Of a DNA stretch of 64,000 nucleotides, positions 1-64,000 are shown piece after piece. The notes under the pieces are model-generated. The model saw only the letters and a program-made list of their open reading frames with translations, made no database searches and was not told the DNA's origin. The translations under genes were made by a program, and so were the position numbers. The DNA comes from Hoeflea sp. (GTDB lineage: Bacteria > Pseudomonadota > Alphaproteobacteria > Rhizobiales > Rhizobiaceae): positions 62,001 through 126,000 of the forward strand of contig JAHRFE010000026.1 of the NCBI GenBank assembly GCA_019084245.1, in the 5' to 3' direction. Position 1 is the first letter of the stretch, and the number at the start of each line of letters is the position of its first letter.

Positions 1-563
1 CGACCGTGATCCTGTCGGACACGGTGGGGTTCATCTCCAACCTGCCGACTCACCTGGTTGCAGCCTTCCGGGCGACGCTTGAAGAGGTGCTGGAAGCCGA
101 TCTGATCCTGCATGTGCGCGACATGTCCGATCCCGACCGCAATGCCCAGGCTGCCGATGTCGAGGCGATCCTGAAGAGCCTTGGCGTGGGCGAGGACCAG
201 CCGCGCAAGATGCTCGAAGTCTGGAACAAGGTCGACCTGCTCGAGCCCGACGCCGCCGAGGCGTTGCGCGCCCGCGCGGCCACAGGCGAATCCATCGTGG
301 TTTCGGCCTTGACCGGGGAGGGCGTCGACACGCTGCTGTCCGCCATCGAGGCGCGGATCTCGGGCGAACTCGCCATCCGGACCGTGGTGCTGGACGCCCA
401 GCATTTGCAGGTCATGTCCTGGATCTACGACCGGGGAAGGGTCAAGGACCGGATCGACCACGAGGACGGGTCGGTGGAGATCACCGCCGAATTCACTGCC
501 GCCGACAGCCTCGATCTAGACCGGCAGCTGGGTCTTGGCCCGAAGCCGGACACGGATTTCTGA
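1..563 (+). CDS. hflX: GTPase HflX, C-terminal part (5' end outside window)
   Basis: The gene enters from the left edge, with the reading frame starting at base 3. It encodes the end of the G domain of the ribosome-associated GTPase HflX, which splits stalled ribosomes. Visible are the G3 motif DTVGF, followed by the switch sequence (SNLPTHLVAAF) typical of HflX, the G4 motif NKVD, a SAL G5-like motif and the C-terminal domain. The protein ends with a normal TGA at 561-563. The first in-frame GTG at base 6 is an internal valine, not a start. In rhizobia hflX commonly lies near mazG, which is found here a little further on, with the nnrS-nnrU pair between them. Confidence 0.95.
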   Translation, partial: TVILSDTVGFISNLPTHLVAAFRATLEEVLEADLILHVRDMSDPDRNAQAADVEAILKSLGVGEDQPRKMLEVWNKVDLLEPDAAEALRARAATGESIVVSALTGEGVDTLLSAIEARISGELAIRTVVLDAQHLQVMSWIYDRGRVKDRIDHEDGSVEITAEFTAADSLDLDRQLGLGPKPDTDF

Positions 564-680
564 CACCTCCGTCAGCCTGTATCCTCCGCGAATTCCGCCT
601 CCTGCCGTGACGCGGGAAACCGGAGAAATTCCCACATCGAAAGCCGTGCAAACCTTCGCCGCCTATGGCCGGCGTTATAT

Positions 681-697
681 AGGTATTTACAATACCT
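681..697. promoter_or_regulatory. Perfect palindrome upstream of nnrS, candidate NO-responsive operator
   Basis: The sequence AGGTATT-TAC-AATACCT is a perfect inverted repeat with 7-base arms in an AT-rich patch of an otherwise GC-rich gap (564-808). It sits about 110 bases before the nnrS start and overlaps a TACAAT hexamer at 688-693 that could be a -10 element. Its shape resembles sites of Rrf2-family regulators such as NsrR, which often control nnrS. The regulator assignment is inference, since no such gene is in the window. Confidence 0.5.
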
Positions 698-808
698 GTA
701 TTTAGGGGTAGTCAGGGCCCAAGCGGGCATCGGGCCACGCCCCGTGTGCGGCGGCATCGGGCGCTGGGTCCCGGTGCCCGCGACGCGATCACAGCAGGAG
801 ACACAGCG

Positions 809-2029
809 ATGGCCACGACGGCGGAACAAATGCGGGCTTGGCAGGGGCCGGCGATCCTGAGTTTCGGCTTCCGGCCTTTCTTCCTGCTGGGCGCCGCCTG
901 GGCGGCGATTGCCATGGTCGTGTGGGTGATGATGCTATCGGGCAACTCTCCGTTGCTCACGGCCTTCGATCCGGTCGCCTGGCATGCGCATGAACTGCTG
1001 TTTGGCTATCTCGGAGCGGTGCTGGCGGGGTTTTTGCTGACAGCGGTACCGAACTGGACCGGCGGTCTGCCCGTCACCGGATGGCCGCTCGCGGGACTTG
1101 TTGCGCTGTGGCTGATAGGCCGGATCGCCGTGGCGGTCTCGGCTGCGCTGCCCCCCTATGCCGCGATGGCGCTCGACCTGGCTCTGCCGGTGGCGCTTGC
1201 CGGGGTCCTGCTGCGTGAGATCATTGTTGGCAGGAACTGGCGCAACCTGCCGGTGCTGTCCCTGCTTGCAATCTGGATGCTGGCCAATGCCGGTTTCCAC
1301 ATCCAGGCGCTCGGTGACGGGCTGCCCGCCTATGGGGCGGAGCTGCGGCTCGGGCTTCTCGCCGCGATCATGCTGATTTCACTGATCGGCGGGCGGATCG
1401 TGCCGTCTTTCACGCGCAACTGGCTGGTGCAGCAGAAAGCAACGCGCTTTCCGGCAATTGCCGGCCGCACCGACAAGATCATTCTGCTGGCGACAGCCAT
1501 TGCGCTGGCGGCATGGGTGGCAGCACCCGAACACGCGGCGACGGCAGCGCTTTGCGGCCTGGCCGGGCTTGGCCAGACCTATCGCCTCTTCGGCTGGCAA
1601 GGCAGGCAGACCTCCGCCGAGCCGCTGGTCTGGGTGCTGCATGTGGCCTATGCCTTTGTCCCCTTGGGGTTTTTCGCCATCGCCGGCGCCGCTTTGCTGG
1701 ATTATCCCACTGCGGCGGCGCAGCATGTGTGGATGGCAGGCGGCATCGGGTTGATGACGCTGGCGGTGATGAGCCGGGCGAGCCTCGGCCATGCCGGGCG
1801 GCCGCTCAAGGCCACGCCCGCCATCACCGCGCTCTATGTCGCGCTGATCGTGTCGGTGGCGGCCCGCTTCATGGCAGGTCTGGCGCCCGGAGAGGACTGG
1901 CCGCTGCACCTTGCCGCCGGGGCCTGGATCCTGGCCTTCGGGGGCTTTGCGGTGATCTATTTTCCGATCCTGGCGCGACCGAAACTGGCCAGGAAGGCGC
2001 CAAGCGGCGGCAAAGTGGCGGCGCGATGA
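809..2029 (+). CDS. nnrS: NnrS family membrane protein
   Basis: The product has 406 residues and about twelve hydrophobic segments. It is a haem- and copper-containing membrane protein family that protects cells during nitric oxide stress and is usually controlled by NO-sensing regulators. The N-terminal GPAILSFGFRPFFLLGA and the WHAHELLFGY segment with conserved histidines are hallmarks of NnrS. The start at 809 is chosen because AGGAG lies at 796-800 and the family begins near this point; an upstream GTG at 746 would add an atypical tail. The stop overlaps the nnrU start (ATGA), so the two are translationally coupled. No nitrite or NO reductase genes are visible nearby. Confidence 0.9.
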   Translation: MATTAEQMRAWQGPAILSFGFRPFFLLGAAWAAIAMVVWVMMLSGNSPLLTAFDPVAWHAHELLFGYLGAVLAGFLLTAVPNWTGGLPVTGWPLAGLVALWLIGRIAVAVSAALPPYAAMALDLALPVALAGVLLREIIVGRNWRNLPVLSLLAIWMLANAGFHIQALGDGLPAYGAELRLGLLAAIMLISLIGGRIVPSFTRNWLVQQKATRFPAIAGRTDKIILLATAIALAAWVAAPEHAATAALCGLAGLGQTYRLFGWQGRQTSAEPLVWVLHVAYAFVPLGFFAIAGAALLDYPTAAAQHVWMAGGIGLMTLAVMSRASLGHAGRPLKATPAITALYVALIVSVAARFMAGLAPGEDWPLHLAAGAWILAFGGFAVIYFPILARPKLARKAPSGGKVAAR

Positions 2030-2694
2030 GCGGATGGGGCGAATTCATCGCCGCCTATGGCGCCTTCCTCGCCTCGCACGCCATCCCGGTCCGTCCGCCG
2101 GTCAAGCCGTTCCTGACCGCCCGGCTGGGAAAGTCCGGATTTTCGCTCGCCTATTCGCTGCTTTCCATTGCCGTGCTGGTATGGCTGATCGTGGCCGCAG
2201 GCCGTGCGCCCTATGCAGAACTGTGGCCGCGCGCTTCCTGGCAGAACCATGTTACGCTTGTGACGATGGCGGCGGCCTGCCTGATCCTGGCGCTTGCCGC
2301 GTTCCGGCCCAATCCGTTTTCCTTCGGCGGCTGGCGCAACGCGGCGTTCGATCCAGCGCGGCCGGGCATCATAGGCTGGATCCGACATCCGTTTCTCGCG
2401 GTCCTTGCCTTGTGGGCGGCCGGCCACCTCGCGCCCAATGGCGATCTGGCCCATGTGGTGCTGTTCGGCGGATTTGCCCTGTTCGCGCTCCTCGGCATGC
2501 GATTGATCGACCGCCGGCGGAAGCGTGAGATCGGAGATCAACAGTGGTCGAGATTGGTCGACGCGGCGAAATCCGGACGAAGTTTTGCGCCGGATGCCAG
2601 TACATCTGGCCGTGGAGTGGCTGGTCTCGCACTGCTTGCCGCGCTGATATGGCTGCATCCGCACGTAATCGGGCTCGATCCGCTCACCTGGTGA
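2026..2694 (+). CDS. nnrU: NnrU family membrane protein
   Basis: The product has 222 residues with five or six predicted membrane segments, and resembles the NnrU family. NnrU is needed for growth during denitrification in Rhodobacter and related bacteria and is distantly related to isoprenylcysteine methyltransferase-like membrane proteins. The conserved part GWIRHPFLAVLALWAAGH, with its RHP signature, supports the call. The ATG at 2026 overlaps the nnrS TGA by four bases, so the pair is one operon. The C-terminal part after residue 165 is charged, then ends in one more hydrophobic helix. Confidence 0.85.
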   Translation: MSGWGEFIAAYGAFLASHAIPVRPPVKPFLTARLGKSGFSLAYSLLSIAVLVWLIVAAGRAPYAELWPRASWQNHVTLVTMAAACLILALAAFRPNPFSFGGWRNAAFDPARPGIIGWIRHPFLAVLALWAAGHLAPNGDLAHVVLFGGFALFALLGMRLIDRRRKREIGDQQWSRLVDAAKSGRSFAPDASTSGRGVAGLALLAALIWLHPHVIGLDPLTW

Positions 2695-2721
2695 CGGCAG
2701 GGCGGAAAGCCGGGGATTGCG

Positions 2722-3549
2722 TCAGTCCTCGGGCATCCGCTTCGCCGCCTGCCACAGCGCTTCCATCTCGTCGAGCGAAGCGTCTTCCGGCTTTATGCCT
2801 TGTTTCGCCAAGCCGGCCTCCACCTGGGCGAAGCGGGTGCGGAACTTGGTGTTGGTGGCGCGCAAAGCGTCCTCCGGGTCGGTCTTCAGGTGCCGGGCGA
2901 GATTGGCGACGGCGAAGATGACGTCGCCGAGTTCTTCCGCCGCTTTGGCGGTCTCGCCACTGGCGATCTCGGCGCGCAGTTCGGCGATCTCCTCCTCGAT
3001 CTTGTCGAGCACAGGACCGGCCGCGCCCCAGTCGAAGCCGATGCGGCTGGCCGCTTCCTGAAGTTTCAGCGCCTCCATCAGCGCGGGCAGGGCGCGCGGA
3101 ACTTCGGTCAGCTGCCCAGGCGTTTCGGTTTCCGGCAATCCGCGTTTAGTGCGGCGTGCCCGCCGCTCCGCCTTTTCCCCGGCCTTGATCTCGGCCCATT
3201 GCGCCTTGACCTTGTCGGGTGTGTCGGCGTCGGAACGCTCGAACACATGCGGATGGCGGCGGATCATCTTGCGCGTGATCGCCTCGACCACATCCTCAAA
3301 GGAGAACAGGTCCTGCTCCTTGGCCATGCGGGCGTGAAACACCACCTGCAGCAGCAGATCGCCCAGTTCGTCGCAGAGATCCTCGGGATCATTGCGCTCG
3401 ATGGCGTCGGCGACTTCATAGGCCTCCTCAATCGTATAGGGCTTGATCGAGGCGAAATCCTGCTTGATGTCCCAGGGGCAGCCGGTTTCGGGATGGCGGA
3501 GCGCCGCCATGATCTCGATGAGACCGGAAATGTCGCGTGATGGTTTCAT
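2722..3549 (-). CDS. mazG: Nucleoside triphosphate pyrophosphohydrolase MazG
   Basis: The 275-residue protein carries two tandem MazG domains, as in E. coli MazG, which hydrolyses (d)NTPs to monophosphates and pyrophosphate and helps to clear aberrant nucleotides. The first domain shows the metal-binding pattern EEAYE...DELGD at about residues 40-65, and the second EEEIAEL...EELGD at about 180-215. The N-terminal LIEIMAALRHPETGCPWDIKQDFASI is very typical of the family. It converges with nnrU at a 27-base gap and stands alone. The start ATG at 3549 gives a full-length family member. Confidence 0.95.
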   Translation of the reverse strand: MKPSRDISGLIEIMAALRHPETGCPWDIKQDFASIKPYTIEEAYEVADAIERNDPEDLCDELGDLLLQVVFHARMAKEQDLFSFEDVVEAITRKMIRRHPHVFERSDADTPDKVKAQWAEIKAGEKAERRARRTKRGLPETETPGQLTEVPRALPALMEALKLQEAASRIGFDWGAAGPVLDKIEEEIAELRAEIASGETAKAAEELGDVIFAVANLARHLKTDPEDALRATNTKFRTRFAQVEAGLAKQGIKPEDASLDEMEALWQAAKRMPED

Positions 3550-3618
3550 CGGATGAGACTAGCCGAGTTGCGCCGCGGCAGCGAGAGATCCGCAGGGCGC
3601 GCGCGCCTTGTCCACAGC

Positions 3619-4035
3619 TCAGTCGCTTGACGGCACGCCGGGAAACCCGTCGTATACGGCTATTTCTTCCAGATCAAAATCCCATGCGGCCCGGCTACCG
3701 CCGAAGATATGCGCGTCGGGCCGGATCGCCACAGTGCCGTCAATGCTGCCCGCCGGGATCGTCACGCTGTTTGTCTCGACAGTCGGAAGCGCCGAGCCGC
3801 AGGCGCTGCAGAAGCTTTTCGCGTGCCGGGTGTCCGGAAGCCGAAAGGTACGGACCTGATTGCCGCCGGTGAGCCAGGTGATGGTCGCGTCGGCGGCGAA
3901 CAGATTGGACGCGTGCGCGCTGCCGGTGTCCTTCCGGCAGCGGGCGCAATGGCACAGAAAGAAGCCGTCGATCTTTCCCGTGACTTCAAACGTGACGGCG
4001 CTGCACAGGCAAGAGCCGGAAAGTGTGCGGGTCAT
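3619..4035 (-). CDS. GFA/CENP-V family zinc protein
   Basis: This 138-residue protein belongs to the glutathione-dependent formaldehyde-activating (GFA) fold. Seven cysteines sit in the family's positions: C9 and C11 (GSCLC), C28, C30 and C33 (CHCARC), and C76 and C79 (FCSAC), enough for two zinc sites. Most bacterial members have no proven substrate, so formaldehyde activity should not be assumed. A second, similarly spaced paralogue lies at 19723-20136. It precedes the deaminase gene's end by 33 bases on the same strand, although co-transcription is not certain. Confidence 0.85.
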   Translation of the reverse strand: MTRTLSGSCLCSAVTFEVTGKIDGFFLCHCARCRKDTGSAHASNLFAADATITWLTGGNQVRTFRLPDTRHAKSFCSACGSALPTVETNSVTIPAGSIDGTVAIRPDAHIFGGSRAAWDFDLEEIAVYDGFPGVPSSD

Positions 4036-4068
4036 GGTCTCGCTCCTCCTTGCGGATGCTGACGGTGT

Positions 4069-4671
4069 TCAGGCGAGCGGGATGGCGTTGGCGTCCTTGC
4101 CCTGCTGGTAGCTCTCGGAGAGCGCCGCGTAGCGGGCGCGGATGCGGTTGGCCTGGTCGAGCAGCGGCTGGGCTTGGTCGTCGGGAAGGCCTGCGATGAT
4201 GTCGAAGATGCCGCGGCCGCGCCAGAAGGCGTTGTCGTGGTTGTAGCCGCCCGGCTCAAGCCCGAAGACTTCCTTGAGCATCTTGAGATCGTGGGGAATC
4301 GAAAAACTGTCGCGCGAATCCTGGTGGCTGAAGAAATAGAAGAAATTGTCGAAGCCGGCCCAGGCGATTGCCGACATGCACATGGTGCAGGGCTCATGGG
4401 TCGACAGGAAGATCATGTCCCTGGTCGTTTCCTGTTTCGATATAGGACTATCGTAGAAGCATTTGAGCAGGTGCACCTCGCCGTGCCACAGCGGGTTCTC
4501 GGTCTCGTTGTTGGTCTCAGCCATCACCAGCGTGAGATCCGACTTGCGCAGGAGGGCCGCGCCGAACACCTTGTTGCCTTGCGCCACACCCTTGTCAGTG
4601 AGCGGCAGGATGTCGTGCTCCATCACGTCGAGCAGCCGTCCGACCAGATCCGCGTTTTCGGTGATCCCCAT
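4069..4671 (-). CDS. Zinc-dependent nucleoside/nucleotide deaminase family protein
   Basis: The protein has the cytidine/deoxycytidylate deaminase zinc site: HGEVH supplies the histidine ligand and proton-shuttle glutamate, and HEPCTMC supplies the two cysteines. About 200 residues long, it is close in style to uncharacterised rhizobial deaminases; the true substrate cannot be read from sequence. The start at 4671 follows a GGGAG at a normal distance and leaves room for a divergent promoter for cysG. A longer form starting at 4785 is also possible, since it has AAGGA six bases upstream and would add 38 residues that do not look like the core domain. Confidence 0.75.
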   Translation of the reverse strand: MGITENADLVGRLLDVMEHDILPLTDKGVAQGNKVFGAALLRKSDLTLVMAETNNETENPLWHGEVHLLKCFYDSPISKQETTRDMIFLSTHEPCTMCMSAIAWAGFDNFFYFFSHQDSRDSFSIPHDLKMLKEVFGLEPGGYNHDNAFWRGRGIFDIIAGLPDDQAQPLLDQANRIRARYAALSESYQQGKDANAIPLA

Positions 4672-4849
4672 TGGCGTTCCGCTCCCTTGCAGCCCGACCG
4701 CATGCGCATCAGGCGTCGCGGTCACGCTTTCTCCATAACCGGCTTTCCGGGGCAAAAGAATATCCATGCGCCCGGTTTGGCACATCTTTGTTCCTTCATT
4801 TGTTTCGCCATTCTCCTGAAAATGACGCCAACTCAGGAGTTGCCCTTCA

Positions 4850-6310
4850 ATGTCTACGCGAAACGCGCAGCTGACCACATTTCCCGCCTTCATGCGGGTC
4901 GACGCCCGCAAGGTGGCGATTTTCGGCAATGGCGCGGTAGCTGCGGCCAAGGCGCGGCTTGTCGCCAACACGACGGCCGAGATCTTGGTCTATGCGGACG
5001 CGCCTGAGGCCGAGCTCACCGACAGTCTTTCGCGTCTCGGCATCGAACCCGTGCTGGAACCCTATGCGGCCGCGCAGATGGATGGCGCGACGCTGGTCTT
5101 CGCCGCTACCGGCGATGCGACACTGGACCGTCGGATCGTTGCCGACGCCCGCGCAAAAAGAATTCCGGCCAATGCCGTCGACCAGCCCGATTACTGCGAT
5201 TTCCTGACGCCAGCGCTGGTCAACCGCGCACCTGTCGCCATCGCCATCGGCACCGAAGGGGCGGGACCCGTGCTCGCCCAGATGATCCGCGCCCGCATCG
5301 ACCAGATGCTCTCACCCTCGCTCGGAACTCTGGCCCGGCTCGCCCAGGATTACCGGGTGGCCGTCGACCGGCTGTTGCCGCGCGGCGTGGCGCGGCGGGT
5401 GTTCTGGCGGCGGTTTTTCGAGGCCGATGTCGCCACCCATGTTGACAATGGCGAGTTGTCGCTGGCGCGACGGGCCGCCACCCGCATGCTGCGCGGCCGC
5501 GAACCCGTGCCAGGCCATGTCTGGCTGGTGGGCGCAGGCCCCGGCGCCGAGGATCTGCTGACGCTCAGAGCCCAGCGGGCGATGATGGAGGCCGATGCGA
5601 TCGTCTATGATGCGCTGGTGCCCGAGGCCGTGGTGGCGCTCGGACGCCGTGACGCCGAGCGGATTTCGGTCGGCAAGCGCAAGGGCTGCCACTCCAAGAG
5701 CCAGAGCGAGATCAACGATCTGCTCGTCCGTCTTGGCCGCGAAGGCAAGCGCGTGGTCCGGCTGAAATCGGGCGATCCGCTGGTGTTCGGCCGCGCCGGT
5801 GAGGAAATGGCCGCACTCCGCGATGCGGCCGTCTCCTTCGAGATCGTTCCGGGGATTACCTCGGCGCTGGCTGCCGCCGCCGATTTCGAACTGCCGCTGA
5901 CGCTGCGCGGTGTGGCCTCGTCACTGGTGTTCACCACCGGGCATGACCTGACCGGCGCAGCACTCCCCGACTGGGCGCGGCTTGCCGTCTCCGGCGCCAC
6001 GCTCTGCGTCTATATGGGCCGCACGGTGGCCTCCAGCGTCGCAACAAGGCTGATCGAGGCAGGGCTGCCCGCCGACATGACGGTCGCCATCGTCGAGAAC
6101 GCCTCGCGGGCCGACCGGCGGCTGTTTCACGGCACGCTCGCCGACCTGCCTGCGCTCGAGCACCGCAACGAGCTTGCCGGACCGGTGATGGTGGTGATCG
6201 GCGACGCGGTGGCCGGCGCCAATTTCGACCATTCCACCCCGATTTCCGACGGACAGCGTAGCGCTGCATCCGTACCCCAGACCCGATCCACTCGGACCCA
6301 CGCTGCCTGA
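4850..6310 (+). CDS. cysG: Siroheme synthase CysG (trifunctional)
   Basis: A 486-residue fusion protein converts uroporphyrinogen III to siroheme, the cofactor of the sulfite reductase encoded two genes later. Residues 1-210 form the NAD-dependent precorrin-2 dehydrogenase/ferrochelatase (FGNGAVAAAKARL near residue 25, then ATGDATLDRRIV). Residues from about 220 form the SAM-dependent uroporphyrinogen methyltransferase (LVGAGPGAEDLLTLRA, then RLKSGDPLVFGRAGEE, then VPGITSALAAAA). AGGAG at 4835-4839 supports the start. The next gene begins ten bases after its stop, so this is the first gene of the sulfite reduction operon. Confidence 0.95.
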   Translation: MSTRNAQLTTFPAFMRVDARKVAIFGNGAVAAAKARLVANTTAEILVYADAPEAELTDSLSRLGIEPVLEPYAAAQMDGATLVFAATGDATLDRRIVADARAKRIPANAVDQPDYCDFLTPALVNRAPVAIAIGTEGAGPVLAQMIRARIDQMLSPSLGTLARLAQDYRVAVDRLLPRGVARRVFWRRFFEADVATHVDNGELSLARRAATRMLRGREPVPGHVWLVGAGPGAEDLLTLRAQRAMMEADAIVYDALVPEAVVALGRRDAERISVGKRKGCHSKSQSEINDLLVRLGREGKRVVRLKSGDPLVFGRAGEEMAALRDAAVSFEIVPGITSALAAAADFELPLTLRGVASSLVFTTGHDLTGAALPDWARLAVSGATLCVYMGRTVASSVATRLIEAGLPADMTVAIVENASRADRRLFHGTLADLPALEHRNELAGPVMVVIGDAVAGANFDHSTPISDGQRSAASVPQTRSTRTHAA

Positions 6311-6320
6311 GGAGGCCAAA

Positions 6321-6644
6321 ATGAAAACAGCCCCGATCAAGACCAAGGTTCTCACCGCCAACCGCCTCTCCGACGGCATCTCCGTCTGGCTCGGCGCCAA
6401 TGGTGAGTGGGTGTTCTCGATCAAGGACGCCTTTCTCGCCCGCCATGAGGAAGCCGTGGTGGCTATCGAAGCCGCTGGAAAGCAGGCGCTCGACGACAAC
6501 CGCGTGGTCGACGTCAATGTCATCGATGTCGAGGAGACGGCTTCCGGGCCGCGCCCGTTCCGCCTGCGCGAACGCATCCGCGCCGAGGGTCCCACCATCG
6601 ACTATGCGCCGGCCTCGCCCGCGCGGGTCTCTCAAGCCGCTTAA
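6321..6644 (+). CDS. DUF2849 protein of the sulfite reductase operon
   Basis: A 107-residue soluble protein begins MKTAPIKTKVLTANRLSDG and matches the DUF2849 family, which is found almost only in alphaproteobacteria between cysG and the sulfite reductase gene. Its biochemical role is unknown; the strict genomic partnership implies a helper role in sulfite reduction. GAGGAGG precedes the ATG at good spacing. There are no cysteines, so a cofactor-binding role through thiolates is unlikely. It is separated from its neighbours by about ten bases on each side. Confidence 0.85.
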   Translation: MKTAPIKTKVLTANRLSDGISVWLGANGEWVFSIKDAFLARHEEAVVAIEAAGKQALDDNRVVDVNVIDVEETASGPRPFRLRERIRAEGPTIDYAPASPARVSQAA

Positions 6645-6653
6645 GGACCAGCA

Positions 6654-8324
6654 ATGTATCGTTACGATGAATTCGACCACGCCTTCGTGGCCCAGCGCGT
6701 CAGCCAGTTTCGCGACCAGGTCGAGCGGCGACTGACGGGCGAGATCTCCGAGGATGCATTCAAGCCGCTCCGGCTGATGAACGGCGTCTATCTGCAGCTG
6801 CATGCCTATATGCTACGCGTGGCGGTGCCCTATGGCACGCTCAACAGCCGGCAGATGCGCAAGCTTGCCCATATCGCCCGGACCTATGACCGCGGCTATG
6901 GCCATTTCACCACACGGCAGAACATCCAGTACAATTGGCCTGCACTCAAGGACATGCCGGCGATCCTGGAAGAACTGGCCGAAGTCGAGATGCATGCCAT
7001 CCAGACCTCAGGCAACTGCATTCGCAATGTTACGGCCGATCATTTCGCGGGTGCTGCCGCCGACGAGGTCGCCGATCCCAGGCCCTATGCCGAGATTCTC
7101 CGGCAATGGTCGTCGGTGCATCCGGAATTCTCGTTCCTGCCGCGCAAGTTCAAGATCGCGGTGACCGCATCGGAGCGCGACCGCGCGGCGATCCAGGTGC
7201 ATGACATCGGCCTGCAGCTGAAAAAGGACGAGGAAGGCCGATTGGGCTTTGCCGTCTGGATCGGCGGCGGGCAGGGGCGTACGCCGATCCTGGCCAAGAA
7301 GGTCAAGGACTTCCTGCCGGAAGCCGATCTTCTGTCCTACGTGACCGCGATCATGCGGGTCTACAATCTGCATGGCCGCCGCGACAACAAGTACAAGGCG
7401 CGGATCAAGATCCTGGTGCATGAGACCGGCGTGGAGACGCTGAGCGCCGAGATCGAGGCCGAATGGTCCCATCTCAAGGATGGCGAACTGAAGCTTCCCG
7501 CAGCCGACATCGCGGCGATCAATGCCTATTTCGCCCCCAAGGCGCTGGACTCGCGCGCCGAAGGCTGGGCCGAACTCGCTGCCTGGAAGAAATCTGATCC
7601 CGATTTTGCGTCCTGGGTCGGCCGCAATGTCGCGCCGCACCGGCATCCTGACTATGGCATGGTGACGATCTCGCTCAAGCCCATCGGCGGCATTCCGGGC
7701 GACGCCTCGGCCGACCAGATGGACGCTGTTGCGCGTCTGGCCGAAGAATTCGGCCATGACGAGATCCGCGTGACGCACGAACAGAACCTGGTGCTGCCGC
7801 ATGTGGCGCTGGCCGATCTTGAGCCGCTCTATCGCGCGCTCCTGGCCGAGGGGCTCGCCACCGCCAATGCCGGCCTGATCACCGACATCATCGCCTGCCC
7901 GGGGCTCGATTATTGCGCGCTCGCCAATGCCCGCTCAATTCCCGTGGCGCAGGAGATCTCCAGCCGTTTTGGCGATCCAGCGCGGCAGGCCGAGATCGGC
8001 GATCTCAAGATCAAGATCTCGGGCTGCATCAATGCCTGCGGCCACCACCATGTCGGCCATATCGGCATCCTGGGCGTCGAGAAGAAGGGCGCGGAGCTCT
8101 ACCAGATCTCGCTCGGCGGATCGGGCGACGAGAACGCCTCGATCGGCCAGATCACCGGCCGCGGTTTCGAGCCCGACCAGGTCACCGACGCGATCGAGAC
8201 CATTGTCGACACCTATCTGGCCCAACGGACCGGTACCGCCGAGACCTTCATCGAGTGTTACCGCCGCATCGGCGCCGTTCCGTTCAAGGCGGCGCTCTAT
8301 GGCAGCGAAGCCCAGGCCGCCTGA
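6654..8324 (+). CDS. cysI: Sulfite (or nitrite) reductase, siroheme/[4Fe-4S] hemoprotein
   Basis: A 556-residue member of the nitrite/sulfite reductase family catalyses six-electron reduction, here most likely sulfite to sulfide because cysG, DUF2849 and DUF934 surround it. Two ferredoxin-like half domains precede two siroheme-binding domains. The cluster and siroheme ligands are in CPGLDYC and GCINACGHH, the C-x5-C...C-x3-C pattern of the family. The TTRQNIQYNW segment is a siroheme-phosphate contact region typical of this subgroup. No CysJ flavoprotein is next to it, so electrons probably come from a ferredoxin (see 8853-9188). Nitrite reduction cannot be excluded by sequence alone. Confidence 0.88.
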   Translation: MYRYDEFDHAFVAQRVSQFRDQVERRLTGEISEDAFKPLRLMNGVYLQLHAYMLRVAVPYGTLNSRQMRKLAHIARTYDRGYGHFTTRQNIQYNWPALKDMPAILEELAEVEMHAIQTSGNCIRNVTADHFAGAAADEVADPRPYAEILRQWSSVHPEFSFLPRKFKIAVTASERDRAAIQVHDIGLQLKKDEEGRLGFAVWIGGGQGRTPILAKKVKDFLPEADLLSYVTAIMRVYNLHGRRDNKYKARIKILVHETGVETLSAEIEAEWSHLKDGELKLPAADIAAINAYFAPKALDSRAEGWAELAAWKKSDPDFASWVGRNVAPHRHPDYGMVTISLKPIGGIPGDASADQMDAVARLAEEFGHDEIRVTHEQNLVLPHVALADLEPLYRALLAEGLATANAGLITDIIACPGLDYCALANARSIPVAQEISSRFGDPARQAEIGDLKIKISGCINACGHHHVGHIGILGVEKKGAELYQISLGGSGDENASIGQITGRGFEPDQVTDAIETIVDTYLAQRTGTAETFIECYRRIGAVPFKAALYGSEAQAA

Positions 8325-8344
8325 GCCCAGACCCGGAGAGATTC

Positions 8345-8836
8345 ATGACTGTCATCTGGACAAAACACGGGATCGTCGAGAACGATCCGTGGATCGCAGG
8401 CGACGCGGAAAAGGCGCCCAAGCTCCTGTCGCTCGCAGACGCGCTCGCCCATGCACAGGACAACGCGCCCTTCGGCGTGGTGCTGCAGCCGGCCGACGAT
8501 GTGATGGCGCTTGCGCCGATTCTCGGCCAGGTGGCGATCATTGCGCTGAGCTTTCCGGCGTTCAGCGACGGGCGGGGGTTCTCCCAGGCCGCACTGCTGC
8601 GGCAGCGGCTGGGCTACAGTGGAGAACTGCGCGCCGTGGGCATTGTGCTGCTCGACCAGGTGCCGCTGATGTTGCGAACCGGGTTCGACAGTTTCGAGGT
8701 CAGCCATGCGCCGACCATCGCGCGGCTCAAGGACAATCGCCTGCCGGGGATTGATCTGCACTATCAGCCGTCCGCCGACCGGACCGAGGCCGGGCAAAGC
8801 TACAGCTGGCGCCGCACGGCGATCGTCAACGGCTGA
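8345..8836 (+). CDS. DUF934 protein, sulfite reduction accessory
   Basis: The 163-residue product belongs to the DUF934 family (often called an oxidoreductase probably involved in sulfite reduction), whose genes sit beside sulfite reductase in many proteobacteria. The conserved core is ALSFPAFSDGRGFSQAALLRQRLGY, in which the FxDGRGxS part is strongest. Function is unknown, and no cofactor motif stands out. GGAGAG lies seven bases before the ATG. It follows the reductase by 20 bases and precedes the ferredoxin by 16, consistent with one transcript. Confidence 0.88.
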   Translation: MTVIWTKHGIVENDPWIAGDAEKAPKLLSLADALAHAQDNAPFGVVLQPADDVMALAPILGQVAIIALSFPAFSDGRGFSQAALLRQRLGYSGELRAVGIVLLDQVPLMLRTGFDSFEVSHAPTIARLKDNRLPGIDLHYQPSADRTEAGQSYSWRRTAIVNG

Positions 8837-8852
8837 TCCTGGAGTTTTGAGC

Positions 8853-9188
8853 ATGCAGATTCACGTCACCGACCAGACCGGAACCCGCCACACGCTCGAA
8901 GCGCTCGAAGGCTTTCGGGTGATGGAGATCATTCGCGACTGGGGCCTCGACATCAAGGCCGAATGCGGCGGCGCCTGCGCCTGCGCCACCTGCCACGTCC
9001 ATGTCGCGCCGGACTGGACCGGCAAACTGTTTCCGATCGAGGCCGAGGAAGAGGACATGCTCGACCAGGCCTTTGACGTGCGCGACACTTCGCGGCTGTC
9101 CTGCCAGCTGCTGATGAGCGAGGAGTTGGACGGTCTCGAAGTGACGCTCGCGCCCGGCACAGAACGCCGGGACCGCGACGCGGCCTGA
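8853..9188 (+). CDS. [2Fe-2S] ferredoxin, adrenodoxin/putidaredoxin type
   Basis: The 111-residue protein has the ISC/adrenodoxin-type ligand pattern: ECGGACACATCHV gives C-x5-C-x2-C plus one extra cysteine inside the loop, and RLSC gives the fourth ligand. The acidic stretch EAEEEDMLD is the usual interaction face for redox partners. Its position directly after DUF934, 16 bases away with CTGGAG upstream, suggests that it feeds electrons to the sulfite reductase in place of a CysJ subunit. A link to the formate dehydrogenase operon further along is another possibility. Both roles are inference. Confidence 0.85.
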   Translation: MQIHVTDQTGTRHTLEALEGFRVMEIIRDWGLDIKAECGGACACATCHVHVAPDWTGKLFPIEAEEEDMLDQAFDVRDTSRLSCQLLMSEELDGLEVTLAPGTERRDRDAA

Positions 9189-9276
9189 TCGGCCGACGCC
9201 AAGGGCGCAATTCCGACATCGTGGCGTCGCTTGCGCTGCTTGCGTGACGCGGGCCGGTCATGCGACCCTGAAGTCC

Positions 9277-10173
9277 ATGATCGACAAGCTCGAATTCTTC
9301 ATTGTGCTCGCACGCGAACGGCATTTCGGCCGTGCCGCAGAAGAATGCGGCGTCACCCAGCCGACCCTGTCGGCGTCGCTCAAGCAGTTGGAAGAGCAAC
9401 TGGGCGTGACCCTGGTGCAGCGCGGATCGCGCTTTCAGGGGCTGACGCCGGAAGGCCAGCGGGTGCTGGAATGGGCCCGGCGCATTGTCGGCGACGCCCG
9501 CACCATGCGCGAGGAAATGAAGGCCGCGCGCAAGGGATTGTCCGGCCGCGCCCGTATCGCGGTCATTCCTACCGCCTCCTCGATGGTCACCGACCTGACC
9601 ACGGCCTTTGCGCAGAAGCACCCGGCGGTGACGCTGTCGATCACGTCGTGCACCAGCTACGAGGTGCTCTCCAAGCTTGAGAATTTCGAGATCGACACCG
9701 GCATCACCTATCTCGAGAACGAACCGACAGGCCGTGTCGCCACGGTGCCGCTCTATGCCGAGCGCTACCAGCTGATCACCTCGGCCGGCCAGCCGATGGC
9801 CGACAAGGTGACGGTGACCTGGGCCGAGGTGGCGACGCTGTCGCTGTGCCTGCTCACCCCCAACATGCAGAACCGGCGGATCATCGACCAGCACCTGGCC
9901 GAAGCCGGGGCGACCGCCAAGCCGACGCTTGAATCCAATTCCATGGTGGTGCTGTTTTCCCATATCCGCACCGGAAAATGGGCCTCGATCATGCCGGTCA
10001 ACCTGGCAGAGACCCTTGGGCTTGCCGGAGATATCCGCTCCATTCCCATCGTCGAGCCAGATGCCAGCCATATCGTCGGCATGATCGCTGCCCCTCGCGA
10101 ACCGCACACGCCGATCGTCTCGGCGCTCTTGCACGAGGCGCGGGTCTTTGCCCGCGTGCTGTCGGAACGATAG
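9277..10173 (+). CDS. LysR family transcriptional regulator, probable regulator of fds
   Basis: A 298-residue LysR protein has an N-terminal helix-turn-helix (HFGRAAEECGVTQPTLSASLKQLEEQLG) and a periplasmic-binding-protein-like effector domain from about residue 90. It lies immediately upstream of fdsG on the same strand, and a LysR gene next to fds is known from Cupriavidus (FdsR, formate responsive), so control of the formate dehydrogenase operon is likely. The start at 9277 (MIDKLEFF) matches the usual LysR beginning; a GTG at 9244 would add eleven residues. The sulfite operon ends 88 bases before it, so a role there cannot be ruled out. Confidence 0.85.
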   Translation: MIDKLEFFIVLARERHFGRAAEECGVTQPTLSASLKQLEEQLGVTLVQRGSRFQGLTPEGQRVLEWARRIVGDARTMREEMKAARKGLSGRARIAVIPTASSMVTDLTTAFAQKHPAVTLSITSCTSYEVLSKLENFEIDTGITYLENEPTGRVATVPLYAERYQLITSAGQPMADKVTVTWAEVATLSLCLLTPNMQNRRIIDQHLAEAGATAKPTLESNSMVVLFSHIRTGKWASIMPVNLAETLGLAGDIRSIPIVEPDASHIVGMIAAPREPHTPIVSALLHEARVFARVLSER

Positions 10174-10266
10174 AGTTTTTCTATTGCACCACGGATATGC
10201 TGCCTTGATACAAGGGCTTGTTGCCTGACAATGCTAATGGACGACATGCCGCCGGAGGAGCCTCGC

Positions 10267-10746
10267 ATGGATTCATGCCACATGGATGCGGACATTGCGT
10301 CCCGGACCGAAGCGATCGTCGGGCGGCTGAAGCCGCTCGAGGGGCCACTTTTGCCGATTCTGCACGATATCCAGGCCGAATTCGGCTATGTGCCGCAGGC
10401 TTCGCTTCCGGTGATCGCCCACGGGCTCAACCTGTCGCGCGCCGAAGTGCATGGCGTGGTCAGCTTCTATCACGACTACCGCGAAACACCCGCAGGCCGC
10501 CATGTGATCAAGCTCTGCCGCGCCGAAGCCTGCCAGTCCATGGGCGGCGACGCCCTTGCCGAGCGGCTTTTGGGGCTTCTCGGGCTAGACTGGCACGAAA
10601 CCAGCGCCGACGGCGCGGTCACGATAGAGCCTGTCTATTGCCTCGGCCTGTGCGCCTGCGCGCCGGCGGCGATGGTCGACGGCGAGGTCATCGGACGGCT
10701 GGATGCGGATGCGGTCCAGGATCTGGCGAAGGCGGTGCGGGCATGA
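10267..10746 (+). CDS. fdsG: NAD-dependent formate dehydrogenase gamma subunit
   Basis: The 159-residue protein is a NuoE-like thioredoxin-fold subunit carrying one [2Fe-2S] cluster. The cysteines C84, C89, C125 and C129 give the expected C-x4-C...C-x3-C pattern. It relays electrons between the molybdenum subunit and the FMN/NAD subunit of the cytoplasmic enzyme. GGAGGAG at 10252-10258 fixes the start at 10267; an ATG at 10231 has no such site. Its TGA overlaps the fdsB ATG by four bases, indicating translational coupling. Confidence 0.92.
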   Translation: MDSCHMDADIASRTEAIVGRLKPLEGPLLPILHDIQAEFGYVPQASLPVIAHGLNLSRAEVHGVVSFYHDYRETPAGRHVIKLCRAEACQSMGGDALAERLLGLLGLDWHETSADGAVTIEPVYCLGLCACAPAAMVDGEVIGRLDADAVQDLAKAVRA

Positions 10747-12299
10747 GCGTGAAGATCTACATCCCGGGCGATTCCGGCGCCCTTGCCGTGGGCGCGGACA
10801 AGGTTGCGATGCGCATGGCGGAAGCGATCAGCGCACGGGATCTCGATGTCGAGATTGTCCGCAACGGCTCGCGCGGCCTGTACTGGCTGGAGCCGATGGT
10901 CGAGATTGAAACGGCCGCGGGCAGGGTGGCCTATGGCCCGGTCAAGCCGTCCGATGTCGAAGGCCTGCTTGCCGCTGGTCTGCTGGAAGGCGGCGATCAT
11001 CCGCTCTGTCTCGGCACGACCGCCGACATTCCGTATCTGAAACGTCAGACCCGGCTTACCTTTGCCCGCTGCGGCATCACCGATCCGCTGTCGCTCGAGG
11101 ACTATCGCAATCATGGCGGACTGGCCGGATTGACGAACGCGGTGGCGATGAGGCCGGAGGCGATTGTCCAGCAGGTGACGGAGTCGGGCCTGCGCGGCCG
11201 CGGCGGCGCCGGCTTTCCGACCGGCATCAAGTGGAAGACGGTGCTGGAGGCCGAAGGGGCGCAGAAATACATCGTCTGCAATGCGGACGAGGGCGATTCG
11301 GGCACCTTCGCCGACCGCATGATCATGGAGGGCGATCCCTTCGTGCTGATCGAAGGCATGGCGATCGCCGGCATCGCCACCGGGGCGACCAAGGGATACC
11401 TCTATACCCGCTCGGAATATCCCCACGCCATCCGGATGATCACCCGCGCCATCGAGATCGCGCGCCAGAACAACATCCTCGGCCCGTCGGTTCTCGGCTC
11501 CGGGCATGCGTTCGACATGGAAGTCCGCGAGGGCGCGGGCGCCTATGTCTGCGGCGAGGAGACCGCGCTGCTGGAAAGCCTCGAAGGCCGCCGCGGCGTG
11601 GTCCGCGCCAAGCCGCCCTTGCCGGCGCACAAGGGCTTTCTCGGCCGGCCGACCGTGGTCAACAACGTGATCTCGCTCGCCTCCGTGCCGATCATCATGG
11701 ACAAGGGCGCCGACTATTACCGCGATTTCGGCATGGGCCGGTCGCGCGGCACCATCCCGGTGCAGATTGCCGGCAATGTCAGATATGGCGGGTTGTTCGA
11801 AGCGGCTTTCGGCATGAGCCTGGGCGAACTGGTCGACGACATCGGCGGCGGCAGCGCCACCGGACGTCCGGTCAAGGCTGTGCAGGTCGGCGGACCGCTC
11901 GGCGCCTATTTCCCGCGCGAGATGTTCGACACGCCGTTCGACTACGAGGCGTTTACGGCCAAGGGCGGGCTGATCGGCCATGCCGGCATCGTGGTGTTCG
12001 ACGACACCGCCGACATGCTCAAGCAGGCACGCTTCGCCTTCGAATTCTGCGCCATCGAGAGCTGCGGCAAGTGCACGCCCTGCCGTATCGGCTCGACACG
12101 GGGCGTCGAGGTGATCGACCAGATCGCTGCCGGCATCGAGCCCGAGAAGCAGAAGGAGCTCGTTGCCGATCTCTGCAACACGATGAAATTCGGCTCGCTC
12201 TGCGCGCTGGGCGGCTTCACGCCCTATCCGGTGATGAGCGCGCTCACCCATTTTCCGGAGGATTTCCGTCCGGTTCCGATGTCCCAGGCTGCGGAGTGA
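10743..12299 (+). CDS. fdsB: NAD-dependent formate dehydrogenase beta subunit (diaphorase)
   Basis: A 518-residue NuoF-like protein binds FMN and NAD and passes electrons from formate to NAD+. An N-terminal thioredoxin-like domain (about residues 1-120) is fused to the NuoF module, as usual for FdsB. GRGGAGFP at 152-159 is the NADH/FMN loop, GAGAYVCGEETAL continues the flavin site, and the C-terminal ESCGKCTPCRIG supplies the [4Fe-4S] cluster. The start overlaps the fdsG stop, and fdsA follows after four bases. Confidence 0.95.
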   Translation: MSVKIYIPGDSGALAVGADKVAMRMAEAISARDLDVEIVRNGSRGLYWLEPMVEIETAAGRVAYGPVKPSDVEGLLAAGLLEGGDHPLCLGTTADIPYLKRQTRLTFARCGITDPLSLEDYRNHGGLAGLTNAVAMRPEAIVQQVTESGLRGRGGAGFPTGIKWKTVLEAEGAQKYIVCNADEGDSGTFADRMIMEGDPFVLIEGMAIAGIATGATKGYLYTRSEYPHAIRMITRAIEIARQNNILGPSVLGSGHAFDMEVREGAGAYVCGEETALLESLEGRRGVVRAKPPLPAHKGFLGRPTVVNNVISLASVPIIMDKGADYYRDFGMGRSRGTIPVQIAGNVRYGGLFEAAFGMSLGELVDDIGGGSATGRPVKAVQVGGPLGAYFPREMFDTPFDYEAFTAKGGLIGHAGIVVFDDTADMLKQARFAFEFCAIESCGKCTPCRIGSTRGVEVIDQIAAGIEPEKQKELVADLCNTMKFGSLCALGGFTPYPVMSALTHFPEDFRPVPMSQAAE

Positions 12300-12303
12300 A
12301 CTT

Positions 12304-15189
12304 ATGCCCCTGATCCAGGAAATCGACTACGGCACCCCGGCCTCGAAGGCCGAAAAGACCGTCCGCGTGACCATTGACGGCACCACGATCGACGTGCCCG
12401 AAGGCACCTCGGTGATGCGCGCCTCGATGGAAGCCGGCATCCAGGTGCCAAAGCTCTGTGCCACCGATATGGTCGACGCCTTCGGCTCCTGCCGGCTCTG
12501 CCTGGTCGAGATCGAGGGCCGCAACGGCACGCCGGCCTCCTGCACCACGCCGGTGACTGAGGGCATGGTGGTCCACACCCAGACCGGGCGCCTGAAGGAC
12601 ATCCGCCGCGGCGTGATGGAGCTCTACATCTCCGACCATCCGCTCGATTGCCTGACATGCGCCGCCAATGGCGATTGCGAGTTGCAGGACATGGCCGGCG
12701 CCGTCGGCCTGCGCGACGTGCGCTACGGCTATGACGGCGAGAACCACGTGCGTGCGCGCCAGAACGGCGAGGCCAATCCGCGCTACATGGCCAAGGATGA
12801 ATCGAACCCCTATTTCACTTATGATCCGTCGAAATGCATCGTCTGTTCGCGCTGCGTGCGGGCCTGCGAGGAAGTGCAGGGCACGTTTGCGCTGACCATC
12901 GAGGGGAGGGGGTTTGAAAGCCGCGTGTCGCCCGGCATGCATGAAAGCTTCATGAATTCCGAATGCGTCTCCTGCGGCGCCTGCGTGCAGGCCTGCCCAA
13001 CGGCGACGCTCACGGAAAAATCCGTGATCGAGATCGGCCAGCCCGAACATTCGGTGGTCACGACCTGCGCCTATTGCGGCGTCGGCTGCTCGTTCAAGGC
13101 GGAAATGCGTGGGCAAGAAGTCGTCCGCATGGTGCCGTGGAAGGACGGCAAGGCCAATCGCGGCCATTCCTGCGTCAAGGGCCGCTTCGCCTGGGGCTAT
13201 GCCACCCACAAGGACCGGATCCTGAACCCGATGGTGCGGGAGAAGATCACCGACCCCTGGCGCGAAGTCAGCTGGGACGAGGCCTTCGCCCATGTCGCCA
13301 AGGAATTCCGCCGGCTGCAGTTCCAGTACGGCAAGGGCGCCATCGGCGGCATCACCTCGTCGCGCTGCACCAATGAGGAAACCTTCCTGGTGCAGAAGCT
13401 GGTGCGCGCCGGCTTCGGCAACAACAATGTCGACACCTGCGCCCGGGTCTGCCATTCGCCGACCGGCTACGGCCTCGGCAAGGCCTTCGGCACCTCGGCC
13501 GGCACCCAGGATTTCGATTCGGTCGAGCACACCGACGTGGTCATCCTGATCGGCGCCAACCCGACCGACGGTCATCCGGTGTTTGCCTCGCGGCTGAAGA
13601 AGCGGCTGCGCGCCGGCGCCAAGCTGATCGTCATCGATCCGCGCCGCATCGACCTGGTGCGCTCGGCCCATGTCGAGGCCAGCCATCACCTGCCGCTCAA
13701 GCCTGGCACCAATGTCGCGGTGCTGACCGCACTTGCCCATGTGATCGTCACCGAAGGCCTGTTTGACGAGGCCTTCATCCGCGAGCGCTGCGACTGGTCG
13801 GAATTCGAGGACTGGGCGGGCTTTGTCGCCGAACCCGCGCATTCGCCCGAGGCCACGGAGCAATTCACCGGCGTGCCGGCGGAAGAGGTGCGTGGCGCGG
13901 CACGGCTCTATGCGCGCGGCGGCAACGGCGCGATCTATTACGGGCTGGGCGTGACGGAACACAGCCAGGGCTCGACCACGGTGATGGCGATCGCCAACCT
14001 CGCCATGGTCACCGGCAATATCGGTCGTCCCGGCGTCGGCGTGAACCCGCTTCGCGGTCAGAACAACGTGCAGGGCGCCTGCGACATGGGTTCGTTCCCG
14101 CACGAGCTGCCCGGCTACCGGCATATCTCGGGCACGGAAGTGCGCGACGTGTTCGAGAAGCTGTGGGGCGTGGAACTGAACCCGGAACCGGGCCTCCGCA
14201 TTCCCAACATGCTCGACGCCGCCGTCGAGGGCACGTTCCGGGGCATCTACATCCAGGGCGAGGACATTTTGCAGTCCGATCCCGACACCAAGCACGTGCA
14301 GGCGGGTCTCGCGGCGATGGAATGCGTCGTCGTCCACGACCTGTTCCTGAACGAGACCGCCAACTACGCCCATGTCTTCCTGCCGGGCTCGACCTTCCTC
14401 GAGAAGGACGGCACCTTCACCAATGCCGAACGCCGCATCAACCGCGTGCGCAAGGTGATGAGCCCGAAGAACGGCCTGGCCGACTGGGAAGTGACGCTCA
14501 GGCTGGCGCAGGCGATGGGGCTCGACTGGAATTACAGCCATCCGTCCGAGATCATGGACGAGGTTGCGGCCACCACGCCGAGCTTCGCCAAGGTGAGCTA
14601 TGCGCTTCTCGACGAGAAGGGCTCGGTGCAATGGCCCTGCAACGAGGCCAATCCCGAGGGCACGCCGGTGATGCATCTCGATGGCTTCGTGCGCGGCAAG
14701 GGCAAGTTCATCCGCACCGAATATGTGGCGACCGACGAGCGCTCGGGCCCGCGCTTCCCGCTGCTGCTCACCACCGGCCGGATTCTGAGCCAGTACAATG
14801 TCGGCGCCCAGACGCGGCGCACCGAAAACGTCGCCTGGCATGCCGAGGACATGCTGGAGATCCATCCGCATGACGCCGAGCAGCGCGGCATCCGCGACGG
14901 CGATCTGGTCAAGCTCGCCAGCCGCTCGGGCGAGACAGCGCTGCGCTCGAAGATCACCGAGCGGGTGGCGCCGGGCGTGGTCTACACCACCTTCCACCAT
15001 CCCGGCACCCAGGCCAATGTGATCACAACCGATTACACCGACTGGGCGACCAACTGCCCGGAATACAAGGTGACGGCGGTGCAGGTGACGCCGTCGAACG
15101 GTCCGACCGTCTGGCAGCAGGATTATGAGGCGCAGGCCACGCAATCGCGCCGCATCGCCGCGGAAGCGGCGCTGGAGCCGGCCGAGTAG
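12304..15189 (+). CDS. fdsA: NAD-dependent formate dehydrogenase alpha subunit, Mo-bis-MGD
   Basis: The 961-residue catalytic subunit oxidises formate to CO2. The N-terminal NuoG-like part binds a [2Fe-2S] cluster (C52, C63, C66, C80) and a [4Fe-4S] cluster with a histidine ligand (H112, C116, C119, C125). Two more [4Fe-4S] sites follow at C178-C188 and C221-C231, and the cluster of the molybdenum domain is at C255, C258, C262 and C290. The active-site residue is a cysteine (C383 in RVCHSP), not selenocysteine. The length and layout equal the oxygen-tolerant Rhodobacter capsulatus FdsA. The C-terminal dinucleotide-binding domain is intact. Confidence 0.96.
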   Translation: MPLIQEIDYGTPASKAEKTVRVTIDGTTIDVPEGTSVMRASMEAGIQVPKLCATDMVDAFGSCRLCLVEIEGRNGTPASCTTPVTEGMVVHTQTGRLKDIRRGVMELYISDHPLDCLTCAANGDCELQDMAGAVGLRDVRYGYDGENHVRARQNGEANPRYMAKDESNPYFTYDPSKCIVCSRCVRACEEVQGTFALTIEGRGFESRVSPGMHESFMNSECVSCGACVQACPTATLTEKSVIEIGQPEHSVVTTCAYCGVGCSFKAEMRGQEVVRMVPWKDGKANRGHSCVKGRFAWGYATHKDRILNPMVREKITDPWREVSWDEAFAHVAKEFRRLQFQYGKGAIGGITSSRCTNEETFLVQKLVRAGFGNNNVDTCARVCHSPTGYGLGKAFGTSAGTQDFDSVEHTDVVILIGANPTDGHPVFASRLKKRLRAGAKLIVIDPRRIDLVRSAHVEASHHLPLKPGTNVAVLTALAHVIVTEGLFDEAFIRERCDWSEFEDWAGFVAEPAHSPEATEQFTGVPAEEVRGAARLYARGGNGAIYYGLGVTEHSQGSTTVMAIANLAMVTGNIGRPGVGVNPLRGQNNVQGACDMGSFPHELPGYRHISGTEVRDVFEKLWGVELNPEPGLRIPNMLDAAVEGTFRGIYIQGEDILQSDPDTKHVQAGLAAMECVVVHDLFLNETANYAHVFLPGSTFLEKDGTFTNAERRINRVRKVMSPKNGLADWEVTLRLAQAMGLDWNYSHPSEIMDEVAATTPSFAKVSYALLDEKGSVQWPCNEANPEGTPVMHLDGFVRGKGKFIRTEYVATDERSGPRFPLLLTTGRILSQYNVGAQTRRTENVAWHAEDMLEIHPHDAEQRGIRDGDLVKLASRSGETALRSKITERVAPGVVYTTFHHPGTQANVITTDYTDWATNCPEYKVTAVQVTPSNGPTVWQQDYEAQATQSRRIAAEAALEPAE

Positions 15190-15209
15190 GCGCGAAAGGG
15201 ACAGCACGG

Positions 15210-16040
15210 ATGGCGGACGCTCCATCAAGCACGGCCAAGGCCTCACGCATTGCGGTGCGGGCAGGGGTGGCGACGCCCGGAAGCCGGGCGCTGCCCGAGG
15301 AGGTCCCGGTGGCGCTGTCGTTCGGCGGAACCACGCAGGCGGTGATGATGGCGACGCCCGACGACCTGCAGGACTTCGGCGTCGGCTTCGCCCTGTCAGA
15401 GGCGATCGTCCGGTCGGCCGACGACATTGTGTCCATGGAGATTGTCGAGGCCGATCAGGGCTTTGACGTTCAGATGCAGCTTTCCGAGGATGTGCAAACG
15501 GCGTTCTCCGCGCGGCGGCGCAAGATGGCGGGACCGGTGGGCTGCGGGCTGTGCGGGATTGAATCGATCGAAGAGGCGCTCCGCGCCTTGCCGGACCGCG
15601 AGGATGTGGCGCTGGCGGTCGGCGCCGACGATGTGCGTGAAGCGGTGCGTTCGCTGTCGATGCACCAGAAGCTGCGCGCCGAGACCGGGGCCGTGCATGC
15701 CGCAGGCTTCTATGTGCCGGGCAGGGGCATGGCCTGCGTGCGCGAGGATGTCGGCCGCCACAATGCGCTCGACAAGCTGATCGGCGCCATGGCGCGCGCC
15801 GGCCTCAAACCCGCTGACGGCGCCATCATCATTACCAGCCGGGTGTCGGTCGACATGGTGCAGAAGGCAGTGATCGCCGGCACCGGGCTGCTGATCGCCG
15901 TCTCCGCGCCGACTGCGCTGGCGGTCAGGACAGCGGAGGCGGCGGGCCTGACGCTGGTCGGCATCGCGCGCGACGCCGATTTCGAGATTTTCACCCGGGC
16001 AGACCGGATCACACAAGGACGGACCAGCGATGTCGCCTGA
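15210..16040 (+). CDS. fdhD: Formate dehydrogenase accessory sulfurtransferase FdhD
   Basis: The 276-residue FdhD transfers sulfur from a cysteine desulfurase to the molybdenum cofactor of formate dehydrogenase, a step needed for activity. The catalytic CxxC loop is present as GCGLCG (C112, C115), and the motifs VREDVGRHNALDKLIG and SRVSVDMVQKAVIAG are diagnostic. It starts 20 bases after fdsA and overlaps fdsD by eleven bases, so it is made together with its target enzyme. Confidence 0.95.
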   Translation: MADAPSSTAKASRIAVRAGVATPGSRALPEEVPVALSFGGTTQAVMMATPDDLQDFGVGFALSEAIVRSADDIVSMEIVEADQGFDVQMQLSEDVQTAFSARRRKMAGPVGCGLCGIESIEEALRALPDREDVALAVGADDVREAVRSLSMHQKLRAETGAVHAAGFYVPGRGMACVREDVGRHNALDKLIGAMARAGLKPADGAIIITSRVSVDMVQKAVIAGTGLLIAVSAPTALAVRTAEAAGLTLVGIARDADFEIFTRADRITQGRTSDVA

Positions 16041-16263
16041 CAAATTGCGCTACCAGGCCAACCAGATCGCCACCTTCTTCGCCTCCCAGCCGGAAGCCGA
16101 GCAGATCGAGGGCGTGGCGGACCACATCAACAAGTTCTGGGACCCGCGCATGCGGATGCAATTGTTCGAGATCAGCGACCAGAGTACCGAAGGCTTCCAG
16201 CCGATGGTGTTGGCGGCGCTTGAGAAGGTGAAGCGGCCGGTAGGGGTTGGCAGCGCGGGGTGA
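16030..16263 (+). CDS. fdsD: Formate dehydrogenase delta subunit
   Basis: The small 77-residue protein (MSPDKLRYQANQIATFF...WDPRMRMQLFE) matches FdsD, encoded at the end of fds operons. In Rhodobacter capsulatus and Cupriavidus it is needed for a fully active complex and may assist cofactor insertion. AAGGACGG precedes the start, which lies within the end of fdhD. It is the last gene of the operon, with a 139-base gap afterwards. Confidence 0.92.
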   Translation: MSPDKLRYQANQIATFFASQPEAEQIEGVADHINKFWDPRMRMQLFEISDQSTEGFQPMVLAALEKVKRPVGVGSAG

Positions 16264-16319
16264 GGAAAGCGGTTGATCTTCGATCGTTCGGCATTCGTCA
16301 GCGGTGTGGATTGAGAGAA

Positions 16320-16365
16320 ATTGTCGCCTCTGCCGCTTTCTCAAAACACTGACATTTGCGACAAT
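16320..16365. repeat. Spaced inverted repeat between fdsD and the acetyltransferase gene
   Basis: ATTGTCGC at 16320-16327 is repeated in inverse as GCGACAAT at 16358-16365, with 30 bases between. It may be a weak terminator of the fds operon or an operator for the following gene. There is no T run. Confidence 0.3.
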
Positions 16366-16402
16366 AGAGGCTCTTCCGGCCAGGGGCTTATGGAGCTGAC
16401 CA

Positions 16403-16882
16403 ATGCATATTCGGCAAGCACGGCTGGAAGATGTGGATAGTCTGAGCGAACTGGCGATGCGATCCAAAGCATCTCATGGCTACGATCATTCCTTCATGGA
16501 AGCTTGTCGCGAAGAACTGCGGATCGACCAGGAAGCCCTTGCACACCGCGACCTGTGGGTCGCCGAAACCGATGCGGACGGGATCGTCGGATTTTTTGGC
16601 CTTTGGCCCCCTGAAGACGCAATAGCCGAAGTAGACCCGATGTTCGTTGAGCCAAGATTTCATGGGCGTGGGATTGGCCGCACGCTGTGGGATCATCTCG
16701 AGCAAAGAGCGCGGGATGCCAATGCGATCGCGATAAGGCTCGATGCAGACCCCAACGCGGTGGCCTTCTATGAGCGAATGGGATGTGTGATTATTGGCGA
16801 GGCTCCGTCAGGTTCAATCGCGGGTCGTTATTTGCCTCAAATGGAAAAGGCGCTCGCGGGACCGCAAGGCGAAGCCGACTGA
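16403..16882 (+). CDS. GNAT family N-acetyltransferase
   Basis: The 159-residue protein has the GNAT fold: an N-terminal MHIRQARLEDVDSLSELA, then the acetyl-CoA-binding motif V-x-P-x-FHGRGIGRTLWDHL at about residues 78-97 and the C-terminal AVAFYERMGCVIIGEAPSG. The substrate is unknown. GGAG lies eight bases before the start. It converges with lrgB, with a small hairpin between them. Confidence 0.85.
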   Translation: MHIRQARLEDVDSLSELAMRSKASHGYDHSFMEACREELRIDQEALAHRDLWVAETDADGIVGFFGLWPPEDAIAEVDPMFVEPRFHGRGIGRTLWDHLEQRARDANAIAIRLDADPNAVAFYERMGCVIIGEAPSGSIAGRYLPQMEKALAGPQGEAD

Positions 16883-16895
16883 GCAAAGTGTACCG

Positions 16896-16919
16896 GCCTG
16901 AAGGGAGCTCAGTTCAGGC
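16896..16919. terminator. Hairpin between convergent GNAT gene and lrgB
   Basis: GCCTGAA at 16896-16902 pairs with TTCAGGC at 16913-16919 around a ten-base loop, in the 45 bases between two converging genes. There is no clear U tract, so this is only a candidate bidirectional terminator. Confidence 0.4.
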
Positions 16920-16927
16920 GACTTCAT

Positions 16928-17662
16928 TCAGAAAAACAGCCGCCACAGCAGCGGCAGCAGAATGGCGGTCGCCAGCGCATTCAGCCCCATCGCGAGGCCG
17001 GAGAACGCGCCGGCGAGTTCGCTGGTCTCCAGTGCCCGCGCCGTGCCGATGCCGTGGCTCGCCGTGCCCATGGCGAGGCCGCGGGCGCGCCCGTCCCTAA
17101 CCCCGATCAGCGTGAGGAGCGGCGGGCCGAGGACGGCGCCCAGGATGCCGGTGAGGATTACCATCACGGCGGTGAGCGAGGGCAGGCCGCCCAGTTGCTC
17201 GGTAATCCCCATGGCGACCGGCGCGGTCACCGATTTGGGCGCCAGCGACATCAGCGTCTCGCGACTTGCGCCCATCAACCAGCCGAGGAGGACCGCGGTT
17301 GCCATCGCCGTCAGCGAACCGCAAATGAGGCTTGCGATCAATGCAAGGGCCGAACGGCGGACGCGGTCGAATTGGCGGTAGAGCGGGATCGCCAGCGCCA
17401 CGGTGGCGGGACCGAGCAGGAAATGCACGAACTGCGCGCCTTCGAAATAGGTCTCGTACGTCGTGCCGCTCAGCGTCAGCAACCCGACCATGAGGATCAC
17501 GGCGGTGAGAACCGGATTGAGGAACGGCTTGTGGCCGGAGCGGGTGTAGAGCCATGTTCCGGCCTGGAACGCCGCCAGCGTCAGCGTCAGAAACAGCAGC
17601 GGACTGGCGCTGAGATAGACCCAGATGTCCGAGATGTCAGCCATGGGGGTGATATCAGTCAT
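16928..17662 (-). CDS. lrgB: LrgB/CidB family membrane protein
   Basis: The 244-residue integral membrane protein has about seven hydrophobic helices and the LrgB signatures SLAPKSVTAPVAMGI and GTASHGIGTARALE. In Staphylococcus LrgAB modulates murein hydrolase activity and cell death; in other bacteria the family includes glycolate, pyruvate or other organic-acid exporters. The start at 17662 overlaps the end of lrgA by eight bases, and GGAGAG precedes it; a second ATG at 17644 has no ribosome site. Confidence 0.9.
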   Translation of the reverse strand: MTDITPMADISDIWVYLSASPLLFLTLTLAAFQAGTWLYTRSGHKPFLNPVLTAVILMVGLLTLSGTTYETYFEGAQFVHFLLGPATVALAIPLYRQFDRVRRSALALIASLICGSLTAMATAVLLGWLMGASRETLMSLAPKSVTAPVAMGITEQLGGLPSLTAVMVILTGILGAVLGPPLLTLIGVRDGRARGLAMGTASHGIGTARALETSELAGAFSGLAMGLNALATAILLPLLWRLFF

Positions 17663-18023
17663 GGCCGGGGTCTCTCCGGTCGCCGGCCTGAGGGCGCGCG
17701 AGCCGGCTCATCATCAGTCCGGTGACGGCGATGGTGGCAAGCGTCGAACCGACAACCGCCACCGAGATCGGCAACCAGTCCTGGCCGATGAGCCCCAGAT
17801 GCGCCATGATTCCGACGCCGGCGGGCACGAACAGCAGCGCCAGGTGTCTCAGCAGCCCATCCGCCACGACGCCGATGTCGTCCGGCACTTTGCCCTTGAG
17901 AGCGAGAAGCGCGAACAGGATCACCATGCCGGCCACCGGGCCCGGAACCGGCAGGCCGAGGAAGCGGGTGATCAGTTCGCCGGCCAGCTGGCAGGTCAGG
18001 ATCAGGGTGAGGGCGGAGAGCAT
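17655..18023 (-). CDS. lrgA: LrgA/CidA family holin-like protein
   Basis: The 122-residue small membrane protein has four hydrophobic segments and the LrgA core GLPVPGPVAGMVILFALLAL and FVPAGVGIMAHL. It is the usual partner of LrgB, encoded just downstream and translationally overlapping, and both probably act at the cytoplasmic membrane. AGGTG stands upstream of the ATG at 18023. The open frame continues further upstream, but that part does not look like the family. Confidence 0.9.
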   Translation of the reverse strand: MLSALTLILTCQLAGELITRFLGLPVPGPVAGMVILFALLALKGKVPDDIGVVADGLLRHLALLFVPAGVGIMAHLGLIGQDWLPISVAVVGSTLATIAVTGLMMSRLARPQAGDRRDPGHD

Positions 18024-18508
18024 GGGACACCTGTCGCATGAGAGAGGTCGGGTGAGGCGAGTGTGGCTGATTCCCGGGGCCCGCCCCAGAGGTTTCGCAA
18101 CCCCGCCCGCCAGCACCGCGCGATCCCGCCCGCAGCAGCAGTCTGGCCACCGTGGCGCAAAAGCCGCAGCGCGGCAGCTTTCGGGTTGCGGAGGCGGGAA
18201 ACGGCTCCCCTCCAATCGGGCCATTTGCTAGGGAAGATCTCGGACGCAGTGCTCCTCGAGGTTGATTTTGCCTAAGTAATCGCCGGTCTCAATCCAGTTT
18301 CACCCGCAATGCCGGCCAGCGCCCTGCTGCCGGCGATTCATGTTGTTCACCGGGTGGTGGCAAGAGACCGGCTTGGCATTGTTTCCTGTGCCCTGTGCAG
18401 ATCCGCTGTCTCCAGCACTTTCCGCCGCCCACACCTCGCCACGCCGCGCCCGCATGGGCTTTCTTTTGCACCCTCCTGGTGGACTTCCGAACGGAAGGCC
18501 ACATCACC
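18024..18508. other. Long non-coding gap between lrgA and the DUF1062 gene
   Basis: These 485 bases separate two divergent genes. I see no convincing protein, tRNA or known riboswitch on either strand. Short open frames cross it but have no family likeness and no ribosome sites. It must hold both promoters; a GC-rich half (18040-18230) and a less GC-rich half (18230-18450) can be told apart. Confidence 0.5.
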
Positions 18509-19138
18509 ATGTGCAAGACGCTTCGGGTCCGCTGGCCCCTCATTCCGAAGACTGCTCCCCAGCCCTGGATCACCTGCAGCGGCTGCGGCGGGCTCAGACC
18601 CTTCCGCTGCAGCGGCAGGATCCGGCTCAACGCCAACGGCCGCAGGCTCGATGCCTGGCTCATCTACAAGTGCGTGAATTGCGACAGGACCTGGAACCGG
18701 CCGGTGTTCGAGCGACGCAATGTCCGCGACATCGATCCGGCTGTCATGGAGGCGCTGCAGAGCAACGATCCGGACTGGATCCGCGCCGAATCGTTCAACA
18801 TCGAGGCGCTGCGGCGCAAGTCGAAGCGGATCGACGCGTTCTCCGAAGTCGAGATCGGCAAGGCGATCGTGGACGAGGCGCCCGGCTGGACGCGCCTTGC
18901 GATCGAGCTCGCGGCGCCGTGGCCGGTCGACCTGCGGCTTGATCGACTCCTCGCCGCCGAACTCAAGCTCCCGCGGGCGCGTCTCACGGCGCTCTATGAG
19001 AGCGGCGGGATCCGGACAGAGCCCGACGGCATCCTGCGGCGGCGGATCAGGAGCGGCACGGTCGTGTTGATCGACTTCTTCGCAGGGGAAGAGCGAATGG
19101 CCCTGTGGCGCGGGTTGGTCGTGGGGGATGGGGCCTAG
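18509..19138 (+). CDS. DUF1062 domain protein
   Basis: A 209-residue protein starts MCKTLRVRWPLIPKTAPQPW and has a zinc-ribbon-like pair of CxxC motifs: CSGCGG near residue 22 and CVNCDRTW near residue 53. This arrangement, with NANGRRLDAWLIYKC between them, is the DUF1062 family, whose function is unknown. The C-terminal half is helical and charged, with a part that resembles an S4-like RNA-binding module (RLDRLLAAELKLPRARLTALYESG). The start at 18509 is chosen on family likeness; GGAAGG lies some way upstream. Confidence 0.85.
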   Translation: MCKTLRVRWPLIPKTAPQPWITCSGCGGLRPFRCSGRIRLNANGRRLDAWLIYKCVNCDRTWNRPVFERRNVRDIDPAVMEALQSNDPDWIRAESFNIEALRRKSKRIDAFSEVEIGKAIVDEAPGWTRLAIELAAPWPVDLRLDRLLAAELKLPRARLTALYESGGIRTEPDGILRRRIRSGTVVLIDFFAGEERMALWRGLVVGDGA

Positions 19139-19142
19139 CCTC

Positions 19143-19174
19143 TCCTGAAGGCCCGGCTTGCCGGGCCTTCAGGA
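19143..19174. terminator. Strong bidirectional hairpin terminator
   Basis: A perfect 15-base inverted repeat, TCCTGAAGGCCCGGC at 19143-19157 and its complement at 19160-19174, folds into a very stable hairpin with a tiny loop. It lies between the converging DUF1062 and YqaA-like genes, whose stop codons are just outside it, so it can serve both. There is no long T run on either side. Confidence 0.75.
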
Positions 19175-19182
19175 CCTGACGG

Positions 19183-19620
19183 TCAAGACAGCGCGCCGAT
19201 GCTGGCGGCGAGCACCGCATAGCGGCCGATCTTGCCGATCGAGACCAGGAGCACAAACCGCCACAGCGGCTCGCGCATGATGCCGGCGGCGAGTGTCAGC
19301 GGATCGCCGATGATCGGCACCCAGGCCAAAAGCAGCGACCAGTAGCCAAAACGCTGGTACTGCGCTTGCGCGCGGGCCAGCTGGATTTCGCTCGCCGGAA
19401 ACCATCGCCGGGTCCGGAACCGCTCGACACCGCGGCCGATCAGCCAGTTGAGCACGGAGCCCAGGATATTGCCGAGGCTCGCCACCGCCACCAGGGCCGC
19501 GACCGGCTGGCCGCCAGCCAGGATGAGCCCCGTGAGCACGGATTCCGACTGCGCCGGGATCAGCGTGGCGGCGAGGAAGGCCGCAAGGAACAGGCTGCCA
19601 TAGGCGGCAAGATCGATCAT
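19183..19620 (-). CDS. YqaA/DedA-like small membrane protein
   Basis: The 145-residue membrane protein resembles the YqaA branch of the DedA/VTT superfamily. Diagnostic parts are LAATLIPAQSESVL, LGNILGSVLNWLIGR and WVPIIGDPLTLAAGIMR with its G-D-P core. DedA-type proteins act in lipid and membrane homeostasis; the specific role of YqaA is not known. AGAGG precedes the ATG at 19620, and an upstream ATG at 19665 would only add a proline-rich tail. Confidence 0.85.
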   Translation of the reverse strand: MIDLAAYGSLFLAAFLAATLIPAQSESVLTGLILAGGQPVAALVAVASLGNILGSVLNWLIGRGVERFRTRRWFPASEIQLARAQAQYQRFGYWSLLLAWVPIIGDPLTLAAGIMREPLWRFVLLVSIGKIGRYAVLAASIGALS

Positions 19621-19722
19621 GGCGGGCGGACCTCTGTCGGACGGGCGCGGCGATGGGGCGCCCATCCTGCCTACAGGCCCCGGCCGGCGATGGGAACAGC
19701 GGCCGGGCCATGGCCCGCGGTT

Positions 19723-20136
19723 TTATCCCGGCATGTGCGCGAAGGCGGGCAGGGCGGGATCCATCCGGTCCCAGGCATGGGCGCGACTGGCATAGGTCAC
19801 CGCTTGCGGGACAAACAGGCCCGGATTGTCGAGGCTGGTGGCGGTCACCGCAAACAGCTCCGGCATGGCGACGAAGGTCAGGTAGACCGGGGTGCCGCAT
19901 CTTGGGCAGAAGGCGTGGACCTTGTCGTTGCCGCTGTCGGCGGTGATGCGCCAGGTCGAGGCCTCGCCCGTCACGGTCACCTCGGAGCAGCGGGGGAAGG
20001 TCAGGTAGGACCCGTGTCCGGTGCCGCTTCGCCGCTGGCAGTCCCGGCACTGGCAATGGTTCTGGAAGACAGGCGTGGCCTGGGTTTCATAGCGGATCGC
20101 GCCGCAGGCGCAGCCACCGCTGTAGGTCTTGCTCAT
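19723..20136 (-). CDS. GFA/CENP-V family zinc protein (second copy)
   Basis: This 137-residue member of the GFA fold has cysteines at 9, 11, 28, 30, 33, 77 and 80, nearly the same spacing as the protein at 3619-4035, but its sequence is clearly different, so the two are old paralogues. Function is unknown. GGGAG seven bases before the ATG at 20136 supports the start. The gene lies 103 bases from the YqaA gene start and 108 bases from the oxidoreductase stop, on the same strand. Confidence 0.85.
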   Translation of the reverse strand: MSKTYSGGCACGAIRYETQATPVFQNHCQCRDCQRRSGTGHGSYLTFPRCSEVTVTGEASTWRITADSGNDKVHAFCPRCGTPVYLTFVAMPELFAVTATSLDNPGLFVPQAVTYASRAHAWDRMDPALPAFAHMPG

Positions 20137-20244
20137 GATCATTCTCCCTTTGGCAGGCGTTGAAATTCGGCCCCGCTGAACCGGGCCGGACGGCATGGCG
20201 AAGACCTCCGGGCGGGGATGGGGCGTACAGGCAGGGTCCTGGTT

Positions 20245-21006
20245 TCAGAGGGGATTGAGCGACCGGCTCAGGGCGATGACATCGGCATGAATGTCGGCAT
20301 AGGCGGGCTTGCCGGCAAAGAGGGTCACATATTTCTCCCGCCATTCGGTGTCGCGGATGGTCTCGGCCCTGCCTTTGACTGCAGCCTTGATGCCTTCGAG
20401 CGTCCTGGCTGCGCCATAGTCGCAGCAATAGGCGGGTGTTGAAGGCTGCTGACGCCAGGACTCGTCCAGCGTGCCGGCATCGACAGGATCAAATCCGGTT
20501 TCATTGACCAGATCCATGACGATCCGCTTGCCCCGGGCGTCGTCGCCCGCCACGGGGAGGGCCAGCCGGTCCGGGGCGCCTTCGGGCCTTCCGAATTCTG
20601 ACAGGGCGTAAGACATGATGCTGTTGAACGCCTTGAAGACGGGACGCCCGAGTTGCCGTGACACCCATACGCTTTCCGGCATGCCGGCATCGATTTCCCC
20701 GATGCGGGGGTCGCGGACATCGGGGTAATAATTCGCGGTGTCGATGATCACCAGATCCGCCGGCGCCCGGTGGAAGAGGTCGTTCGGCAGGCTCGCCACG
20801 GCCGGAAACGGCATGGACAGGAGCACGATCTCCGCCCCCTCCACGGCGCCGCGGATATCGACTGCGATGGCTCCGATTTCCTCCGCGAATGGTCTGGCTG
20901 CCTCGGGCCCGCGCGAATTGGCGACCCGGACGCTGTGTCCGTTCCGGCTCCATCGGGCGGCCAGCGTTCCGCCGATCTCGCCGATGCCGATAATCCCGAT
21001 CTTCAT
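20245..21006 (-). CDS. NADPH-dependent F420-reductase-like oxidoreductase
   Basis: The 253-residue protein has an N-terminal Rossmann fold (MKIGIIGIGEIGGTLA, then the NSRGPE loop preferring NADP) as in F420:NADP oxidoreductase-like proteins (COG2085). It also has LLSMPFPAV and DTANYYP, and a C-terminal helical part. Its substrate is unknown; organisms of this class generally lack F420, so another acceptor is likely. It starts four bases after the SRPBCC gene stop, making an arsR-SRPBCC-oxidoreductase operon. Confidence 0.82.
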   Translation of the reverse strand: MKIGIIGIGEIGGTLAARWSRNGHSVRVANSRGPEAARPFAEEIGAIAVDIRGAVEGAEIVLLSMPFPAVASLPNDLFHRAPADLVIIDTANYYPDVRDPRIGEIDAGMPESVWVSRQLGRPVFKAFNSIMSYALSEFGRPEGAPDRLALPVAGDDARGKRIVMDLVNETGFDPVDAGTLDESWRQQPSTPAYCCDYGAARTLEGIKAAVKGRAETIRDTEWREKYVTLFAGKPAYADIHADVIALSRSLNPL

Positions 21007-21010
21007 GGCT

Positions 21011-21478
21011 TCACCCTGCCGCTTTGGGCTTGGCGAAGACGTCGATCGGCGTGCCGGTTTCCAGGAATGATTTGAGGCTTGACAGCACAGCGGGCCAGCC
21101 CTGGCTTATGCCGGTGGCCATGCCGCTGCCGGCCACAAGGTCGTCATGGCTGACGGTCAGACGGACCATGTCGTCGTATTCGACGATCTCGAACGTCACC
21201 CGGCTGTGGGCGTCCGGATCGGCAGCCTGGGAGGCGTTGGCCCAGCTGATGACCAGACGGGATGGCGGCGAGATCTCGATGACCTCGCCCACCAGTTCGA
21301 CCGTGCGGTCGTCATTGGCGCGGACATGCTGCCATTTCGATCCCGGCTTCCAGTCGGACACATTCTCATGGCCCCAATAGCGCTTTGCGATGTCCGGCCT
21401 GGTGATGGCCTCGAACACTTTTTCGGGCGTCGAGCGGATATAGGTCACGTAGACAAAGCTGGTCATTTGCCTTTGCAT
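21011..21478 (-). CDS. SRPBCC/AHSA1 family protein
   Basis: The 155-residue protein belongs to the START-like SRPBCC superfamily (AHSA1/YndB type), with YVTYIRSTPEKVFEAITRPDIAKRYWG at the N terminus and GWPAVLSSLKSFLETG at the C terminus, both very typical. Such proteins bind small hydrophobic ligands and are often encoded directly after an ArsR regulator. AAGGAG six bases before the ATG at 21478, inside the end of arsR, shows coupling; only one base separates the arsR stop from this start. Confidence 0.9.
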   Translation of the reverse strand: MQRQMTSFVYVTYIRSTPEKVFEAITRPDIAKRYWGHENVSDWKPGSKWQHVRANDDRTVELVGEVIEISPPSRLVISWANASQAADPDAHSRVTFEIVEYDDMVRLTVSHDDLVAGSGMATGISQGWPAVLSSLKSFLETGTPIDVFAKPKAAG

Positions 21479-21479
21479 G

Positions 21480-21812
21480 TCAGTCTCCTTCAAGTTCCTG
21501 TTTGAGATCGTGCAGCAGGGTGAGCCGCTGCAGTTCGAATTTTTTGACCCAGCGCTCGTAGACCTCGTGCAGAGGCACCGGGTTGATGAAATGCAGCTTC
21601 ACCCGGCCGCGCCGGACCGTGCTGACCAGGTTGGCCTCCTCCAGGATCCCCAGATGCTGAGTGACCGATTGCCGGGCCATATCCAGGCCTTCGCAGAGCT
21701 CACCGAGCGACTGTCCGTTCCTCTCGCACAGAAGGTCGAGCAGCAGTCTGCGGGTCGGGTCGCCCAGCGCCTTGAACACCTTGTCGGCGTCGTCCGTCTG
21801 TCTTGTTGTCAT
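21480..21812 (-). CDS. ArsR family transcriptional regulator
   Basis: The 110-residue winged-helix protein has the motif FKALGDPTRRLLLDLL and recognition helix MARQSVTQHLGILEEANLV. It lacks the cysteine pairs of metal-sensing ArsR proteins and belongs to the subgroup paired with SRPBCC proteins, so the signal is probably organic. The ATG at 21812 lies eleven bases after a perfect palindrome on the transcribed side, so autoregulation is likely. An in-frame ATG at 21842, inside that palindrome, is the alternative start and has no ribosome site. Confidence 0.88.
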   Translation of the reverse strand: MTTRQTDDADKVFKALGDPTRRLLLDLLCERNGQSLGELCEGLDMARQSVTQHLGILEEANLVSTVRRGRVKLHFINPVPLHEVYERWVKKFELQRLTLLHDLKQELEGD

Positions 21813-21822
21813 GAGGAGTAAT

Positions 21823-21842
21823 ATGCAGGCATTTACCTGCAT
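21823..21842. promoter_or_regulatory. Candidate ArsR operator
   Basis: ATGCAGG-CATTTA-CCTGCAT is a perfect inverted repeat with 7-base arms and 6 bases between, ending ten bases upstream of the arsR start. Its position means that repressor binding would block transcription of the whole arsR-SRPBCC-oxidoreductase operon. Confidence 0.65.
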
Positions 21843-21995
21843 GTCAAGCGGAACACATCCAGCCACCCGGAGTTTTTTTGGCAGGATAGTCCCATCGATT
21901 GCGCCAGGGTGCCCGTGCGGATTCTGCGGAATCAAAAAAGCCACAATTATTCAATGGCCTGAGAGGGAAGGGCGGTCGCAAGTAACGCAAATTAA

Positions 21996-22029
21996 ATAGC
22001 AGGCTATCTGTTATTGCATAGCGTGCTAT
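21996..22029. promoter_or_regulatory. Twin MarR-type operators before the marR gene
   Basis: Two copies of the palindrome ATAGC-NN-GCTAT stand at 21996-22007 and 22018-22029. Their centres are 22 bases apart, two helical turns, on the same DNA face. They lie 18 to 52 bases before the marR start, as expected for autoregulation, and could also affect the divergent arsR operon. Confidence 0.7.
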
Positions 22030-22047
22030 TTATTGCTAATATCGCGC

Positions 22048-22497
22048 ATGACCTTTGATAAGACCCGTTCGGCCGGCGTTCTGGCCGGTGAGCTGGCGCG
22101 CCTTTATGGCGCCGAACTTCAAGCCCGCCTGGCGCCACTCGGGCTGCAGCCGGCGCAATTTCTTGTGCTGAGCGAATTGTGGGTTGAGGACGGCCAGACC
22201 CAGCGGGCGCTGACCGGACGGCTGGGCGTCGAGCAGGCGACCATGGCCAACACGCTTGCGCGAATGGAGCGCGACCATCTGGTCACGCGAGCACCGCATC
22301 CTGATGACCGGCGGTCGCAATTGGTGTGGCTTACCGATGCGGCGCGGGAGCTCGAGGCCGCGGCTGTTGCAGCAGTGGTCGATGTCAATCAGGGCGTTCT
22401 CGAGGGGCTGCCGGCCGCAGAACGGGAGCTGTTTTTGAGCATGCTGGGACGGGTTGTGTCAGCAATGCGGGATCCTAACTACAAACCGGAGAGGTAA
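22048..22497 (+). CDS. MarR family transcriptional regulator
   Basis: The 149-residue winged-helix protein shows the MarR layout: dimer helices, then QRALTGRLGVEQATMANTLARMERDHLVTRAPHPDDRRSQLVWLT covering the recognition helix and the wing with the conserved DDRR. The start at 22048 directly follows the twin palindromes. An EamA exporter gene lies 123 bases downstream on the same strand, a plausible target, but this is inference from position. Confidence 0.9.
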   Translation: MTFDKTRSAGVLAGELARLYGAELQARLAPLGLQPAQFLVLSELWVEDGQTQRALTGRLGVEQATMANTLARMERDHLVTRAPHPDDRRSQLVWLTDAARELEAAAVAAVVDVNQGVLEGLPAAERELFLSMLGRVVSAMRDPNYKPER

Positions 22498-22620
22498 TTC
22501 CGGATCCGGCGTCACGAAAGGGTTTCGCCATGCGGTTAAACGGAGTAGGGACGCCGGGTGGTCGTTTCATCGTACGAGTCATCGCATCACGACACTTTTA
22601 AGCCATCGGGAACCGTTTTC

Positions 22621-23529
22621 ATGGACAATATGCGCGGCATCATCCTGATGGTGCTCGGAATGGCGGGATTTGCCGCCGAGGACATGTTCATCAAGCTCGC
22701 CGCTTCGAGCTTGCCGGTGGGCCAGATTCTCGTTGTTCTCGGATTTTTTGGAGCATTGTTCTTTGCGATCTACGCCCGCCTGAACCGGACGAGCGTCGTC
22801 TCAAAGGGATTTTTTCATCCGGCGGTGATCGTGCGAAATTTGAGCGAAATGCTTGGCGGCCTGTGCTTCGTCACCGGCCTGACGCTGATCCCGCTCGCCA
22901 CGCTGACGACGATCCTGCAGGCGACGCCGCTCTTGGTGACGATGGGCGCAGCGCTGGTGCTGGGCGAGGCGGTCGGCTGGCGGCGGTGGACCGCCATCCT
23001 GATCGGCTTCGGTGGCGTGCTGCTGGTCATCCGCCCGGGGTTTGAAGGCTTTGAGCCCGCGGTTTTGTGGGGCGTTATGGCGGTGATCGGTCTGGCGATC
23101 CGCGATCTGGCCAGCCGCAAGGTTCCCAAGTCGATCTCTTCGCTGCAATTGTCGGCATGGGGCTTCTTTGCCGTCGGCGTTTCCGGCGCCGTGCTGCTTG
23201 CCTTTACCGGTGGCGCGGAAGTGCCGGATCTGCGCGCGGCGGGGTATCTCACCGGCGCGCTGGCGGTGGGTGTGGGGGCTTACTGGGCGTTGACCGAGGC
23301 CACGCGCATCGGCGAAATCGGCGTGGTCACGCCGTTCCGCTATTCGCGGCTAGTGTTTTCCACCTTCATCGGCATGCTGGTGTTCGCCGAATTCCCCGAT
23401 GGCTATACGCTCGCCGGCGCCTGCATCATCATCGCCACCGGCATCTACACGATCATGCGCGAACGCAAGCGCCGCAGGCTTGCGGCTGCAGAGCTGCGCG
23501 CCGCATCCGCCGCCGGAACCGTGCTCTGA
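22621..23529 (+). CDS. EamA family (drug/metabolite) transporter
   Basis: The 302-residue protein has ten hydrophobic helices in two EamA repeats (about residues 5-135 and 145-285), as in the DMT superfamily, which exports or imports small metabolites. Signature stretches are FAAEDMFIKL in helix 1 and LATLTTILQATPLLVTMGAALVLGE ending the first repeat. The substrate is unknown; riboflavin, amino acids or other metabolites are all found in this family. It ends in an arginine-rich tail. Confidence 0.85.
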   Translation: MDNMRGIILMVLGMAGFAAEDMFIKLAASSLPVGQILVVLGFFGALFFAIYARLNRTSVVSKGFFHPAVIVRNLSEMLGGLCFVTGLTLIPLATLTTILQATPLLVTMGAALVLGEAVGWRRWTAILIGFGGVLLVIRPGFEGFEPAVLWGVMAVIGLAIRDLASRKVPKSISSLQLSAWGFFAVGVSGAVLLAFTGGAEVPDLRAAGYLTGALAVGVGAYWALTEATRIGEIGVVTPFRYSRLVFSTFIGMLVFAEFPDGYTLAGACIIIATGIYTIMRERKRRRLAAAELRAASAAGTVL

Positions 23530-23550
23530 GGGGCAGGGCCGGCGAGAGGA

Positions 23551-25035
23551 TTATTGCCCGTAGCGGGCTTCGAGATGGGCGATGAAGAAGGCCGGGTTGA
23601 GCTCTTCGCCGGTGGCATTCTTGAGGATCTCGGGCGTCGATCCGGTCGAGGCCTTCGACCAGATATTGTCGCGCCGCCAGGCGTTGACCGCGTCGAAATC
23701 GCCTGCGGCGATCTGGGCATCGACATCCGGATTGGTCCTGGCGATCGCCGCCCATTGCTGCGCGGCCATCAGCGCGCCCAGCGTGTAGGACGGGAAATAG
23801 CCGAAGGCGCCCGACGGCCAGTGCACATCCTGCATCGGGCCGTTCTTCGGATCGTCAAGCGTGGAGATGCCAAGCGACGCCTGCATCTTTTCGTCCCAGG
23901 CTTCCGGAAGGTCCTTGACCTCAAGCCGGCCCGTCAGCAGATCCTGTTCCAGTTCATAGCGCAGGATCACATGCAGCGGGTAAGTGACCTCATCGGCGTC
24001 GACCCGGATCTTGCCGCGCTTGACCTGATGCACATGCGGCAGCAGGTCCTCGATGGTCCAGGATTCCTTAAGATGCGCATCGACCAGCGGCAGCGCGAAG
24101 CGCCAGAAGGCCGGGTTGCGGCCGATCTGCTTTTCGACGAACAGGCTCTGGCTTTCATGCAGCGACATGCCGCGGGCCTTGCCCGAGGGCCAGTGCGCCC
24201 AGTCCTTGGGCAGGTTCTGCTCATAGAGCCCGTGGCCGGTCTCGTGCAGGATGCCCATCAGCGCGGGCAGGAACTCGTCGGTGCGGTAGCGCGTGGTCAT
24301 GCGCACATCGGTGGGCACGCCGCCGCAGAAGGGGTGATCGGAGACCGACAGGCTGCCATGGTTCATGTCGAAGCCGACCGCCTGCATCAGCACCAGGCCG
24401 AGCGTCTTCTGCCGTTCAACCGGATAATCGCCCGACAGGGGTTTCAGCGGCCGCAGCGCCTGACGCTGTTCCTGCACGTCGAGCGCCCTGGGCACGAAAT
24501 CGACCAGGAATGCCTTGAGCTCGTCGAAGACCGGCGTGATGGTGGCAGTACGGTTGCCCGGGTCATATTGTTCCATCAGCGCGTCGTAGGGCGCGAGTTG
24601 GAGCGCGTCGGCGCGCAGCGCCGCTTCCTCGCGCATCATCGCAACCACGCCTTCGAGCGCCGGCTCGAAAGCCGCCCAGTCGCCGCCGGGCCGCGCCTTG
24701 CGCCACAATTGCTCGGAGCGCATCGAGGTGCGCATCCTGCGCTCGACGAAATCGGAGGGCAGGCAGGTCATGTTGATGTAGCTGCGCTCGAGTTCGCCCA
24801 CCGCGATCTTCTGCTCTTCGGTCAGATCCTCGGACTTTGCAGCCTCGATCCAGTCACGCACCTTCGGGTCGGTCGCCTGGCGGTGATACATGCCCGACAG
24901 CGACGCCATCGCTTCGGCCCGGGCTTCGCCGCCGCCCGGCGCCATGTTGGTCGCCTCGTCGGTGCCGAGGATCGACAGCGCATGGTCAAGCGCGCCCAGC
25001 GCGCGGCAATGATCGTCTAGCTTGGCAAAGGACAT
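23551..25035 (-). CDS. Metallocarboxypeptidase Taq, peptidase family M32
   Basis: The 494-residue cytoplasmic zinc carboxypeptidase has the family M32 active site HETGH (in ILHETGHGLYEQ), followed by the third-ligand region SLHESQSLFVEKQIGR. The C-terminal DVHWPSGAFGYFPSYTLGA is also diagnostic. These enzymes remove C-terminal residues of broad type. The start at 25035 (MSFAKLDDHC) has GGAG eight bases upstream; a start ten codons earlier is less typical. It converges with the EamA gene across 21 bases. Confidence 0.94.
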   Translation of the reverse strand: MSFAKLDDHCRALGALDHALSILGTDEATNMAPGGGEARAEAMASLSGMYHRQATDPKVRDWIEAAKSEDLTEEQKIAVGELERSYINMTCLPSDFVERRMRTSMRSEQLWRKARPGGDWAAFEPALEGVVAMMREEAALRADALQLAPYDALMEQYDPGNRTATITPVFDELKAFLVDFVPRALDVQEQRQALRPLKPLSGDYPVERQKTLGLVLMQAVGFDMNHGSLSVSDHPFCGGVPTDVRMTTRYRTDEFLPALMGILHETGHGLYEQNLPKDWAHWPSGKARGMSLHESQSLFVEKQIGRNPAFWRFALPLVDAHLKESWTIEDLLPHVHQVKRGKIRVDADEVTYPLHVILRYELEQDLLTGRLEVKDLPEAWDEKMQASLGISTLDDPKNGPMQDVHWPSGAFGYFPSYTLGALMAAQQWAAIARTNPDVDAQIAAGDFDAVNAWRRDNIWSKASTGSTPEILKNATGEELNPAFFIAHLEARYGQ

Positions 25036-25192
25036 GCGGGGAACTCCGGGGATGTGGACAGGCACCGGAGATAGGCCAAGCCGTCAGGGCCTGCAAGGGC
25101 GAAGCGGCGCGGGTGGCCGCGCGTGTCGCGACAGGTTGAAACGGCTGAGACCAGGTTAAAGCCGGGTCCAGGCGCGACTCGGTACGTCCTGG

Positions 25193-25681
25193 CTACCGGC
25201 TCGCCTGCATTGGCAGGATCAAGCCCCATTCGGTTTCCCGAGGTGGTCCAGACGGTTCAAACCCGAGTTTCCTGTAGACGGCTATGGCTCGTTGATTGTC
25301 GGGATGCGGATCTGTGGCGATCACAGGCGCGCCCGCATCGAAAAGAGCCAGCATCCTCATTTCGATAAATGCTGACCCATGGCCGATCCCCATCATTTCA
25401 GGATCTCCGATATATTGATCAATTCCCCGCGACCCGTTGGGCAGATCGGCAAAATGGTGGTTTTCCCATCCGTGCACGGTGTAGTCCTGCATAAAAGCAA
25501 AGGGGTGCTCAGCGGTTGAAACGATCCAACGCGCCACACGGGGATCGGCCAGTTCCTCATCGTCAAAGGGCTCACCGGCATCCCACCATTGCAGGACATG
25601 CGGGCTCGACCGCCACGCTTTCAGCAAAGCGAGATCATCCAGGGTCACTCTGCGAAAGCTGTACCGACTGGCTGGGGTCAT
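25193..25681 (-). CDS. GNAT family acetyltransferase, aminoglycoside 6'-N-acetyltransferase-like
   Basis: The 162-residue GNAT protein is of the RimJ/AacA4-like branch: RRVTLDDLALLKAWRSSPHVLQWW at the N terminus, DQYIGDPEMMGIGHGSAFI (including the acetyl-CoA loop) and PDNQRAIAVYRKLGFEPSGP near the C terminus. Proteins of this branch include aminoglycoside acetyltransferases and siderophore-type acetylases. Real resistance activity cannot be concluded from sequence. The upstream region has no good ribosome site, so the start is uncertain. Confidence 0.8.
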   Translation of the reverse strand: MTPASRYSFRRVTLDDLALLKAWRSSPHVLQWWDAGEPFDDEELADPRVARWIVSTAEHPFAFMQDYTVHGWENHHFADLPNGSRGIDQYIGDPEMMGIGHGSAFIEMRMLALFDAGAPVIATDPHPDNQRAIAVYRKLGFEPSGPPRETEWGLILPMQASR

Positions 25682-25751
25682 AGTTCTATTCTACCAGATC
25701 GTCCGGCGGGAAGGTACGGGTTCGAAGCCGTCATCCACGTCTGACGCGCGC

Positions 25752-25780
25752 GTCTCACCGGAGGTCGAAACCGGTGAGAC
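25752..25780. repeat. Strong hairpin in the divergent gap 25682-26012
   Basis: GTCTCACCGG (25752-25761) and CCGGTGAGAC (25771-25780) form a perfect 10-base stem with a 9-base loop. It lies in a 331-base gap between the divergent acetyltransferase and CoA-transferase genes, where it could be an operator or a structured 5' leader. I see no other feature in the gap. Confidence 0.45.
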
Positions 25781-26012
25781 AAAGATCGCATAAGATGGAT
25801 TATGGAACTTACGGATATCAATCCCTTGGGAAACGCGGCTTTGTGTCAATCGTGAGAAGCTCAAGAGAATCATCACTGTGTGCGGATTTCCGAGTGCATG
25901 CTGCGAGAATGGCCTGACAATTGATCGCTGGCAAGACGCGCGCGATCTGGACTATGGTTTGCGCGCCAACAGCACAAGACAGCAGCCGTCTGGCGCGACA
26001 TATGAGGATTGC

Positions 26013-27104
26013 ATGCTCGAAGGATTGCGGATTGTCGAGATCGAGGCCCTGGGCCCGGCGCCGTTTGCCTGCATGATGCTGGCCGATCTCGGCGCTGACG
26101 TGATTGTCGTCCACCGCAAGAACGGCAAGCCGGCGCCAGGCATGCCGGACCGATCGCTGATCGACCGCGGCAAGCGCTCGATCGAGTTGGACCTCAAATC
26201 GACGGACGACGCTGCTGCGCTCAAGAAACTCGTGGCACGGTCCGAAGCGCTGGTCGAGGGATTCAGGCCCGGCGTCATGGAGCGGCTCGGGCTCGGGCCT
26301 GCGGATCTTGCCAGCGTCAATCCGGATCTCGTCTATGGCCGGATGACCGGCTGGGGCCAATCCGGGCCACGGGCGCAGACAGCAGGCCACGATCTCAATT
26401 ACATCTCGCTCTCGGGCGCTGCCTGGTATGCGAGCAATCCGGGTGAGCCGCCATTCACGCCGCCGACGCTGGTGGGCGATATCGGCGGCGGCGCGCTCTA
26501 TCTGGTCGCGGGCATCCTGGCCGGCGTGATGGCGGCGCGTGCAGGCCGCGGCGGCACGGTGGTGGATGCAGCCATTGTCGACGGATCGGCGCATATGATG
26601 AACCTTCTGATGGCGCTCAAGCAGACCGGCGGCCTGTCGATGACGCGCGGCCACAGCATGCTCGACGGGCCGCACTGGAGCCGCTGCTACGCCTGCGCCG
26701 ATGGTGGTTTCATTTCGGTGCAATGCCTAGAGCCGAAATTCTATGCCGCGTTTCTTGCGCGCCTGGGGCTTGGCGACGACCCGGATTTCGCATCCCAGTT
26801 CGACAAGACCGCGTGGCCGCGGCAGACCGCGTTGCTGGCTGGAATCGTCGTCAAACAGCCCCGGGCGCACTGGGAAGAACTCTTTGCCGGTTCGGACGCC
26901 TGCGTGGCCCCTGCCCTTGATCCGCTCCAATCTTCAGCCGACCCGCACATGGCGGCGCGCGGCGTCTGGCAGAATATCGATGGCGTGCTGCAGGCCGCAT
27001 CCGCGCCACGGTTTTCGAGCGAGCCCGGGAATGCTCCGCGCGGCATTCCGGCGCGCGGTGAACATACGGATGCGGTGCTGGAATGGCTGGAGGCTGACGC
27101 GTGA
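26013..27104 (+). CDS. Family III CoA-transferase (CaiB/BaiF, alpha-methylacyl-CoA racemase-like)
   Basis: The 363-residue protein begins MLEGLRIVEIEALGPAPFACMMLADLGADVI and carries LVEGFRPGVMERLGLGP, YGRMTGWGQ and GHDLNYISLSGA, all features of alpha-methylacyl-CoA racemase within the CaiB/BaiF family. It probably epimerises 2-methyl-branched acyl-CoA or transfers CoA between organic acids. The catalytic aspartate of racemases appears in the VGDIGGGALY region. GAGG lies five bases before the start. No acyl-CoA pathway genes adjoin it. Confidence 0.88.
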   Translation: MLEGLRIVEIEALGPAPFACMMLADLGADVIVVHRKNGKPAPGMPDRSLIDRGKRSIELDLKSTDDAAALKKLVARSEALVEGFRPGVMERLGLGPADLASVNPDLVYGRMTGWGQSGPRAQTAGHDLNYISLSGAAWYASNPGEPPFTPPTLVGDIGGGALYLVAGILAGVMAARAGRGGTVVDAAIVDGSAHMMNLLMALKQTGGLSMTRGHSMLDGPHWSRCYACADGGFISVQCLEPKFYAAFLARLGLGDDPDFASQFDKTAWPRQTALLAGIVVKQPRAHWEELFAGSDACVAPALDPLQSSADPHMAARGVWQNIDGVLQAASAPRFSSEPGNAPRGIPARGEHTDAVLEWLEADA

Positions 27105-27126
27105 GGTTGGATGTGACTCCTCTCTC

Positions 27127-27242
27127 ACCGTCATGCCGGGCTTGACCCGGCATCCAGCCAGCCCAAGTCCTTGGGCTGAATAGGTCTTTTGACCCCACGG
27201 ACGCGGGGTCGCTGGATCCCGGCTCAAGGCCGGGATGACGGT
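27127..27242. repeat. Inverted pair of alphaproteobacterial palindromic repeats
   Basis: Two 31-base units face each other, 27127-27157 and, inverted, 27212-27242. They agree at 27 of 31 positions, and each is itself a hairpin (arms ATGCCGGG and CCCGGCAT in the first). The four differences fall in pairing positions and keep the stems. Between them are two more perfect stems: CAGCCCAAG/CTTGGGCTG at 27159-27178 and GACCCC/GGGGTC at 27191-27210. This repeat type is scattered between genes in many alphaproteobacteria. Here it lies between converging genes and may stop transcription. Confidence 0.8.
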
Positions 27243-27313
27243 GCGGGAAGATGCGAAGTCCCAGACCGTAGCCTAGGCTGTGTGCCCCGGACTAACGAGC
27301 ACCAGCGCCGACC

Positions 27314-27832
27314 TCAGCCCTGCGCGCGCACGTCAATGATCTCGGCCTTGATGGCAGTCGCCAGTGCCTGCGGATCGACGCGGAAAACGCTGTCGGGGCG
27401 GCCGGCGGCGGCCCAGACTTCGGCGTGATCGAGCAATGTCCGGTCCATATAGACCGTGATCGGCGTGAGATGGCCGATGGGCGCCACGCCTCCGATAGCG
27501 AAGCCGGTCTCGTCGCGCACGCGGCGCGCATCGCAGCGCGTGAAGGAAAGATTGTAATTCTTTGATATATAATCCATATCGGCATTGTGAGCGCCTGAAA
27601 CGAGCATCAGGTTGAGCTGTCCGGTCGCACTGTTCTCGAACACCAGCGACTTGACGATCTGGCTCACGTGGCAGCCCGCAGCCTCGGCGGCTTCCTCGGC
27701 GGTGCGGGTCGATTGCGCCATCTTGAGGATCCGGATCGAGAGCCCGGCGTCGGCAGCCGCACTTGCCACCCGCGCCATGCTGGACCCTGCCGGAATGAGA
27801 TCCGGCGTCATTTCGGTCGCAATCTCGCTCAT
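27314..27832 (-). CDS. YbaK/aminoacyl-tRNA deacylase family protein
   Basis: The 172-residue protein has the YbaK/ProX fold of trans-editing deacylases, which clear mischarged tRNAs such as Cys-tRNA(Pro) or Ala-tRNA(Pro). Visible parts are EAAGCHVSQIVKSLVF with the conserved lysine, and FAIGGVAPIGHL with the GG-x-x-P motif. The tRNA specificity is not clear from sequence. The start overlaps the stop of the metallo-hydrolase gene (ATGA), so it is the last gene of the metG-tatD block. Confidence 0.87.
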   Translation of the reverse strand: MSEIATEMTPDLIPAGSSMARVASAAADAGLSIRILKMAQSTRTAEEAAEAAGCHVSQIVKSLVFENSATGQLNLMLVSGAHNADMDYISKNYNLSFTRCDARRVRDETGFAIGGVAPIGHLTPITVYMDRTLLDHAEVWAAAGRPDSVFRVDPQALATAIKAEIIDVRAQG

Positions 27833-28653
27833 GATGTCATCTCCATTTCAAACGTCAGTCCGTCATAGCCCGGCTCGACCCGGTCCGGGGTTTCCGCAAG
27901 CACGGTTTCATAATCAAGCGGCACATGCATATGGGTGAGGATAGCGCGTTTGGGGTCGAGCTTCTCGATCCACCACAGCGCCTGGTCGATCGACAGATGG
28001 CTCGGGTGCGGCTTGTATTGCAGCGAGTCGATGATCAGAACGTCGAGACCCTGGAGTCTGTCGATGGTCTGGCGCGGGAAATCGCTGACATCGCAGCAAT
28101 AGGCCACATTGCCGATCCGGAAGCCCAACGAACGGATCGAGCCGTGAATCTGGTCGAGTGGCTGCACCTCGATGGTCCCGCCGGCGCCTGTGACCTTGAT
28201 GGTTTCATCGAGCGAGTTGATCAGCATCGGACGGGTGATCGGCGGGTATTCGCTGCCGGGCGGCGTCTCCAGGCAATAGCCGAAGCCTGAACGGATGCGG
28301 GCCATGGTGTCCGGATCGGCGTGGATCGGGATGCGCATGCGTTGCGACAGCGCGAAGCCGCGCAGATCATCGATGCCATGGACATGGTCAGCGTGGGAAT
28401 GGGTGTAGAGTACCGCGTCGATGCTGCGGACGCCATTGGCGATCATCTGCTCGCGGAAATCCGGGCCAGTGTCGACCGCTATGGTGGTTTCGCCGCCATC
28501 GGCGCCGATCTGCCGGATCAGGAAGGCCGCACGGGTGCGGCGGTTCCTTGGATTGGTCGGGTCGCAGGCGCCCCAGTCGCCATTGACCCGCGGCACGCCG
28601 GGCGACGAGGCGCAGCCCAGAAGAATGAACTGGCGTCGAACAGGCCCTGTCAC
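27829..28653 (-). CDS. MBL-fold metal-dependent hydrolase (PhnP-like)
   Basis: The 274-residue protein is of the metallo-beta-lactamase fold, with TGPDFREQM, the metal motif THSHADHVHGIDDLR and later CDVSDFP and THMHVPLDYE. It resembles PhnP, a phosphoribosyl cyclic phosphodiesterase, but no phosphonate genes are near, and a housekeeping role next to tatD and metG is common in this order. The GTG at 28653 overlaps the tatD TGA by four bases and is preferred over an ATG at 28677, which lies within tatD. Confidence 0.88.
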   Translation of the reverse strand: MTGPVRRQFILLGCASSPGVPRVNGDWGACDPTNPRNRRTRAAFLIRQIGADGGETTIAVDTGPDFREQMIANGVRSIDAVLYTHSHADHVHGIDDLRGFALSQRMRIPIHADPDTMARIRSGFGYCLETPPGSEYPPITRPMLINSLDETIKVTGAGGTIEVQPLDQIHGSIRSLGFRIGNVAYCCDVSDFPRQTIDRLQGLDVLIIDSLQYKPHPSHLSIDQALWWIEKLDPKRAILTHMHVPLDYETVLAETPDRVEPGYDGLTFEMEMTS

Positions 28654-29432
28654 AGCGCCGTCATCTTGGAAAAACAACGGAAGGCGTTCTCGGTCGTGAT
28701 CCGGGCGATCTCCTCATAGGAAACACCCTTCACCTCGGCCAGGACTTCCGCGGTGTTGACCACATAGGACGGTTCGTTGCGCTTGCCGCGCCAGCGCTTG
28801 GGCGCGAGATAGGGCGCGTCGGTCTCGACCAGCAGCCGGTCCATCGGCACGGTGGCGGCGATCTCGCGCAGCTCGGTCGACTTGGGGAAAGTCAGGATGC
28901 CCGAGAACGACACGTAACCGCCCAGCGCCACGCCGGTGTCGGCCAGCCCCTGGCCTGACGAAAAGCAGTGCAGAATGAAGGGGAAGGCCCCCTTCCCCGT
29001 TTCCTCGTTGAGAATCGCCGCCATGTCCTCGTCGGCGGCTCTGCTGTGGATCACCAGCGGCAGCTGCGTCCGGCGTGCGGCCTCGATATGGCGCCGGAAG
29101 CCGGTCTTCTGGTCTTCGGGCTTCTGCGTGTCGTAGAAATAGTCGAGCCCTGCCTCACCGATCGCCACCACCTTGGCATGGGCCTCGGCAAGCGCCACCA
29201 GCTCGTCCGCCGTCACGTCGAGCTCGTCGCCGGCATTGTTGGGATGGGTGCCAACCGTACAGAAGACGCTCGGATAGCGCTCGGTCAGCTCAAGCAGCCG
29301 GTCGAGTGTACGCACGCGCGTCGAGATCGTCACCATCTGCATGACGCCCGCTTCATGGGCGCGCGCGACCAGCTCGTCGCGTTCCGCGTCGAAATCGGGG
29401 AAATCCAGATGGCAATGGGTGTCGATCAGCAT
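28650..29432 (-). CDS. tatD: TatD family deoxyribonuclease
   Basis: The 260-residue TIM-barrel metal-dependent nuclease of the TatD family has DTHCHLDF (first metal ligands), GEAGLDYFYD, PLVIHSRAADEDM and LVETDAPYLAP. In E. coli TatD has 3'-5' exonuclease activity and takes part in DNA damage response. It lies three bases after metG and overlaps the MBL gene, the usual order metG-tatD-MBL. Confidence 0.95.
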   Translation of the reverse strand: MLIDTHCHLDFPDFDAERDELVARAHEAGVMQMVTISTRVRTLDRLLELTERYPSVFCTVGTHPNNAGDELDVTADELVALAEAHAKVVAIGEAGLDYFYDTQKPEDQKTGFRRHIEAARRTQLPLVIHSRAADEDMAAILNEETGKGAFPFILHCFSSGQGLADTGVALGGYVSFSGILTFPKSTELREIAATVPMDRLLVETDAPYLAPKRWRGKRNEPSYVVNTAEVLAEVKGVSYEEIARITTENAFRCFSKMTAL

Positions 29433-29435
29433 GTA

Positions 29436-30980
29436 TCAGGCTTCCTCGGGCGCCACGTAGCGCGGGAACACCGGCTCCGGCTTGTCGATCGGCGTACCTG
29501 GCTTGAGACGCCCGGATTCGCCAAGCGCCTTGAAATCGCGGCTGTCAACCGGGGTGGCGAGCAGGTCGAGCAGCTTGCCCGCTGATTGCGGCATGAAGGG
29601 CAAGAGCAGGATCGCGATCTGGCGCACGGTTTCCGCGGTCACATAGAGCACGGTCTCCATGCGCGCCGGATCGGTCTTCTTCAGCGCCCAGGGCTCCTGG
29701 CCGGCGAAATAGCGATCGCCATCGGCGACGACGTCGATGATCGCGGCCAAAGCCTTGTGGATCTGGAAATTCGCCATTTCGGCGCGGGCCGTGTCGATCA
29801 CCTTGTCCACGGTGGCGAGCAGCGCCTTGTCCTCGTCGGTCAGCGTGCCACATTCCGGCATCCTGCCGTCGCAGTTCTTGTTGATCATCGACAGCGAGCG
29901 GCTGGCGAGATTGCCGATGCCATTGGCGAGATCCGAATTGATCCGCGTCGCAATGGTTTCGGGACTGTAGCTGCCATCCTGTCCGAACGGCACCTCGCGC
30001 ATGAAGAAATAGCGCACCTGGTCAAGACCGTAGGCCTCGATCAGGGCAAACGGATCGACCACATTGCCGATCGACTTCGACATCTTCTCGCCCTTGACCA
30101 GCAGGAAACCGTGGGCGAACACCTTGGCTGGAAGCGCAAGGCCCGCCGACATCAGGAAGGCCGGCCAGTAGACCGCGTGGAAACGGACGATGTCCTTGCC
30201 GATCATGTGGATGGCGGGCCAGTAGTTCCATCGCTCCGCCGTCTCGTCGGGAAAGCCCGCGGCGGTGATGTAGTTGGTCAGCGCGTCAACCCAGACATAC
30301 ATGACATGCTTGTCATTGCCCGGCACCGGCACGCCCCAGTCGAATGTCGTGCGCGAGATCGACAGGTCCCTCAGTCCCGATTTGACGAAGCTCGCCACCT
30401 CGTTGCGCCGCTCCGCGGGTGCGACGAAATCCGGGTTGGTGTCATAGAGTTCCAGAAGCTTGTCGCCATAGGCCGAAAGGCGGAAATAGTAGCTTTCCTC
30501 CTCCACCCATTCGACCGGCGAGCCGAGCGGCTCGCGGCGCACGCCGTCCTCGCCGAGGGTTGTCTCGGCCTCGTCGAAATAGGCTTCCTGACGCACCGAA
30601 TACCAGCCGCCGTAATTGCCCAGATAGATGTCGCCCTTGGCCTCCATCCGGCGCCACAGTTCCTGCACGGAGCGCTTGTGGCGCTCCTCGGTGGTGCGGA
30701 TGAAATCGTCATTGGAGCAATTGAGACGCGCCAGCATGTCGCGGAACACGGCCGAGTTCCTGTCCGCGAGCGCGATCGGGCTGATGCCCTCCTGCTCGGC
30801 GGTCTGCTGCATCTTCTGGCCGTGTTCGTCGGTGCCGGAGAGGAAGAACACATCCTTTCCGTCCAGCCGCTGGAACCGCGCCATCACATCGGTCGCAATC
30901 GCCGTGTAGGCGTGGCCGATATGCGGCACGCCATTGGGATAGAAGATCGGTGTGGTGATGTAATAACGCTCTGTGCTCAT
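29436..30980 (-). CDS. metG: Methionyl-tRNA synthetase
   Basis: The 514-residue class I synthetase charges tRNA(Met). The signatures are PHIGHAYT (HIGH) near residue 20 and [10 protein letters not shown] (KMSKS) around residue 300. The anticodon-binding helices follow, and there is no C-terminal EMAP-like tRNA-binding domain, as usual in this short alphaproteobacterial form. The start at 30980 is set by [17 protein letters not shown] and a GAAGG six bases upstream. It is followed by tatD and preceded by holB on the same strand. Confidence 0.97.
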
Positions 30981-31077
30981 GATCGCCTTCAACTGCAAGA
31001 TCGAGGTCAGGACCCTTGGTCTGATCCATATCCGCAGCCGTCATAAGCGATAAATCCGCATGATGCCATGCCCTGAG

Positions 31078-32097
31078 CTAGCCAAAAAACAGGGAAAAGG
31101 CGTGCAGCACCGTCTGCTTGCGATCGAGATTGTAGGCGGCCGCGGTGGCGAAATGGTCCTTGAGCACGGACGAAAGCCGTGCCAGCCGGTCGGCCTCCAT
31201 GAGATCCCCGGTCACGCCCGCGTCCCGCGCCATGGCCTGGACCCGGTCGACGGCGAGTTCGGTGAAGAACTGGTAGGCTACGTCGCGGTCGCGGGCGGCC
31301 AGCGTTTCGGCGAGCTTGTAGATCGGCTCCCTATTGGTGAGGCTGCCGCGCTCGAGAATGTCGACAAAGGCCTCGGCGATGTCCACGCCGCCGTAGTTTC
31401 TCAACAGCAGGGCCCGCGCAACACTGCCTTCGCTGAGCGTGATGATCGAGTCACTCTCACCGGGTGCGGCGCCGAGATGGGCGAGCGCACGGTCCAGATT
31501 CGCGGCCGAAAGCGGCTGCAGCCGCAACGACAGGCAGCGCGAGCGGATGGTGGGCAGCAGCCGTCCCGGCGTGTGCGACAGCACCAGGAACAGCGAGCGT
31601 TTGGGCGGCTCTTCGAGGATCTTGAGGATTGCGTTGGCAGCGTTGCGGTTCAAATCATCGGCCGGATCGATGATCGCGATCCGCCAGTTGCCGGTGCCCG
31701 ATGTCTGGTTGAAGAATTTTCCGGCGCGGCGGACCTCGTCCACGGTGATGACGGACTTGGCCTTGCCGGTCTTCTCATCCACAGGCCGGGCCAGGTGCAG
31801 CACATTGTGCGACGCGCCGCTGGCCATCTGACGGCCGATGGAATCGTTCGGATCCGGGTCGGCGATGGTTTCCGGCGCGCTCAGCGGATCGGGATGGGAC
31901 AGAACATGATGGGCAAAGCGGTAGGCCAGCGTTGCCTTGCCGATCCCCTCGGCGCCTTCTATCAGGATGGCATGGTGCATGCGTCCGGACCGGTAGGCGC
32001 CGGCCAGAAACTCCTGGGCGGCGTCATGGCCAAACAGCGCCGTGTTGTTTTCGGGCGGGATCGCGCCCTCCAGCAAACCCGGTTGATCTGCGGTCAT
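31078..32097 (-). CDS. holB: DNA polymerase III delta' subunit
   Basis: The 339-residue clamp-loader subunit of the AAA+ family has the Walker A motif [44 protein letters not shown] around the Walker B part, and [27 protein letters not shown] as sensor 1 and arginine finger. The zinc-binding cysteines of E. coli delta' are absent, typical of this class. The start ATG overlaps the tmk stop by four bases (ATGA). Confidence 0.92.
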
Positions 32098-32807
32098 GCC
32101 TTTCTGTCCCGCGCAGACCCGCTGGTCGCCTCGTCCTGCAACACCGGCTCGACGGCCGCCAGGATCGCGAGCGCCACCGCGTCCTCGGACTGGCTGGCGT
32201 CGATCAGCAGGCAACGGTCGGGCTCCGTCCGGGTCAGGTCGAGGAATGCCTCGCGGCGTTTCTCGTGGGTGGCGAGTTCCTCTTTTTCAAACCGGTCCGG
32301 TTGGGCGTCCGTACCCACGCGCGCCTTGGCGCGGCGGAGGCCGGCCTCGGCGGGAAGGTCGAGCACCAGCGTCAGGTCCGGGATCATGCCGTTGACGGCA
32401 ATGCGCTCGAGATTGCGCACGAATTGCGGTTCAAGATTGCCGGTCACGCCCTGATAGACCCGGCTTGAATCCATGAACCGATCACACAACACGATCGCGC
32501 CTTCCGAAACCGCGGGGCGGATGACTTCCTCGACATGATCGCTGCGCGCGGCGGCAAACAGCACCGCCTCCATGCGCACGCCGAATTCCTCTGCCGCGCC
32601 GGACAGAAGCACATAGCGAACCGCTTCGGCGCCCAGCGATCCGCCGGGTTCGCGGGTGACCAGCACATCATGGCCGCGGCGGCGCAGAACACCGGCCAGC
32701 CGATGGATCTGGGTCGACTTGCCCACCCCTTCCCCGCCCTCGAATGTGATGAAGCGCCCTGTGCTTTGCGTCACGCCATGCTTTCCCGGGCTTTGCGGAC
32801 GCGACAT
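32094..32807 (-). CDS. tmk: Thymidylate kinase
   Basis: The 237-residue enzyme phosphorylates dTMP to dTDP. The P loop is [12 protein letters not shown], the DR(Y/F) motif is [12 protein letters not shown], and TREPGG binds the substrate. The N terminus has about 17 extra residues before the fold begins, so a later start is possible but lacks a clear ATG. It is coupled to holB downstream. Confidence 0.95.
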
Positions 32808-32898
32808 CCGTCCCGACCCTGTTGCTAAGTATAGCCGGAGATTCCGGTTTCCATCTACCTAGACCATTTCGGAAGACAATTGAACGCTCGCGCGAGAC

Positions 32899-34065
32899 TT
32901 ATAGCCAGAATTGCGCAAGTTCCAGCAGCGCATCGAGCGCCTGGCTGTACAGGGGACCCTTGTCGACACTGTCGACCACGTAGAGCGGCGTTTCCTGGGA
33001 CAGCGTATCGCCGATATAGACCTTGAGCACGCCGACCTGGGCACCCGCTTCGAGCGGGGCCCGCAGCGGCCAGCCATAGGTGATTCGGGCCGCGAGCCGC
33101 TCGGGATTTGTGATCGGGATGAAGATATCGACCGCACCTTTGGCCCTGACGATGGCGCTGCCTGCCCCGCCATAGACGCTGAGTTCGCCGATGGTTTCAT
33201 CCTGTGCGAACAGGGTCTTGCGCTCGAAGGCGCGGATCCCCCATTCCAGCATCTTGCGTGATTCCTCGGCGCGCTCGCGCTCACTCGACATGCCGCCCAT
33301 CGCCAGGAACAGGCGCCGCCCGTCCCTGTTGATGGAAGCAACAATGGCGTAGCCCGACTCCTCGGTGAACCCGGTCTTCATCCCGTCAACGCCAATGTCG
33401 AGACCGAGCAACGGGTTGCGGTTGCGCTGCAGGATCTTGTTCCAGGTAAAATCCCGCTGCGAATAATAGCGGTAGAATTCCGGATAGGTCGACTGGATGT
33501 GCCGGGCGAGCGTCACCAGATCCTTCATCGACACCTTGGAGTCGGGATGCGGCAAGCCGTTCGAATTGCCGAACACGGATTGCGTCAGGCCGATTTCGCG
33601 CGCGCGTTCGGTCATCAGCCGGGCAAAGTTCTCCTCCGACCCCGCCATGCCTTCGGCAATGATGATGCAACCGTCATTGGCCGATTGCACGATCACGCCC
33701 TGAATCAGGTCTTCAAGCCGGATCGAGGATTTGAGTTCGGCGAACATGGTCGAGGTCCGCGACATCGCGCCGCCGGTACGCCAGGCATTCTCCGAGACCT
33801 CGAACGTGTCCTCAAGGGTCAGCCGTCCGCTGCGGATGGCGTGGAACACCACTTCCATGGTCATCAGCTTGGCGAGCGAGGCCGGCGGCACCAGATCGTT
33901 TTCGTTCTTGGCGAACAGCACCGTGCCGGTGTCAGCATCGATCAGATAGGCCTGTTGGGCCCGCGTTTCAAACAGTTGCGCCCGGGCTGGACCGACAGCA
34001 CAGCAGACCAGAAGCGCAAACACGAAAAGCAGGCGGGCGGGGACCAACCGGACCATAGATCTCAT
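32899..34065 (-). CDS. dacC: D-alanyl-D-alanine carboxypeptidase (penicillin-binding protein 5/6 type)
   Basis: The 388-residue protein has a signal peptide (cleavage near the PARAQ at residues 26-30) and all three SXXK-family motifs: SLAK with serine 63, SAN in VQSANDG, and KTG in GMKTGFT. It trims pentapeptide side chains in the periplasm. The C-terminal part has the PBP5 domain and ends in a short amphipathic helix (ALDALLELAQFWL) for membrane attachment. It lies between rlpA and tmk, a common rhizobial order. The exact paralogue name (dacC, dacD or dacF) is uncertain. Confidence 0.93.
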   Translation of the reverse strand: MRSMVRLVPARLLFVFALLVCCAVGPARAQLFETRAQQAYLIDADTGTVLFAKNENDLVPPASLAKLMTMEVVFHAIRSGRLTLEDTFEVSENAWRTGGAMSRTSTMFAELKSSIRLEDLIQGVIVQSANDGCIIIAEGMAGSEENFARLMTERAREIGLTQSVFGNSNGLPHPDSKVSMKDLVTLARHIQSTYPEFYRYYSQRDFTWNKILQRNRNPLLGLDIGVDGMKTGFTEESGYAIVASINRDGRRLFLAMGGMSSERERAEESRKMLEWGIRAFERKTLFAQDETIGELSVYGGAGSAIVRAKGAVDIFIPITNPERLAARITYGWPLRAPLEAGAQVGVLKVYIGDTLSQETPLYVVDSVDKGPLYSQALDALLELAQFWL

Positions 34066-34171
34066 CCATTCACGGAGAATACCGGAGTTGCTGCAAACCT
34101 AGCAATGTAGCCGGGTCGGATCAATGGCTTGAGAGAATTGAGACCTGTCGCGGCGGACGCAACGGACGTTG

Positions 34172-35209
34172 CTACCGCCTGGCGTTGATGCCGAAAACCG
34201 CGTCGAACGGCTCGGTCTTGACGACCCTGCCACCCCAGTAAGCCAGTACGACATCGTGCAGGCCGGTATCCGCGGCGCCCTGGTTGTTGGCAGCCACCGG
34301 ACCGCCAAATGAGGGCCGGTCAAGCAGCACCGGACCTATTTCGGGCAGCGCGAAGCCGGGAGGAAGGCCCGAGTCCGCACTTGCCATTGACGGCTGGAAC
34401 GCGGTTGCAGCGCCAACCACTGCGGGCGGGGCGAGCGAAGCCTGAGCCGAATTCACACCAGGCAATGCCGAATCCACGGCATTCATGGCCATCATGACGC
34501 CGGTGGCGATCACGCCGCCTGCAGGTTCCTTGGAGCCGCCAGGCCTGTAGCTGGCCATTAGAAATTGGGTGTCATCGCCCTCGACCGGCGCCCGGCCGAT
34601 ATACTCGACCCGAACCGCGGCCACGCCTTCCTGCTTCATGTCCAGCAATTGGGCTGCCTGGTTGGACACATCGATGATGCGGCCATGGGCATAGGGGCCG
34701 CGATCATTGACCCGGACAACCACTGTGTTGCCGTTCTTCTTGTTGGTCACCCGGGCGTAGCTCGGCAGCGGGAAGGTTGGATGGGCGGCGGACAGGTGAA
34801 ACTGGTCGTAGATTTCGCCATTGGCGGTCAGGCGGCCATGAAAATTGGGTCCGTACCAGGAGGCCAGGCCCGCCTTGTCGTAATCTTTCTCTTCCTTGGG
34901 CGTGTACCATTTTCCGCGGATCCGGTATGGCTTGCCGACCATGTCGCGTCCGCCACCTTTTTTCGGGCGTTTGGCTGTGGTGATCCGCGGGCTGGCTTCG
35001 ACACCATATTCGGCGACGGAAAACTTGGTCTTGGTGTTGATGTGGGAGGTGTCGGGCTTGCCACTGGATTTGGACGTGGATGAACATCCAGCGAGCCCTG
35101 CACCCAAGATTGCCACAAGAGACAGCCTGGCCGCCATGCGCAGCCCCGCCCCCGGCAGATTGATCAATTTGTGTCCCACATTGATACTCGATGCTCTGGC
35201 TGTCGCCAT
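34172..35209 (-). CDS. rlpA: RlpA-like septal ring lipoprotein / lytic transglycosylase
   Basis: The lipoprotein has the lipobox LAGC followed by a serine-rich linker and a double-psi beta-barrel domain (GLASWYGPNFHGRLTANGE, then NDRGPYAHGRIIDVS), as in RlpA, which cleaves naked glycan strands during septation. No SPOR domain is visible; the C-terminal third is a low-complexity Ala/Pro-rich tail. The start is uncertain: ATG 35209 is chosen, TTG 35236 has a better AAGGGG site, and ATG 35137 gives the neatest lipoprotein signal. Confidence 0.87.
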   Translation of the reverse strand: MATARASSINVGHKLINLPGAGLRMAARLSLVAILGAGLAGCSSTSKSSGKPDTSHINTKTKFSVAEYGVEASPRITTAKRPKKGGGRDMVGKPYRIRGKWYTPKEEKDYDKAGLASWYGPNFHGRLTANGEIYDQFHLSAAHPTFPLPSYARVTNKKNGNTVVVRVNDRGPYAHGRIIDVSNQAAQLLDMKQEGVAAVRVEYIGRAPVEGDDTQFLMASYRPGGSKEPAGGVIATGVMMAMNAVDSALPGVNSAQASLAPPAVVGAATAFQPSMASADSGLPPGFALPEIGPVLLDRPSFGGPVAANNQGAADTGLHDVVLAYWGGRVVKTEPFDAVFGINARR

Positions 35210-35369
35210 TCTGGCCTGGCAGTATGCCCCCTGCAAAGCCTTCCCCTTCGATCTATGCGATTTGATGTCCTAATCGCAGGTTTAGATCGCCCTGCAAGAT
35301 GGCAAAAATGCGATTGGCCGCCTCAATCGAGCGGCCAACCGATTAATATGGTGAAAAATCTGTAAATAC

Positions 35370-35765
35370 TCAGCCTTCTATGCGCGCCTTGCCCTTGCGC
35401 CCGTCATCGCGCTCCCAGGTGAGCGACTGTTCGCCGGTTTTCGTGATTCGGAAGCAACTCGGCTTGCCGTCATACCAGGTAGGCCACTGCTGGCACAGGG
35501 TCTCCCCCCTCACCCACCATCGCCCTGTCTCTTTCGGGGCGAGAAATTTCCCCAGGCCGAGTGCTGTTCCATCGCCGGTGACAGCGCCCGAATTCTTGTA
35601 ATTGAGTGGAAACTCGCCGCCGAACGGCGTGGCCAGATAAACTCGCTTGCCGTTGACGAACTGCTTCAGTTCGCTGCCAGCGAGCTGTTCGGCGCTGGCC
35701 GACGCCGAAACCCCGAGCACCAGCAGTGCGGCCGCACCGGATAAGGAAAAGATCTTGCCTAGCAT
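35370..35765 (-). CDS. Small secreted protein of unknown function
   Basis: A 131-residue protein begins with a clear signal peptide (MLGKIFSLSGAAALLVLGVSASASAEQL). The mature part is about 100 residues, with two cysteines (ETLCQQWPTW and KPSCFRITK) that could form a disulfide, and the pattern GRWWVRGETLCQQW...CFRI, which I recognise from several short periplasmic rhizobial proteins (DUF995-like) with no known role. GGAG eight bases upstream supports 35765; ATG 35789 is an alternative. It stands alone, 160 bases from rlpA. Confidence 0.75.
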   Translation of the reverse strand: MLGKIFSLSGAAALLVLGVSASASAEQLAGSELKQFVNGKRVYLATPFGGEFPLNYKNSGAVTGDGTALGLGKFLAPKETGRWWVRGETLCQQWPTWYDGKPSCFRITKTGEQSLTWERDDGRKGKARIEG

Positions 35766-36034
35766 TGCATTGCTCCGATTGTTGTTCATGTGCGGTCAAT
35801 ACGCTCTTGCCAGCGAAATGGTTTCATGCGGCACTCGAATTTTGTTCCTCCGCTCTGGTGCAAGCGGCCAGGACGACTGCGCCTTTGCAGACTGAATGGC
35901 AGGAGGGCTTGCAAGGGATCGAAACAAGTTGACGTCACGCGCGTTGCGGAGCTAAAAGCGCGCCATCCGCATCGGGATCCCCTGCCGCCTAGGGCCGCAG
36001 GGTGATGGACGAAGTTCCTGGGTTCCGATTGCCC

Positions 36035-36124
36035 GGAGGGGTGGCCGAGCGGTTTAAGGCACCGGTCTTGAAAACCGGCGTGCGGGAGACCGTACCGTGG
36101 GTTCGAATCCCACCCCCTCCGCCA
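36035..36124 (+). tRNA. tRNA-Ser, anticodon UGA
   Basis: The 90-base gene folds into a class II tRNA with a long variable arm. The acceptor stem GGAGGGG (36035-36041) pairs with CCCCTCC (36114-36120), then the discriminator G and an encoded CCA at 36122-36124. The anticodon stem-loop is 36062-36078 with TGA at 36069-36071, and GTTCGAATC is the T loop. No duplicated 3' end that would mark an integrated element is seen in the following kilobase. Confidence 0.97.
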
Positions 36125-36397
36125 TAACCGTTGGATTTAATTCATATTTCTGACGAATAGAGCCTCAGTCCTCCGTCCTATCCTGCACCCCGGTCTTGAA
36201 AGGATGGTGCAACAGCCTGCCTTTTGCAGAAGACTGGACATGCAGCCAAATCCGAATTCGAACCCGGTAGACCGGTTCACTCGCAACCTTGATGCAGAAT
36301 TGGCTCCCGTGGGCACAGCGCGGATTCCAGCCATCGCTGACTGTCGGCGCCTGTGATAGGTTGCTTCACAACCGAAATCCGGAAGGTCTGTTAAACA

Positions 36398-37150
36398 ATG
36401 GCAATCGAACCGCGCGCTCCCCGCCTCGCCGTGCTCATTGATGCCGACAACGCCTCGGCCAAGATCGTCGACGGCCTGTTCGACGAAATCGCCAAGATCG
36501 GGGAAGCCAGCGTTCGTCGGATCTATGGCGACTTTTCCAGCCCGAGATCGAAAGCCTGGATCGAAGTGCTCTCGCGCCACGCCATCATCCCGCAGCAGCA
36601 GTTCGCCTATACGACCGGCAAGAATGCTTCCGACATCACACTGGTCATCGATGCGATGGATCTGTTGCACAGCGGCCGTTTCGATGGCTTCTGCCTGGTG
36701 TCGTCCGACAGCGATTTCACACGGCTGGCTGCCCGTATTCGCGAGCACGGGGTCGATGTCTTCGGGTTCGGGGAGCAAAAGACGCCGGAGAGCTTCCGTC
36801 AGGCTTGCCGGCGATTCACCTACACCGAGAATTTGCTCCCCGATGCCCCCGCCAATGTGGAAGCTGCAGGGAGCAAGACCAAGCCGCTTCAGCCACCCAG
36901 CGCGGCCACGCCGATCATTCGGCGCGTGCTCGATCAGATGGAGACCGAAGACGGATGGGCTCCGCTTGGCGCGGTTGGAACGCAACTGGCGAACCTGTCG
37001 TCCGATTTCGATCCGCGCAATTTCGGCTTTCGCAAGCTCAGCGATCTGGTCCGCAAGACCAACGCCTTCGAGATCGACCATGCCGATGGACGCGCCGTGC
37101 GCATTCGCAAAAAGGCGGTCCCGGCCAAGGCTCCAACCAAACAGACCTAG
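36398..37150 (+). CDS. NYN domain protein with C-terminal OST-HTH (LOTUS) domain
   Basis: A 250-residue protein joins an N-terminal NYN (PIN-like RNase) domain to an OST-HTH/LOTUS RNA-binding domain. The NYN part has LAVLIDADNASA with the acidic motif, GDFSSPRSKAW, GKNASDITLVIDAMD and SSDSDFTRLA. All acidic residues expected for metal-dependent RNase activity are present. The LOTUS part covers about residues 170-235 (RRVLDQMETEDGWAPLGAVG...FGFRKLSDLVRKT). The function in bacteria is poorly known. GGAAGG upstream supports the start. It lies 273 bases after the tRNA. Confidence 0.9.
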   Translation: MAIEPRAPRLAVLIDADNASAKIVDGLFDEIAKIGEASVRRIYGDFSSPRSKAWIEVLSRHAIIPQQQFAYTTGKNASDITLVIDAMDLLHSGRFDGFCLVSSDSDFTRLAARIREHGVDVFGFGEQKTPESFRQACRRFTYTENLLPDAPANVEAAGSKTKPLQPPSAATPIIRRVLDQMETEDGWAPLGAVGTQLANLSSDFDPRNFGFRKLSDLVRKTNAFEIDHADGRAVRIRKKAVPAKAPTKQT

Positions 37151-37393
37151 GTGGCCGCTGGAAATCAGCAGGCACACTCCAGCGCAAGGAGGCCTTGCGC
37201 GGCTGGTCACTGAGGGATTCGGTCTCGAAATTGTCGAAGCGGACCTGCCTTCGCCAAGGAATTCGTGCAGGGTTTCCGAACCGGAACCGATCAAGGTCAA
37301 CGGCTTGCGCATTTTGCCCCTGGAGCTGGGCGCACCAATCCGCGGAGAAAGCGAAAACCGTCCTCCTCCCTGCCAAGCTGCGCCAAAGCAGCA

Positions 37394-37417
37394 GATCGGG
37401 GCCCGAAGGCCCCGATC
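37394..37417. terminator. Hairpin between the NYN gene and the glp operon end
   Basis: GATCGGGGCC (37394-37403) and GGCCCCGATC (37408-37417) make a perfect 10-base stem with a CGAA tetraloop. It stands 30 bases past the glpV stop on the minus strand and would end that operon; the NYN gene converges from the other side. The rest of the 296-base gap has no visible feature. Confidence 0.7.
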
Positions 37418-37446
37418 GATCTCACCAACGTGCCAAGAGACGCGGC

Positions 37447-39168
37447 TTATTTCCAGCTCTGGACCAGTTCGTCGTAATTGATGGTCAAGGGCTGTTCCTT
37501 TTCGTTCTCGATCTTGAGCTGCGGCGCGAGGTTGCCCTTGGCGACCGCATCTGCGTTCCAGTACTCCAGATCATGCTCTTCGGCCATCTTCGGGCCGATG
37601 TCGCCCTGTACGCCGGCGCGCTCGAGACGTTCCATCACCTTTTCCTGCTCTTCGCAGAGCGAGTCCATGGCTTCCTGGGCAGTCTTGGCGCCCGACGAAG
37701 CGTCGCCGATCGCCTGCCACCACAGCTGCGCCAGCTTCGGATAGTCCGGCACGTTGGTTCCCGTCGGCGACCACTGCAGGCGGGCCGGCGAGCGGTAGAA
37801 CTCGACCAGACCGCCAAGCTTCGGAGCCCGCTCGGTGAAGGACGGGTGGTCGAGCGTCGACTGGCGGATGAAGGTGAGGCCGACATGGCTCTTCTTCACG
37901 TCCACCGTCTTCGATGTGACGAACTGCGCGTAGAGCCAGGCGGCCTTGGCGCGGTCTTCGGGCGTCGACTTCATCAGCGTCCATGAGCCTGCGTCCTGGT
38001 AGCCGAGCTTCATGCCTTCCTTCCAGTAGACGCCATGCGGGCTGGGCGCGAAGCGCCATTTCGGCGTGCCGTCCTCGTTGACGACCGGCAGGCCTTCCTT
38101 GACGAAGTCCGCGGTGAACGCCGTGTAGGTGAACATCTGCTGCGCGATCTCGCCCTGCGACGGGACAGGCCCCGACTCGCCGAACGTCATGCCCTGGGCG
38201 GCCGCAGGCGCGTATTTCGCCATCCACTCCAGATACTTCTCGATCGAATAGACCGCCGCGGGTCCGTTGGTGTCGCCGCCGCGCGCAACGCAGGAGCCCA
38301 CCGGCCTGTCGTTCTCATCGACCTTGATGCCCCATTCATCGACCGGCTTGCCGTTCGGGATGCCGCGATCGCCATTGCCGGCCATCGACAGCCAGGCGTC
38401 GGTGAAGCGCCAGCCGAGTGACGGATCCTTCTTGCCGTAGTCCATGTGGCCATAGACCTTCTTGCCGTCGATCTCGCGGCCGGTGAAGAATTCGGCGATA
38501 TCCTCATACGCCGACCAGTTGACCGGCACGCCCAGATCGTAGCCGTATTTGGTCTTGAAATCGGCCTTGTTGGTCTCGTCGTTGAACCAGTCGTAGCGGA
38601 AGAAGTAGAGGTTGGCGAACTGCTGGGTGGGCAGCTGGTAGAGCTTGCCGTCAGGCGCGGTGGTGAACGAGCGGCCGATGAAATCCTCCACATCGAGCGT
38701 CGGGCTGGTCACGTCAGCGCCTTCGTTGGCCATCCAGTCGGTCAGATTGCGCACCTGCTGGTAGCGCCAGTGGGTGCCGATCAGGTCCGAATCGTTGACA
38801 TAGGCGTCATAGATGTTCTCGCCCGACTGCATCTGCGTCTGCAGCTTTTCGACCACATCGCCTTCGCCGATAAGGTCGTGCGTGATCTTGATGCCGGTGA
38901 TCGCGGTGAAGGCCGGGGCCAGCACCTTGGACTCATATTCATGCGTGGTGATGGTTTCCGACACCACCTTGATGTCCATGCCGGCAAACGGCTGGGCGGC
39001 GTCGACCAGCCATTGCATTTCAGCTTCCTGGGCAGCGCGGTCGAGCGACGACATGTCGCCGATTTCGGCGTCGAGGAAGCTCCTGGCCTCGTCCATTCCG
39101 GCATGCGCGACGCCCGCGCTGAACATCAGCGCCATTGCCGCCGTTGATAAAAGTAGATGTTTCCGCAT
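37447..39168 (-). CDS. glpV: ABC transporter substrate-binding protein, glycerol type
   Basis: The 573-residue periplasmic binding protein is larger than most family 1 proteins and typical of GlpV. A signal peptide ends at AHA around residue 23. The mature part has KVVSETITTHEYESKVLAPAFTAITGIKITHDLIGEGDVVEKL, which fits the GlpV-like family. Starting at 39168, GGGAGGAA precedes the ATG. The gene is the last of six on the minus strand. Glycerol as substrate is inferred from the operon match with Rhizobium leguminosarum GlpSTPQUV, and close relatives may bind other polyols. Confidence 0.82.
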   Translation of the reverse strand: MRKHLLLSTAAMALMFSAGVAHAGMDEARSFLDAEIGDMSSLDRAAQEAEMQWLVDAAQPFAGMDIKVVSETITTHEYESKVLAPAFTAITGIKITHDLIGEGDVVEKLQTQMQSGENIYDAYVNDSDLIGTHWRYQQVRNLTDWMANEGADVTSPTLDVEDFIGRSFTTAPDGKLYQLPTQQFANLYFFRYDWFNDETNKADFKTKYGYDLGVPVNWSAYEDIAEFFTGREIDGKKVYGHMDYGKKDPSLGWRFTDAWLSMAGNGDRGIPNGKPVDEWGIKVDENDRPVGSCVARGGDTNGPAAVYSIEKYLEWMAKYAPAAAQGMTFGESGPVPSQGEIAQQMFTYTAFTADFVKEGLPVVNEDGTPKWRFAPSPHGVYWKEGMKLGYQDAGSWTLMKSTPEDRAKAAWLYAQFVTSKTVDVKKSHVGLTFIRQSTLDHPSFTERAPKLGGLVEFYRSPARLQWSPTGTNVPDYPKLAQLWWQAIGDASSGAKTAQEAMDSLCEEQEKVMERLERAGVQGDIGPKMAEEHDLEYWNADAVAKGNLAPQLKIENEKEQPLTINYDELVQSWK

Positions 39169-39231
39169 TGCAGTTTCCTCCCGACTTGCGAAAACGGAAG
39201 CGGCGGTATTGCCGCCTCCGGTAGTCAAACC

Positions 39232-39513
39232 CTAGACATGGCGGAACACGCCGATGGCGTAGACCACGGACAGGGCAAGAGCCCACCACAGGTTCGGACC
39301 GACAAGTCCGAGCCAGGCGAGATTGATGAACGCCGAACCAAGCAGCGAGATGAACAGACGGTCGCCGCGCGTGGTTTCAAAGCGCAGGATTCCGACCCGA
39401 GGCGAGCCGCCGGGGACGAAATACTCCCACACTCCCATGCCGACGAGCAGCAGGAGAATGACGAGAAAGAAGATCGTGGTCGGCGCGGTCCAGGCCATCC
39501 AGGAAAGATCCAT
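39232..39513 (-). CDS. glpU: Small DUF2160 membrane protein of the glycerol ABC operon
   Basis: A 93-residue protein with three hydrophobic helices begins MDLSWMAWTAPTTIFF and contains the WEYFVPGGSPRVGIL segment of DUF2160. In rhizobia this small protein is encoded between the second permease and the binding protein of the glycerol importer and is named GlpU; its role is not known. GAGGAGG precedes its ATG, which overlaps neither neighbour; the stop is TAG. Confidence 0.87.
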   Translation of the reverse strand: MDLSWMAWTAPTTIFFLVILLLLVGMGVWEYFVPGGSPRVGILRFETTRGDRLFISLLGSAFINLAWLGLVGPNLWWALALSVVYAIGVFRHV

Positions 39514-39524
39514 AATCAGCCTCC

Positions 39525-40409
39525 TCAGACCCGGCCCAGGGCAAAGCCCTTGGCGATGTAGTTGCGGACAAACCAGATGACGAGCGCGCCCGGGATGATG
39601 GTCAGCACGCCGGCCGCCGCCAGCACGCCCCAGTCGAGCCCCGAAGCCGAAACCGTCCGGGTCATGGTGGCGGCGATCGGCTTGGCGTCGGTGACCGTCA
39701 GCGTGCGGGCGATCAGCAATTCGACCCAGGAGAACATGAAGCAGAAGAACGCCGCCACACCGATGCCGCTCGCAATCAGCGGCATGAAGATCTTGACGAA
39801 GAAGCGCGGGAACGAATAGCCGTCGATATAGGCGGTCTCGTCGATCTCCTTGGGCACCCCGGACATGAAGCCCTCGAGGATCCACACCGCTAAGGGAACG
39901 TTGAACAGGCAGTGCGCGATCGCCACCGCGATATGGGTGTCGATCAGCCCGAAGGCGGAATAGAGCTGGAAGAACGGCAGCGCAAACACCGCCGGCGGTG
40001 CCATGCGGTTGGTCAGGAGCCAGAAGAACAGATGCTTGTCGCCCAGAAACCGGTAGCGCGAGAAGGCATAGGCTGCAGGCAGCGCCACCGCCACTGCGAT
40101 CACCATGTTCATCACCACATAGATGATCGAATTGATGTAGCCGTTGTACCAGGACGGGTCGGTGAAGATGACCATGTAATTGGCAATTGTCGGGTCCCTC
40201 GGCCACAGCGAGAACGCGCCGAGGATTTCGGCGTTGGTCTTGAAGCTCATGTTGATCAGCCAGTAGATCGGCAACATCAGCAGGAAGATGTAGATCACCG
40301 GAACCAGGAAGGAGAAGCGCGCGATCGCGTTGGACCGCCGGGTGCGCCGGGCCATGGCGGCTGTGGCATCAAGACTGGTCTGCGAAGTGGGGGTGTCTGA
40401 ATAGCTCAT
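39525..40409 (-). CDS. glpQ: Carbohydrate/polyol ABC transporter permease
   Basis: The 294-residue inner-membrane permease has six helices and the EAA motif EGFMSGVPKEIDETAYIDGYSFPRFFVKIFMPLIASGIG. It is the MalG-like partner of the permease encoded upstream. AGGGA lies before the ATG at 40409. The preceding gene ends 11 bases upstream and glpU begins 11 bases downstream, so all are one operon. This glpQ is not the glycerophosphodiesterase of E. coli. Confidence 0.87.
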   Translation of the reverse strand: MSYSDTPTSQTSLDATAAMARRTRRSNAIARFSFLVPVIYIFLLMLPIYWLINMSFKTNAEILGAFSLWPRDPTIANYMVIFTDPSWYNGYINSIIYVVMNMVIAVAVALPAAYAFSRYRFLGDKHLFFWLLTNRMAPPAVFALPFFQLYSAFGLIDTHIAVAIAHCLFNVPLAVWILEGFMSGVPKEIDETAYIDGYSFPRFFVKIFMPLIASGIGVAAFFCFMFSWVELLIARTLTVTDAKPIAATMTRTVSASGLDWGVLAAAGVLTIIPGALVIWFVRNYIAKGFALGRV

Positions 40410-40420
40410 GGTCCCTGCCC

Positions 40421-41287
<867 letters not shown>

Positions 41288-41288
41288 C

Positions 41289-42359
41289 TCAGTCTCCCAG
41301 CTTCACGCGCCAGTCGTCGGCGTAAATGTTGATTCCGGCGGGATCGAAAGTGACATGCGGATCCGTAGGCACGGACTTGTCCTCTTCAAGCACAACCGCC
41401 AGTTCGTGGCCCTCGATCATGGCGCGGACGATCTTGTGCCGCCCGATATCCTCCACCGCGCGGATGCTGACCGGCATGCCTTCGCTGCCGAACTGGACGT
41501 ATTCAGGCCGGATGCCGAGCTCGGTGCGCTTGCCGCCGGTCGGGCCAGGCGCGCCCGGCAGCACGATTGACTGACTGCCCAGTTGCGCCCGCGCGCCATC
41601 CAGGGAAACCGGCAGCACATTCATACCCGGAGAGCCGATGAAGTAGCCGACAAAGGTGTGACTGGGGCGTTCGAACAATTCCTGCGGCGTGCCGATCTGG
41701 ACGATCTCGCCTTCATACATCACCACCACCTTGTCCGCGAAAGTCAACGCCTCGGTCTGGTCGTGGGTGACATAGACCATGGTGTGGCCGAAGCTGCGGT
41801 GCAAGAGCTTGAGCTGCGAACGCAGCTGCCACTTCATGTGCGGATCGATCACCGTCAGCGGCTCGTCGAACAGGATGGCGTTGACATCGGCGCGCACCAG
41901 GCCGCGGCCAAGCGAGATCTTCTGCTTGAGATCGGCTGTCAGGCCGCGCGCCTTGCGGTGGGCGATGCCGGTGAGATCGATCATCTCCAGAACTTCCGCC
42001 ACACGGGCCTGGACAGCAGCTTCCGCCATACCGCGATTCCTCAGCGGAAAGGCCAGGTTGTCGGCGACTGTCATGGTGTCGTAGACGACGGGGAACTGGA
42101 ACACCTGGGCGATGTTGCGTTCTTCCGGCTGCAGGCCGGTAACGTCGGCGCCATCGAACAGGATCCTGCCTTCCGATGGCGTCAGCAGGCCCGAAATGAT
42201 GTTGAGCAGCGTGGTCTTGCCGCAGCCCGAAGGGCCGAGCAGCGCATAGGCGCCTCCATCCTCCCAGGAGTGATGCACTTCGCGCAGCGCGTAGTCTTCC
42301 TCGCGTGTCGGGTTGGGGAGATAGGCGTGACGGATGTGGTCGAGATCAATGCGGGCCAT
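41289..42359 (-). CDS. glpT: ABC transporter ATPase, second of pair (canonical)
   Basis: The 356-residue MalK-like ATPase has Walker A GPSGCGKTT, Q loop QFPVVYDTMTV and Walker B AILFDEPLT. A normal H loop, YVTHDQTEAL, is followed by a C-terminal regulatory OB domain. The signature helix region (LTADLKQKISLGRGL) is atypical: LSGGQ is replaced by LTADLKQ. This partner gives the catalytic glutamate and switch histidine that the other ATPase (42369-43445) lacks in part. The name follows the rhizobial glycerol operon and is not the E. coli antiporter. Confidence 0.87.
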   Translation of the reverse strand: MARIDLDHIRHAYLPNPTREEDYALREVHHSWEDGGAYALLGPSGCGKTTLLNIISGLLTPSEGRILFDGADVTGLQPEERNIAQVFQFPVVYDTMTVADNLAFPLRNRGMAEAAVQARVAEVLEMIDLTGIAHRKARGLTADLKQKISLGRGLVRADVNAILFDEPLTVIDPHMKWQLRSQLKLLHRSFGHTMVYVTHDQTEALTFADKVVVMYEGEIVQIGTPQELFERPSHTFVGYFIGSPGMNVLPVSLDGARAQLGSQSIVLPGAPGPTGGKRTELGIRPEYVQFGSEGMPVSIRAVEDIGRHKIVRAMIEGHELAVVLEEDKSVPTDPHVTFDPAGINIYADDWRVKLGD

Positions 42360-42368
42360 GGCTGTTCC

Positions 42369-43445
42369 TCATGCTCCCGCAGGCCGGGCGCGGACGGTGC
42401 GCCCGTTGCGATCGAACACCAGCAGGTGCCGCGTGTCGAGATGAACGTCCAGCATTGCGTCGGCCTCGATGTCGTGAATGCCCATCGTCAGCATCACCCA
42501 GCGCTGATCATCATGGACGAGATGCACATAGCTTTCCGAACCGGTGATCTCGGTCACCATCACCCTGGCCGAAATCGGCGTCGTGCCTGCGCCGGGGTTG
42601 AGCGACAGGTTGTGCGGGCGGAAGCCGAGGGTGCAGGGGCCGTCTTCGAGATGCATGAGAGCCGCCGGAACCGGGATGTCGCGCAGGCCAGACTTGACGA
42701 ACCTGCCCTGGCTTTTCTGCATCGACAGAAGGTTCATCGGCGGATCGGAAAATGTCTGCGCCGTGATGAGGTCGACCGGGTCGCGAAACACCTCGACCGT
42801 GGGGCCGAACTGGGTGATGCGGCCCTGGCTGAGCGTCGCAGTCCTGCCGCCCAGCAGCAACGCCTCGGAGGGTTCGGTTGTGGCGTAAACGAAGATGGCG
42901 CCGGATTCCGAGAAGATCTTCGGCAGTTCGGCGCGCAGTTCCTCGCGCAATTTGTAGTCAAGATTGGCCAGCGGCTCGTCGAGCAGCACGAGCCCCGCTT
43001 TCTTGACGATGGCGCGCGCCAGCGCCGTGCGCTGCTGCTGCCCGCCGGAAAGATTGAGCGGTGTGCGCTGAAGGTAAGGCCCGAGCCTGAGCAGGTCGGA
43101 GGCGCGGGCCACTTCCCGCTCGATCGTCGCCTTGTCGGCGCCGGCAATCCTGAGCGGTGACGCGATATTCTCATAGACCGTCATCGCCGGGTAGTTGATG
43201 AATTGCTGGTAGACCATGGCGACGTTGCGTTTTTGCACGGCCTCGCCGGTCACATCGCGGCCGTCACTCAGAACGCGTCCGCGCGTCGGACGGTCAAGCC
43301 CCGCCATGATCCGCATCAGGCTGGTTTTGCCCGACAATGTCGGGCCCAGGAGCACATTCAGTGACCCGCTTTCCAGCCGCAGCGAAACATCACTGATGTG
43401 CGCTTCTCCGTTGGAAATCTTGGAGACATTGTCCAGTTCCAGCAT
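42369..43445 (-). CDS. glpS: ABC transporter ATPase, first of pair (altered H loop)
   Basis: The 358-residue ATPase has Walker A GPTLSGKTS, Q loop QQFINYPAMTV, signature LSGGQQQ, Walker B LVLLDEPLANLD and a C-terminal TOBE region. The switch histidine of the H loop is a threonine: YATTEPSEAL in place of the usual THDQxEA. This suggests that its own site is weak or regulatory, with full activity in the heterodimer. The first gene of the operon, it starts nine bases before glpT, and its promoter is described at 43550-43604. Confidence 0.87.
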   Translation of the reverse strand: MLELDNVSKISNGEAHISDVSLRLESGSLNVLLGPTLSGKTSLMRIMAGLDRPTRGRVLSDGRDVTGEAVQKRNVAMVYQQFINYPAMTVYENIASPLRIAGADKATIEREVARASDLLRLGPYLQRTPLNLSGGQQQRTALARAIVKKAGLVLLDEPLANLDYKLREELRAELPKIFSESGAIFVYATTEPSEALLLGGRTATLSQGRITQFGPTVEVFRDPVDLITAQTFSDPPMNLLSMQKSQGRFVKSGLRDIPVPAALMHLEDGPCTLGFRPHNLSLNPGAGTTPISARVMVTEITGSESYVHLVHDDQRWVMLTMGIHDIEADAMLDVHLDTRHLLVFDRNGRTVRARPAGA

Positions 43446-43549
43446 GTAGAAGAAGCCCTCCCAAGCCTCGCCTCCCGATTGCGGATCCCTCGCGCCGTCA
43501 AGCTGCCGCGAATGCCCGCCACAGGTCAGTGTATCACCTGCGTTCCCTA

Positions 43550-43604
43550 TTTCGTTAAGAATTAAAAGGAACCTTAATTGAATGTCAAACGAAAATAAAC
43601 GAAA
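43550..43604 (-). promoter_or_regulatory. glp operon promoter with DeoR/GlpR-like TTTCGTT repeats
   Basis: Read on the minus strand, TTTCGTTT occurs twice in tandem, ten bases apart (43597-43604 and 43587-43594). The second runs into a perfect -35 TTGACA at 43583-43588; a weak -10 (TTAATT, 43560-43565) lies 17 bases on, and an inverted copy TAACGAAA follows at 43550-43557. DeoR-family regulators such as GlpR use TTTCGTTT-like repeats, so repression in the absence of glycerol phosphate is likely. The rest of the 461-base gap (43446-43906) shows no gene. Confidence 0.6.
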
Positions 43605-43906
43605 CTTGACTGGACCTTGTGCAACATTCGCTCATTGATGTCGGCCACCGTGAAAATTTGTGATCTGGAGACCTAGAAAGGTCTAGAAGGGAGAGGCCAG
43701 GCCCGGCAAATTCAGGGGCATGGTCGGCCACCTTGACGGACACCCCCAAGGTGAGAGTCCGGAATGAGGCTGCAGCCGCTCGGCGGACGCTGCGGATGAT
43801 GAAGCTGCGGTCTTCGCGTTCATTTTGCAGCGCTAGCCGAGGCCGCAAAACGACCATGGGCCTTTCGTCCCCTAACGGGGAGCATGGATCGGACTCCGAA
43901 TGCCGT

Positions 43907-46378
43907 TCAGGCGTTGATGGTTGCAGGCCCCAAAAGGGACAATGAACCCAGCTGCCGTTTGACAATATCTTCCAATGGTTCCGGTCGATGGAGATGGAAG
44001 CCCTGACCATAGGCCACGCCCAACCTTGTCAAATGGGTCAGGATCTCCTGGTTCTTGATTTTCTCCGCCACGACATCGAAGCCCAGATTTCTGGCAAGCT
44101 CGACGACAGATGCAACAATCGCGCGATCGACTTTGCTTTCTGCGATTCTCTCCACAAACGCGCCGTCTATCTTGATGCAATTAATGGGAAAGCGGCGCAG
44201 ATAGTCAAAAGAGCTGAGGCCCGATCCAAAATCATCCAGAGACACCATGCAGCCATGCTGGCGCGCGTTGAGTACAAATCCGTTCGCGGTCTCAAAACAG
44301 GTGACCGCCGCGGTTTCTGTAATCTCGAATGCAATCTGGGGAAGCGGTGTTCGGTGTTCTTCCGCCGTCGCAGTCACGAAGGACCAAAGACCAGGGTCAG
44401 CCAAGGTCTGAGCTGACAGATTGAACCCTATCTTGAGATCAAACGCCTCCAGCAGATGCCCATAGTCGGCAAAGGCCTTTCTTATGATCCAACGGTCGAG
44501 GACGGATGCCATTCCAAAACGCTCCGCGGCAGGAATGAAAGCATCGGGGCCGACGATACGACCGTCCCGATCCTGCAATCTGGCCAGGATCTCCACACGT
44601 CCGCACCGGTCGTGAGGTTGCTCCAGCGAGCGGATTTCCTGGGCGAACAGAATCACCCTGTTTTCCTCAAGGGCACTCATGAGATCCACGACTTCCCTTG
44701 CTGCGGAAAATCCGCTGGTCGCCGAGTTCCTGTCTTCGGTGAAAAACGAGAACCGATTCCGGCCAGCCGATTTGGCGGCGTAGCAGGCATCGTCGGCGCG
44801 CGCCAATGCGTCTGATGCCGTGGTCGAAGGATCGCTCACCATGGTGATGCCGATACTGCAGCCCAATCGCGGCCCGCCCACCACGCATCCAACATCAATA
44901 TCCCGTATAGCCGCGATTACATTCGTGGCAATCTTCCGGGCTGCTTCTCTGTCTGAACCCGGCAGCAGGATGGCGAATTCATCACCGCCGAGTCGTGCAA
45001 AGAACGCATTTCCGGGCAGCAGTTTCGCAATTCCTGCCGCAAGCAGTTTCAGCGCTTCATCACCAGCCGCATGTCCAGCGAAATCGTTGATGGCCTTGAA
45101 GTGATCAAGATCCAGATAGAAGACGGAAAATGCCTTATCGGCCGCCCCGCTGATCGCATTCTCCAGCGCCTCATCGAAAGCAACCCTGTTAAAGAGTCCG
45201 GAGAGCGCATCATGATGGGCCGCATAAGCAAGTTGCTTATGACGCAGCGTTTCCTCTGTTATGTTTTGAAATGTATAGACATTACCCCACCAGTCCCCGG
45301 ATGGCGATGTAATCGGATTGTTCTTGCACCTGTAAATCCCGGAATTGATGTGAAGTGTCGAATTGTTGTTGCGGTCTCCTTGATCGCTTGCAATCTCATG
45401 TTCGATCGGCGCGTCACGATTGAACAGATGGAAAATGTTTGTGCCGATGACATCTTCCTTGTCCACAGACAGCATTGCCCTGGCTGACGGATTGGCAAAG
45501 TTGACCACTCCTTCGATGCTCGTGCTGATCACGGCATCACTGATTGCATCCAGGGTGACTTCATATCGCTCTTTCTCGGCTTGAAGGGCGCGGGATGCGC
45601 GCACCTCGTCCGTGACGTCCCGGATTGTCCCCACCAGCAATCCTGAGTATCCCTGACCAGGAACGGATTTCGCAAGTGTCTCGACATGGCGGATTTCACC
45701 GCCCTTCCTCATGATCCTGTAGCGAAGCCGGACTTCGTTGTGTTCGCAGAGGGCTTGCATATGCTGCCGCTCAGCGTGCAATTTGTCGTCAGGGTGGAGA
45801 AATCCATGCCACGTTTCGCCACTGATGTCTGCCGGGCGCGACTCCAATCCGAAGATCTCGCAGGTCTTGGCATCCCAGAAACTTCTCTTGCGATCGACAT
45901 CATAATGCCAGATGCCGATTTCCGAGGCTGAGAGCGCGAGTCTGAACCGCTCGTACATCAAACTCAGGTCTCGTTCGGCTTCCTTCTGCTTTGTGATATC
46001 CGTCTGAACGCCTATGACCCGCAACGGAAGACCATTTTCATCGCGCTCAATGACTGCGCCTCTATCCAGGACCCACACCCAGTGACCGTCCTTGTGGCGA
46101 AGCCGCAATTCGGTTTCAATGCTATCAGATTTTCCGGCCAGATGCCGGTCGCCGCTCTCTATTGCTCGTTCCCGATCCTCGGGATGGACCAGCAAGAGAA
46201 ACAGATCTGCGTTCTCGGCAAAGTCGCTTCGCGTGTATCCGAGCATTCGCCGCCAGGACTCTGAGTACACACAGATCTGGGTTTTCAGGTTCCAGTCCCA
46301 AACACCCAGCCCAGCCGCTTCCAGGGCCTGCTTCCACCTGTCATTCTCTTCAATGAAAGACCTGCTTGGATAGTCCAT
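43907..46378 (-). CDS. PAS-PAS-PAS-GGDEF-EAL cyclic di-GMP enzyme
   Basis: The 823-residue soluble signalling protein has three PAS domains (about residues 15-130, 140-260 and 270-380), a diguanylate cyclase domain with intact GGDEF at 464-468 and a phosphodiesterase domain from about 570 to 815. In the latter the EAL motif is EIL (596-598), while the other metal ligands look kept (FNLS, EITE, DDFGSG at 715-720, IKID). No RxxD inhibitory site precedes GGDEF. Which activity dominates cannot be read from the sequence. It stands alone between the glp and TRAP operons. Confidence 0.9.
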   Translation of the reverse strand: MDYPSRSFIEENDRWKQALEAAGLGVWDWNLKTQICVYSESWRRMLGYTRSDFAENADLFLLLVHPEDRERAIESGDRHLAGKSDSIETELRLRHKDGHWVWVLDRGAVIERDENGLPLRVIGVQTDITKQKEAERDLSLMYERFRLALSASEIGIWHYDVDRKRSFWDAKTCEIFGLESRPADISGETWHGFLHPDDKLHAERQHMQALCEHNEVRLRYRIMRKGGEIRHVETLAKSVPGQGYSGLLVGTIRDVTDEVRASRALQAEKERYEVTLDAISDAVISTSIEGVVNFANPSARAMLSVDKEDVIGTNIFHLFNRDAPIEHEIASDQGDRNNNSTLHINSGIYRCKNNPITSPSGDWWGNVYTFQNITEETLRHKQLAYAAHHDALSGLFNRVAFDEALENAISGAADKAFSVFYLDLDHFKAINDFAGHAAGDEALKLLAAGIAKLLPGNAFFARLGGDEFAILLPGSDREAARKIATNVIAAIRDIDVGCVVGGPRLGCSIGITMVSDPSTTASDALARADDACYAAKSAGRNRFSFFTEDRNSATSGFSAAREVVDLMSALEENRVILFAQEIRSLEQPHDRCGRVEILARLQDRDGRIVGPDAFIPAAERFGMASVLDRWIIRKAFADYGHLLEAFDLKIGFNLSAQTLADPGLWSFVTATAEEHRTPLPQIAFEITETAAVTCFETANGFVLNARQHGCMVSLDDFGSGLSSFDYLRRFPINCIKIDGAFVERIAESKVDRAIVASVVELARNLGFDVVAEKIKNQEILTHLTRLGVAYGQGFHLHRPEPLEDIVKRQLGSLSLLGPATINA

Positions 46379-46625
46379 ATTCTAGCTTCCGCTCGACGGA
46401 TTTTCTTGTTTTCAGCAAGATCATTGGTCGAAGAGCTTCAACAACAGGTTAAGTGCGCGGACAAAACGGTTAGACGGCTGTTTCTATTAGGGGAACGGGC
46501 AGGTTGATCGGGAGGTGCAAGTTCGCATTCGGCTGCGCGATCCGGCACCGGTGGTGCCCCGGGCGTCCGGCTGATGGCGTCGGCGACCAGGACATGTCTG
46601 ATCGCGGTTTGGGGTAATCCGGCTT

Positions 46626-47201
46626 TCAGGCGGATGTCCCGCCGTCCGGGCGCACACCGCGATGCGCCACTCCATCTGGCAGCGTGAAGCGACGTCGCAG
46701 CGACTTGACCACTGCCATTGCCGATACGGGCGACTGAAATGCGAGACCGGATTCAGATACGTCGAGTGGCTCCAGCGTCTTCAACTGGCTGTCGAGCAGG
46801 GTCGGCGGCATGAAATGGCGCGTTCTTGCGGCCATCCTTTGGGCAAGCGTCTCGCGGTCCAGATCAAGGTGGACGAAGGCGGCATCGTCGCGGCCGCCCA
46901 CAAGGGTGCGGCGGTAGCTCTGCTTGAGCGCAGAACAGGAGACCACGACGCCTGCGCCCTGCCCTCGCCACCTGTTGATTTCCTCGGCGATCGCGGCAAG
47001 CCAGGGTTCGCGCATCTCGTCGGTCAGCGCCGTGCCATTGCTCATCGCTTCGATGTTCTGTGCCGGATGAAGATCATCACCCTCGATATAGGACCAGCCG
47101 AGCAGATCGGCGAGTTCGATAGCGAGCGTGGACTTTCCACAGCCGCATACCCCCATGACGATGATCACGGCGAGCGGCGGGCCTGGAAGATCATCGGTCA
47201 T
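46626..47201 (-). CDS. gntK: Gluconokinase (GntK family)
   Basis: The 191-residue P-loop kinase has GVCGCGKS at 17-24, YIEGDDLHPAQNIEAMSNGTALTDEMREPWL and VVSCSALKQSYRRTL, all diagnostic for gluconokinase, which makes 6-phosphogluconate. The P loop holds two cysteines, an uncommon variant. Its ATG overlaps the dctM stop by four bases, so it is the last gene of the TRAP operon and probably phosphorylates the imported sugar acid or a product of it. Confidence 0.9.
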   Translation of the reverse strand: MTDDLPGPPLAVIIVMGVCGCGKSTLAIELADLLGWSYIEGDDLHPAQNIEAMSNGTALTDEMREPWLAAIAEEINRWRGQGAGVVVSCSALKQSYRRTLVGGRDDAAFVHLDLDRETLAQRMAARTRHFMPPTLLDSQLKTLEPLDVSESGLAFQSPVSAMAVVKSLRRRFTLPDGVAHRGVRPDGGTSA

Positions 47202-48469
47202 GTCAGTATCCGCGCAGGCCACAGGACGATTTCCGGAAAGGCAGCCACCGCCACCAGCACAAGGATGTTGAGAATATAAAACGGAACAGTCGCCAGTGTC
47301 AGACGCTCGACCGGGATTCGGGCCACCTGAGCGGCAGCAAAGAGACAGGTGCCGACCGGCGGCGAGGCCAGGCCGACGGCGAGACAGGCGGTCATGAAGA
47401 CGACGAAATGCAGCGGATCGACGCCGGCAAGCACAGCCGCCGGCATCATGACCGGGATCAGCATCAGAGCCGCCGCAACGATATCCATCAGCATGCCGAC
47501 AATCAGGAAGACAATGCCCATCAGCAGAAGTGTGGCAAAGCCGCTGCTGGCGATGTGGGACATCAGGCCCGCGGTCTTGTTGGGCAGAAGGTCGACGGTG
47601 AAGATGAAGGTGGCTGCATTGGCGACCATCAGGATCAGCAGCACCGAACCGGCCGTCCTGCCGGAGTGGACGATCAGCGGCACCAGGTCGCGAAACCCGA
47701 TTTCCCGGTAGACCAGAAAACCAACCAGGAAGGTGTAGAGCACGGCCAGACCGGCGGCCTCCGTGGGCGTGACGATACCGGAAAACATTCCGGTCAGGAT
47801 GATGACCGGCGCGCCCACGGCTGGAACCGCACGCCCGATGGCGCCAAGGCTGTGGCGCGCAGTTTGCCGCTTCACTTCGCCATAGCCGCGCCGCCAGGAA
47901 ATGTAGCCGTTGTAGCAGGCGAGCGCCACGGCGAGCAGAATGCCGGGTCCGAGCCCGCCGGCGAGTGCGGCGCCCACGGACTGACCCGAAGATGAAGCCG
48001 CCACGATCATCAGGATACTGGGCGGCACCAGGGTCGCCAAGGTTGCGGTGATCAGCGTCAGCGCCGCCGAGTAAGGCAGAGGATATCCACGGGTGGTCAT
48101 GGCGCGAATGCTGATCGGGCCGAGACTGGCGATGTCGGCGACCGAGGATCCTGAAATGCCGCCGAAAACAAAGCTCGAGGCGATGTTGACATAGCCCAGG
48201 CCGCCGCGAAAACGGCCAACCACGGCTTCCGCGGCATCGAAGATGCGCTCCGACAGGCCGCCACGCTCCATGATCTGGCCGGCAAGGATGAATAGCGGGA
48301 CGGCGATCAGCAGGAAGGAGTTGATCGAGGTCGCCATGTTCTGGGTAATCATTGCCACCGGCAGGCCGTAATACCACAAGGTGATCACCGCCGAGAGGCC
48401 GAGCGACAGCGACAATGGCACGCCAAGCAGAGCAATAACGCCGAACAGCACGAGAAGGGTAATGCTCAT
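47198..48469 (-). CDS. dctM: TRAP transporter large permease (DctM)
   Basis: The 423-residue membrane protein has about twelve helices and the DctM motifs GRFRGGLGYVNIASSFVFGGISGSSVADIASLG, PSILMIVAASSSGQSVGAALAGG and VFMTACLAVGLASPPVGTCLF. It forms the ion-driven channel part of a tripartite ATP-independent transporter. The ATG overlaps the dctQ stop (ATGA), and the stop overlaps gntK. Confidence 0.93.
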   Translation of the reverse strand: MSITLLVLFGVIALLGVPLSLSLGLSAVITLWYYGLPVAMITQNMATSINSFLLIAVPLFILAGQIMERGGLSERIFDAAEAVVGRFRGGLGYVNIASSFVFGGISGSSVADIASLGPISIRAMTTRGYPLPYSAALTLITATLATLVPPSILMIVAASSSGQSVGAALAGGLGPGILLAVALACYNGYISWRRGYGEVKRQTARHSLGAIGRAVPAVGAPVIILTGMFSGIVTPTEAAGLAVLYTFLVGFLVYREIGFRDLVPLIVHSGRTAGSVLLILMVANAATFIFTVDLLPNKTAGLMSHIASSGFATLLLMGIVFLIVGMLMDIVAAALMLIPVMMPAAVLAGVDPLHFVVFMTACLAVGLASPPVGTCLFAAAQVARIPVERLTLATVPFYILNILVLVAVAAFPEIVLWPARILT

Positions 48470-48957
48470 CGGCGCACCTCTGCTGACTGGTCCATATCAC
48501 CCGGTTCAACCAAGGCGTAGGTGATGGCTCCGATGGGCGCCAGCACCGCGCCGATGATCAGCGGCAGCGTGGTGATCCACATACCCATCTGTAGAATGGG
48601 CGAGATCTCGCCGAAACGCAGCTGCTGCCGGAACAGCTTGAACCCGAACCAGGCGACAATGGAAAAGAACACCAGCGCGGCCAGCGGCGTGAGCAAACGA
48701 AGATATTTTTGAACCGACCAGGGCAGCCCCTCGGCGAAAAGGCCGAGCGACGGATGGGTGCCATAGCGGAAACCGGTGGCCATACCGAGAAAGGTGGTCC
48801 AGATGAACAAAAACCGCGAAAGCTCCTCGGTCCACGGAGCGGACTGACCAAGGAAGCGGGTTCCAACCTGGGTGCAGATCAGAAGCACCATGCCGACCAC
48901 CGCAACGAAGATCGCCGCATCGACAACAAGCCATATTGCCCGGTCAAACCGTTTCAT
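48466..48957 (-). CDS. dctQ: TRAP transporter small permease (DctQ)
   Basis: The 163-residue protein has four hydrophobic helices and the DctQ core LGQSAPWTEELSRFLFIWTTFLGMATGFRYGTHPSLGLF. It completes the membrane part of the TRAP transporter with DctM. The stop overlaps the dctM start, and the binding protein lies 71 bases upstream. Confidence 0.92.
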   Translation of the reverse strand: MKRFDRAIWLVVDAAIFVAVVGMVLLICTQVGTRFLGQSAPWTEELSRFLFIWTTFLGMATGFRYGTHPSLGLFAEGLPWSVQKYLRLLTPLAALVFFSIVAWFGFKLFRQQLRFGEISPILQMGMWITTLPLIIGAVLAPIGAITYALVEPGDMDQSAEVRR

Positions 48958-49028
48958 CTTCTTCCTCCTCCGCGCCTGGCGCAGGCAGGGACTCTCAACG
49001 AGCCCCTGCCCGGCGGCGTTGCCTGGGC

Positions 49029-50063
49029 TTATCCCTGCAAGAACTGCATGCTCGTCTTCATGAAGTCGGCGCCGATCTGTTCCTCGAACTCAGGATAGAT
49101 GCTATGCGCGAGTTCCTGGGTTTTTTCCAGTTCGCCCGGCTCGAAACGGTTGACCTGCATTCCGAGCTCCTCCAGCTTGACGATGATTTCGGCCTCCTGG
49201 GCAATCTCTTCGTCGTCGTGCTTGCTGACCATATCGGTGGCCGCCTTGCGGACCGCATCATGATGCTCGGCGGGAATCTGTTCCCAGGCGGTCTTCGAAA
49301 GCGCCAGAAGGAACGAATCGGCCAGATGCTGGGTCATGTTGAGATGGCTCTGGACTTCGAACAGCTTGTTGTTAAAGGGCACTTCCACCGGATTTTCCTG
49401 GCCGTCAATGGTCTTGAGCTGCAGGGCGCTGTAGACTTCGGAGAAAGCCATCGGCGTCGGGTTGGCGCCAAGTGTCTGGAACAGGCGCACCCAGAGCGGA
49501 TTGTTCGGGGTACGCAAGGTGAGACCCTTGAAATCCTCGACCTTGGTGATCGGCGTTTCGCGCGTTGTGACATTGCGGAAGGTGCGAAGGAAAATGCCAA
49601 GGCCGACGATGTCGAGGCGATCAAGCGAAGACAACAGGGTCTGGCCTGGCTCGCCGCCGAGATAGCCGCGCAACTGGTCATAGTCCTTGAACAGATAAGG
49701 CAAGCTGATGGCGTTCATCTTCGGCTCGAACGAGGCGTAAACACTGCTGGCGAGAATAAGGCCGTCAAGCGAGCCTGCGCCGAGCTGGTTGATGGCGGCG
49801 TTCTGGTCCTTGCCGAACAGGATGCCGTCGGCAAACACCTGGAAGGAGACTTCACCGCCGGTGCCTTCCTTGACGAAATCGGCGAACTGCGTCGCGGCGC
49901 GGCCGACCGACGAGTCCGCTGGATCCGGCACGGCCAGGCGCAGGGTCGTGGCGGCGCGGGTCGCGGTGATGAAAGCCGGAGCAGCCAGGGCGAGGGCTGC
50001 GGCGCCACCGCCATATTTAAGCAGCGAGCGGCGATCGATTTTAGAATTGAACAAGGTCTTCAT
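49029..50063 (-). CDS. dctP: TRAP transporter substrate-binding protein (DctP), Tat-exported
   Basis: The 344-residue periplasmic protein has a twin-arginine signal (RRSLLK at residues 11-16), then a hydrophobic core ending near TRAA. The mature part has the DctP features ETPITKVEDFKGLTLRTPNNPLWVRLFQTLGANPTPMAFSEVYSALQ (including the conserved arginine that binds a carboxylate) and TIDGQENPVEVPFNNKLFEVQ. The substrate should therefore be an acid. GGAGGAG precedes the ATG at 50063. Confidence 0.92.
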   Translation of the reverse strand: MKTLFNSKIDRRSLLKYGGGAAALALAAPAFITATRAATTLRLAVPDPADSSVGRAATQFADFVKEGTGGEVSFQVFADGILFGKDQNAAINQLGAGSLDGLILASSVYASFEPKMNAISLPYLFKDYDQLRGYLGGEPGQTLLSSLDRLDIVGLGIFLRTFRNVTTRETPITKVEDFKGLTLRTPNNPLWVRLFQTLGANPTPMAFSEVYSALQLKTIDGQENPVEVPFNNKLFEVQSHLNMTQHLADSFLLALSKTAWEQIPAEHHDAVRKAATDMVSKHDDEEIAQEAEIIVKLEELGMQVNRFEPGELEKTQELAHSIYPEFEEQIGADFMKTSMQFLQG

Positions 50064-50118
50064 GGTCTTCTCCTCCAACAGTCAGACAGGTGGCACTGGG
50101 CCGGTTAACCGCGCCGCC

Positions 50119-51039
50119 TCAGGCGGTGAGCGGAGCATATTCTTCAGGCGGCAGTCCGTTCCGCCTGGAAAGTTCGAGAAAAACAGCGCTGTGGTCGAGG
50201 TCGCCGCCGCCATGGGCGACGAGATCACCAAACAGCCGGTCTGCAAGATTGAGCATCGGCAGATCGAGCCCGAGGGCCGTCGCGGTCTCGCGCGCGGCGC
50301 CCGTGTCCTTGATCTGGTATTTCGCCGGGCCACCCGGTTCGAAGGCGCCGTCGATCATGCGCTGGCCGTGCAGGTCGAGAATGCGCGAACCGGCAAATCC
50401 GGCCATCAGCGCCTCCCGGACCCGGGCGATGTCGGCGCCACCCTGGCGAGCCAGCAGCAACGCCTCGGCGACGGCGACGATGGTGCTGGCGACCGTCAGC
50501 TGATTGACGAGCTTGGTCAACGCGCCAGTCCCCGCCGGGCCGATATGGACCGGTTTGCCCATGGCCTTGAAGATCGGGTTTGCGGCCTCCACATGCTCGA
50601 CGCTGCCGCCAACCATGATCGAAAGCGAACCGCCAATGGCGCCGACTTCGCCGCCGGAGACCGGCGCATCGAGATAGGCAATTCCGGCGCGGCCGGCCAA
50701 GTCCGCCTGGGTCTTTGCGGTTTCGACCGGGATCGAGCTCATCACGATCAGCAGCGCGCCCGGGCGCATCGCGGCTATTGCGCCACCGGGGCCAAAAAGC
50801 ACCTCGTCGCAGACCGGGCCCGAACTGAGCATCACCACCACCGCGTCCTGGCCTGTTGCAGCTTGTGCAGCAGTCGCCGCTATTGCGACACCGTCAGCAG
50901 TCAGCTTTGCGGCCTTGGCCGGATCCCGGTTCCACGCTGTCACGTCAAAGCCGGCGCGGGCGAGGTTGCGAGCCATGGGCGCCCCCATGATCCCGGTGCC
51001 GAGAAAGCCGATCCGTCGGACAGTGTCAGGATTGTCCAT
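50119..51039 (-). CDS. Beta-hydroxyacid dehydrogenase (HIBADH/GarR family)
   Basis: The 306-residue NAD(P)-dependent enzyme has the N-terminal Rossmann motif GFLGTGIMGAPMARNL, the substrate motif DAPVSGGEVGAIGGSL and the catalytic lysine in TKLVNQL. The family includes 3-hydroxyisobutyrate, tartronate semialdehyde and L-threonate dehydrogenases. It overlaps the end of the ABM gene by 14 bases and lies 55 bases upstream of dctP, so it should act on the imported acid. Start 51039 is preferred over 51048. Confidence 0.88.
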   Translation of the reverse strand: MDNPDTVRRIGFLGTGIMGAPMARNLARAGFDVTAWNRDPAKAAKLTADGVAIAATAAQAATGQDAVVVMLSSGPVCDEVLFGPGGAIAAMRPGALLIVMSSIPVETAKTQADLAGRAGIAYLDAPVSGGEVGAIGGSLSIMVGGSVEHVEAANPIFKAMGKPVHIGPAGTGALTKLVNQLTVASTIVAVAEALLLARQGGADIARVREALMAGFAGSRILDLHGQRMIDGAFEPGGPAKYQIKDTGAARETATALGLDLPMLNLADRLFGDLVAHGGGDLDHSAVFLELSRRNGLPPEEYAPLTA

Positions 51040-51370
51040 CAGCGACATCCCGGTGGTTGTGGTCACAGGACAGGAAGCGAACCGGACGCTCAACCTCGAT
51101 CAGAGCCGGAAACGCCCGCCGGAAACGGTCAAGATGTGGCGTCTCGAGATGGGAGTCGAACGCCTCCCTCGACTTGTACACTTCATAGAAGGTCACCAGA
51201 TCGGGGTCGTCCTCCGACGTGCAGATATCGAATTGCAGGCAGCCTGGTTCGTCAGCGACCGAATGGTTGGCATCGTCGCGGGCAATGGCGAGAAAGTCTT
51301 CGCGCATGCCGGGTTTGACCTCAAACTGGGCAATGACCGCAAAAAACGTAGTCCTGTGGGACGATTGCAT
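51026..51370 (-). CDS. ABM family (putative quinol monooxygenase/isomerase)
   Basis: The 114-residue protein has the dimeric alpha-beta barrel of antibiotic-biosynthesis monooxygenases: AVIAQFEVKPGMREDFLAIARDDANHSVADEPGCLQFDI and FYEVYKSREAFDSHLETPHLDRF. Many ABM proteins in sugar operons (such as LsrG) are not oxygenases but isomerases, and such a role would fit here. It sits three bases after the SAF oxidoreductase gene and overlaps the dehydrogenase gene. Confidence 0.85.
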   Translation of the reverse strand: MQSSHRTTFFAVIAQFEVKPGMREDFLAIARDDANHSVADEPGCLQFDICTSEDDPDLVTFYEVYKSREAFDSHLETPHLDRFRRAFPALIEVERPVRFLSCDHNHRDVADGQS

Positions 51371-51373
51371 GGT

Positions 51374-52723
51374 TCAACGGCTCCCATCGACGAGCATGCC
51401 GTTCTGCTCTTCCCGCAATGCCACGATGTCGGCGTCATTGACCAGTTCGACGTCTGAGAAGCGGACCACCTGATCCTTGGCAATGGCGTTCTTGAGACGG
51501 ACATTGTGCGCCAGGCCGATCGGCAGCGCATCCAGTGCGCGCGACTTCGACGCCGGGATCGCATTGGCCCAGACCGCGAAGCCGCCTTCGCCGTCCAGCA
51601 TGTCGCCGGCCTTGAGGTCGCATTTGGCGGTCGCCACGGCATCGCCGCGGAATTCCTTGCTGGAGCCGGTCGGCTCGCCACGCAGCACGGCGGACAGCAC
51701 GCTGACGCTGGTTTCGAGCCCGATCAGGTGGAACGGCCGCCACATCGAGCCGTACCAGCCGGACTTGTCGGTCAGCAGGCCGTATTGCTTGAAGCAGGCG
51801 CGGGTGTATTCGTCAGGCGCCTTGAAGGTGACGAACATGCCGTAGCGGATGTTGTTGAGCACCTCGCGGCCATCGGGTTCCTGGCTTGCGGCGATCTCGA
51901 CCAGGCCGGTCTTGGGCATCCTGCCGCCATCTGAAGCCGGCTTGAACACCTGGGCCAGGTCCTGCAGGCCGGCCGGATAGAAGGCAAGGCCGTCATCGGG
52001 GCAATCCAGACCGGTGCCATTGGCGACAGCCGCCATCTCGATGGCCGCCTTGGTGCCGTCGGTGAAGGAATTGTACATTTTCGGATTGAAATCGCCTGCG
52101 GCAACTTCTTCGTCCGACCAGCCGAAGAAGCTCCAGACCGTGTCAGGCGTCGAATAGCGGTAGCGCGGCTCGTAGTTCATGCCCTTGCCGGCAGAGATCA
52201 GCTCGAAACCGCAACTGCGGACCCAGTCAACCAGCTCGCAGATGAAGGCCGGCTGATCGCCATAGGCCATGGAATAGACCACACCTTGTTCGCGCGCCTT
52301 CTTGGCCAGAATCGGGCCGCACATCACATCGGCTTCGACATTGACCATGACGATGTTCTTGGACGCCTCGATCGCCATCAATGCGTGGCGGGTTCCGGCG
52401 AGCGGATGGCCGGTGGCTTCGATTATACAGTCGATTCCCTCGAAGGCGACCAGGGCGGCGACATCGTCGGTGACGCAAGTGGCGCCCGACTTGTAGGCGT
52501 CGGCCAGCGTCTTGGCGCTGTACTGGACTTCGTCCCAGCCAACGCGCTTGAGCGATTCGCGCGCCTTTGCGACATTGAGATCGGCGACGCCGACGACATG
52601 GTAGCCCTCAATGCACTTGGCCTGGGCCAGCATCATCGAGCCGAACTTGCCGGCGCCGATGATTCCGACCCGGACAGGACGCCCGCTTTCATTGCGGGTT
52701 GCAAGCATTGACGAAAGGTTCAT
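51374..52723 (-). CDS. NAD(P)-dependent oxidoreductase with SAF domain (COG4091-like)
   Basis: The 449-residue protein has an N-terminal homoserine-dehydrogenase-like Rossmann domain (VGIIGAGKFGSMML, then GVADLNVAKA) and a C-terminal SAF-like domain (about 355-440: GDAVATAKCDLKAGDMLDGEGGFAVW and ALPIGLAHNVRLKNAIAKDQVV). Such proteins are found in operons for sugar-acid or polyol use but have no settled activity. Start 52723 has AGGAG at six bases. It is the first structural gene after the LysR gene, and the promoter at 52910-52937 drives it. Confidence 0.83.
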   Translation of the reverse strand: MNLSSMLATRNESGRPVRVGIIGAGKFGSMMLAQAKCIEGYHVVGVADLNVAKARESLKRVGWDEVQYSAKTLADAYKSGATCVTDDVAALVAFEGIDCIIEATGHPLAGTRHALMAIEASKNIVMVNVEADVMCGPILAKKAREQGVVYSMAYGDQPAFICELVDWVRSCGFELISAGKGMNYEPRYRYSTPDTVWSFFGWSDEEVAAGDFNPKMYNSFTDGTKAAIEMAAVANGTGLDCPDDGLAFYPAGLQDLAQVFKPASDGGRMPKTGLVEIAASQEPDGREVLNNIRYGMFVTFKAPDEYTRACFKQYGLLTDKSGWYGSMWRPFHLIGLETSVSVLSAVLRGEPTGSSKEFRGDAVATAKCDLKAGDMLDGEGGFAVWANAIPASKSRALDALPIGLAHNVRLKNAIAKDQVVRFSDVELVNDADIVALREEQNGMLVDGSR

Positions 52724-52909
52724 TGGGCGCTCCTGTTGCAGCCATCCGCATACCGCGGATTTCGGATTCATCTGGCGGGATCAGTTCGAAACAGCGTGGC
52801 GAGACCTGCGCATGGGGCGCAACGATCCATCCGGGCCGAAGCCCGTGCCAGCGACAATGTTCTGAATGTCTCCTCTGCCGGGCTTCTCTCTCCCACCCGG
52901 CCATTGGAC

Positions 52910-52937
52910 ATTACAGGCGTGTGTTGATGTAGTTCAA
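52910..52937 (-). promoter_or_regulatory. Candidate sigma-70 promoter of the TRAP/SAF operon
   Basis: On the minus strand TTGAAC (52932-52937) and TGTAAT (52910-52915) are separated by 16 bases, close to -35 and -10 boxes. A 10-base palindrome TTCAATTGAA overlaps the -35 box at 52933-52942 and could be a LysR site. The leader to the SAF gene would be about 180 bases and shows no known riboswitch. Confidence 0.5.
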
Positions 52938-52945
52938 TTGAATTA

Positions 52946-52965
52946 ATCTAACTTAATGGTTAGAT
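52946..52965. repeat. Inverted repeat at the LysR gene end
   Basis: ATCTAAC at 52946-52952 and GTTAGAT at 52959-52965 form a perfect 7-base stem around TTAATG, covering the LysR stop codon. It lies ten bases upstream of the -35 box of the SAF operon. It could stop LysR transcription or be an activator site. Confidence 0.5.
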
Positions 52966-53874
52966 TTTCTTCTGTATTTCGACGCAACTCTCAAGCCAGA
53001 GACGTGCTTCCCGATCAATCCAGTTGATGAACCGCTTGACCCTTGCGCGGCGCAGGTGGTGCGGCGGGCAGACAAGCCATTGCGTCGTCAGCATGAAGGA
53101 CGGCGCATTGGCGATCGGCACGACCAGGGCGCCGCTTTCCAGTTCCGCCTGCATCATCAACAGGCTTTCGAGCGCCACGCCCATGCCCGACACTGCGGCA
53201 TCGACGGCCATATGCGAGCGGTCGAAGTATATCTTTTGCCAGTTCCCGTCGACGGGAAGTGACTGGGCTGAAAACCACGCCGACCACTGCAATTGCGATT
53301 TGACCGAATGAATGAGCCGCATGGCCTGAAGGTCGGCAAGATCGAGGCTGCCTGCTGCGGCGAGCTTGGGGGAGCAGACCGGGACGAACATCTCCTGGGC
53401 CAGTGGCTGGACATGCATTCCGGTCCAGCGGCCTTCGCCATGGCGGATCTCGATGTCGACATTGTCACGGGTGAAATCGACCGGCTCGTTGGAGCCGTCG
53501 AGCCGGATGTCGAGACCGGAATTTTCCGCGATGAAACCGGGCAACCTTGGCAGCAGCCACTTGGTCGAGATGCTGGGGGTCGCGCGGATGTTGAGCAGTT
53601 CGGTGGTCCGCGCGCCGGTGATCTGCCGTGTCGCCTCCCAGATATGCTCGATGTTCTCGGCGATCATTTCGAAATAGCGCTCGCCGGTTTCGGTCAGGCG
53701 CACTTCGCGGCCGACCTTGCGCACAAGCGTGGTTCCGAGCTGCTCTTCGAGCGTGCGGATCTGCTGGCTTATCGCCGAGGGTGTCACCCCGAGATATTCG
53801 GCCGCCTTCGAGACGCTGTTGAGCCGCCCGAGCTGGTAGAAGACGCCGATGGATCGTAACGGAGGCAAATGCAT
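52960..53874 (-). CDS. LysR (GcvA-like) regulator of the SAF/TRAP operon
   Basis: The 304-residue LysR protein starts MHLPPLRSIGVFYQLGRLNSVSKAAEYLGVTPSAISQQIRTLEEQLGTTL, as in the GcvA group, and has the effector domain from residue 90 on. It is on the same strand and just upstream of the SAF operon, so it likely senses its substrate. GGAGGAAC lies about ten bases before the ATG at 53874. The open frame goes on further upstream, but that part has no family likeness. Confidence 0.87.
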   Translation of the reverse strand: MHLPPLRSIGVFYQLGRLNSVSKAAEYLGVTPSAISQQIRTLEEQLGTTLVRKVGREVRLTETGERYFEMIAENIEHIWEATRQITGARTTELLNIRATPSISTKWLLPRLPGFIAENSGLDIRLDGSNEPVDFTRDNVDIEIRHGEGRWTGMHVQPLAQEMFVPVCSPKLAAAGSLDLADLQAMRLIHSVKSQLQWSAWFSAQSLPVDGNWQKIYFDRSHMAVDAAVSGMGVALESLLMMQAELESGALVVPIANAPSFMLTTQWLVCPPHHLRRARVKRFINWIDREARLWLESCVEIQKKI

Positions 53875-54198
53875 GACTGTTTCGTTCCTCCATGCCCTGG
53901 ATCGCACCATGTATACAGTCGTCCAAAGCCGCGGTGCACAAGCGCGGTGTCCACAATAATCGCGTCCGGGACAAGTCCAAGACATATGAGACGCGTCGAA
54001 AAAGCAAACCTCCGCTTCAGCGGACGCGAGCGCGCCCTGTCGACCGGCGCCGCCATACGCGGCGCTCTCACGCCACGCCGCCCGGCGAGCCGCCTGCCCC
54101 ACGCGCCGTGATTGCTTAACAGTTCACCACGAAAACGCATCCAATTTGGCCTATTCCACGGCTCAAGTCTTCAGAAAGACCTGCCAATCTGTCCGGTG
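53875..54198. other. Divergent gap between the LysR and GGDEF genes
   Basis: These 324 bases hold the promoters of two divergent genes. The frames crossing it show no family likeness. I see no strong palindrome or RNA gene. An AT-rich patch around 54120-54160 may hold the promoter of the GGDEF gene. Confidence 0.4.
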
Positions 54199-55491
54199 AT
54201 GGAAAATCAGACGAAACAGATCCGGAAGCCGTCCACCCTGTCAGACCGTGCGGCTCCTGCGGAGGATCCTGCCGTCACGGCGGAAGTCGAAAGGCTTTTG
54301 ACGCTTCGCACCCGCGACATTCGCTTCAGGGGGGAGATCAACCGGCTCTATCAGGCACGCATCTGGCCGCAAACGGCCAAGATCATTCGAGCGTGGATGA
54401 TATGGGTGGCCATTCTGGGCGTCATCACGCTGGCCCTCAACATGCTGCTGCTTCCGCCGGCGGTGTCGCTTTCCATGATCATGCCCAACGCAGTCATCCC
54501 TCCGATTGCGATTGCCGTTGCTCTTGTCTGGCAAAGGCCGCGCCCGCCATGGCTGCAAGGGAGCCTGCTGATCGCGGGCATGTTTCTCATTCTTCTGGCA
54601 GTCGCGCTGGTCGGCGTCAGGGCCGGAGGAGAATTCTACGAACGCAGCTTGAACATCATGTTGTTCGTGGCAATCACCGCCATCATCATCTTCGGCATTC
54701 CACTGGCATGGACAGTGACCATCGCCGCGCTGGCGCTCAGCCTCTATCTTTTCCTGCAACTTGCCAACCCTGCTCTCGAACTTGGAAGCGCCGTGGCCGC
54801 GACGCTTTTCTTTGCCACCGGCATCTTCGCGACAGTCGTTGCCCGGCGCAACATGACGCTTCTGGCCCAGAAGACGTTCCTTTTCGGGTTGCGCGACCGT
54901 CGCCGGGTCACTGAGCTGGCCGATGTCAACGATCGGCTCGAACGTCTGGCGCGGCTTGATCCGCTCACCGGGCTTGCCAACCGGCGCTGGATGGAAGAAT
55001 CGCTCAGCCATGTGTGGGGCGATGGTCATCGTCGGCGCGACCGCATCGCCATGCTGATGTGCGACATCGACGAGTTCAAGAAGCTGAACGACCATCTTGG
55101 CCATGCCGAAGGGGATCGCTGCCTTGTGGAGGTCGCCAGGATCATCCAGCAGAATGTGCGAAGCAACGCCGACCATGTGGCGCGTTACGGGGGCGAAGAG
55201 TTCCTGGTGCTGCTTCCCGGGATGAGCGAGGAGGAGGCCCTGTTCGTGGCGGAACGGATCCGCGAAAGCGTCGAGGCGGCCGGATTTCCCAACCCGACGT
55301 CCCGCGTGTCGCGTTTCATCACGCTGAGCATCGGGGTTGCTGTGCTGGGACCTGCCGGCGAGGCCTTGTCGCCCGAGCAGCTGCAGCGCAATGCCGACGC
55401 CGCGCTTTACGTGGCCAAGCAGTCTGGCCGCAACCGCGTCGTGGCCTACCGGCCGGCGTCACCGGACCTTCGGACCGCACACACGGCCTGA
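54199..55491 (+). CDS. Membrane-bound diguanylate cyclase (GGDEF)
   Basis: The 430-residue protein has a charged N terminus, six hydrophobic helices at about residues 65-215 and a C-terminal GGDEF domain with the active motif GGEEF at 331-335 (RLDPLTGLANRRWMEE, then CDIDEFKKLNDHLGHAEGD). It makes cyclic di-GMP at the membrane. No RxxD inhibitory site is seen at the usual place before GGEEF. The start at 54199 is chosen since the previous part is poor; a TTG at 54112 is an alternative. The signal is unknown. Confidence 0.88.
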   Translation: MENQTKQIRKPSTLSDRAAPAEDPAVTAEVERLLTLRTRDIRFRGEINRLYQARIWPQTAKIIRAWMIWVAILGVITLALNMLLLPPAVSLSMIMPNAVIPPIAIAVALVWQRPRPPWLQGSLLIAGMFLILLAVALVGVRAGGEFYERSLNIMLFVAITAIIIFGIPLAWTVTIAALALSLYLFLQLANPALELGSAVAATLFFATGIFATVVARRNMTLLAQKTFLFGLRDRRRVTELADVNDRLERLARLDPLTGLANRRWMEESLSHVWGDGHRRRDRIAMLMCDIDEFKKLNDHLGHAEGDRCLVEVARIIQQNVRSNADHVARYGGEEFLVLLPGMSEEEALFVAERIRESVEAAGFPNPTSRVSRFITLSIGVAVLGPAGEALSPEQLQRNADAALYVAKQSGRNRVVAYRPASPDLRTAHTA

Positions 55492-55549
55492 GGTTTCGTC
55501 CTTGGACCGCCAGGGCTCCTACGTGACGACCACGCTTGCATGAAGAGGT

Positions 55550-55608
55550 GATGGGGAGGCTGGCCAAATCGGCCTGAGACCGGTTCGCTTGGCGTCGCGC
55601 TCCCCATC
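55550..55608. terminator. Long-loop inverted repeat between GGDEF and aldehyde dehydrogenase genes
   Basis: GATGGGGAG (55550-55558) pairs with CTCCCCATC (55600-55608) around a 41-base loop that contains smaller stems. It fills the 124-base gap between two converging genes and can act as a terminator for both, although it has no T run. Confidence 0.45.
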
Positions 55609-55615
55609 GCAGTTC

Positions 55616-57121
55616 CTATTTCAGTTCGAGCGGCAGCAGCGCGTCCGGCATGTTCTGATAGGCCACGGGCCGAATGAACCTGCGGATGGCGAGCGTGCCG
55701 ACCGACGTAGCCCCGAAATTGGTGGAGGCCGGATAGGGGCCGCCATGCACCATGGCGTCACAGACCTCCACGCCGGTCGGGAACCCGTTGGCGAGGATGC
55801 GCCCGGCCTTGCGCTCGAGGATCGGCATCAGCTCCTTTGCCAGATCGAGATCGGCATCGTCCATCTGCAGCGTGCAGGTCAGCTGGCCATGAAGGTCAAG
55901 CGCGATGGCTTTCATCTGCTCCTCGTCATCCGCCTCGACGACGATTCCGAGCGGACCAAAGACCTCTTCGGCCAGAACGCGGTTGTCGAGCCAGTCGCTG
56001 CCGGCGACGCGGTAGAGATAGGGTGCGGCATTGCGGCCGTCGCAGGAGGCGGCCAGCAGTTCTTCCACGCCCGCGGTGGCGGCGACAGCGTCGCGTCCGG
56101 ATCTGTAGGCCGAGGCGATGCCGTCGGTCAGCATGGTCTGCGGATTGACGTCGGCCAGCGCCGCGCTGGCCGCATCCGAGAAGGATTTCGCTTCATCGCC
56201 CTTTACCGCGATAACGACGCCGGGATTGGTGCAGAACTGCCCCGCCCCCATGGTCAGCGATCCGGCCCAGCCTTTCGCGATCTCGGCGCCGCGGGCCTTG
56301 AGCGCATGCGGCATCAGGAACATCGGATTGATCGAGCCAAGCTCGCCGTAAAACGGAATCGGCGTCGGGCGCGCGGCGCACAGGTCAAACAGTGCCCTGC
56401 CCGCTCCGAGCGATCCGGTGAAGCCGACGGCCTGGATCAGCGGATGGGTGACCAGCGCCTCACCGGCCTCGCGGCTGTTGGACTGGACCAGCGAGAACAC
56501 GCCCGGATGAACCCCGCAGGTCTTGATCGCGGCATCGATTGCCTGGGCCACGATTTCGGCGGTTCCCGGATGGGCGGGGTGCCCCTTGACCACGACCGGA
56601 CAGCCCGCGGCGAGCGCCGACGCGGTGTCGCCGCCCGCCGTCGAGAACGCCAGCGGGAAATTCGACGCGCCGAAGACGCCGACCGGACCCACAGGCCGCT
56701 CGACCATCTTGATGTCGGGGCGCGGCAGCGGCGCGCGGTCGGGCAGCGCCTTGTCATGGCGGCGGTCGAGATAGGCGCCGTCAAGAATATGCGACGCAAA
56801 CAGGCGCAGCTGACCGGTGGTGCGACCACGTTCGCCGTTCAGCCGCGCTTCCGGCAGGCCGGTTTCGGCCGTGCCGATCGCGGTCAGCGCCTCGCCGCGC
56901 GCTTCGATTTCATCGGCGATGGCGTTGAGGAACTTGGCCCGGCTTTCCGCCGTCGAATAGCCGTAGCTCCAAAACGCAGCTTCGGCGGCCTTCGCGGCTG
57001 CATCGATATGGACCTTCGTGCCCTGGGCATAGTCAGCCGCCGGGCCATGCGCCGGCTGGGAGCTGAATGTGGTGTCTCCAGCAACCCATTGTCCTGCAAT
57101 CAAGTGCTTTCCGGTGATCAT
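55616..57121 (-). CDS. 2-oxoglutarate semialdehyde dehydrogenase (aldehyde dehydrogenase, NADP+)
   Basis: The 501-residue aldehyde dehydrogenase has the active cysteine C297 (QFCTNPG), the general base E260 (FYGELGS) and N154 (GASNFPLAFS). The FGASNFPLAFSTAGGDTASALAAGCPVVVKGHPAHPGT region is typical of the subgroup that oxidises 2-oxoglutarate semialdehyde in pentose and hydroxyproline pathways. It is the last step of the pathway encoded in this operon, giving 2-oxoglutarate. It starts 52 bases after the dehydratase gene stop. Azospirillum calls the equivalent gene araE. Confidence 0.87.
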   Translation of the reverse strand: MITGKHLIAGQWVAGDTTFSSQPAHGPAADYAQGTKVHIDAAAKAAEAAFWSYGYSTAESRAKFLNAIADEIEARGEALTAIGTAETGLPEARLNGERGRTTGQLRLFASHILDGAYLDRRHDKALPDRAPLPRPDIKMVERPVGPVGVFGASNFPLAFSTAGGDTASALAAGCPVVVKGHPAHPGTAEIVAQAIDAAIKTCGVHPGVFSLVQSNSREAGEALVTHPLIQAVGFTGSLGAGRALFDLCAARPTPIPFYGELGSINPMFLMPHALKARGAEIAKGWAGSLTMGAGQFCTNPGVVIAVKGDEAKSFSDAASAALADVNPQTMLTDGIASAYRSGRDAVAATAGVEELLAASCDGRNAAPYLYRVAGSDWLDNRVLAEEVFGPLGIVVEADDEEQMKAIALDLHGQLTCTLQMDDADLDLAKELMPILERKAGRILANGFPTGVEVCDAMVHGGPYPASTNFGATSVGTLAIRRFIRPVAYQNMPDALLPLELK

Positions 57122-57173
57122 CTTAGGTATTCCATTTCAAAATTTGTGGTTTGCGGCAGATCACGCGATCCGC

Positions 57174-58091
57174 CTATTTGCCCCATTTCAGGGCCATGAC
57201 GTCAAGCTCGGCGGCAAGCTGCAGCAGGCGGGTCCTGGTGCGCTCCGTCATCGGCTTGAGCGGGTGGCGGACATGATCACTGGCGATCACGCCGCCCTCC
57301 TTGAAGACCACTTTTGCGGCGCGAAGTCCACACTGGCGGTTCTCATGATTGATCAGCGGCAGGCATTTCTCCCACTGCTTGAGCGCTGCATCCTTGTTGC
57401 CCGCCCGGTATTCGGTGACGATGGGCCGGATCTTTTCGGGGAACATCGCCGATGTCATCGTGCCGGTGGCGCCGGCGTCGAGATCGGCAAGCAGCGTCAC
57501 GGCTTCCTCGCCGTCGAACGGTCCCTCGATGTACTCCCCCGCAGCCTCGATCAGCGCGGCAAGCTTGTCGGCGGCGAAGGGGCATTCGATCTTGAAATAG
57601 GAGACGTTCTCAAGCTCCTTGGCCAATCGCGCCAGCAGATCGACAGACATGGTCACGCCCGACAGCGGCGCATCCTGGACCATGATCGGGATGGAAATGG
57701 CATTGTTCACCACTTCGAAATGCTCGAAGATCCCTTGCGGCGCGGGAAAAAGCCCGGAGCCGTGATAGGGCGGCATCATCATGATCATCGAGGCGCCCAT
57801 GGATTGGGCAAGCTTTGCCCGCTCGGTCGCCACCTGGGTGGAGAAATGGCTGGTGGTGACGATCACCGGCACGCGGCCGGCCGCATGCTCGAGGCTTGTC
57901 CGCATGAGCAGGGTGCGCTCCTCGTCCGACAGCAGGAACTGCTCGGAATAATTGGCCAGAATGCAGATTGCATCAACGCCCTGATCGATCATGCAGTCGA
58001 TCACCCGGCGCATGCCGTCCTCATCCACCCGTCCATCCGGATGGAAGGGCGTCGGCGCGACGGGAAGAATGTTGGCGATCGGTTGGGTCAT
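57174..58091 (-). CDS. 2-keto-3-deoxy-sugar-acid dehydratase, DapA/NAL family
   Basis: The 305-residue TIM-barrel protein is of the dihydrodipicolinate synthase family. The Schiff-base lysine is K167 (SYFKIE), and the N terminus is LPVAPTPFHPDGRVDEDGM. The usual second YN motif is replaced (IPIMVQDAPLSGV), as in L-2-keto-3-deoxyarabonate dehydratase, which gives 2-oxoglutarate semialdehyde. Its position between sugar dehydrogenase and semialdehyde dehydrogenase supports this. Aldolase activity is the alternative. It stands 84 bases from the previous gene and 52 from the next. Confidence 0.82.
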   Translation of the reverse strand: MTQPIANILPVAPTPFHPDGRVDEDGMRRVIDCMIDQGVDAICILANYSEQFLLSDEERTLLMRTSLEHAAGRVPVIVTTSHFSTQVATERAKLAQSMGASMIMMMPPYHGSGLFPAPQGIFEHFEVVNNAISIPIMVQDAPLSGVTMSVDLLARLAKELENVSYFKIECPFAADKLAALIEAAGEYIEGPFDGEEAVTLLADLDAGATGTMTSAMFPEKIRPIVTEYRAGNKDAALKQWEKCLPLINHENRQCGLRAAKVVFKEGGVIASDHVRHPLKPMTERTRTRLLQLAAELDVMALKWGK

Positions 58092-58175
58092 GGTCTGGTC
58101 CTTTCAGACTGTCTCTTGTTGTCTCGGCAGGGGTGCGCTACCGCGCTGGGCGACTTCATTTGCCGGCTTATCAAA

Positions 58176-59111
58176 TTACTCGACAAAGGGCTCGACGGTG
58201 ATCCGCTTGCCCAGCAGGAACGCATCGGCGACATGCGCCATCGGCGCGAGATCCATGTCCACGCCCCCTGCCCGCACGAGATTTGCCATCCTGGCATAGA
58301 GCCGCGGATACTCGCCCTTGAGCGCGTCGCCGGCAGCGTCGGTCTGGGACACCCCGTCGATCTCGAGCGTCGCACCGCCTTCGGACAGCACCAGGCTGCC
58401 CTGATCCGTCCTGATCGCAATGTTCCAGAACTGATCGCCTTCCTTGCGGAAATCGAATTCGGCGCTGACCTGCGCCCCATGCGGATGCGCAAAGGCAAGG
58501 GTCGCGGCGATCGGGGTTTCGCAGTTTTCCGGAATGAACAGCTCCGACGCGGTCAGATGGATCGGATCGGCAAGGATCTCGGTGACGATCGACAGCGCGT
58601 TGATGCCGGGGTCGAAGACGCCGAGCCCGCCGGCCTGCCAGATCCAGGTCTGGCCGGGATGCCATTTGCGCACGTCTTCCTTCCAGGTCACAATCAGGCT
58701 CTCGAGCCGCTTGCCTTCGAGCCAGGCCTTTGCGGTGGCCACCATCGCGGCTTCCCGGGAATGCCAGGTCGCATAGATCGAGACGCCGGCCGCGCGGGCC
58801 ATGGCTTCGAGCGCATGGCACTCGGACACGGTCGCGCCCGGCGGCTTTTCCAGCATCACATGGCGACCCGCGGCAATCGCCGCCCTCGCATAGTCGAACC
58901 GCGGCACCGGCGGCATGCACAGCGACACCACGCCGATGTCGGGCCTGGCCTCCAGCATGGCGCCGAAATCATCGTGAGACTCGACGCCGTCGACCGTCGC
59001 ATGACGCGAGACCGTGGCCGCGAGCTCCCAGTCCGGCGATGCGGTGATCGCCGGAATATGCTGGTCGCGGGCGATCTTGCCGATCCCCGCCAATGCTACC
59101 TTCAATGCCAT
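58176..59111 (-). CDS. Sugar 1-dehydrogenase, Gfo/Idh/MocA family (L-arabinose/D-galactose type)
   Basis: The 311-residue NAD(P)-dependent protein has the Rossmann start ALKVALAGIGKIARDQHIPAI, close to Azospirillum L-arabinose 1-dehydrogenase, and the Gfo/Idh motif MLEKPPGATVSE. It should oxidise L-arabinose or D-galactose to the lactone. The start ATG shares its first base with the last base of the dehydratase TGA. The N-terminal part before it in the same frame is not part of the protein. Confidence 0.85.
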   Translation of the reverse strand: MALKVALAGIGKIARDQHIPAITASPDWELAATVSRHATVDGVESHDDFGAMLEARPDIGVVSLCMPPVPRFDYARAAIAAGRHVMLEKPPGATVSECHALEAMARAAGVSIYATWHSREAAMVATAKAWLEGKRLESLIVTWKEDVRKWHPGQTWIWQAGGLGVFDPGINALSIVTEILADPIHLTASELFIPENCETPIAATLAFAHPHGAQVSAEFDFRKEGDQFWNIAIRTDQGSLVLSEGGATLEIDGVSQTDAAGDALKGEYPRLYARMANLVRAGGVDMDLAPMAHVADAFLLGKRITVEPFVE

Positions 59112-60853
59112 CAGTGCGAGTCCCTTCCGACCGGCGCGCCGCGGCAGCCGACCAGGAAGTCGAGATCCGCACCGGTGTCGGCGCCCTGGGTATGCGTCTG
59201 GTGCAGCCAGGCATAGCCTGACGTCTGTTTTTCGATATTCGGCTTCCAGTCCGTCAGGCGCGCCGCCAGTTCCTCGTCGGAAATGTCGAGATGCACGGTC
59301 CGCGCGACAACATCGAGTTCGATGAAATCGCCGTCGCGCACGACCGCCAAAGGCCCGCCGTCGGCGGCTTCCGGCGAGGTGTGCAGCACCACGGTGCCAT
59401 AGGCGGTGCCCGACATGCGGGCATCGGAGATCCGCACCATGTCGGTGATGCCCTTTTTCAGGACTTTCGGCGGCAGCCCCATGTTGCCGACCTCGGCCAT
59501 GCCGGGATAGCCCTTGGGGCCGCAATTCTTCAGCACCATCACACAGGTCTCGTCGATGTCGAGCGCATCGTCATTGATCTTGGCCTTGTAGTCGTCGATG
59601 TCCTCGAACACGACCGCACGGCCGCGGTGCTTGAGCAGATGCGGCGACGCTGCCGAGGGCTTGATGACGGCGCCCTTGGGCGCGAGATTCCCGCGCAGCA
59701 CCGCGATTCCCCCCTGTGCGGTCAACGCTTTCTCGACCGGCAGGATGACGTCATCATTGTGATTGACGACATCCTTGACCTGGTCCCACATGGTTTCGCC
59801 GGACACGGTCAGCGCATCCTTGTGCAACAGGCCCGCCTCGCCCAGGTGCTTGAGCACCACCGGCAGGCCGCCGGCGTAGAAGAACTCTTCCATCAGGTAT
59901 TTGCCCGACGGCATGAGGTTGACGATGGTCGCAACGTCGCGGCCGCAGCGGTCCCAGTCGTCGAGCGTCAGGTCAACGCCCACGCGACCGGCCATGGCGA
60001 GCAGGTGGATGACGGCATTGGTCGAGCCGCCGATGGCGCCGTTGGTGCGAATGGCGTTCTCGAAGGCCTGCTTTGTCATGACATCGGACGGCTTGAGGTC
60101 GTCCCTGACCATGTCGACGATCCGCCGGCCGGACATCTGCGCCATGACGCGGCGGCGGCTGTCAACCGCAGGAATGGCCGCGTTGCCCGACAGCGCCATG
60201 CCCAGCGCTTCGGCCATCGAGGCCATGGTCGAGGCGGTGCCCATGGTGTTGCACGACCCCGCAGACCGCGACATCGAGGCCTCTGCTTCCAGGAAATCCT
60301 CGGTCGTCATCTCGCCCGCCTTGACCGCTTCCGAGAATTTCCACAGATGCGTGCCCGAGCCGACGCGCTCGCCGCGGAAATAGCCGTTGAGCATCGGCCC
60401 GCCGGTGACCACGATCGACGGCAGATCGGTCGAGGCCGCCCCCATCAACAGGCTGGGCGTGGTCTTGTCGCAGCCGACGAGCAGCACCACGCCATCCATC
60501 GGCTGGCCGCGAATGGTTTCCTCCACCGCCAGAGCCGCGAGGTTGCGGAACATCATCGCGGTTGGACGGAAGGTGGCTTCGGACGCGGAAAACACCGGCA
60601 CTTCCACGGGAAAGCCGCCGGCCTCGTAGACGCCGTTTTTCACGCGTTCGGCAAGATCTCGCAGATGCGCGTTGCACGGCGTCAGTTCCGACCATGTATT
60701 GAGAATGCCGATGACCGGACGCCCATCGAACATGTCGTGGGTGAATCCCTGGTTCTTCATCCATCCGCGATGATAGATCTGGTCGCGGCCGGTTCCGCCG
60801 AACCACTCCTGTGAACGCAGTTTCCGTGGCCATTTTGCAGGTGTGAATGTCAT
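59111..60853 (-). CDS. Sugar-acid dehydratase, IlvD/EDD family (L-arabonate type)
   Basis: The 580-residue iron-sulfur dehydratase has three cluster cysteines at C60, C128 and C201 (LTPC, VGCDK, SGSCNTMG region), spaced as in characterised pentonate dehydratases, and a catalytic serine in DARMSGTAYG. It removes water from L-arabonate or a related acid to give the 2-keto-3-deoxy acid. The FGGTGRDQIYHRGWMKNQG N-terminal part is typical of the arabonate/galactonate/fuconate subgroup. It follows the permease gene by 51 bases. Confidence 0.88.
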   Translation of the reverse strand: MTFTPAKWPRKLRSQEWFGGTGRDQIYHRGWMKNQGFTHDMFDGRPVIGILNTWSELTPCNAHLRDLAERVKNGVYEAGGFPVEVPVFSASEATFRPTAMMFRNLAALAVEETIRGQPMDGVVLLVGCDKTTPSLLMGAASTDLPSIVVTGGPMLNGYFRGERVGSGTHLWKFSEAVKAGEMTTEDFLEAEASMSRSAGSCNTMGTASTMASMAEALGMALSGNAAIPAVDSRRRVMAQMSGRRIVDMVRDDLKPSDVMTKQAFENAIRTNGAIGGSTNAVIHLLAMAGRVGVDLTLDDWDRCGRDVATIVNLMPSGKYLMEEFFYAGGLPVVLKHLGEAGLLHKDALTVSGETMWDQVKDVVNHNDDVILPVEKALTAQGGIAVLRGNLAPKGAVIKPSAASPHLLKHRGRAVVFEDIDDYKAKINDDALDIDETCVMVLKNCGPKGYPGMAEVGNMGLPPKVLKKGITDMVRISDARMSGTAYGTVVLHTSPEAADGGPLAVVRDGDFIELDVVARTVHLDISDEELAARLTDWKPNIEKQTSGYAWLHQTHTQGADTGADLDFLVGCRGAPVGRDSH

Positions 60854-60904
60854 GATAACTCCGAAGCCCCTGTCCGTTTCGGGCAGGCGGCCCTCCTTGT
60901 TGGT

Positions 60905-62128
60905 TCAGCTCTGTTTGTTCTTGTTGTAGACGTCGAAGATCACCGCGGCCAGCAACACAAGGCCCTTGATGACCTGCTGGTAGTCGATGCCGATCCCCAT
61001 GATCGACATGCCGTTGTTCATCACGCCCATGATAAAGGCGCCGACGACCGCGCCGACGATCTTGCCGACCCCGCCGGACATCGAGGCGCCGCCGATGAAT
61101 ACCGCCGCGATGACATCCAGTTCGAAGGAGACGCCGGCCTTGGGGGTTGCCGTGTTCAGTCGCGCGGCGAAGATCAGCCCCGCAAGCGCTGCCAGCATGC
61201 CCATGTTGACGAAAGCCAGGAAGGTCAGCCGCTCGGTCCTGATCCCCGATAGCTTGGCCGCCTTCTCGTTGCCGCCCAGCGCATAGATTCGGCGACCGAG
61301 CGTGGTGGATTCGGTCAGGAACGCGTAGACGATGGTCAGGATGCCCATGGTGATCAGGACGTTGGGCAGGCCACGGAAGGTCGCAAGCTTGTAGGACACG
61401 AACACGATCGCGCCGGCGACCAGCAGATTGCGCACTACAAAGAAGATCATCGGTTCCGTCACCATGCCATAGGCGCGGTTGCGGGCGCGTGCCTGCAGCC
61501 CCATCCAGATGATCAGGCCCGCTATGACAAAGCCGGTGACCACGGCAAAACCGTTCATGCGCTCAAAGCCGAACATGTCCTTGATGAAGGGAAGCAGATC
61601 GGGGATGAAGCCGGTCGACAACGCCTGGAATTCCCGCGGGAACGGCCCCACCGACTGGCCTTCGAGCAGCCACAGCGACGCGCCGCGGAACACCAGCATG
61701 CCGGCCAGCGTCACAATGAAGGATGGAATCCGCCAATAGGCGATCCAGTAGCCCTGGGCGGCGCCGATGAGGATGCCCACGAAGAGACAGGCGGGAATGG
61801 TGAGATAGATCGACCAGCCCCACTGCACCATCATCACTGCGGCGAGCGCGCCGACGAAGCCCACGACTGAGCCCACCGACAGGTCGATATGGCCTGCGAC
61901 AATCACCAAAAGCATGCCCAGAGCCATGATGATGATGTAGCTGTTCTGCAGGAACAGGTTGGTGATGTTGACCGGGCGCAGCAGCGTGCCATCGGTGGTG
62001 AACTGAAAGAACGCCATGATGGCGATCAGCGCCAGCACCATGCCATAATCACGCAAATGGTTCGCAAGATACTGGCTGACAGAGCGGTCCTGTTGACCGG
62101 CAGTGGACTCTACGGTTTCCGTGGCCAT
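60905..62128 (-). CDS. gguB: Sugar ABC transporter permease (GguB/MmsB type)
   Basis: The 407-residue permease has about ten to eleven helices, larger than RbsC, as in Agrobacterium GguB. Visible are LVIVAGHIDLSVGSVVGFVGALAAV, WRIPSFIVTLAGMLVFRG, GGNEKAAKLSGI and FIGGASMSGGVGKIVGA. It transports pentoses and galactose with GguA and ChvE. It starts three bases after the ATPase gene stop. Confidence 0.9.
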   Translation of the reverse strand: MATETVESTAGQQDRSVSQYLANHLRDYGMVLALIAIMAFFQFTTDGTLLRPVNITNLFLQNSYIIIMALGMLLVIVAGHIDLSVGSVVGFVGALAAVMMVQWGWSIYLTIPACLFVGILIGAAQGYWIAYWRIPSFIVTLAGMLVFRGASLWLLEGQSVGPFPREFQALSTGFIPDLLPFIKDMFGFERMNGFAVVTGFVIAGLIIWMGLQARARNRAYGMVTEPMIFFVVRNLLVAGAIVFVSYKLATFRGLPNVLITMGILTIVYAFLTESTTLGRRIYALGGNEKAAKLSGIRTERLTFLAFVNMGMLAALAGLIFAARLNTATPKAGVSFELDVIAAVFIGGASMSGGVGKIVGAVVGAFIMGVMNNGMSIMGIGIDYQQVIKGLVLLAAVIFDVYNKNKQS

Positions 62129-62131
62129 GGC

Positions 62132-63652
62132 CTAGCTCCTCACTATGAAGGACATGATGCGTTCCTGGCTCGCTTCCGCGGCGGTCAGCTCGCCCACCAG
62201 GGCGCCTTCATTCATTACATAAATTCTGTCGCACATGCCCAGCAGTTCCGGCAGTTCAGATGAGATCATCAACACGCCCTTGCCGTCATCCACCAGCTTG
62301 TTGATGATGCCATAGATCTCGTATTTGGCACCGACATCAATGCCGCGCGTCGGCTCATCCAGAATCAGCACCTTCGGATCCGCAAACAGCCATTTGGACA
62401 AGACAACCTTCTGCTGATTGCCACCCGAGAGATTGACCACCTTCTGGAAAACGCCCGGCGTGCGGATGTTGATCGCCTTCCGGTATCCTTCGGCGACCTT
62501 GACCTCTTCTGCCTCCGAGATCACTCCGTAGGACGAGACCTTTGGAAGATTGGCAAGGGTGATGTTGCGCTGGATGGTTTCGTCGAGAACCAGACCGAGA
62601 TGCTTGCGGTCCTCGGTGACATAGGCCAGGCCCGAGGAAATGGCGCGATCAACAGTAGAGACATCCACCGGCGCGCCATCGATCAGCACTTCACCCGAGA
62701 TCCTGCGCCCATAGCTCTTGCCGAAAATGCTCATGGAGAGTTCGGTGCGGCCGGAGCCCATGAGGCCGGCAATGCCGACAACCTCGCCCGCGCGGACAGT
62801 CAGGCAGGCATCGCGAATGACCTGTCGTTCGGTATGTTCGGGGTGCCAGACGTTCCAGTTACGCACTTCCATGAGGACCGGGCCGGGCCGGCTCTTGCGC
62901 TCCGGAAAGCGCTGCGCCATGTCGCGGCCCACCATGTCGCGGATGATGCGGTCCTCGGTGATCTCTTCGCCCTTTGCGTGAAGGGTCGAAATCGTTGCGC
63001 CGTCACGGATCACGGTGACCCGGTCGGCAATGCTGCGCACCTCGTTGAGCTTGTGGCTGATGATGATCGAGGTCACGCCCTGGGTCTTGAGTTCGAGCAG
63101 CAGGTCGAGCAGTTTCTGGCTGTCCTTTTCGGATAGCGCCGATGTCGGTTCGTCAAGAATGAGCAGGCGGACGTCCTTGGAGAGCGCCTTGGCGATCTCG
63201 ACCAGTTGTTGCTTGCCGACGCCGATGCGGTCGACCAGCGTGCCGGGCGCTTCCGACAGCCCGACCTTTTTAAGCAGCGCCTCGGTGCGCTGAAAGGTCT
63301 CGTGCCAGTTCACAATGCCATATTTGGCGCATTCATTGCCGATGAACAGGTTTTCGGCAATCGACAACAACGGCACCAGCGCCAGTTCCTGGTGGATGAT
63401 GATGATGCCAACGGCTTCGCTCTGGCTGATCCCCGAGAACTCGGCGAGCTTGCCGTCATAGTGGATCTCGCCCTCATAGGAGCCTGCCGGATAGACCCCG
63501 GACAGCACCTTCATCAAGGTGGATTTGCCTGCGCCATTTTCACCAACCAGCGCATGAATTTCGCCTTCCATGACGGTGAGACTCACCGCATCGAGGGCTT
63601 TCACGCCGGGAAATGTCTTGGTGATGGAGCGCATCTCCAGAAGAGGCTTCAT
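62132..63652 (-). CDS. gguA: Sugar ABC transporter ATPase (GguA/MmsA type)
   Basis: The 506-residue tandem ATPase has two nucleotide-binding domains. The first has Walker [10 protein letters not shown] and DEPTSAL; its signature region [13 protein letters not shown] is degenerate, as usual for this subfamily. The second has [10 protein letters not shown] in place of Walker A, with [15 protein letters not shown] and [12 protein letters not shown]. It powers uptake of monosaccharides. It lies 94 bases downstream of the chvE-like gene. Confidence 0.93.
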
Positions 63653-63746
63653 TGCAGTCTCTCGATTTCCGCAAAATTCAGGAGCAAGCCCCTGCCCGCA
63701 CCCTTGAAAGGCGCGGGCAGTCTGACCTGCGGATTGCGCGGATTGA

Positions 63747-64000
63747 TTACTTGATCTGATCCATCGTGTAGTAGCCGGAGCCGATCAGGATCTCTTCCCA
63801 GTTCGACTTGTCGACGGAGACCGGTTCAAGCAGATAGGATTCCACGACCTTGACGCCGTTGTCATAGGTCTCGGTATCGTTGATTTCCGGTGTGCCGCCC
63901 TGCAGCAGGGCATCGACCATGCCGACGGTGACGCGCGCAAGTTCGCGGGTATCCTTGAACACCGTTGAATATTGCTCGTCCGCCAGGATCGACTTGACCG
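63747..64000 (-). CDS. chvE: Sugar-binding periplasmic protein ChvE-like, C-terminal part (5' end outside window)
   Basis: The gene runs off the right edge. The last 84 residues are seen, ending TMDQIK. The stretch [15 protein letters not shown] and the ending [18 protein letters not shown] are very typical of ChvE/multiple-sugar-binding proteins of Rhizobiales. ChvE binds arabinose, xylose, galactose and glucose and, in Agrobacterium, signals to VirA. It is the first gene seen of the pentose operon; the promoter and true start lie outside the window. Confidence 0.88.

Follow-up and report, generated by a model that had tools for sequence, protein, structure and literature searches.

Gene organization of the locus

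The window, a 64,000-nucleotide stretch of contig JAHRFE010000026.1 of Hoeflea sp., carries eight genes on its minus strand that run from a LysR regulator through an oxidoreductase with a C-terminal SAF domain (DLO), a small ABM-fold protein, a HIBADH-family dehydrogenase, and a TRAP transporter to a gluconokinase (Table 1). The gene coordinates bear out a preliminary description of eight tightly packed genes on a single strand, and the gaps of 3 and 236 bases given there agree with ours, but with the starts used here there are three overlaps rather than the four claimed (spacings in operon order from LysR: 236, 3, -23 or -14, 55, 71, -4, and -4 bases). At the DLO start, 52723, the first residues (Met-Asn-Leu) are aligned with the same three residues in all ten relatives compared.

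Table 1. Genes of the operon, listed from the regulator onward
Product	Coordinates	Strand	Model match
LysR regulator, GcvA-like	52960..53874	- (operon strand)	LysR_substrate, 107.3 bits
DLO2-type (DXR-II-like) NAD(P) oxidoreductase, C-terminal SAF domain	51374..52723	-	DRL_cat (PF21135), 183.7 bits, cut-off 27
ABM-fold small protein, proposed keto-acid isomerase	51026..51370	-	PF03992, 79.8 bits
HIBADH-family dehydrogenase, proposed 3-keto-acid reductase	50119..51048 (or 51039)	-	NAD_binding_2, 160.4 bits
TRAP solute-binding protein DctP	49029..50063	-	PF03480, 253.6 bits
TRAP small permease DctQ	48466..48957	-	PF04290, 95.5 bits
TRAP large permease DctM	47198..48469	-	PF06808, 333.9 bits
GntK/IdnK-type gluconokinase	46626..47201	-	TIGR01313, 159.3 bits, cut-off 113.75

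The LysR protein scores 262.7 bits with the GcvA subfamily model, under its cut-off of 288. The ABM protein, a possible isomerase, matches only one NCBIfam model, that of the LsrG isomerase (NF007791), and this assignment was not adopted because the score is 31.2 bits against an equivalog cut-off of 135. Nor was the HIBADH gene taken to encode a tartronate semialdehyde reductase, as its TIGR01505 score of 265.6 bits lies under the equivalog cut-off of 340.75; the protein also matches PDB 4dll (268 bits) and the L-threonate dehydrogenase model (154.3 bits, cut-off 350), and its K/N and DAPVSGG motifs occur in all 74 relatives scoring above 280 bits. The arginine region for carboxylate binding that had been noted in DctP is present, with R160, R163, and R184 invariant in the alignment of DctP and 13 relatives (14/14). 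PDB 4oan, whose title appears to name a ligand resembling acetolactate and hence a branched 2-hydroxy acid, matches at 353 bits the TRAP protein found in the Caballeronia/Methylobacterium layout; this ligand carries no weight in the arguments below.

The gluconokinase is the sole match of its family in the window's genome at E 0.001, and edd is present in the same genome. Many residues conserved in non-operon gluconokinases are kept in the window copy, which has Ala at position 52 against Lys or Arg in 39/39 non-operon copies and Met at position 63 against Asp in 33 of the 39; the Ala at a Lys/Arg position suggests that the substrate of this kinase may not be gluconate. Operon gluconokinases are not a single clade in the GntK tree, which lacks resolution in its deep part, and among 23 genomes without the kinase gene at the locus (L094 excluded) nine have none above the cut-off anywhere in the genome.

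The oxidoreductase and its active site

The SAF oxidoreductase had been described as COG4091-like and without an assigned step in a known pathway; the correction made here is that it has a family, being related to DXR-II (DRL). It contains the DRL catalytic domain (Table 1) and a SAF domain marginally above the cut-off (21.1 bits against 21), and PDB 3upl and 3upy match it at 194 bits. Judged by its sequence, it is a member of the DXR-II family and probably of the DLO2 branch, which was named in 2013 for uncharacterized oxidoreductases (Carretero-Paulet et al., PMC3847144). According to that paper, Thr229 is absolutely conserved in DXR-II and with Lys191 and Lys193 anchors fosmidomycin, and residue 229 is Pro, Ser, or Ala in DLO2 and Leu, Ile, or Val in DLO1; the Ala of the window enzyme agrees with the stated DLO2 residues. 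In the parts consulted, the paper gives no description of DLO2 gene neighborhoods.

Two groups of relatives were compared with the window enzyme. The core group, made up of its closest relatives, has 102 distinct sequences from alpha-, beta-, and gammaproteobacteria (105 loci less three whose DLO is identical to another, the window not being counted; one earlier count was 103 core loci, 98 of them usable for adjacency). The second is made up of 25 looser DLO2 relatives, namely five plasmid loci and 20 hand-picked from 39 rows with 43-56% identity, these 20 all coming from the window's own family.

In an alignment of 86 core relatives, made before 19 further loci were added, the residues aligned with E141, D143, D167, K191, E232, N238, R320, and H323 are identical in 86/86, and in the window enzyme and the same 86 relatives K193 is replaced by Met and T229 by Ala, so that both DXR-II anchors are absent. 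The looser relatives have Thr or His at position 193 and Ser (21) or Pro (4) at position 229. The window enzyme shares with DXR-II the family domain, the SAF domain, and the E/D/K/N/H positions, but differs from it by K193M, T229A, H250A, H319W, and Y322F, sits in a TRAP operon, and occurs in a genome that also encodes a canonical DXR-I elsewhere. Replacement of the anchors fits a different, perhaps non-phosphorylated, substrate. The core sequences form one clade (SH-aLRT 100) beside the 25 looser relatives in a tree that has no DLO1 row and whose outgroup is a single sequence of 32% identity, taken to be DXR-II and placed at the end of a very long branch. They are a defined subclade, probably of DLO2, with its own active-site signature and a conserved operon.

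Conservation of the gene set

The gene neighborhood is conserved among the core relatives, so the lack of conservation that the preliminary description had named as a ground for its refutation does not hold. Adjacency could be counted at 97 of the 102 core loci, the other five having less than 1.5 kb downstream. ABM is the next gene after DLO in 69 of the 97 and HIBADH follows in 71, with both present in 63, ABM alone in 6, HIBADH alone in 8, and neither in 20, so neither gene is indispensable. A TRAP binding protein is encoded near 83/102 core DLO genes, 94/102 have a LysR gene no farther than 9 kb away, and a gluconokinase gene is near 26/102, a count that misses the opposite-strand copy next to the L094 TRAP genes. 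Around the 25 looser relatives, ABM is next in one, HIBADH follows in none, and a gluconokinase is near none. The recurrence of the gene set in three classes of Pseudomonadota is far beyond chance, and the neighbor counts in core versus looser relatives show a conserved catabolic unit without an assigned pathway. In keeping with the preliminary description, which suggested an undescribed route, a literature search of open-licence papers found none that assigns the gene set to one.

In some relatives, neighboring modules point to branched-chain sugar acids. Some core members have a sugar ABC system and an isomerase nearby, and within 9 kb of the 102 core DLO genes there are genes for a split transketolase (13), a xylose-isomerase-like protein (11), an OiaX-like RuBisCO-like protein (5), and a DUF1537-type kinase (5); among the 20 loci that lack both ABM and HIBADH, 8 have the split transketolase. 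NCBIfam OiaX is the nearest model for the RuBisCO-like proteins of L067, L100, and L121 (456-464 bits), as is OiaK for the kinase of L100 (491 bits), every score lying under the cut-off of 700. The PGDH_C protein of L121 matched no ApnO model, and proteins of this kind are therefore named here by their domain only. ApnO, which shifts a hydroxymethyl group, is presumably a PGDH_C protein, and no identification of DLO2 as ApnO is known; PDB 3ktc, presumably a D-apiose isomerase, is not drawn on as evidence. Since the window's genome has no OiaX-type protein at E 1e-60 and 90/297 genomes of its family have one (9/17 core-DLO genomes versus 81/280 others, one-sided p 0.038, ignoring relatedness and genome size), the occurrence of such a protein near 5/102 core loci is weak support.

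Known systems resemble the operon in part. The L-idonate/gluconate (Idn/Gnt) route, in which a GntK-type kinase and two oxidoreductases lead to 6-phosphogluconate, has these three kinds of protein in common with the window operon, which has, however, other dehydrogenase families and another transporter. The D-apiose and D-apionate pathways were reportedly described by Carter et al. in 2018. Enzymes like OiaX and OiaK of these pathways, as described in PMC6302742, lie beside a few core loci, and none of the pathway genes is in the window operon. Ochrobactrum anthropi has a D-hamamelose pathway (Kim et al., 2018, as cited in PMC8914248) that likewise concerns a branched sugar and reportedly employs a RuBisCO-like protein; a protein of that kind also sits beside 5/102 core loci. 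In contrast to both systems, the window's genome gave no match to an OiaX-type protein at E 1e-60.

A hypothetical pathway for a branched sugar acid

The apparent role of the gene set is to take up an organic acid and channel it into central metabolism. From the observed gene set, protein families, clade, active-site signature, and conservation, and the presence of edd and DXR-I in the genome, we infer every reaction, its direction, and the substrate in the mechanism put forward here. We tentatively propose, as the best of several possibilities, that the substrate is a non-phosphorylated branched sugar acid, either hamamelonate or an isomer of apionate, which DLO2 oxidizes and rearranges to a keto acid, and that ABM, HIBADH, and GntK convert this product to a phosphoaldonate. 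The TRAP transporter would import the sugar acid, a non-phosphorylated tertiary carbinol with a CH2OH branch, and DLO2 would oxidize and rearrange it in what amounts to a reversed DXR reaction, a carboxylate taking the place of the methyl group of MEP. D-hamamelonate (2-carboxy-D-arabinitol), from which leaves form a Rubisco inhibitor, would in this way yield a 2-keto-hexonate of gluconate-type configuration. ABM would then turn this 2-keto acid into the 3-keto acid, which the HIBADH enzyme, from a family that reduces 2-hydroxy-3-oxo acids, would reduce to the aldonate, and GntK would form the 6-phosphoaldonate for the Entner-Doudoroff route. Rather doubtful, in our estimate, is the more general idea that a lineage of the DXR-II family has turned into a catabolic oxidoisomerase, which by an acyloin shift in the reverse-DXR sense on a free branched sugar acid such as hamamelonate would have opened a route for branched plant sugar acids that requires no RuBisCO-like protein.

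The branched-acid pathway is favored by DXR-II family membership with its residues kept and K193/T229 replaced, by the transketolase, isomerase-like, OiaX-like, and DUF1537-type genes near some core loci, by the presence of DXR-I and edd, and by the failure of the operon gluconokinases to form a single clade. Against it stand the window genome's lack of an OiaX-type protein, the scarcity of GntK near core DLO genes and its absence from nine of the 23 genomes without it at the locus, the Ala in the window GntK, the poorly resolved deep part of the GntK tree, and the 20/97 loci without ABM and HIBADH; moreover, an aldose isomerase of the xylose-isomerase type requires a hydrogen on C2, and thus does not fit hamamelose.

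Alternative explanations

Possible, if doubtful, is the salvage of a linear aldonate, where DLO2, as an ordinary dehydrogenase, would produce a keto acid by oxidation of a C6 aldonate (a gluconate epimer), this acid would be converted by ABM and HIBADH to D-gluconate, and GntK would phosphorylate the gluconate. Such a route, with a keto group moved and re-reduced, resembles that of L-idonate and would use the two dehydrogenases of one operon, a GntK scoring above its subfamily cut-off, and edd; the commonest layouts have no cleavage enzyme, and linear aldonates are ligands of many TRAP binding proteins. It leaves unexplained, however, the use of a DXR-II frame and the OiaX/OiaK-like and transketolase neighbors of some relatives. 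Those neighbors, 5/102 and 13/102 respectively, would be accounted for if the substrate were D-apionate or an isomer, which DLO2 would convert to a 4-keto-pentonate, a split transketolase, where present, to tartronate semialdehyde, and the HIBADH-family enzyme to glycerate. The HIBADH protein is indeed nearest to tartronate semialdehyde reductases, and the split transketolase recurs in loci without ABM and HIBADH, but the score under the equivalog cut-off, the absence of transketolase, OiaX, and OiaK from the window operon, and the want of a clear step for ABM and GntK make this unlikely.

A linear hydroxy acid of four or five carbons, within the range first suggested, appears distinctly unlikely: TRAP transporters carry carboxylates and the HIBADH relatives include L-threonate dehydrogenase, but the eight products include no DUF1537-type kinase, PdxA, or class II aldolase, and the kinase is of the GntK type. 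That the SAF enzyme serves the MEP pathway as an additional DXP reductoisomerase, a reading for which its family membership speaks, is highly improbable and was rejected, because an isoprenoid function is unlikely in a genome that encodes DXR-I elsewhere and both anchors are replaced in 86/86. The catabolic operon context also argues against it, as does the failure of four DLO1/DLO2 members to complement a DXR mutant, as given in PMC3847144.

Significance

The uncharacterized DLO2 branch of the DXR-II family is given by this analysis an exact place among neighboring genes and a few candidate substrates, and its function, open since 2013, becomes directly assayable. If the proposed rearrangement is true, a carbon-skeleton shift of the isoprenoid type would serve catabolism too, and microbes would have another route for branched sugar acids from plants.

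The operon and its genomic setting

The genes of the operon are separated by 236, 3, -23, 55, 71, -4 and -4 bases and lie in a genome of 4.82 Mb (99.99% complete) that encodes one DRL_cat protein, one canonical DXR-I and an Edd (1043.8 bits). The L-arabinonate dehydratase of the separate sugar operon scores 942 bits against a cut-off of 882.

Features of the window in and around the operon
Feature	Position	Strand
Operon: LysR, SAF/DLO oxidoreductase, ABM, HIBADH, DctP, DctQ, DctM, GntK	53874 down to 46626	minus
GGDEF/EAL gene, operon flank	43907-46378	
ORF with GGEEF motif in translation, other operon flank	54199-55491	plus
Separate sugar operon: aldehyde dehydrogenase, L-arabinonate dehydratase, GguB and GguA (multiple-monosaccharide ABC transporter)	55616-63652	minus

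The DLO protein and its active site

The SAF oxidoreductase (DLO) contains the DRL catalytic domain (183.7 bits) and aligns over its full length (194 bits) with PDB 3upl/3upy, entries titled only "Oxidoreductase", of which 3upy is given as Brucella DXR-II in PMC3847144. That source divides the family into DXR-II, DLO1 and DLO2, presents the latter two as uncharacterised, gives Thr at position 229 for DXR-II, one of Leu, Ile or Val for DLO1 and one of Pro, Ser or Ala for DLO2, and states that none of four DLO1/DLO2 members tested could complement a DXR mutant. We compared 86 of the closest (core) relatives with 25 looser DLO2 relatives (identity 46-56%) and with an S. fredii NGR234 protein at 32% identity, presumably the DXR-II recorded for this strain. 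The positions of E141, D143, D167, E232, N238 and H323 are identical throughout, and K191 and R320 are kept in every core member but in only part of the looser relatives. Two of the fosmidomycin/substrate anchors differ: the K193 position is Met in 86/86 core proteins (Thr in 21 and His in 4 of the looser 25) and the T229 position is Ala in 86/86 (Ser in 21, Pro in 4). A single branch of length 1.26, with an SH-aLRT of 100, separates the core set from the rest (quick tree method); the root of this tree is unsure because the outgroup sits on a very long branch. Judged by its sequences, the core DLO is a subclade with its own predicted active-site signature.

Its distribution is patchy. Counting the Hoeflea genome itself each time, a core DLO occurs in 17 of 297 genomes of the family (at least 74% identity, the next best match being 56%) and, at E 1e-190, in 4/385 genomes of the class and 9/398 of the phylum. 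The best 80 of 196 confirmed relatives show 73-83% identity and come from alpha-, beta- and gammaproteobacteria.

Gene neighbourhoods of the core clade

The preliminary description had asked whether the DLO-ABM-HIBADH trio is conserved. Among the 97 of 102 distinct core sequences with at least 1.5 kb downstream, ABM directly follows DLO in 69, HIBADH lies within 1 kb after it in 71, both are found in 63 and neither in 20. Within 9 kb of the 102 core genes are LysR (94), a TRAP binding protein (83), GntK (26), a sugar ABC binding protein (18), split transketolase (13), a xylose-isomerase-like protein (11), PfkB (11), an OiaX-like protein (5) and a DUF1537-type kinase (5). At the 25 looser loci, alphaproteobacterial with one exception, ABM is next to DLO once, and HIBADH within 1 kb and GntK are not found, with queries (the window's own proteins and profiles from core hits) that favour the core. 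The extra modules were searched for with sequences taken from core loci or from a small number of looser ones, which partly builds in the modules' absence from the looser set. Within the limits of core-leaning queries and almost wholly alphaproteobacterial looser loci, the trio marks the core clade. HIBADH family motifs are intact in 74/74 relatives scoring above 280 bits.

Locus layouts of DLO genes (L-numbers denote loci of relatives)
Layout	Examples
LysR-DLO-ABM-HIBADH-DctPQM, with or without GntK	window, Martelella, Ensifer, Halomonas
DLO-ABM-HIBADH-DctPQM-GntK, LysR on opposite strand	Ancylobacter, Rhizobium
Divergent TRAP pair with longer DctM, then LysR-DLO-ABM-HIBADH	Caballeronia, Methylobacterium, Herbaspirillum
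Sugar ABC, isomerase, RpiR, PfkB	Mesorhizobium, L039
DLO with split transketolase, SDR, another TRAP	L115, L121, L125, L127

Split transketolase occurs in 8 of the 20 core loci that have neither ABM nor HIBADH, and alongside ABM or HIBADH in 4 loci. L162, L163 and L164 share with L115, L121, L125 and L127 the lack of ABM/HIBADH beside DLO, the split transketolase, the SDR and a different TRAP binding protein, and some of these also have an FAH-family hydrolase. At L039, L090, L093, L097, L099 and L119 (Mesorhizobium) and L040 the trio accompanies a sugar ABC transporter, a xylose-isomerase-like protein (at L040 closest to PDB 3ktc, 178 bits; runner-up 69), RpiR and PfkB, and most of them add an amidohydrolase that weakly resembles L-fuconolactonase (115 bits against a cut-off of 400); these loci may represent a branched-pentose system. 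Two further arrangements lie on plasmids. In Phaeobacter inhibens (L046:7420-12393) a looser DLO2 relative has on one side a HIBADH-family gene and an IlvD-family dehydratase gene (809 bits to PRK06131) and on the other an SMP-30 lactonase gene, which resembles the pairing of ketol-acid reductoisomerase with IlvD; the small Paracoccus methylutens pMTH1 (L149) carries two DLO2 copies with an identical protein accession, separated by HIBADH, aldehyde dehydrogenase and transposase genes.

RuBisCO-like proteins near DLO at L067, L100 and L121 have OiaX as their closest NCBIfam model, below cut-off; L100 (Oceanospirillaceae) adds a PGDH_C dehydrogenase and a DUF1537-type kinase closest to OiaK, also below cut-off. 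At L080 (Methylobacterium platani), DLO-ABM is followed by an OiaX-like protein, a DUF1537-type kinase and an SDR; in contrast to related species, this locus gave no match to HIBADH. Within the family, OiaX-type proteins occur in 9/17 core-DLO genomes against 81/280 others (one-sided Fisher p 0.038), or 8/17 against 50/280 above cut-off (p 0.0076), kinship and genome size being ignored in both. Their frequency in the family (90/297) and their absence from the Hoeflea genome argue against over-reading these neighbours.

The kinase and a possible product

The operon GntK is the sole GntK-type match in its genome. The genome check covered 26 entries, namely the Hoeflea genome, 24 other genomes and a single plasmid; with L094 left out because GntK adjoins its TRAP genes, 23 genomes have no GntK at the locus, of which 14 carry an above-cut-off copy elsewhere and 9 do not. 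Among 20 genomes that carry GntK in the operon, 17 have at least two above-cut-off copies. A 77-row tree, in which several "elsewhere" rows are the operon copy entered a second time, places 21 of 29 operon rows in one clade; 4 others group weakly, the window's and Limnohabitans copies each stand alone at the unresolved base, and 2 rows are poorly aligned. The window GntK retains many, not all, of the residues conserved in 39 separate, non-operon copies. Recruitment of GntK from more than one branch would point to an aldonate product, gluconate being the simplest, though not the sole, choice.

A hypothetical route for branched acids

We infer the chemistry of the following route from the protein families. 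A reversed DXR reaction would oxidize the CH2OH on a tertiary carbinol to the aldehyde, and a skeleton shift would then give a ketose; with a 2-C-hydroxymethyl aldonic acid, which has a carboxylate where MEP carries its methyl group, this reaction would yield a 2-keto aldonic acid. A reference title in PMC9833046 equates the phosphate of D-hamamelonate with CA1P, the Rubisco inhibitor of leaves; by the reaction above, D-hamamelonate would be turned into a 2-keto-hexonate configured like gluconate at C4-C5. ABM could move the keto group to C3, HIBADH could reduce it there, and GntK and then Edd would complete the route, with balanced net redox.

PMC8914248 describes a route for D-hamamelose in bacteria that involves a RuBisCO-like protein, a route also cited among the references of PMC10176493, and PMC6302742 describes D-apiose routes. 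In the open-licence literature, as far as covered, we found no assignment of this gene set, and print outside that scope may hold one. The transketolase and OiaX-like layouts would be better fitted by a C5 branched acid, and it is therefore likely that substrates or fates differ across the clade.
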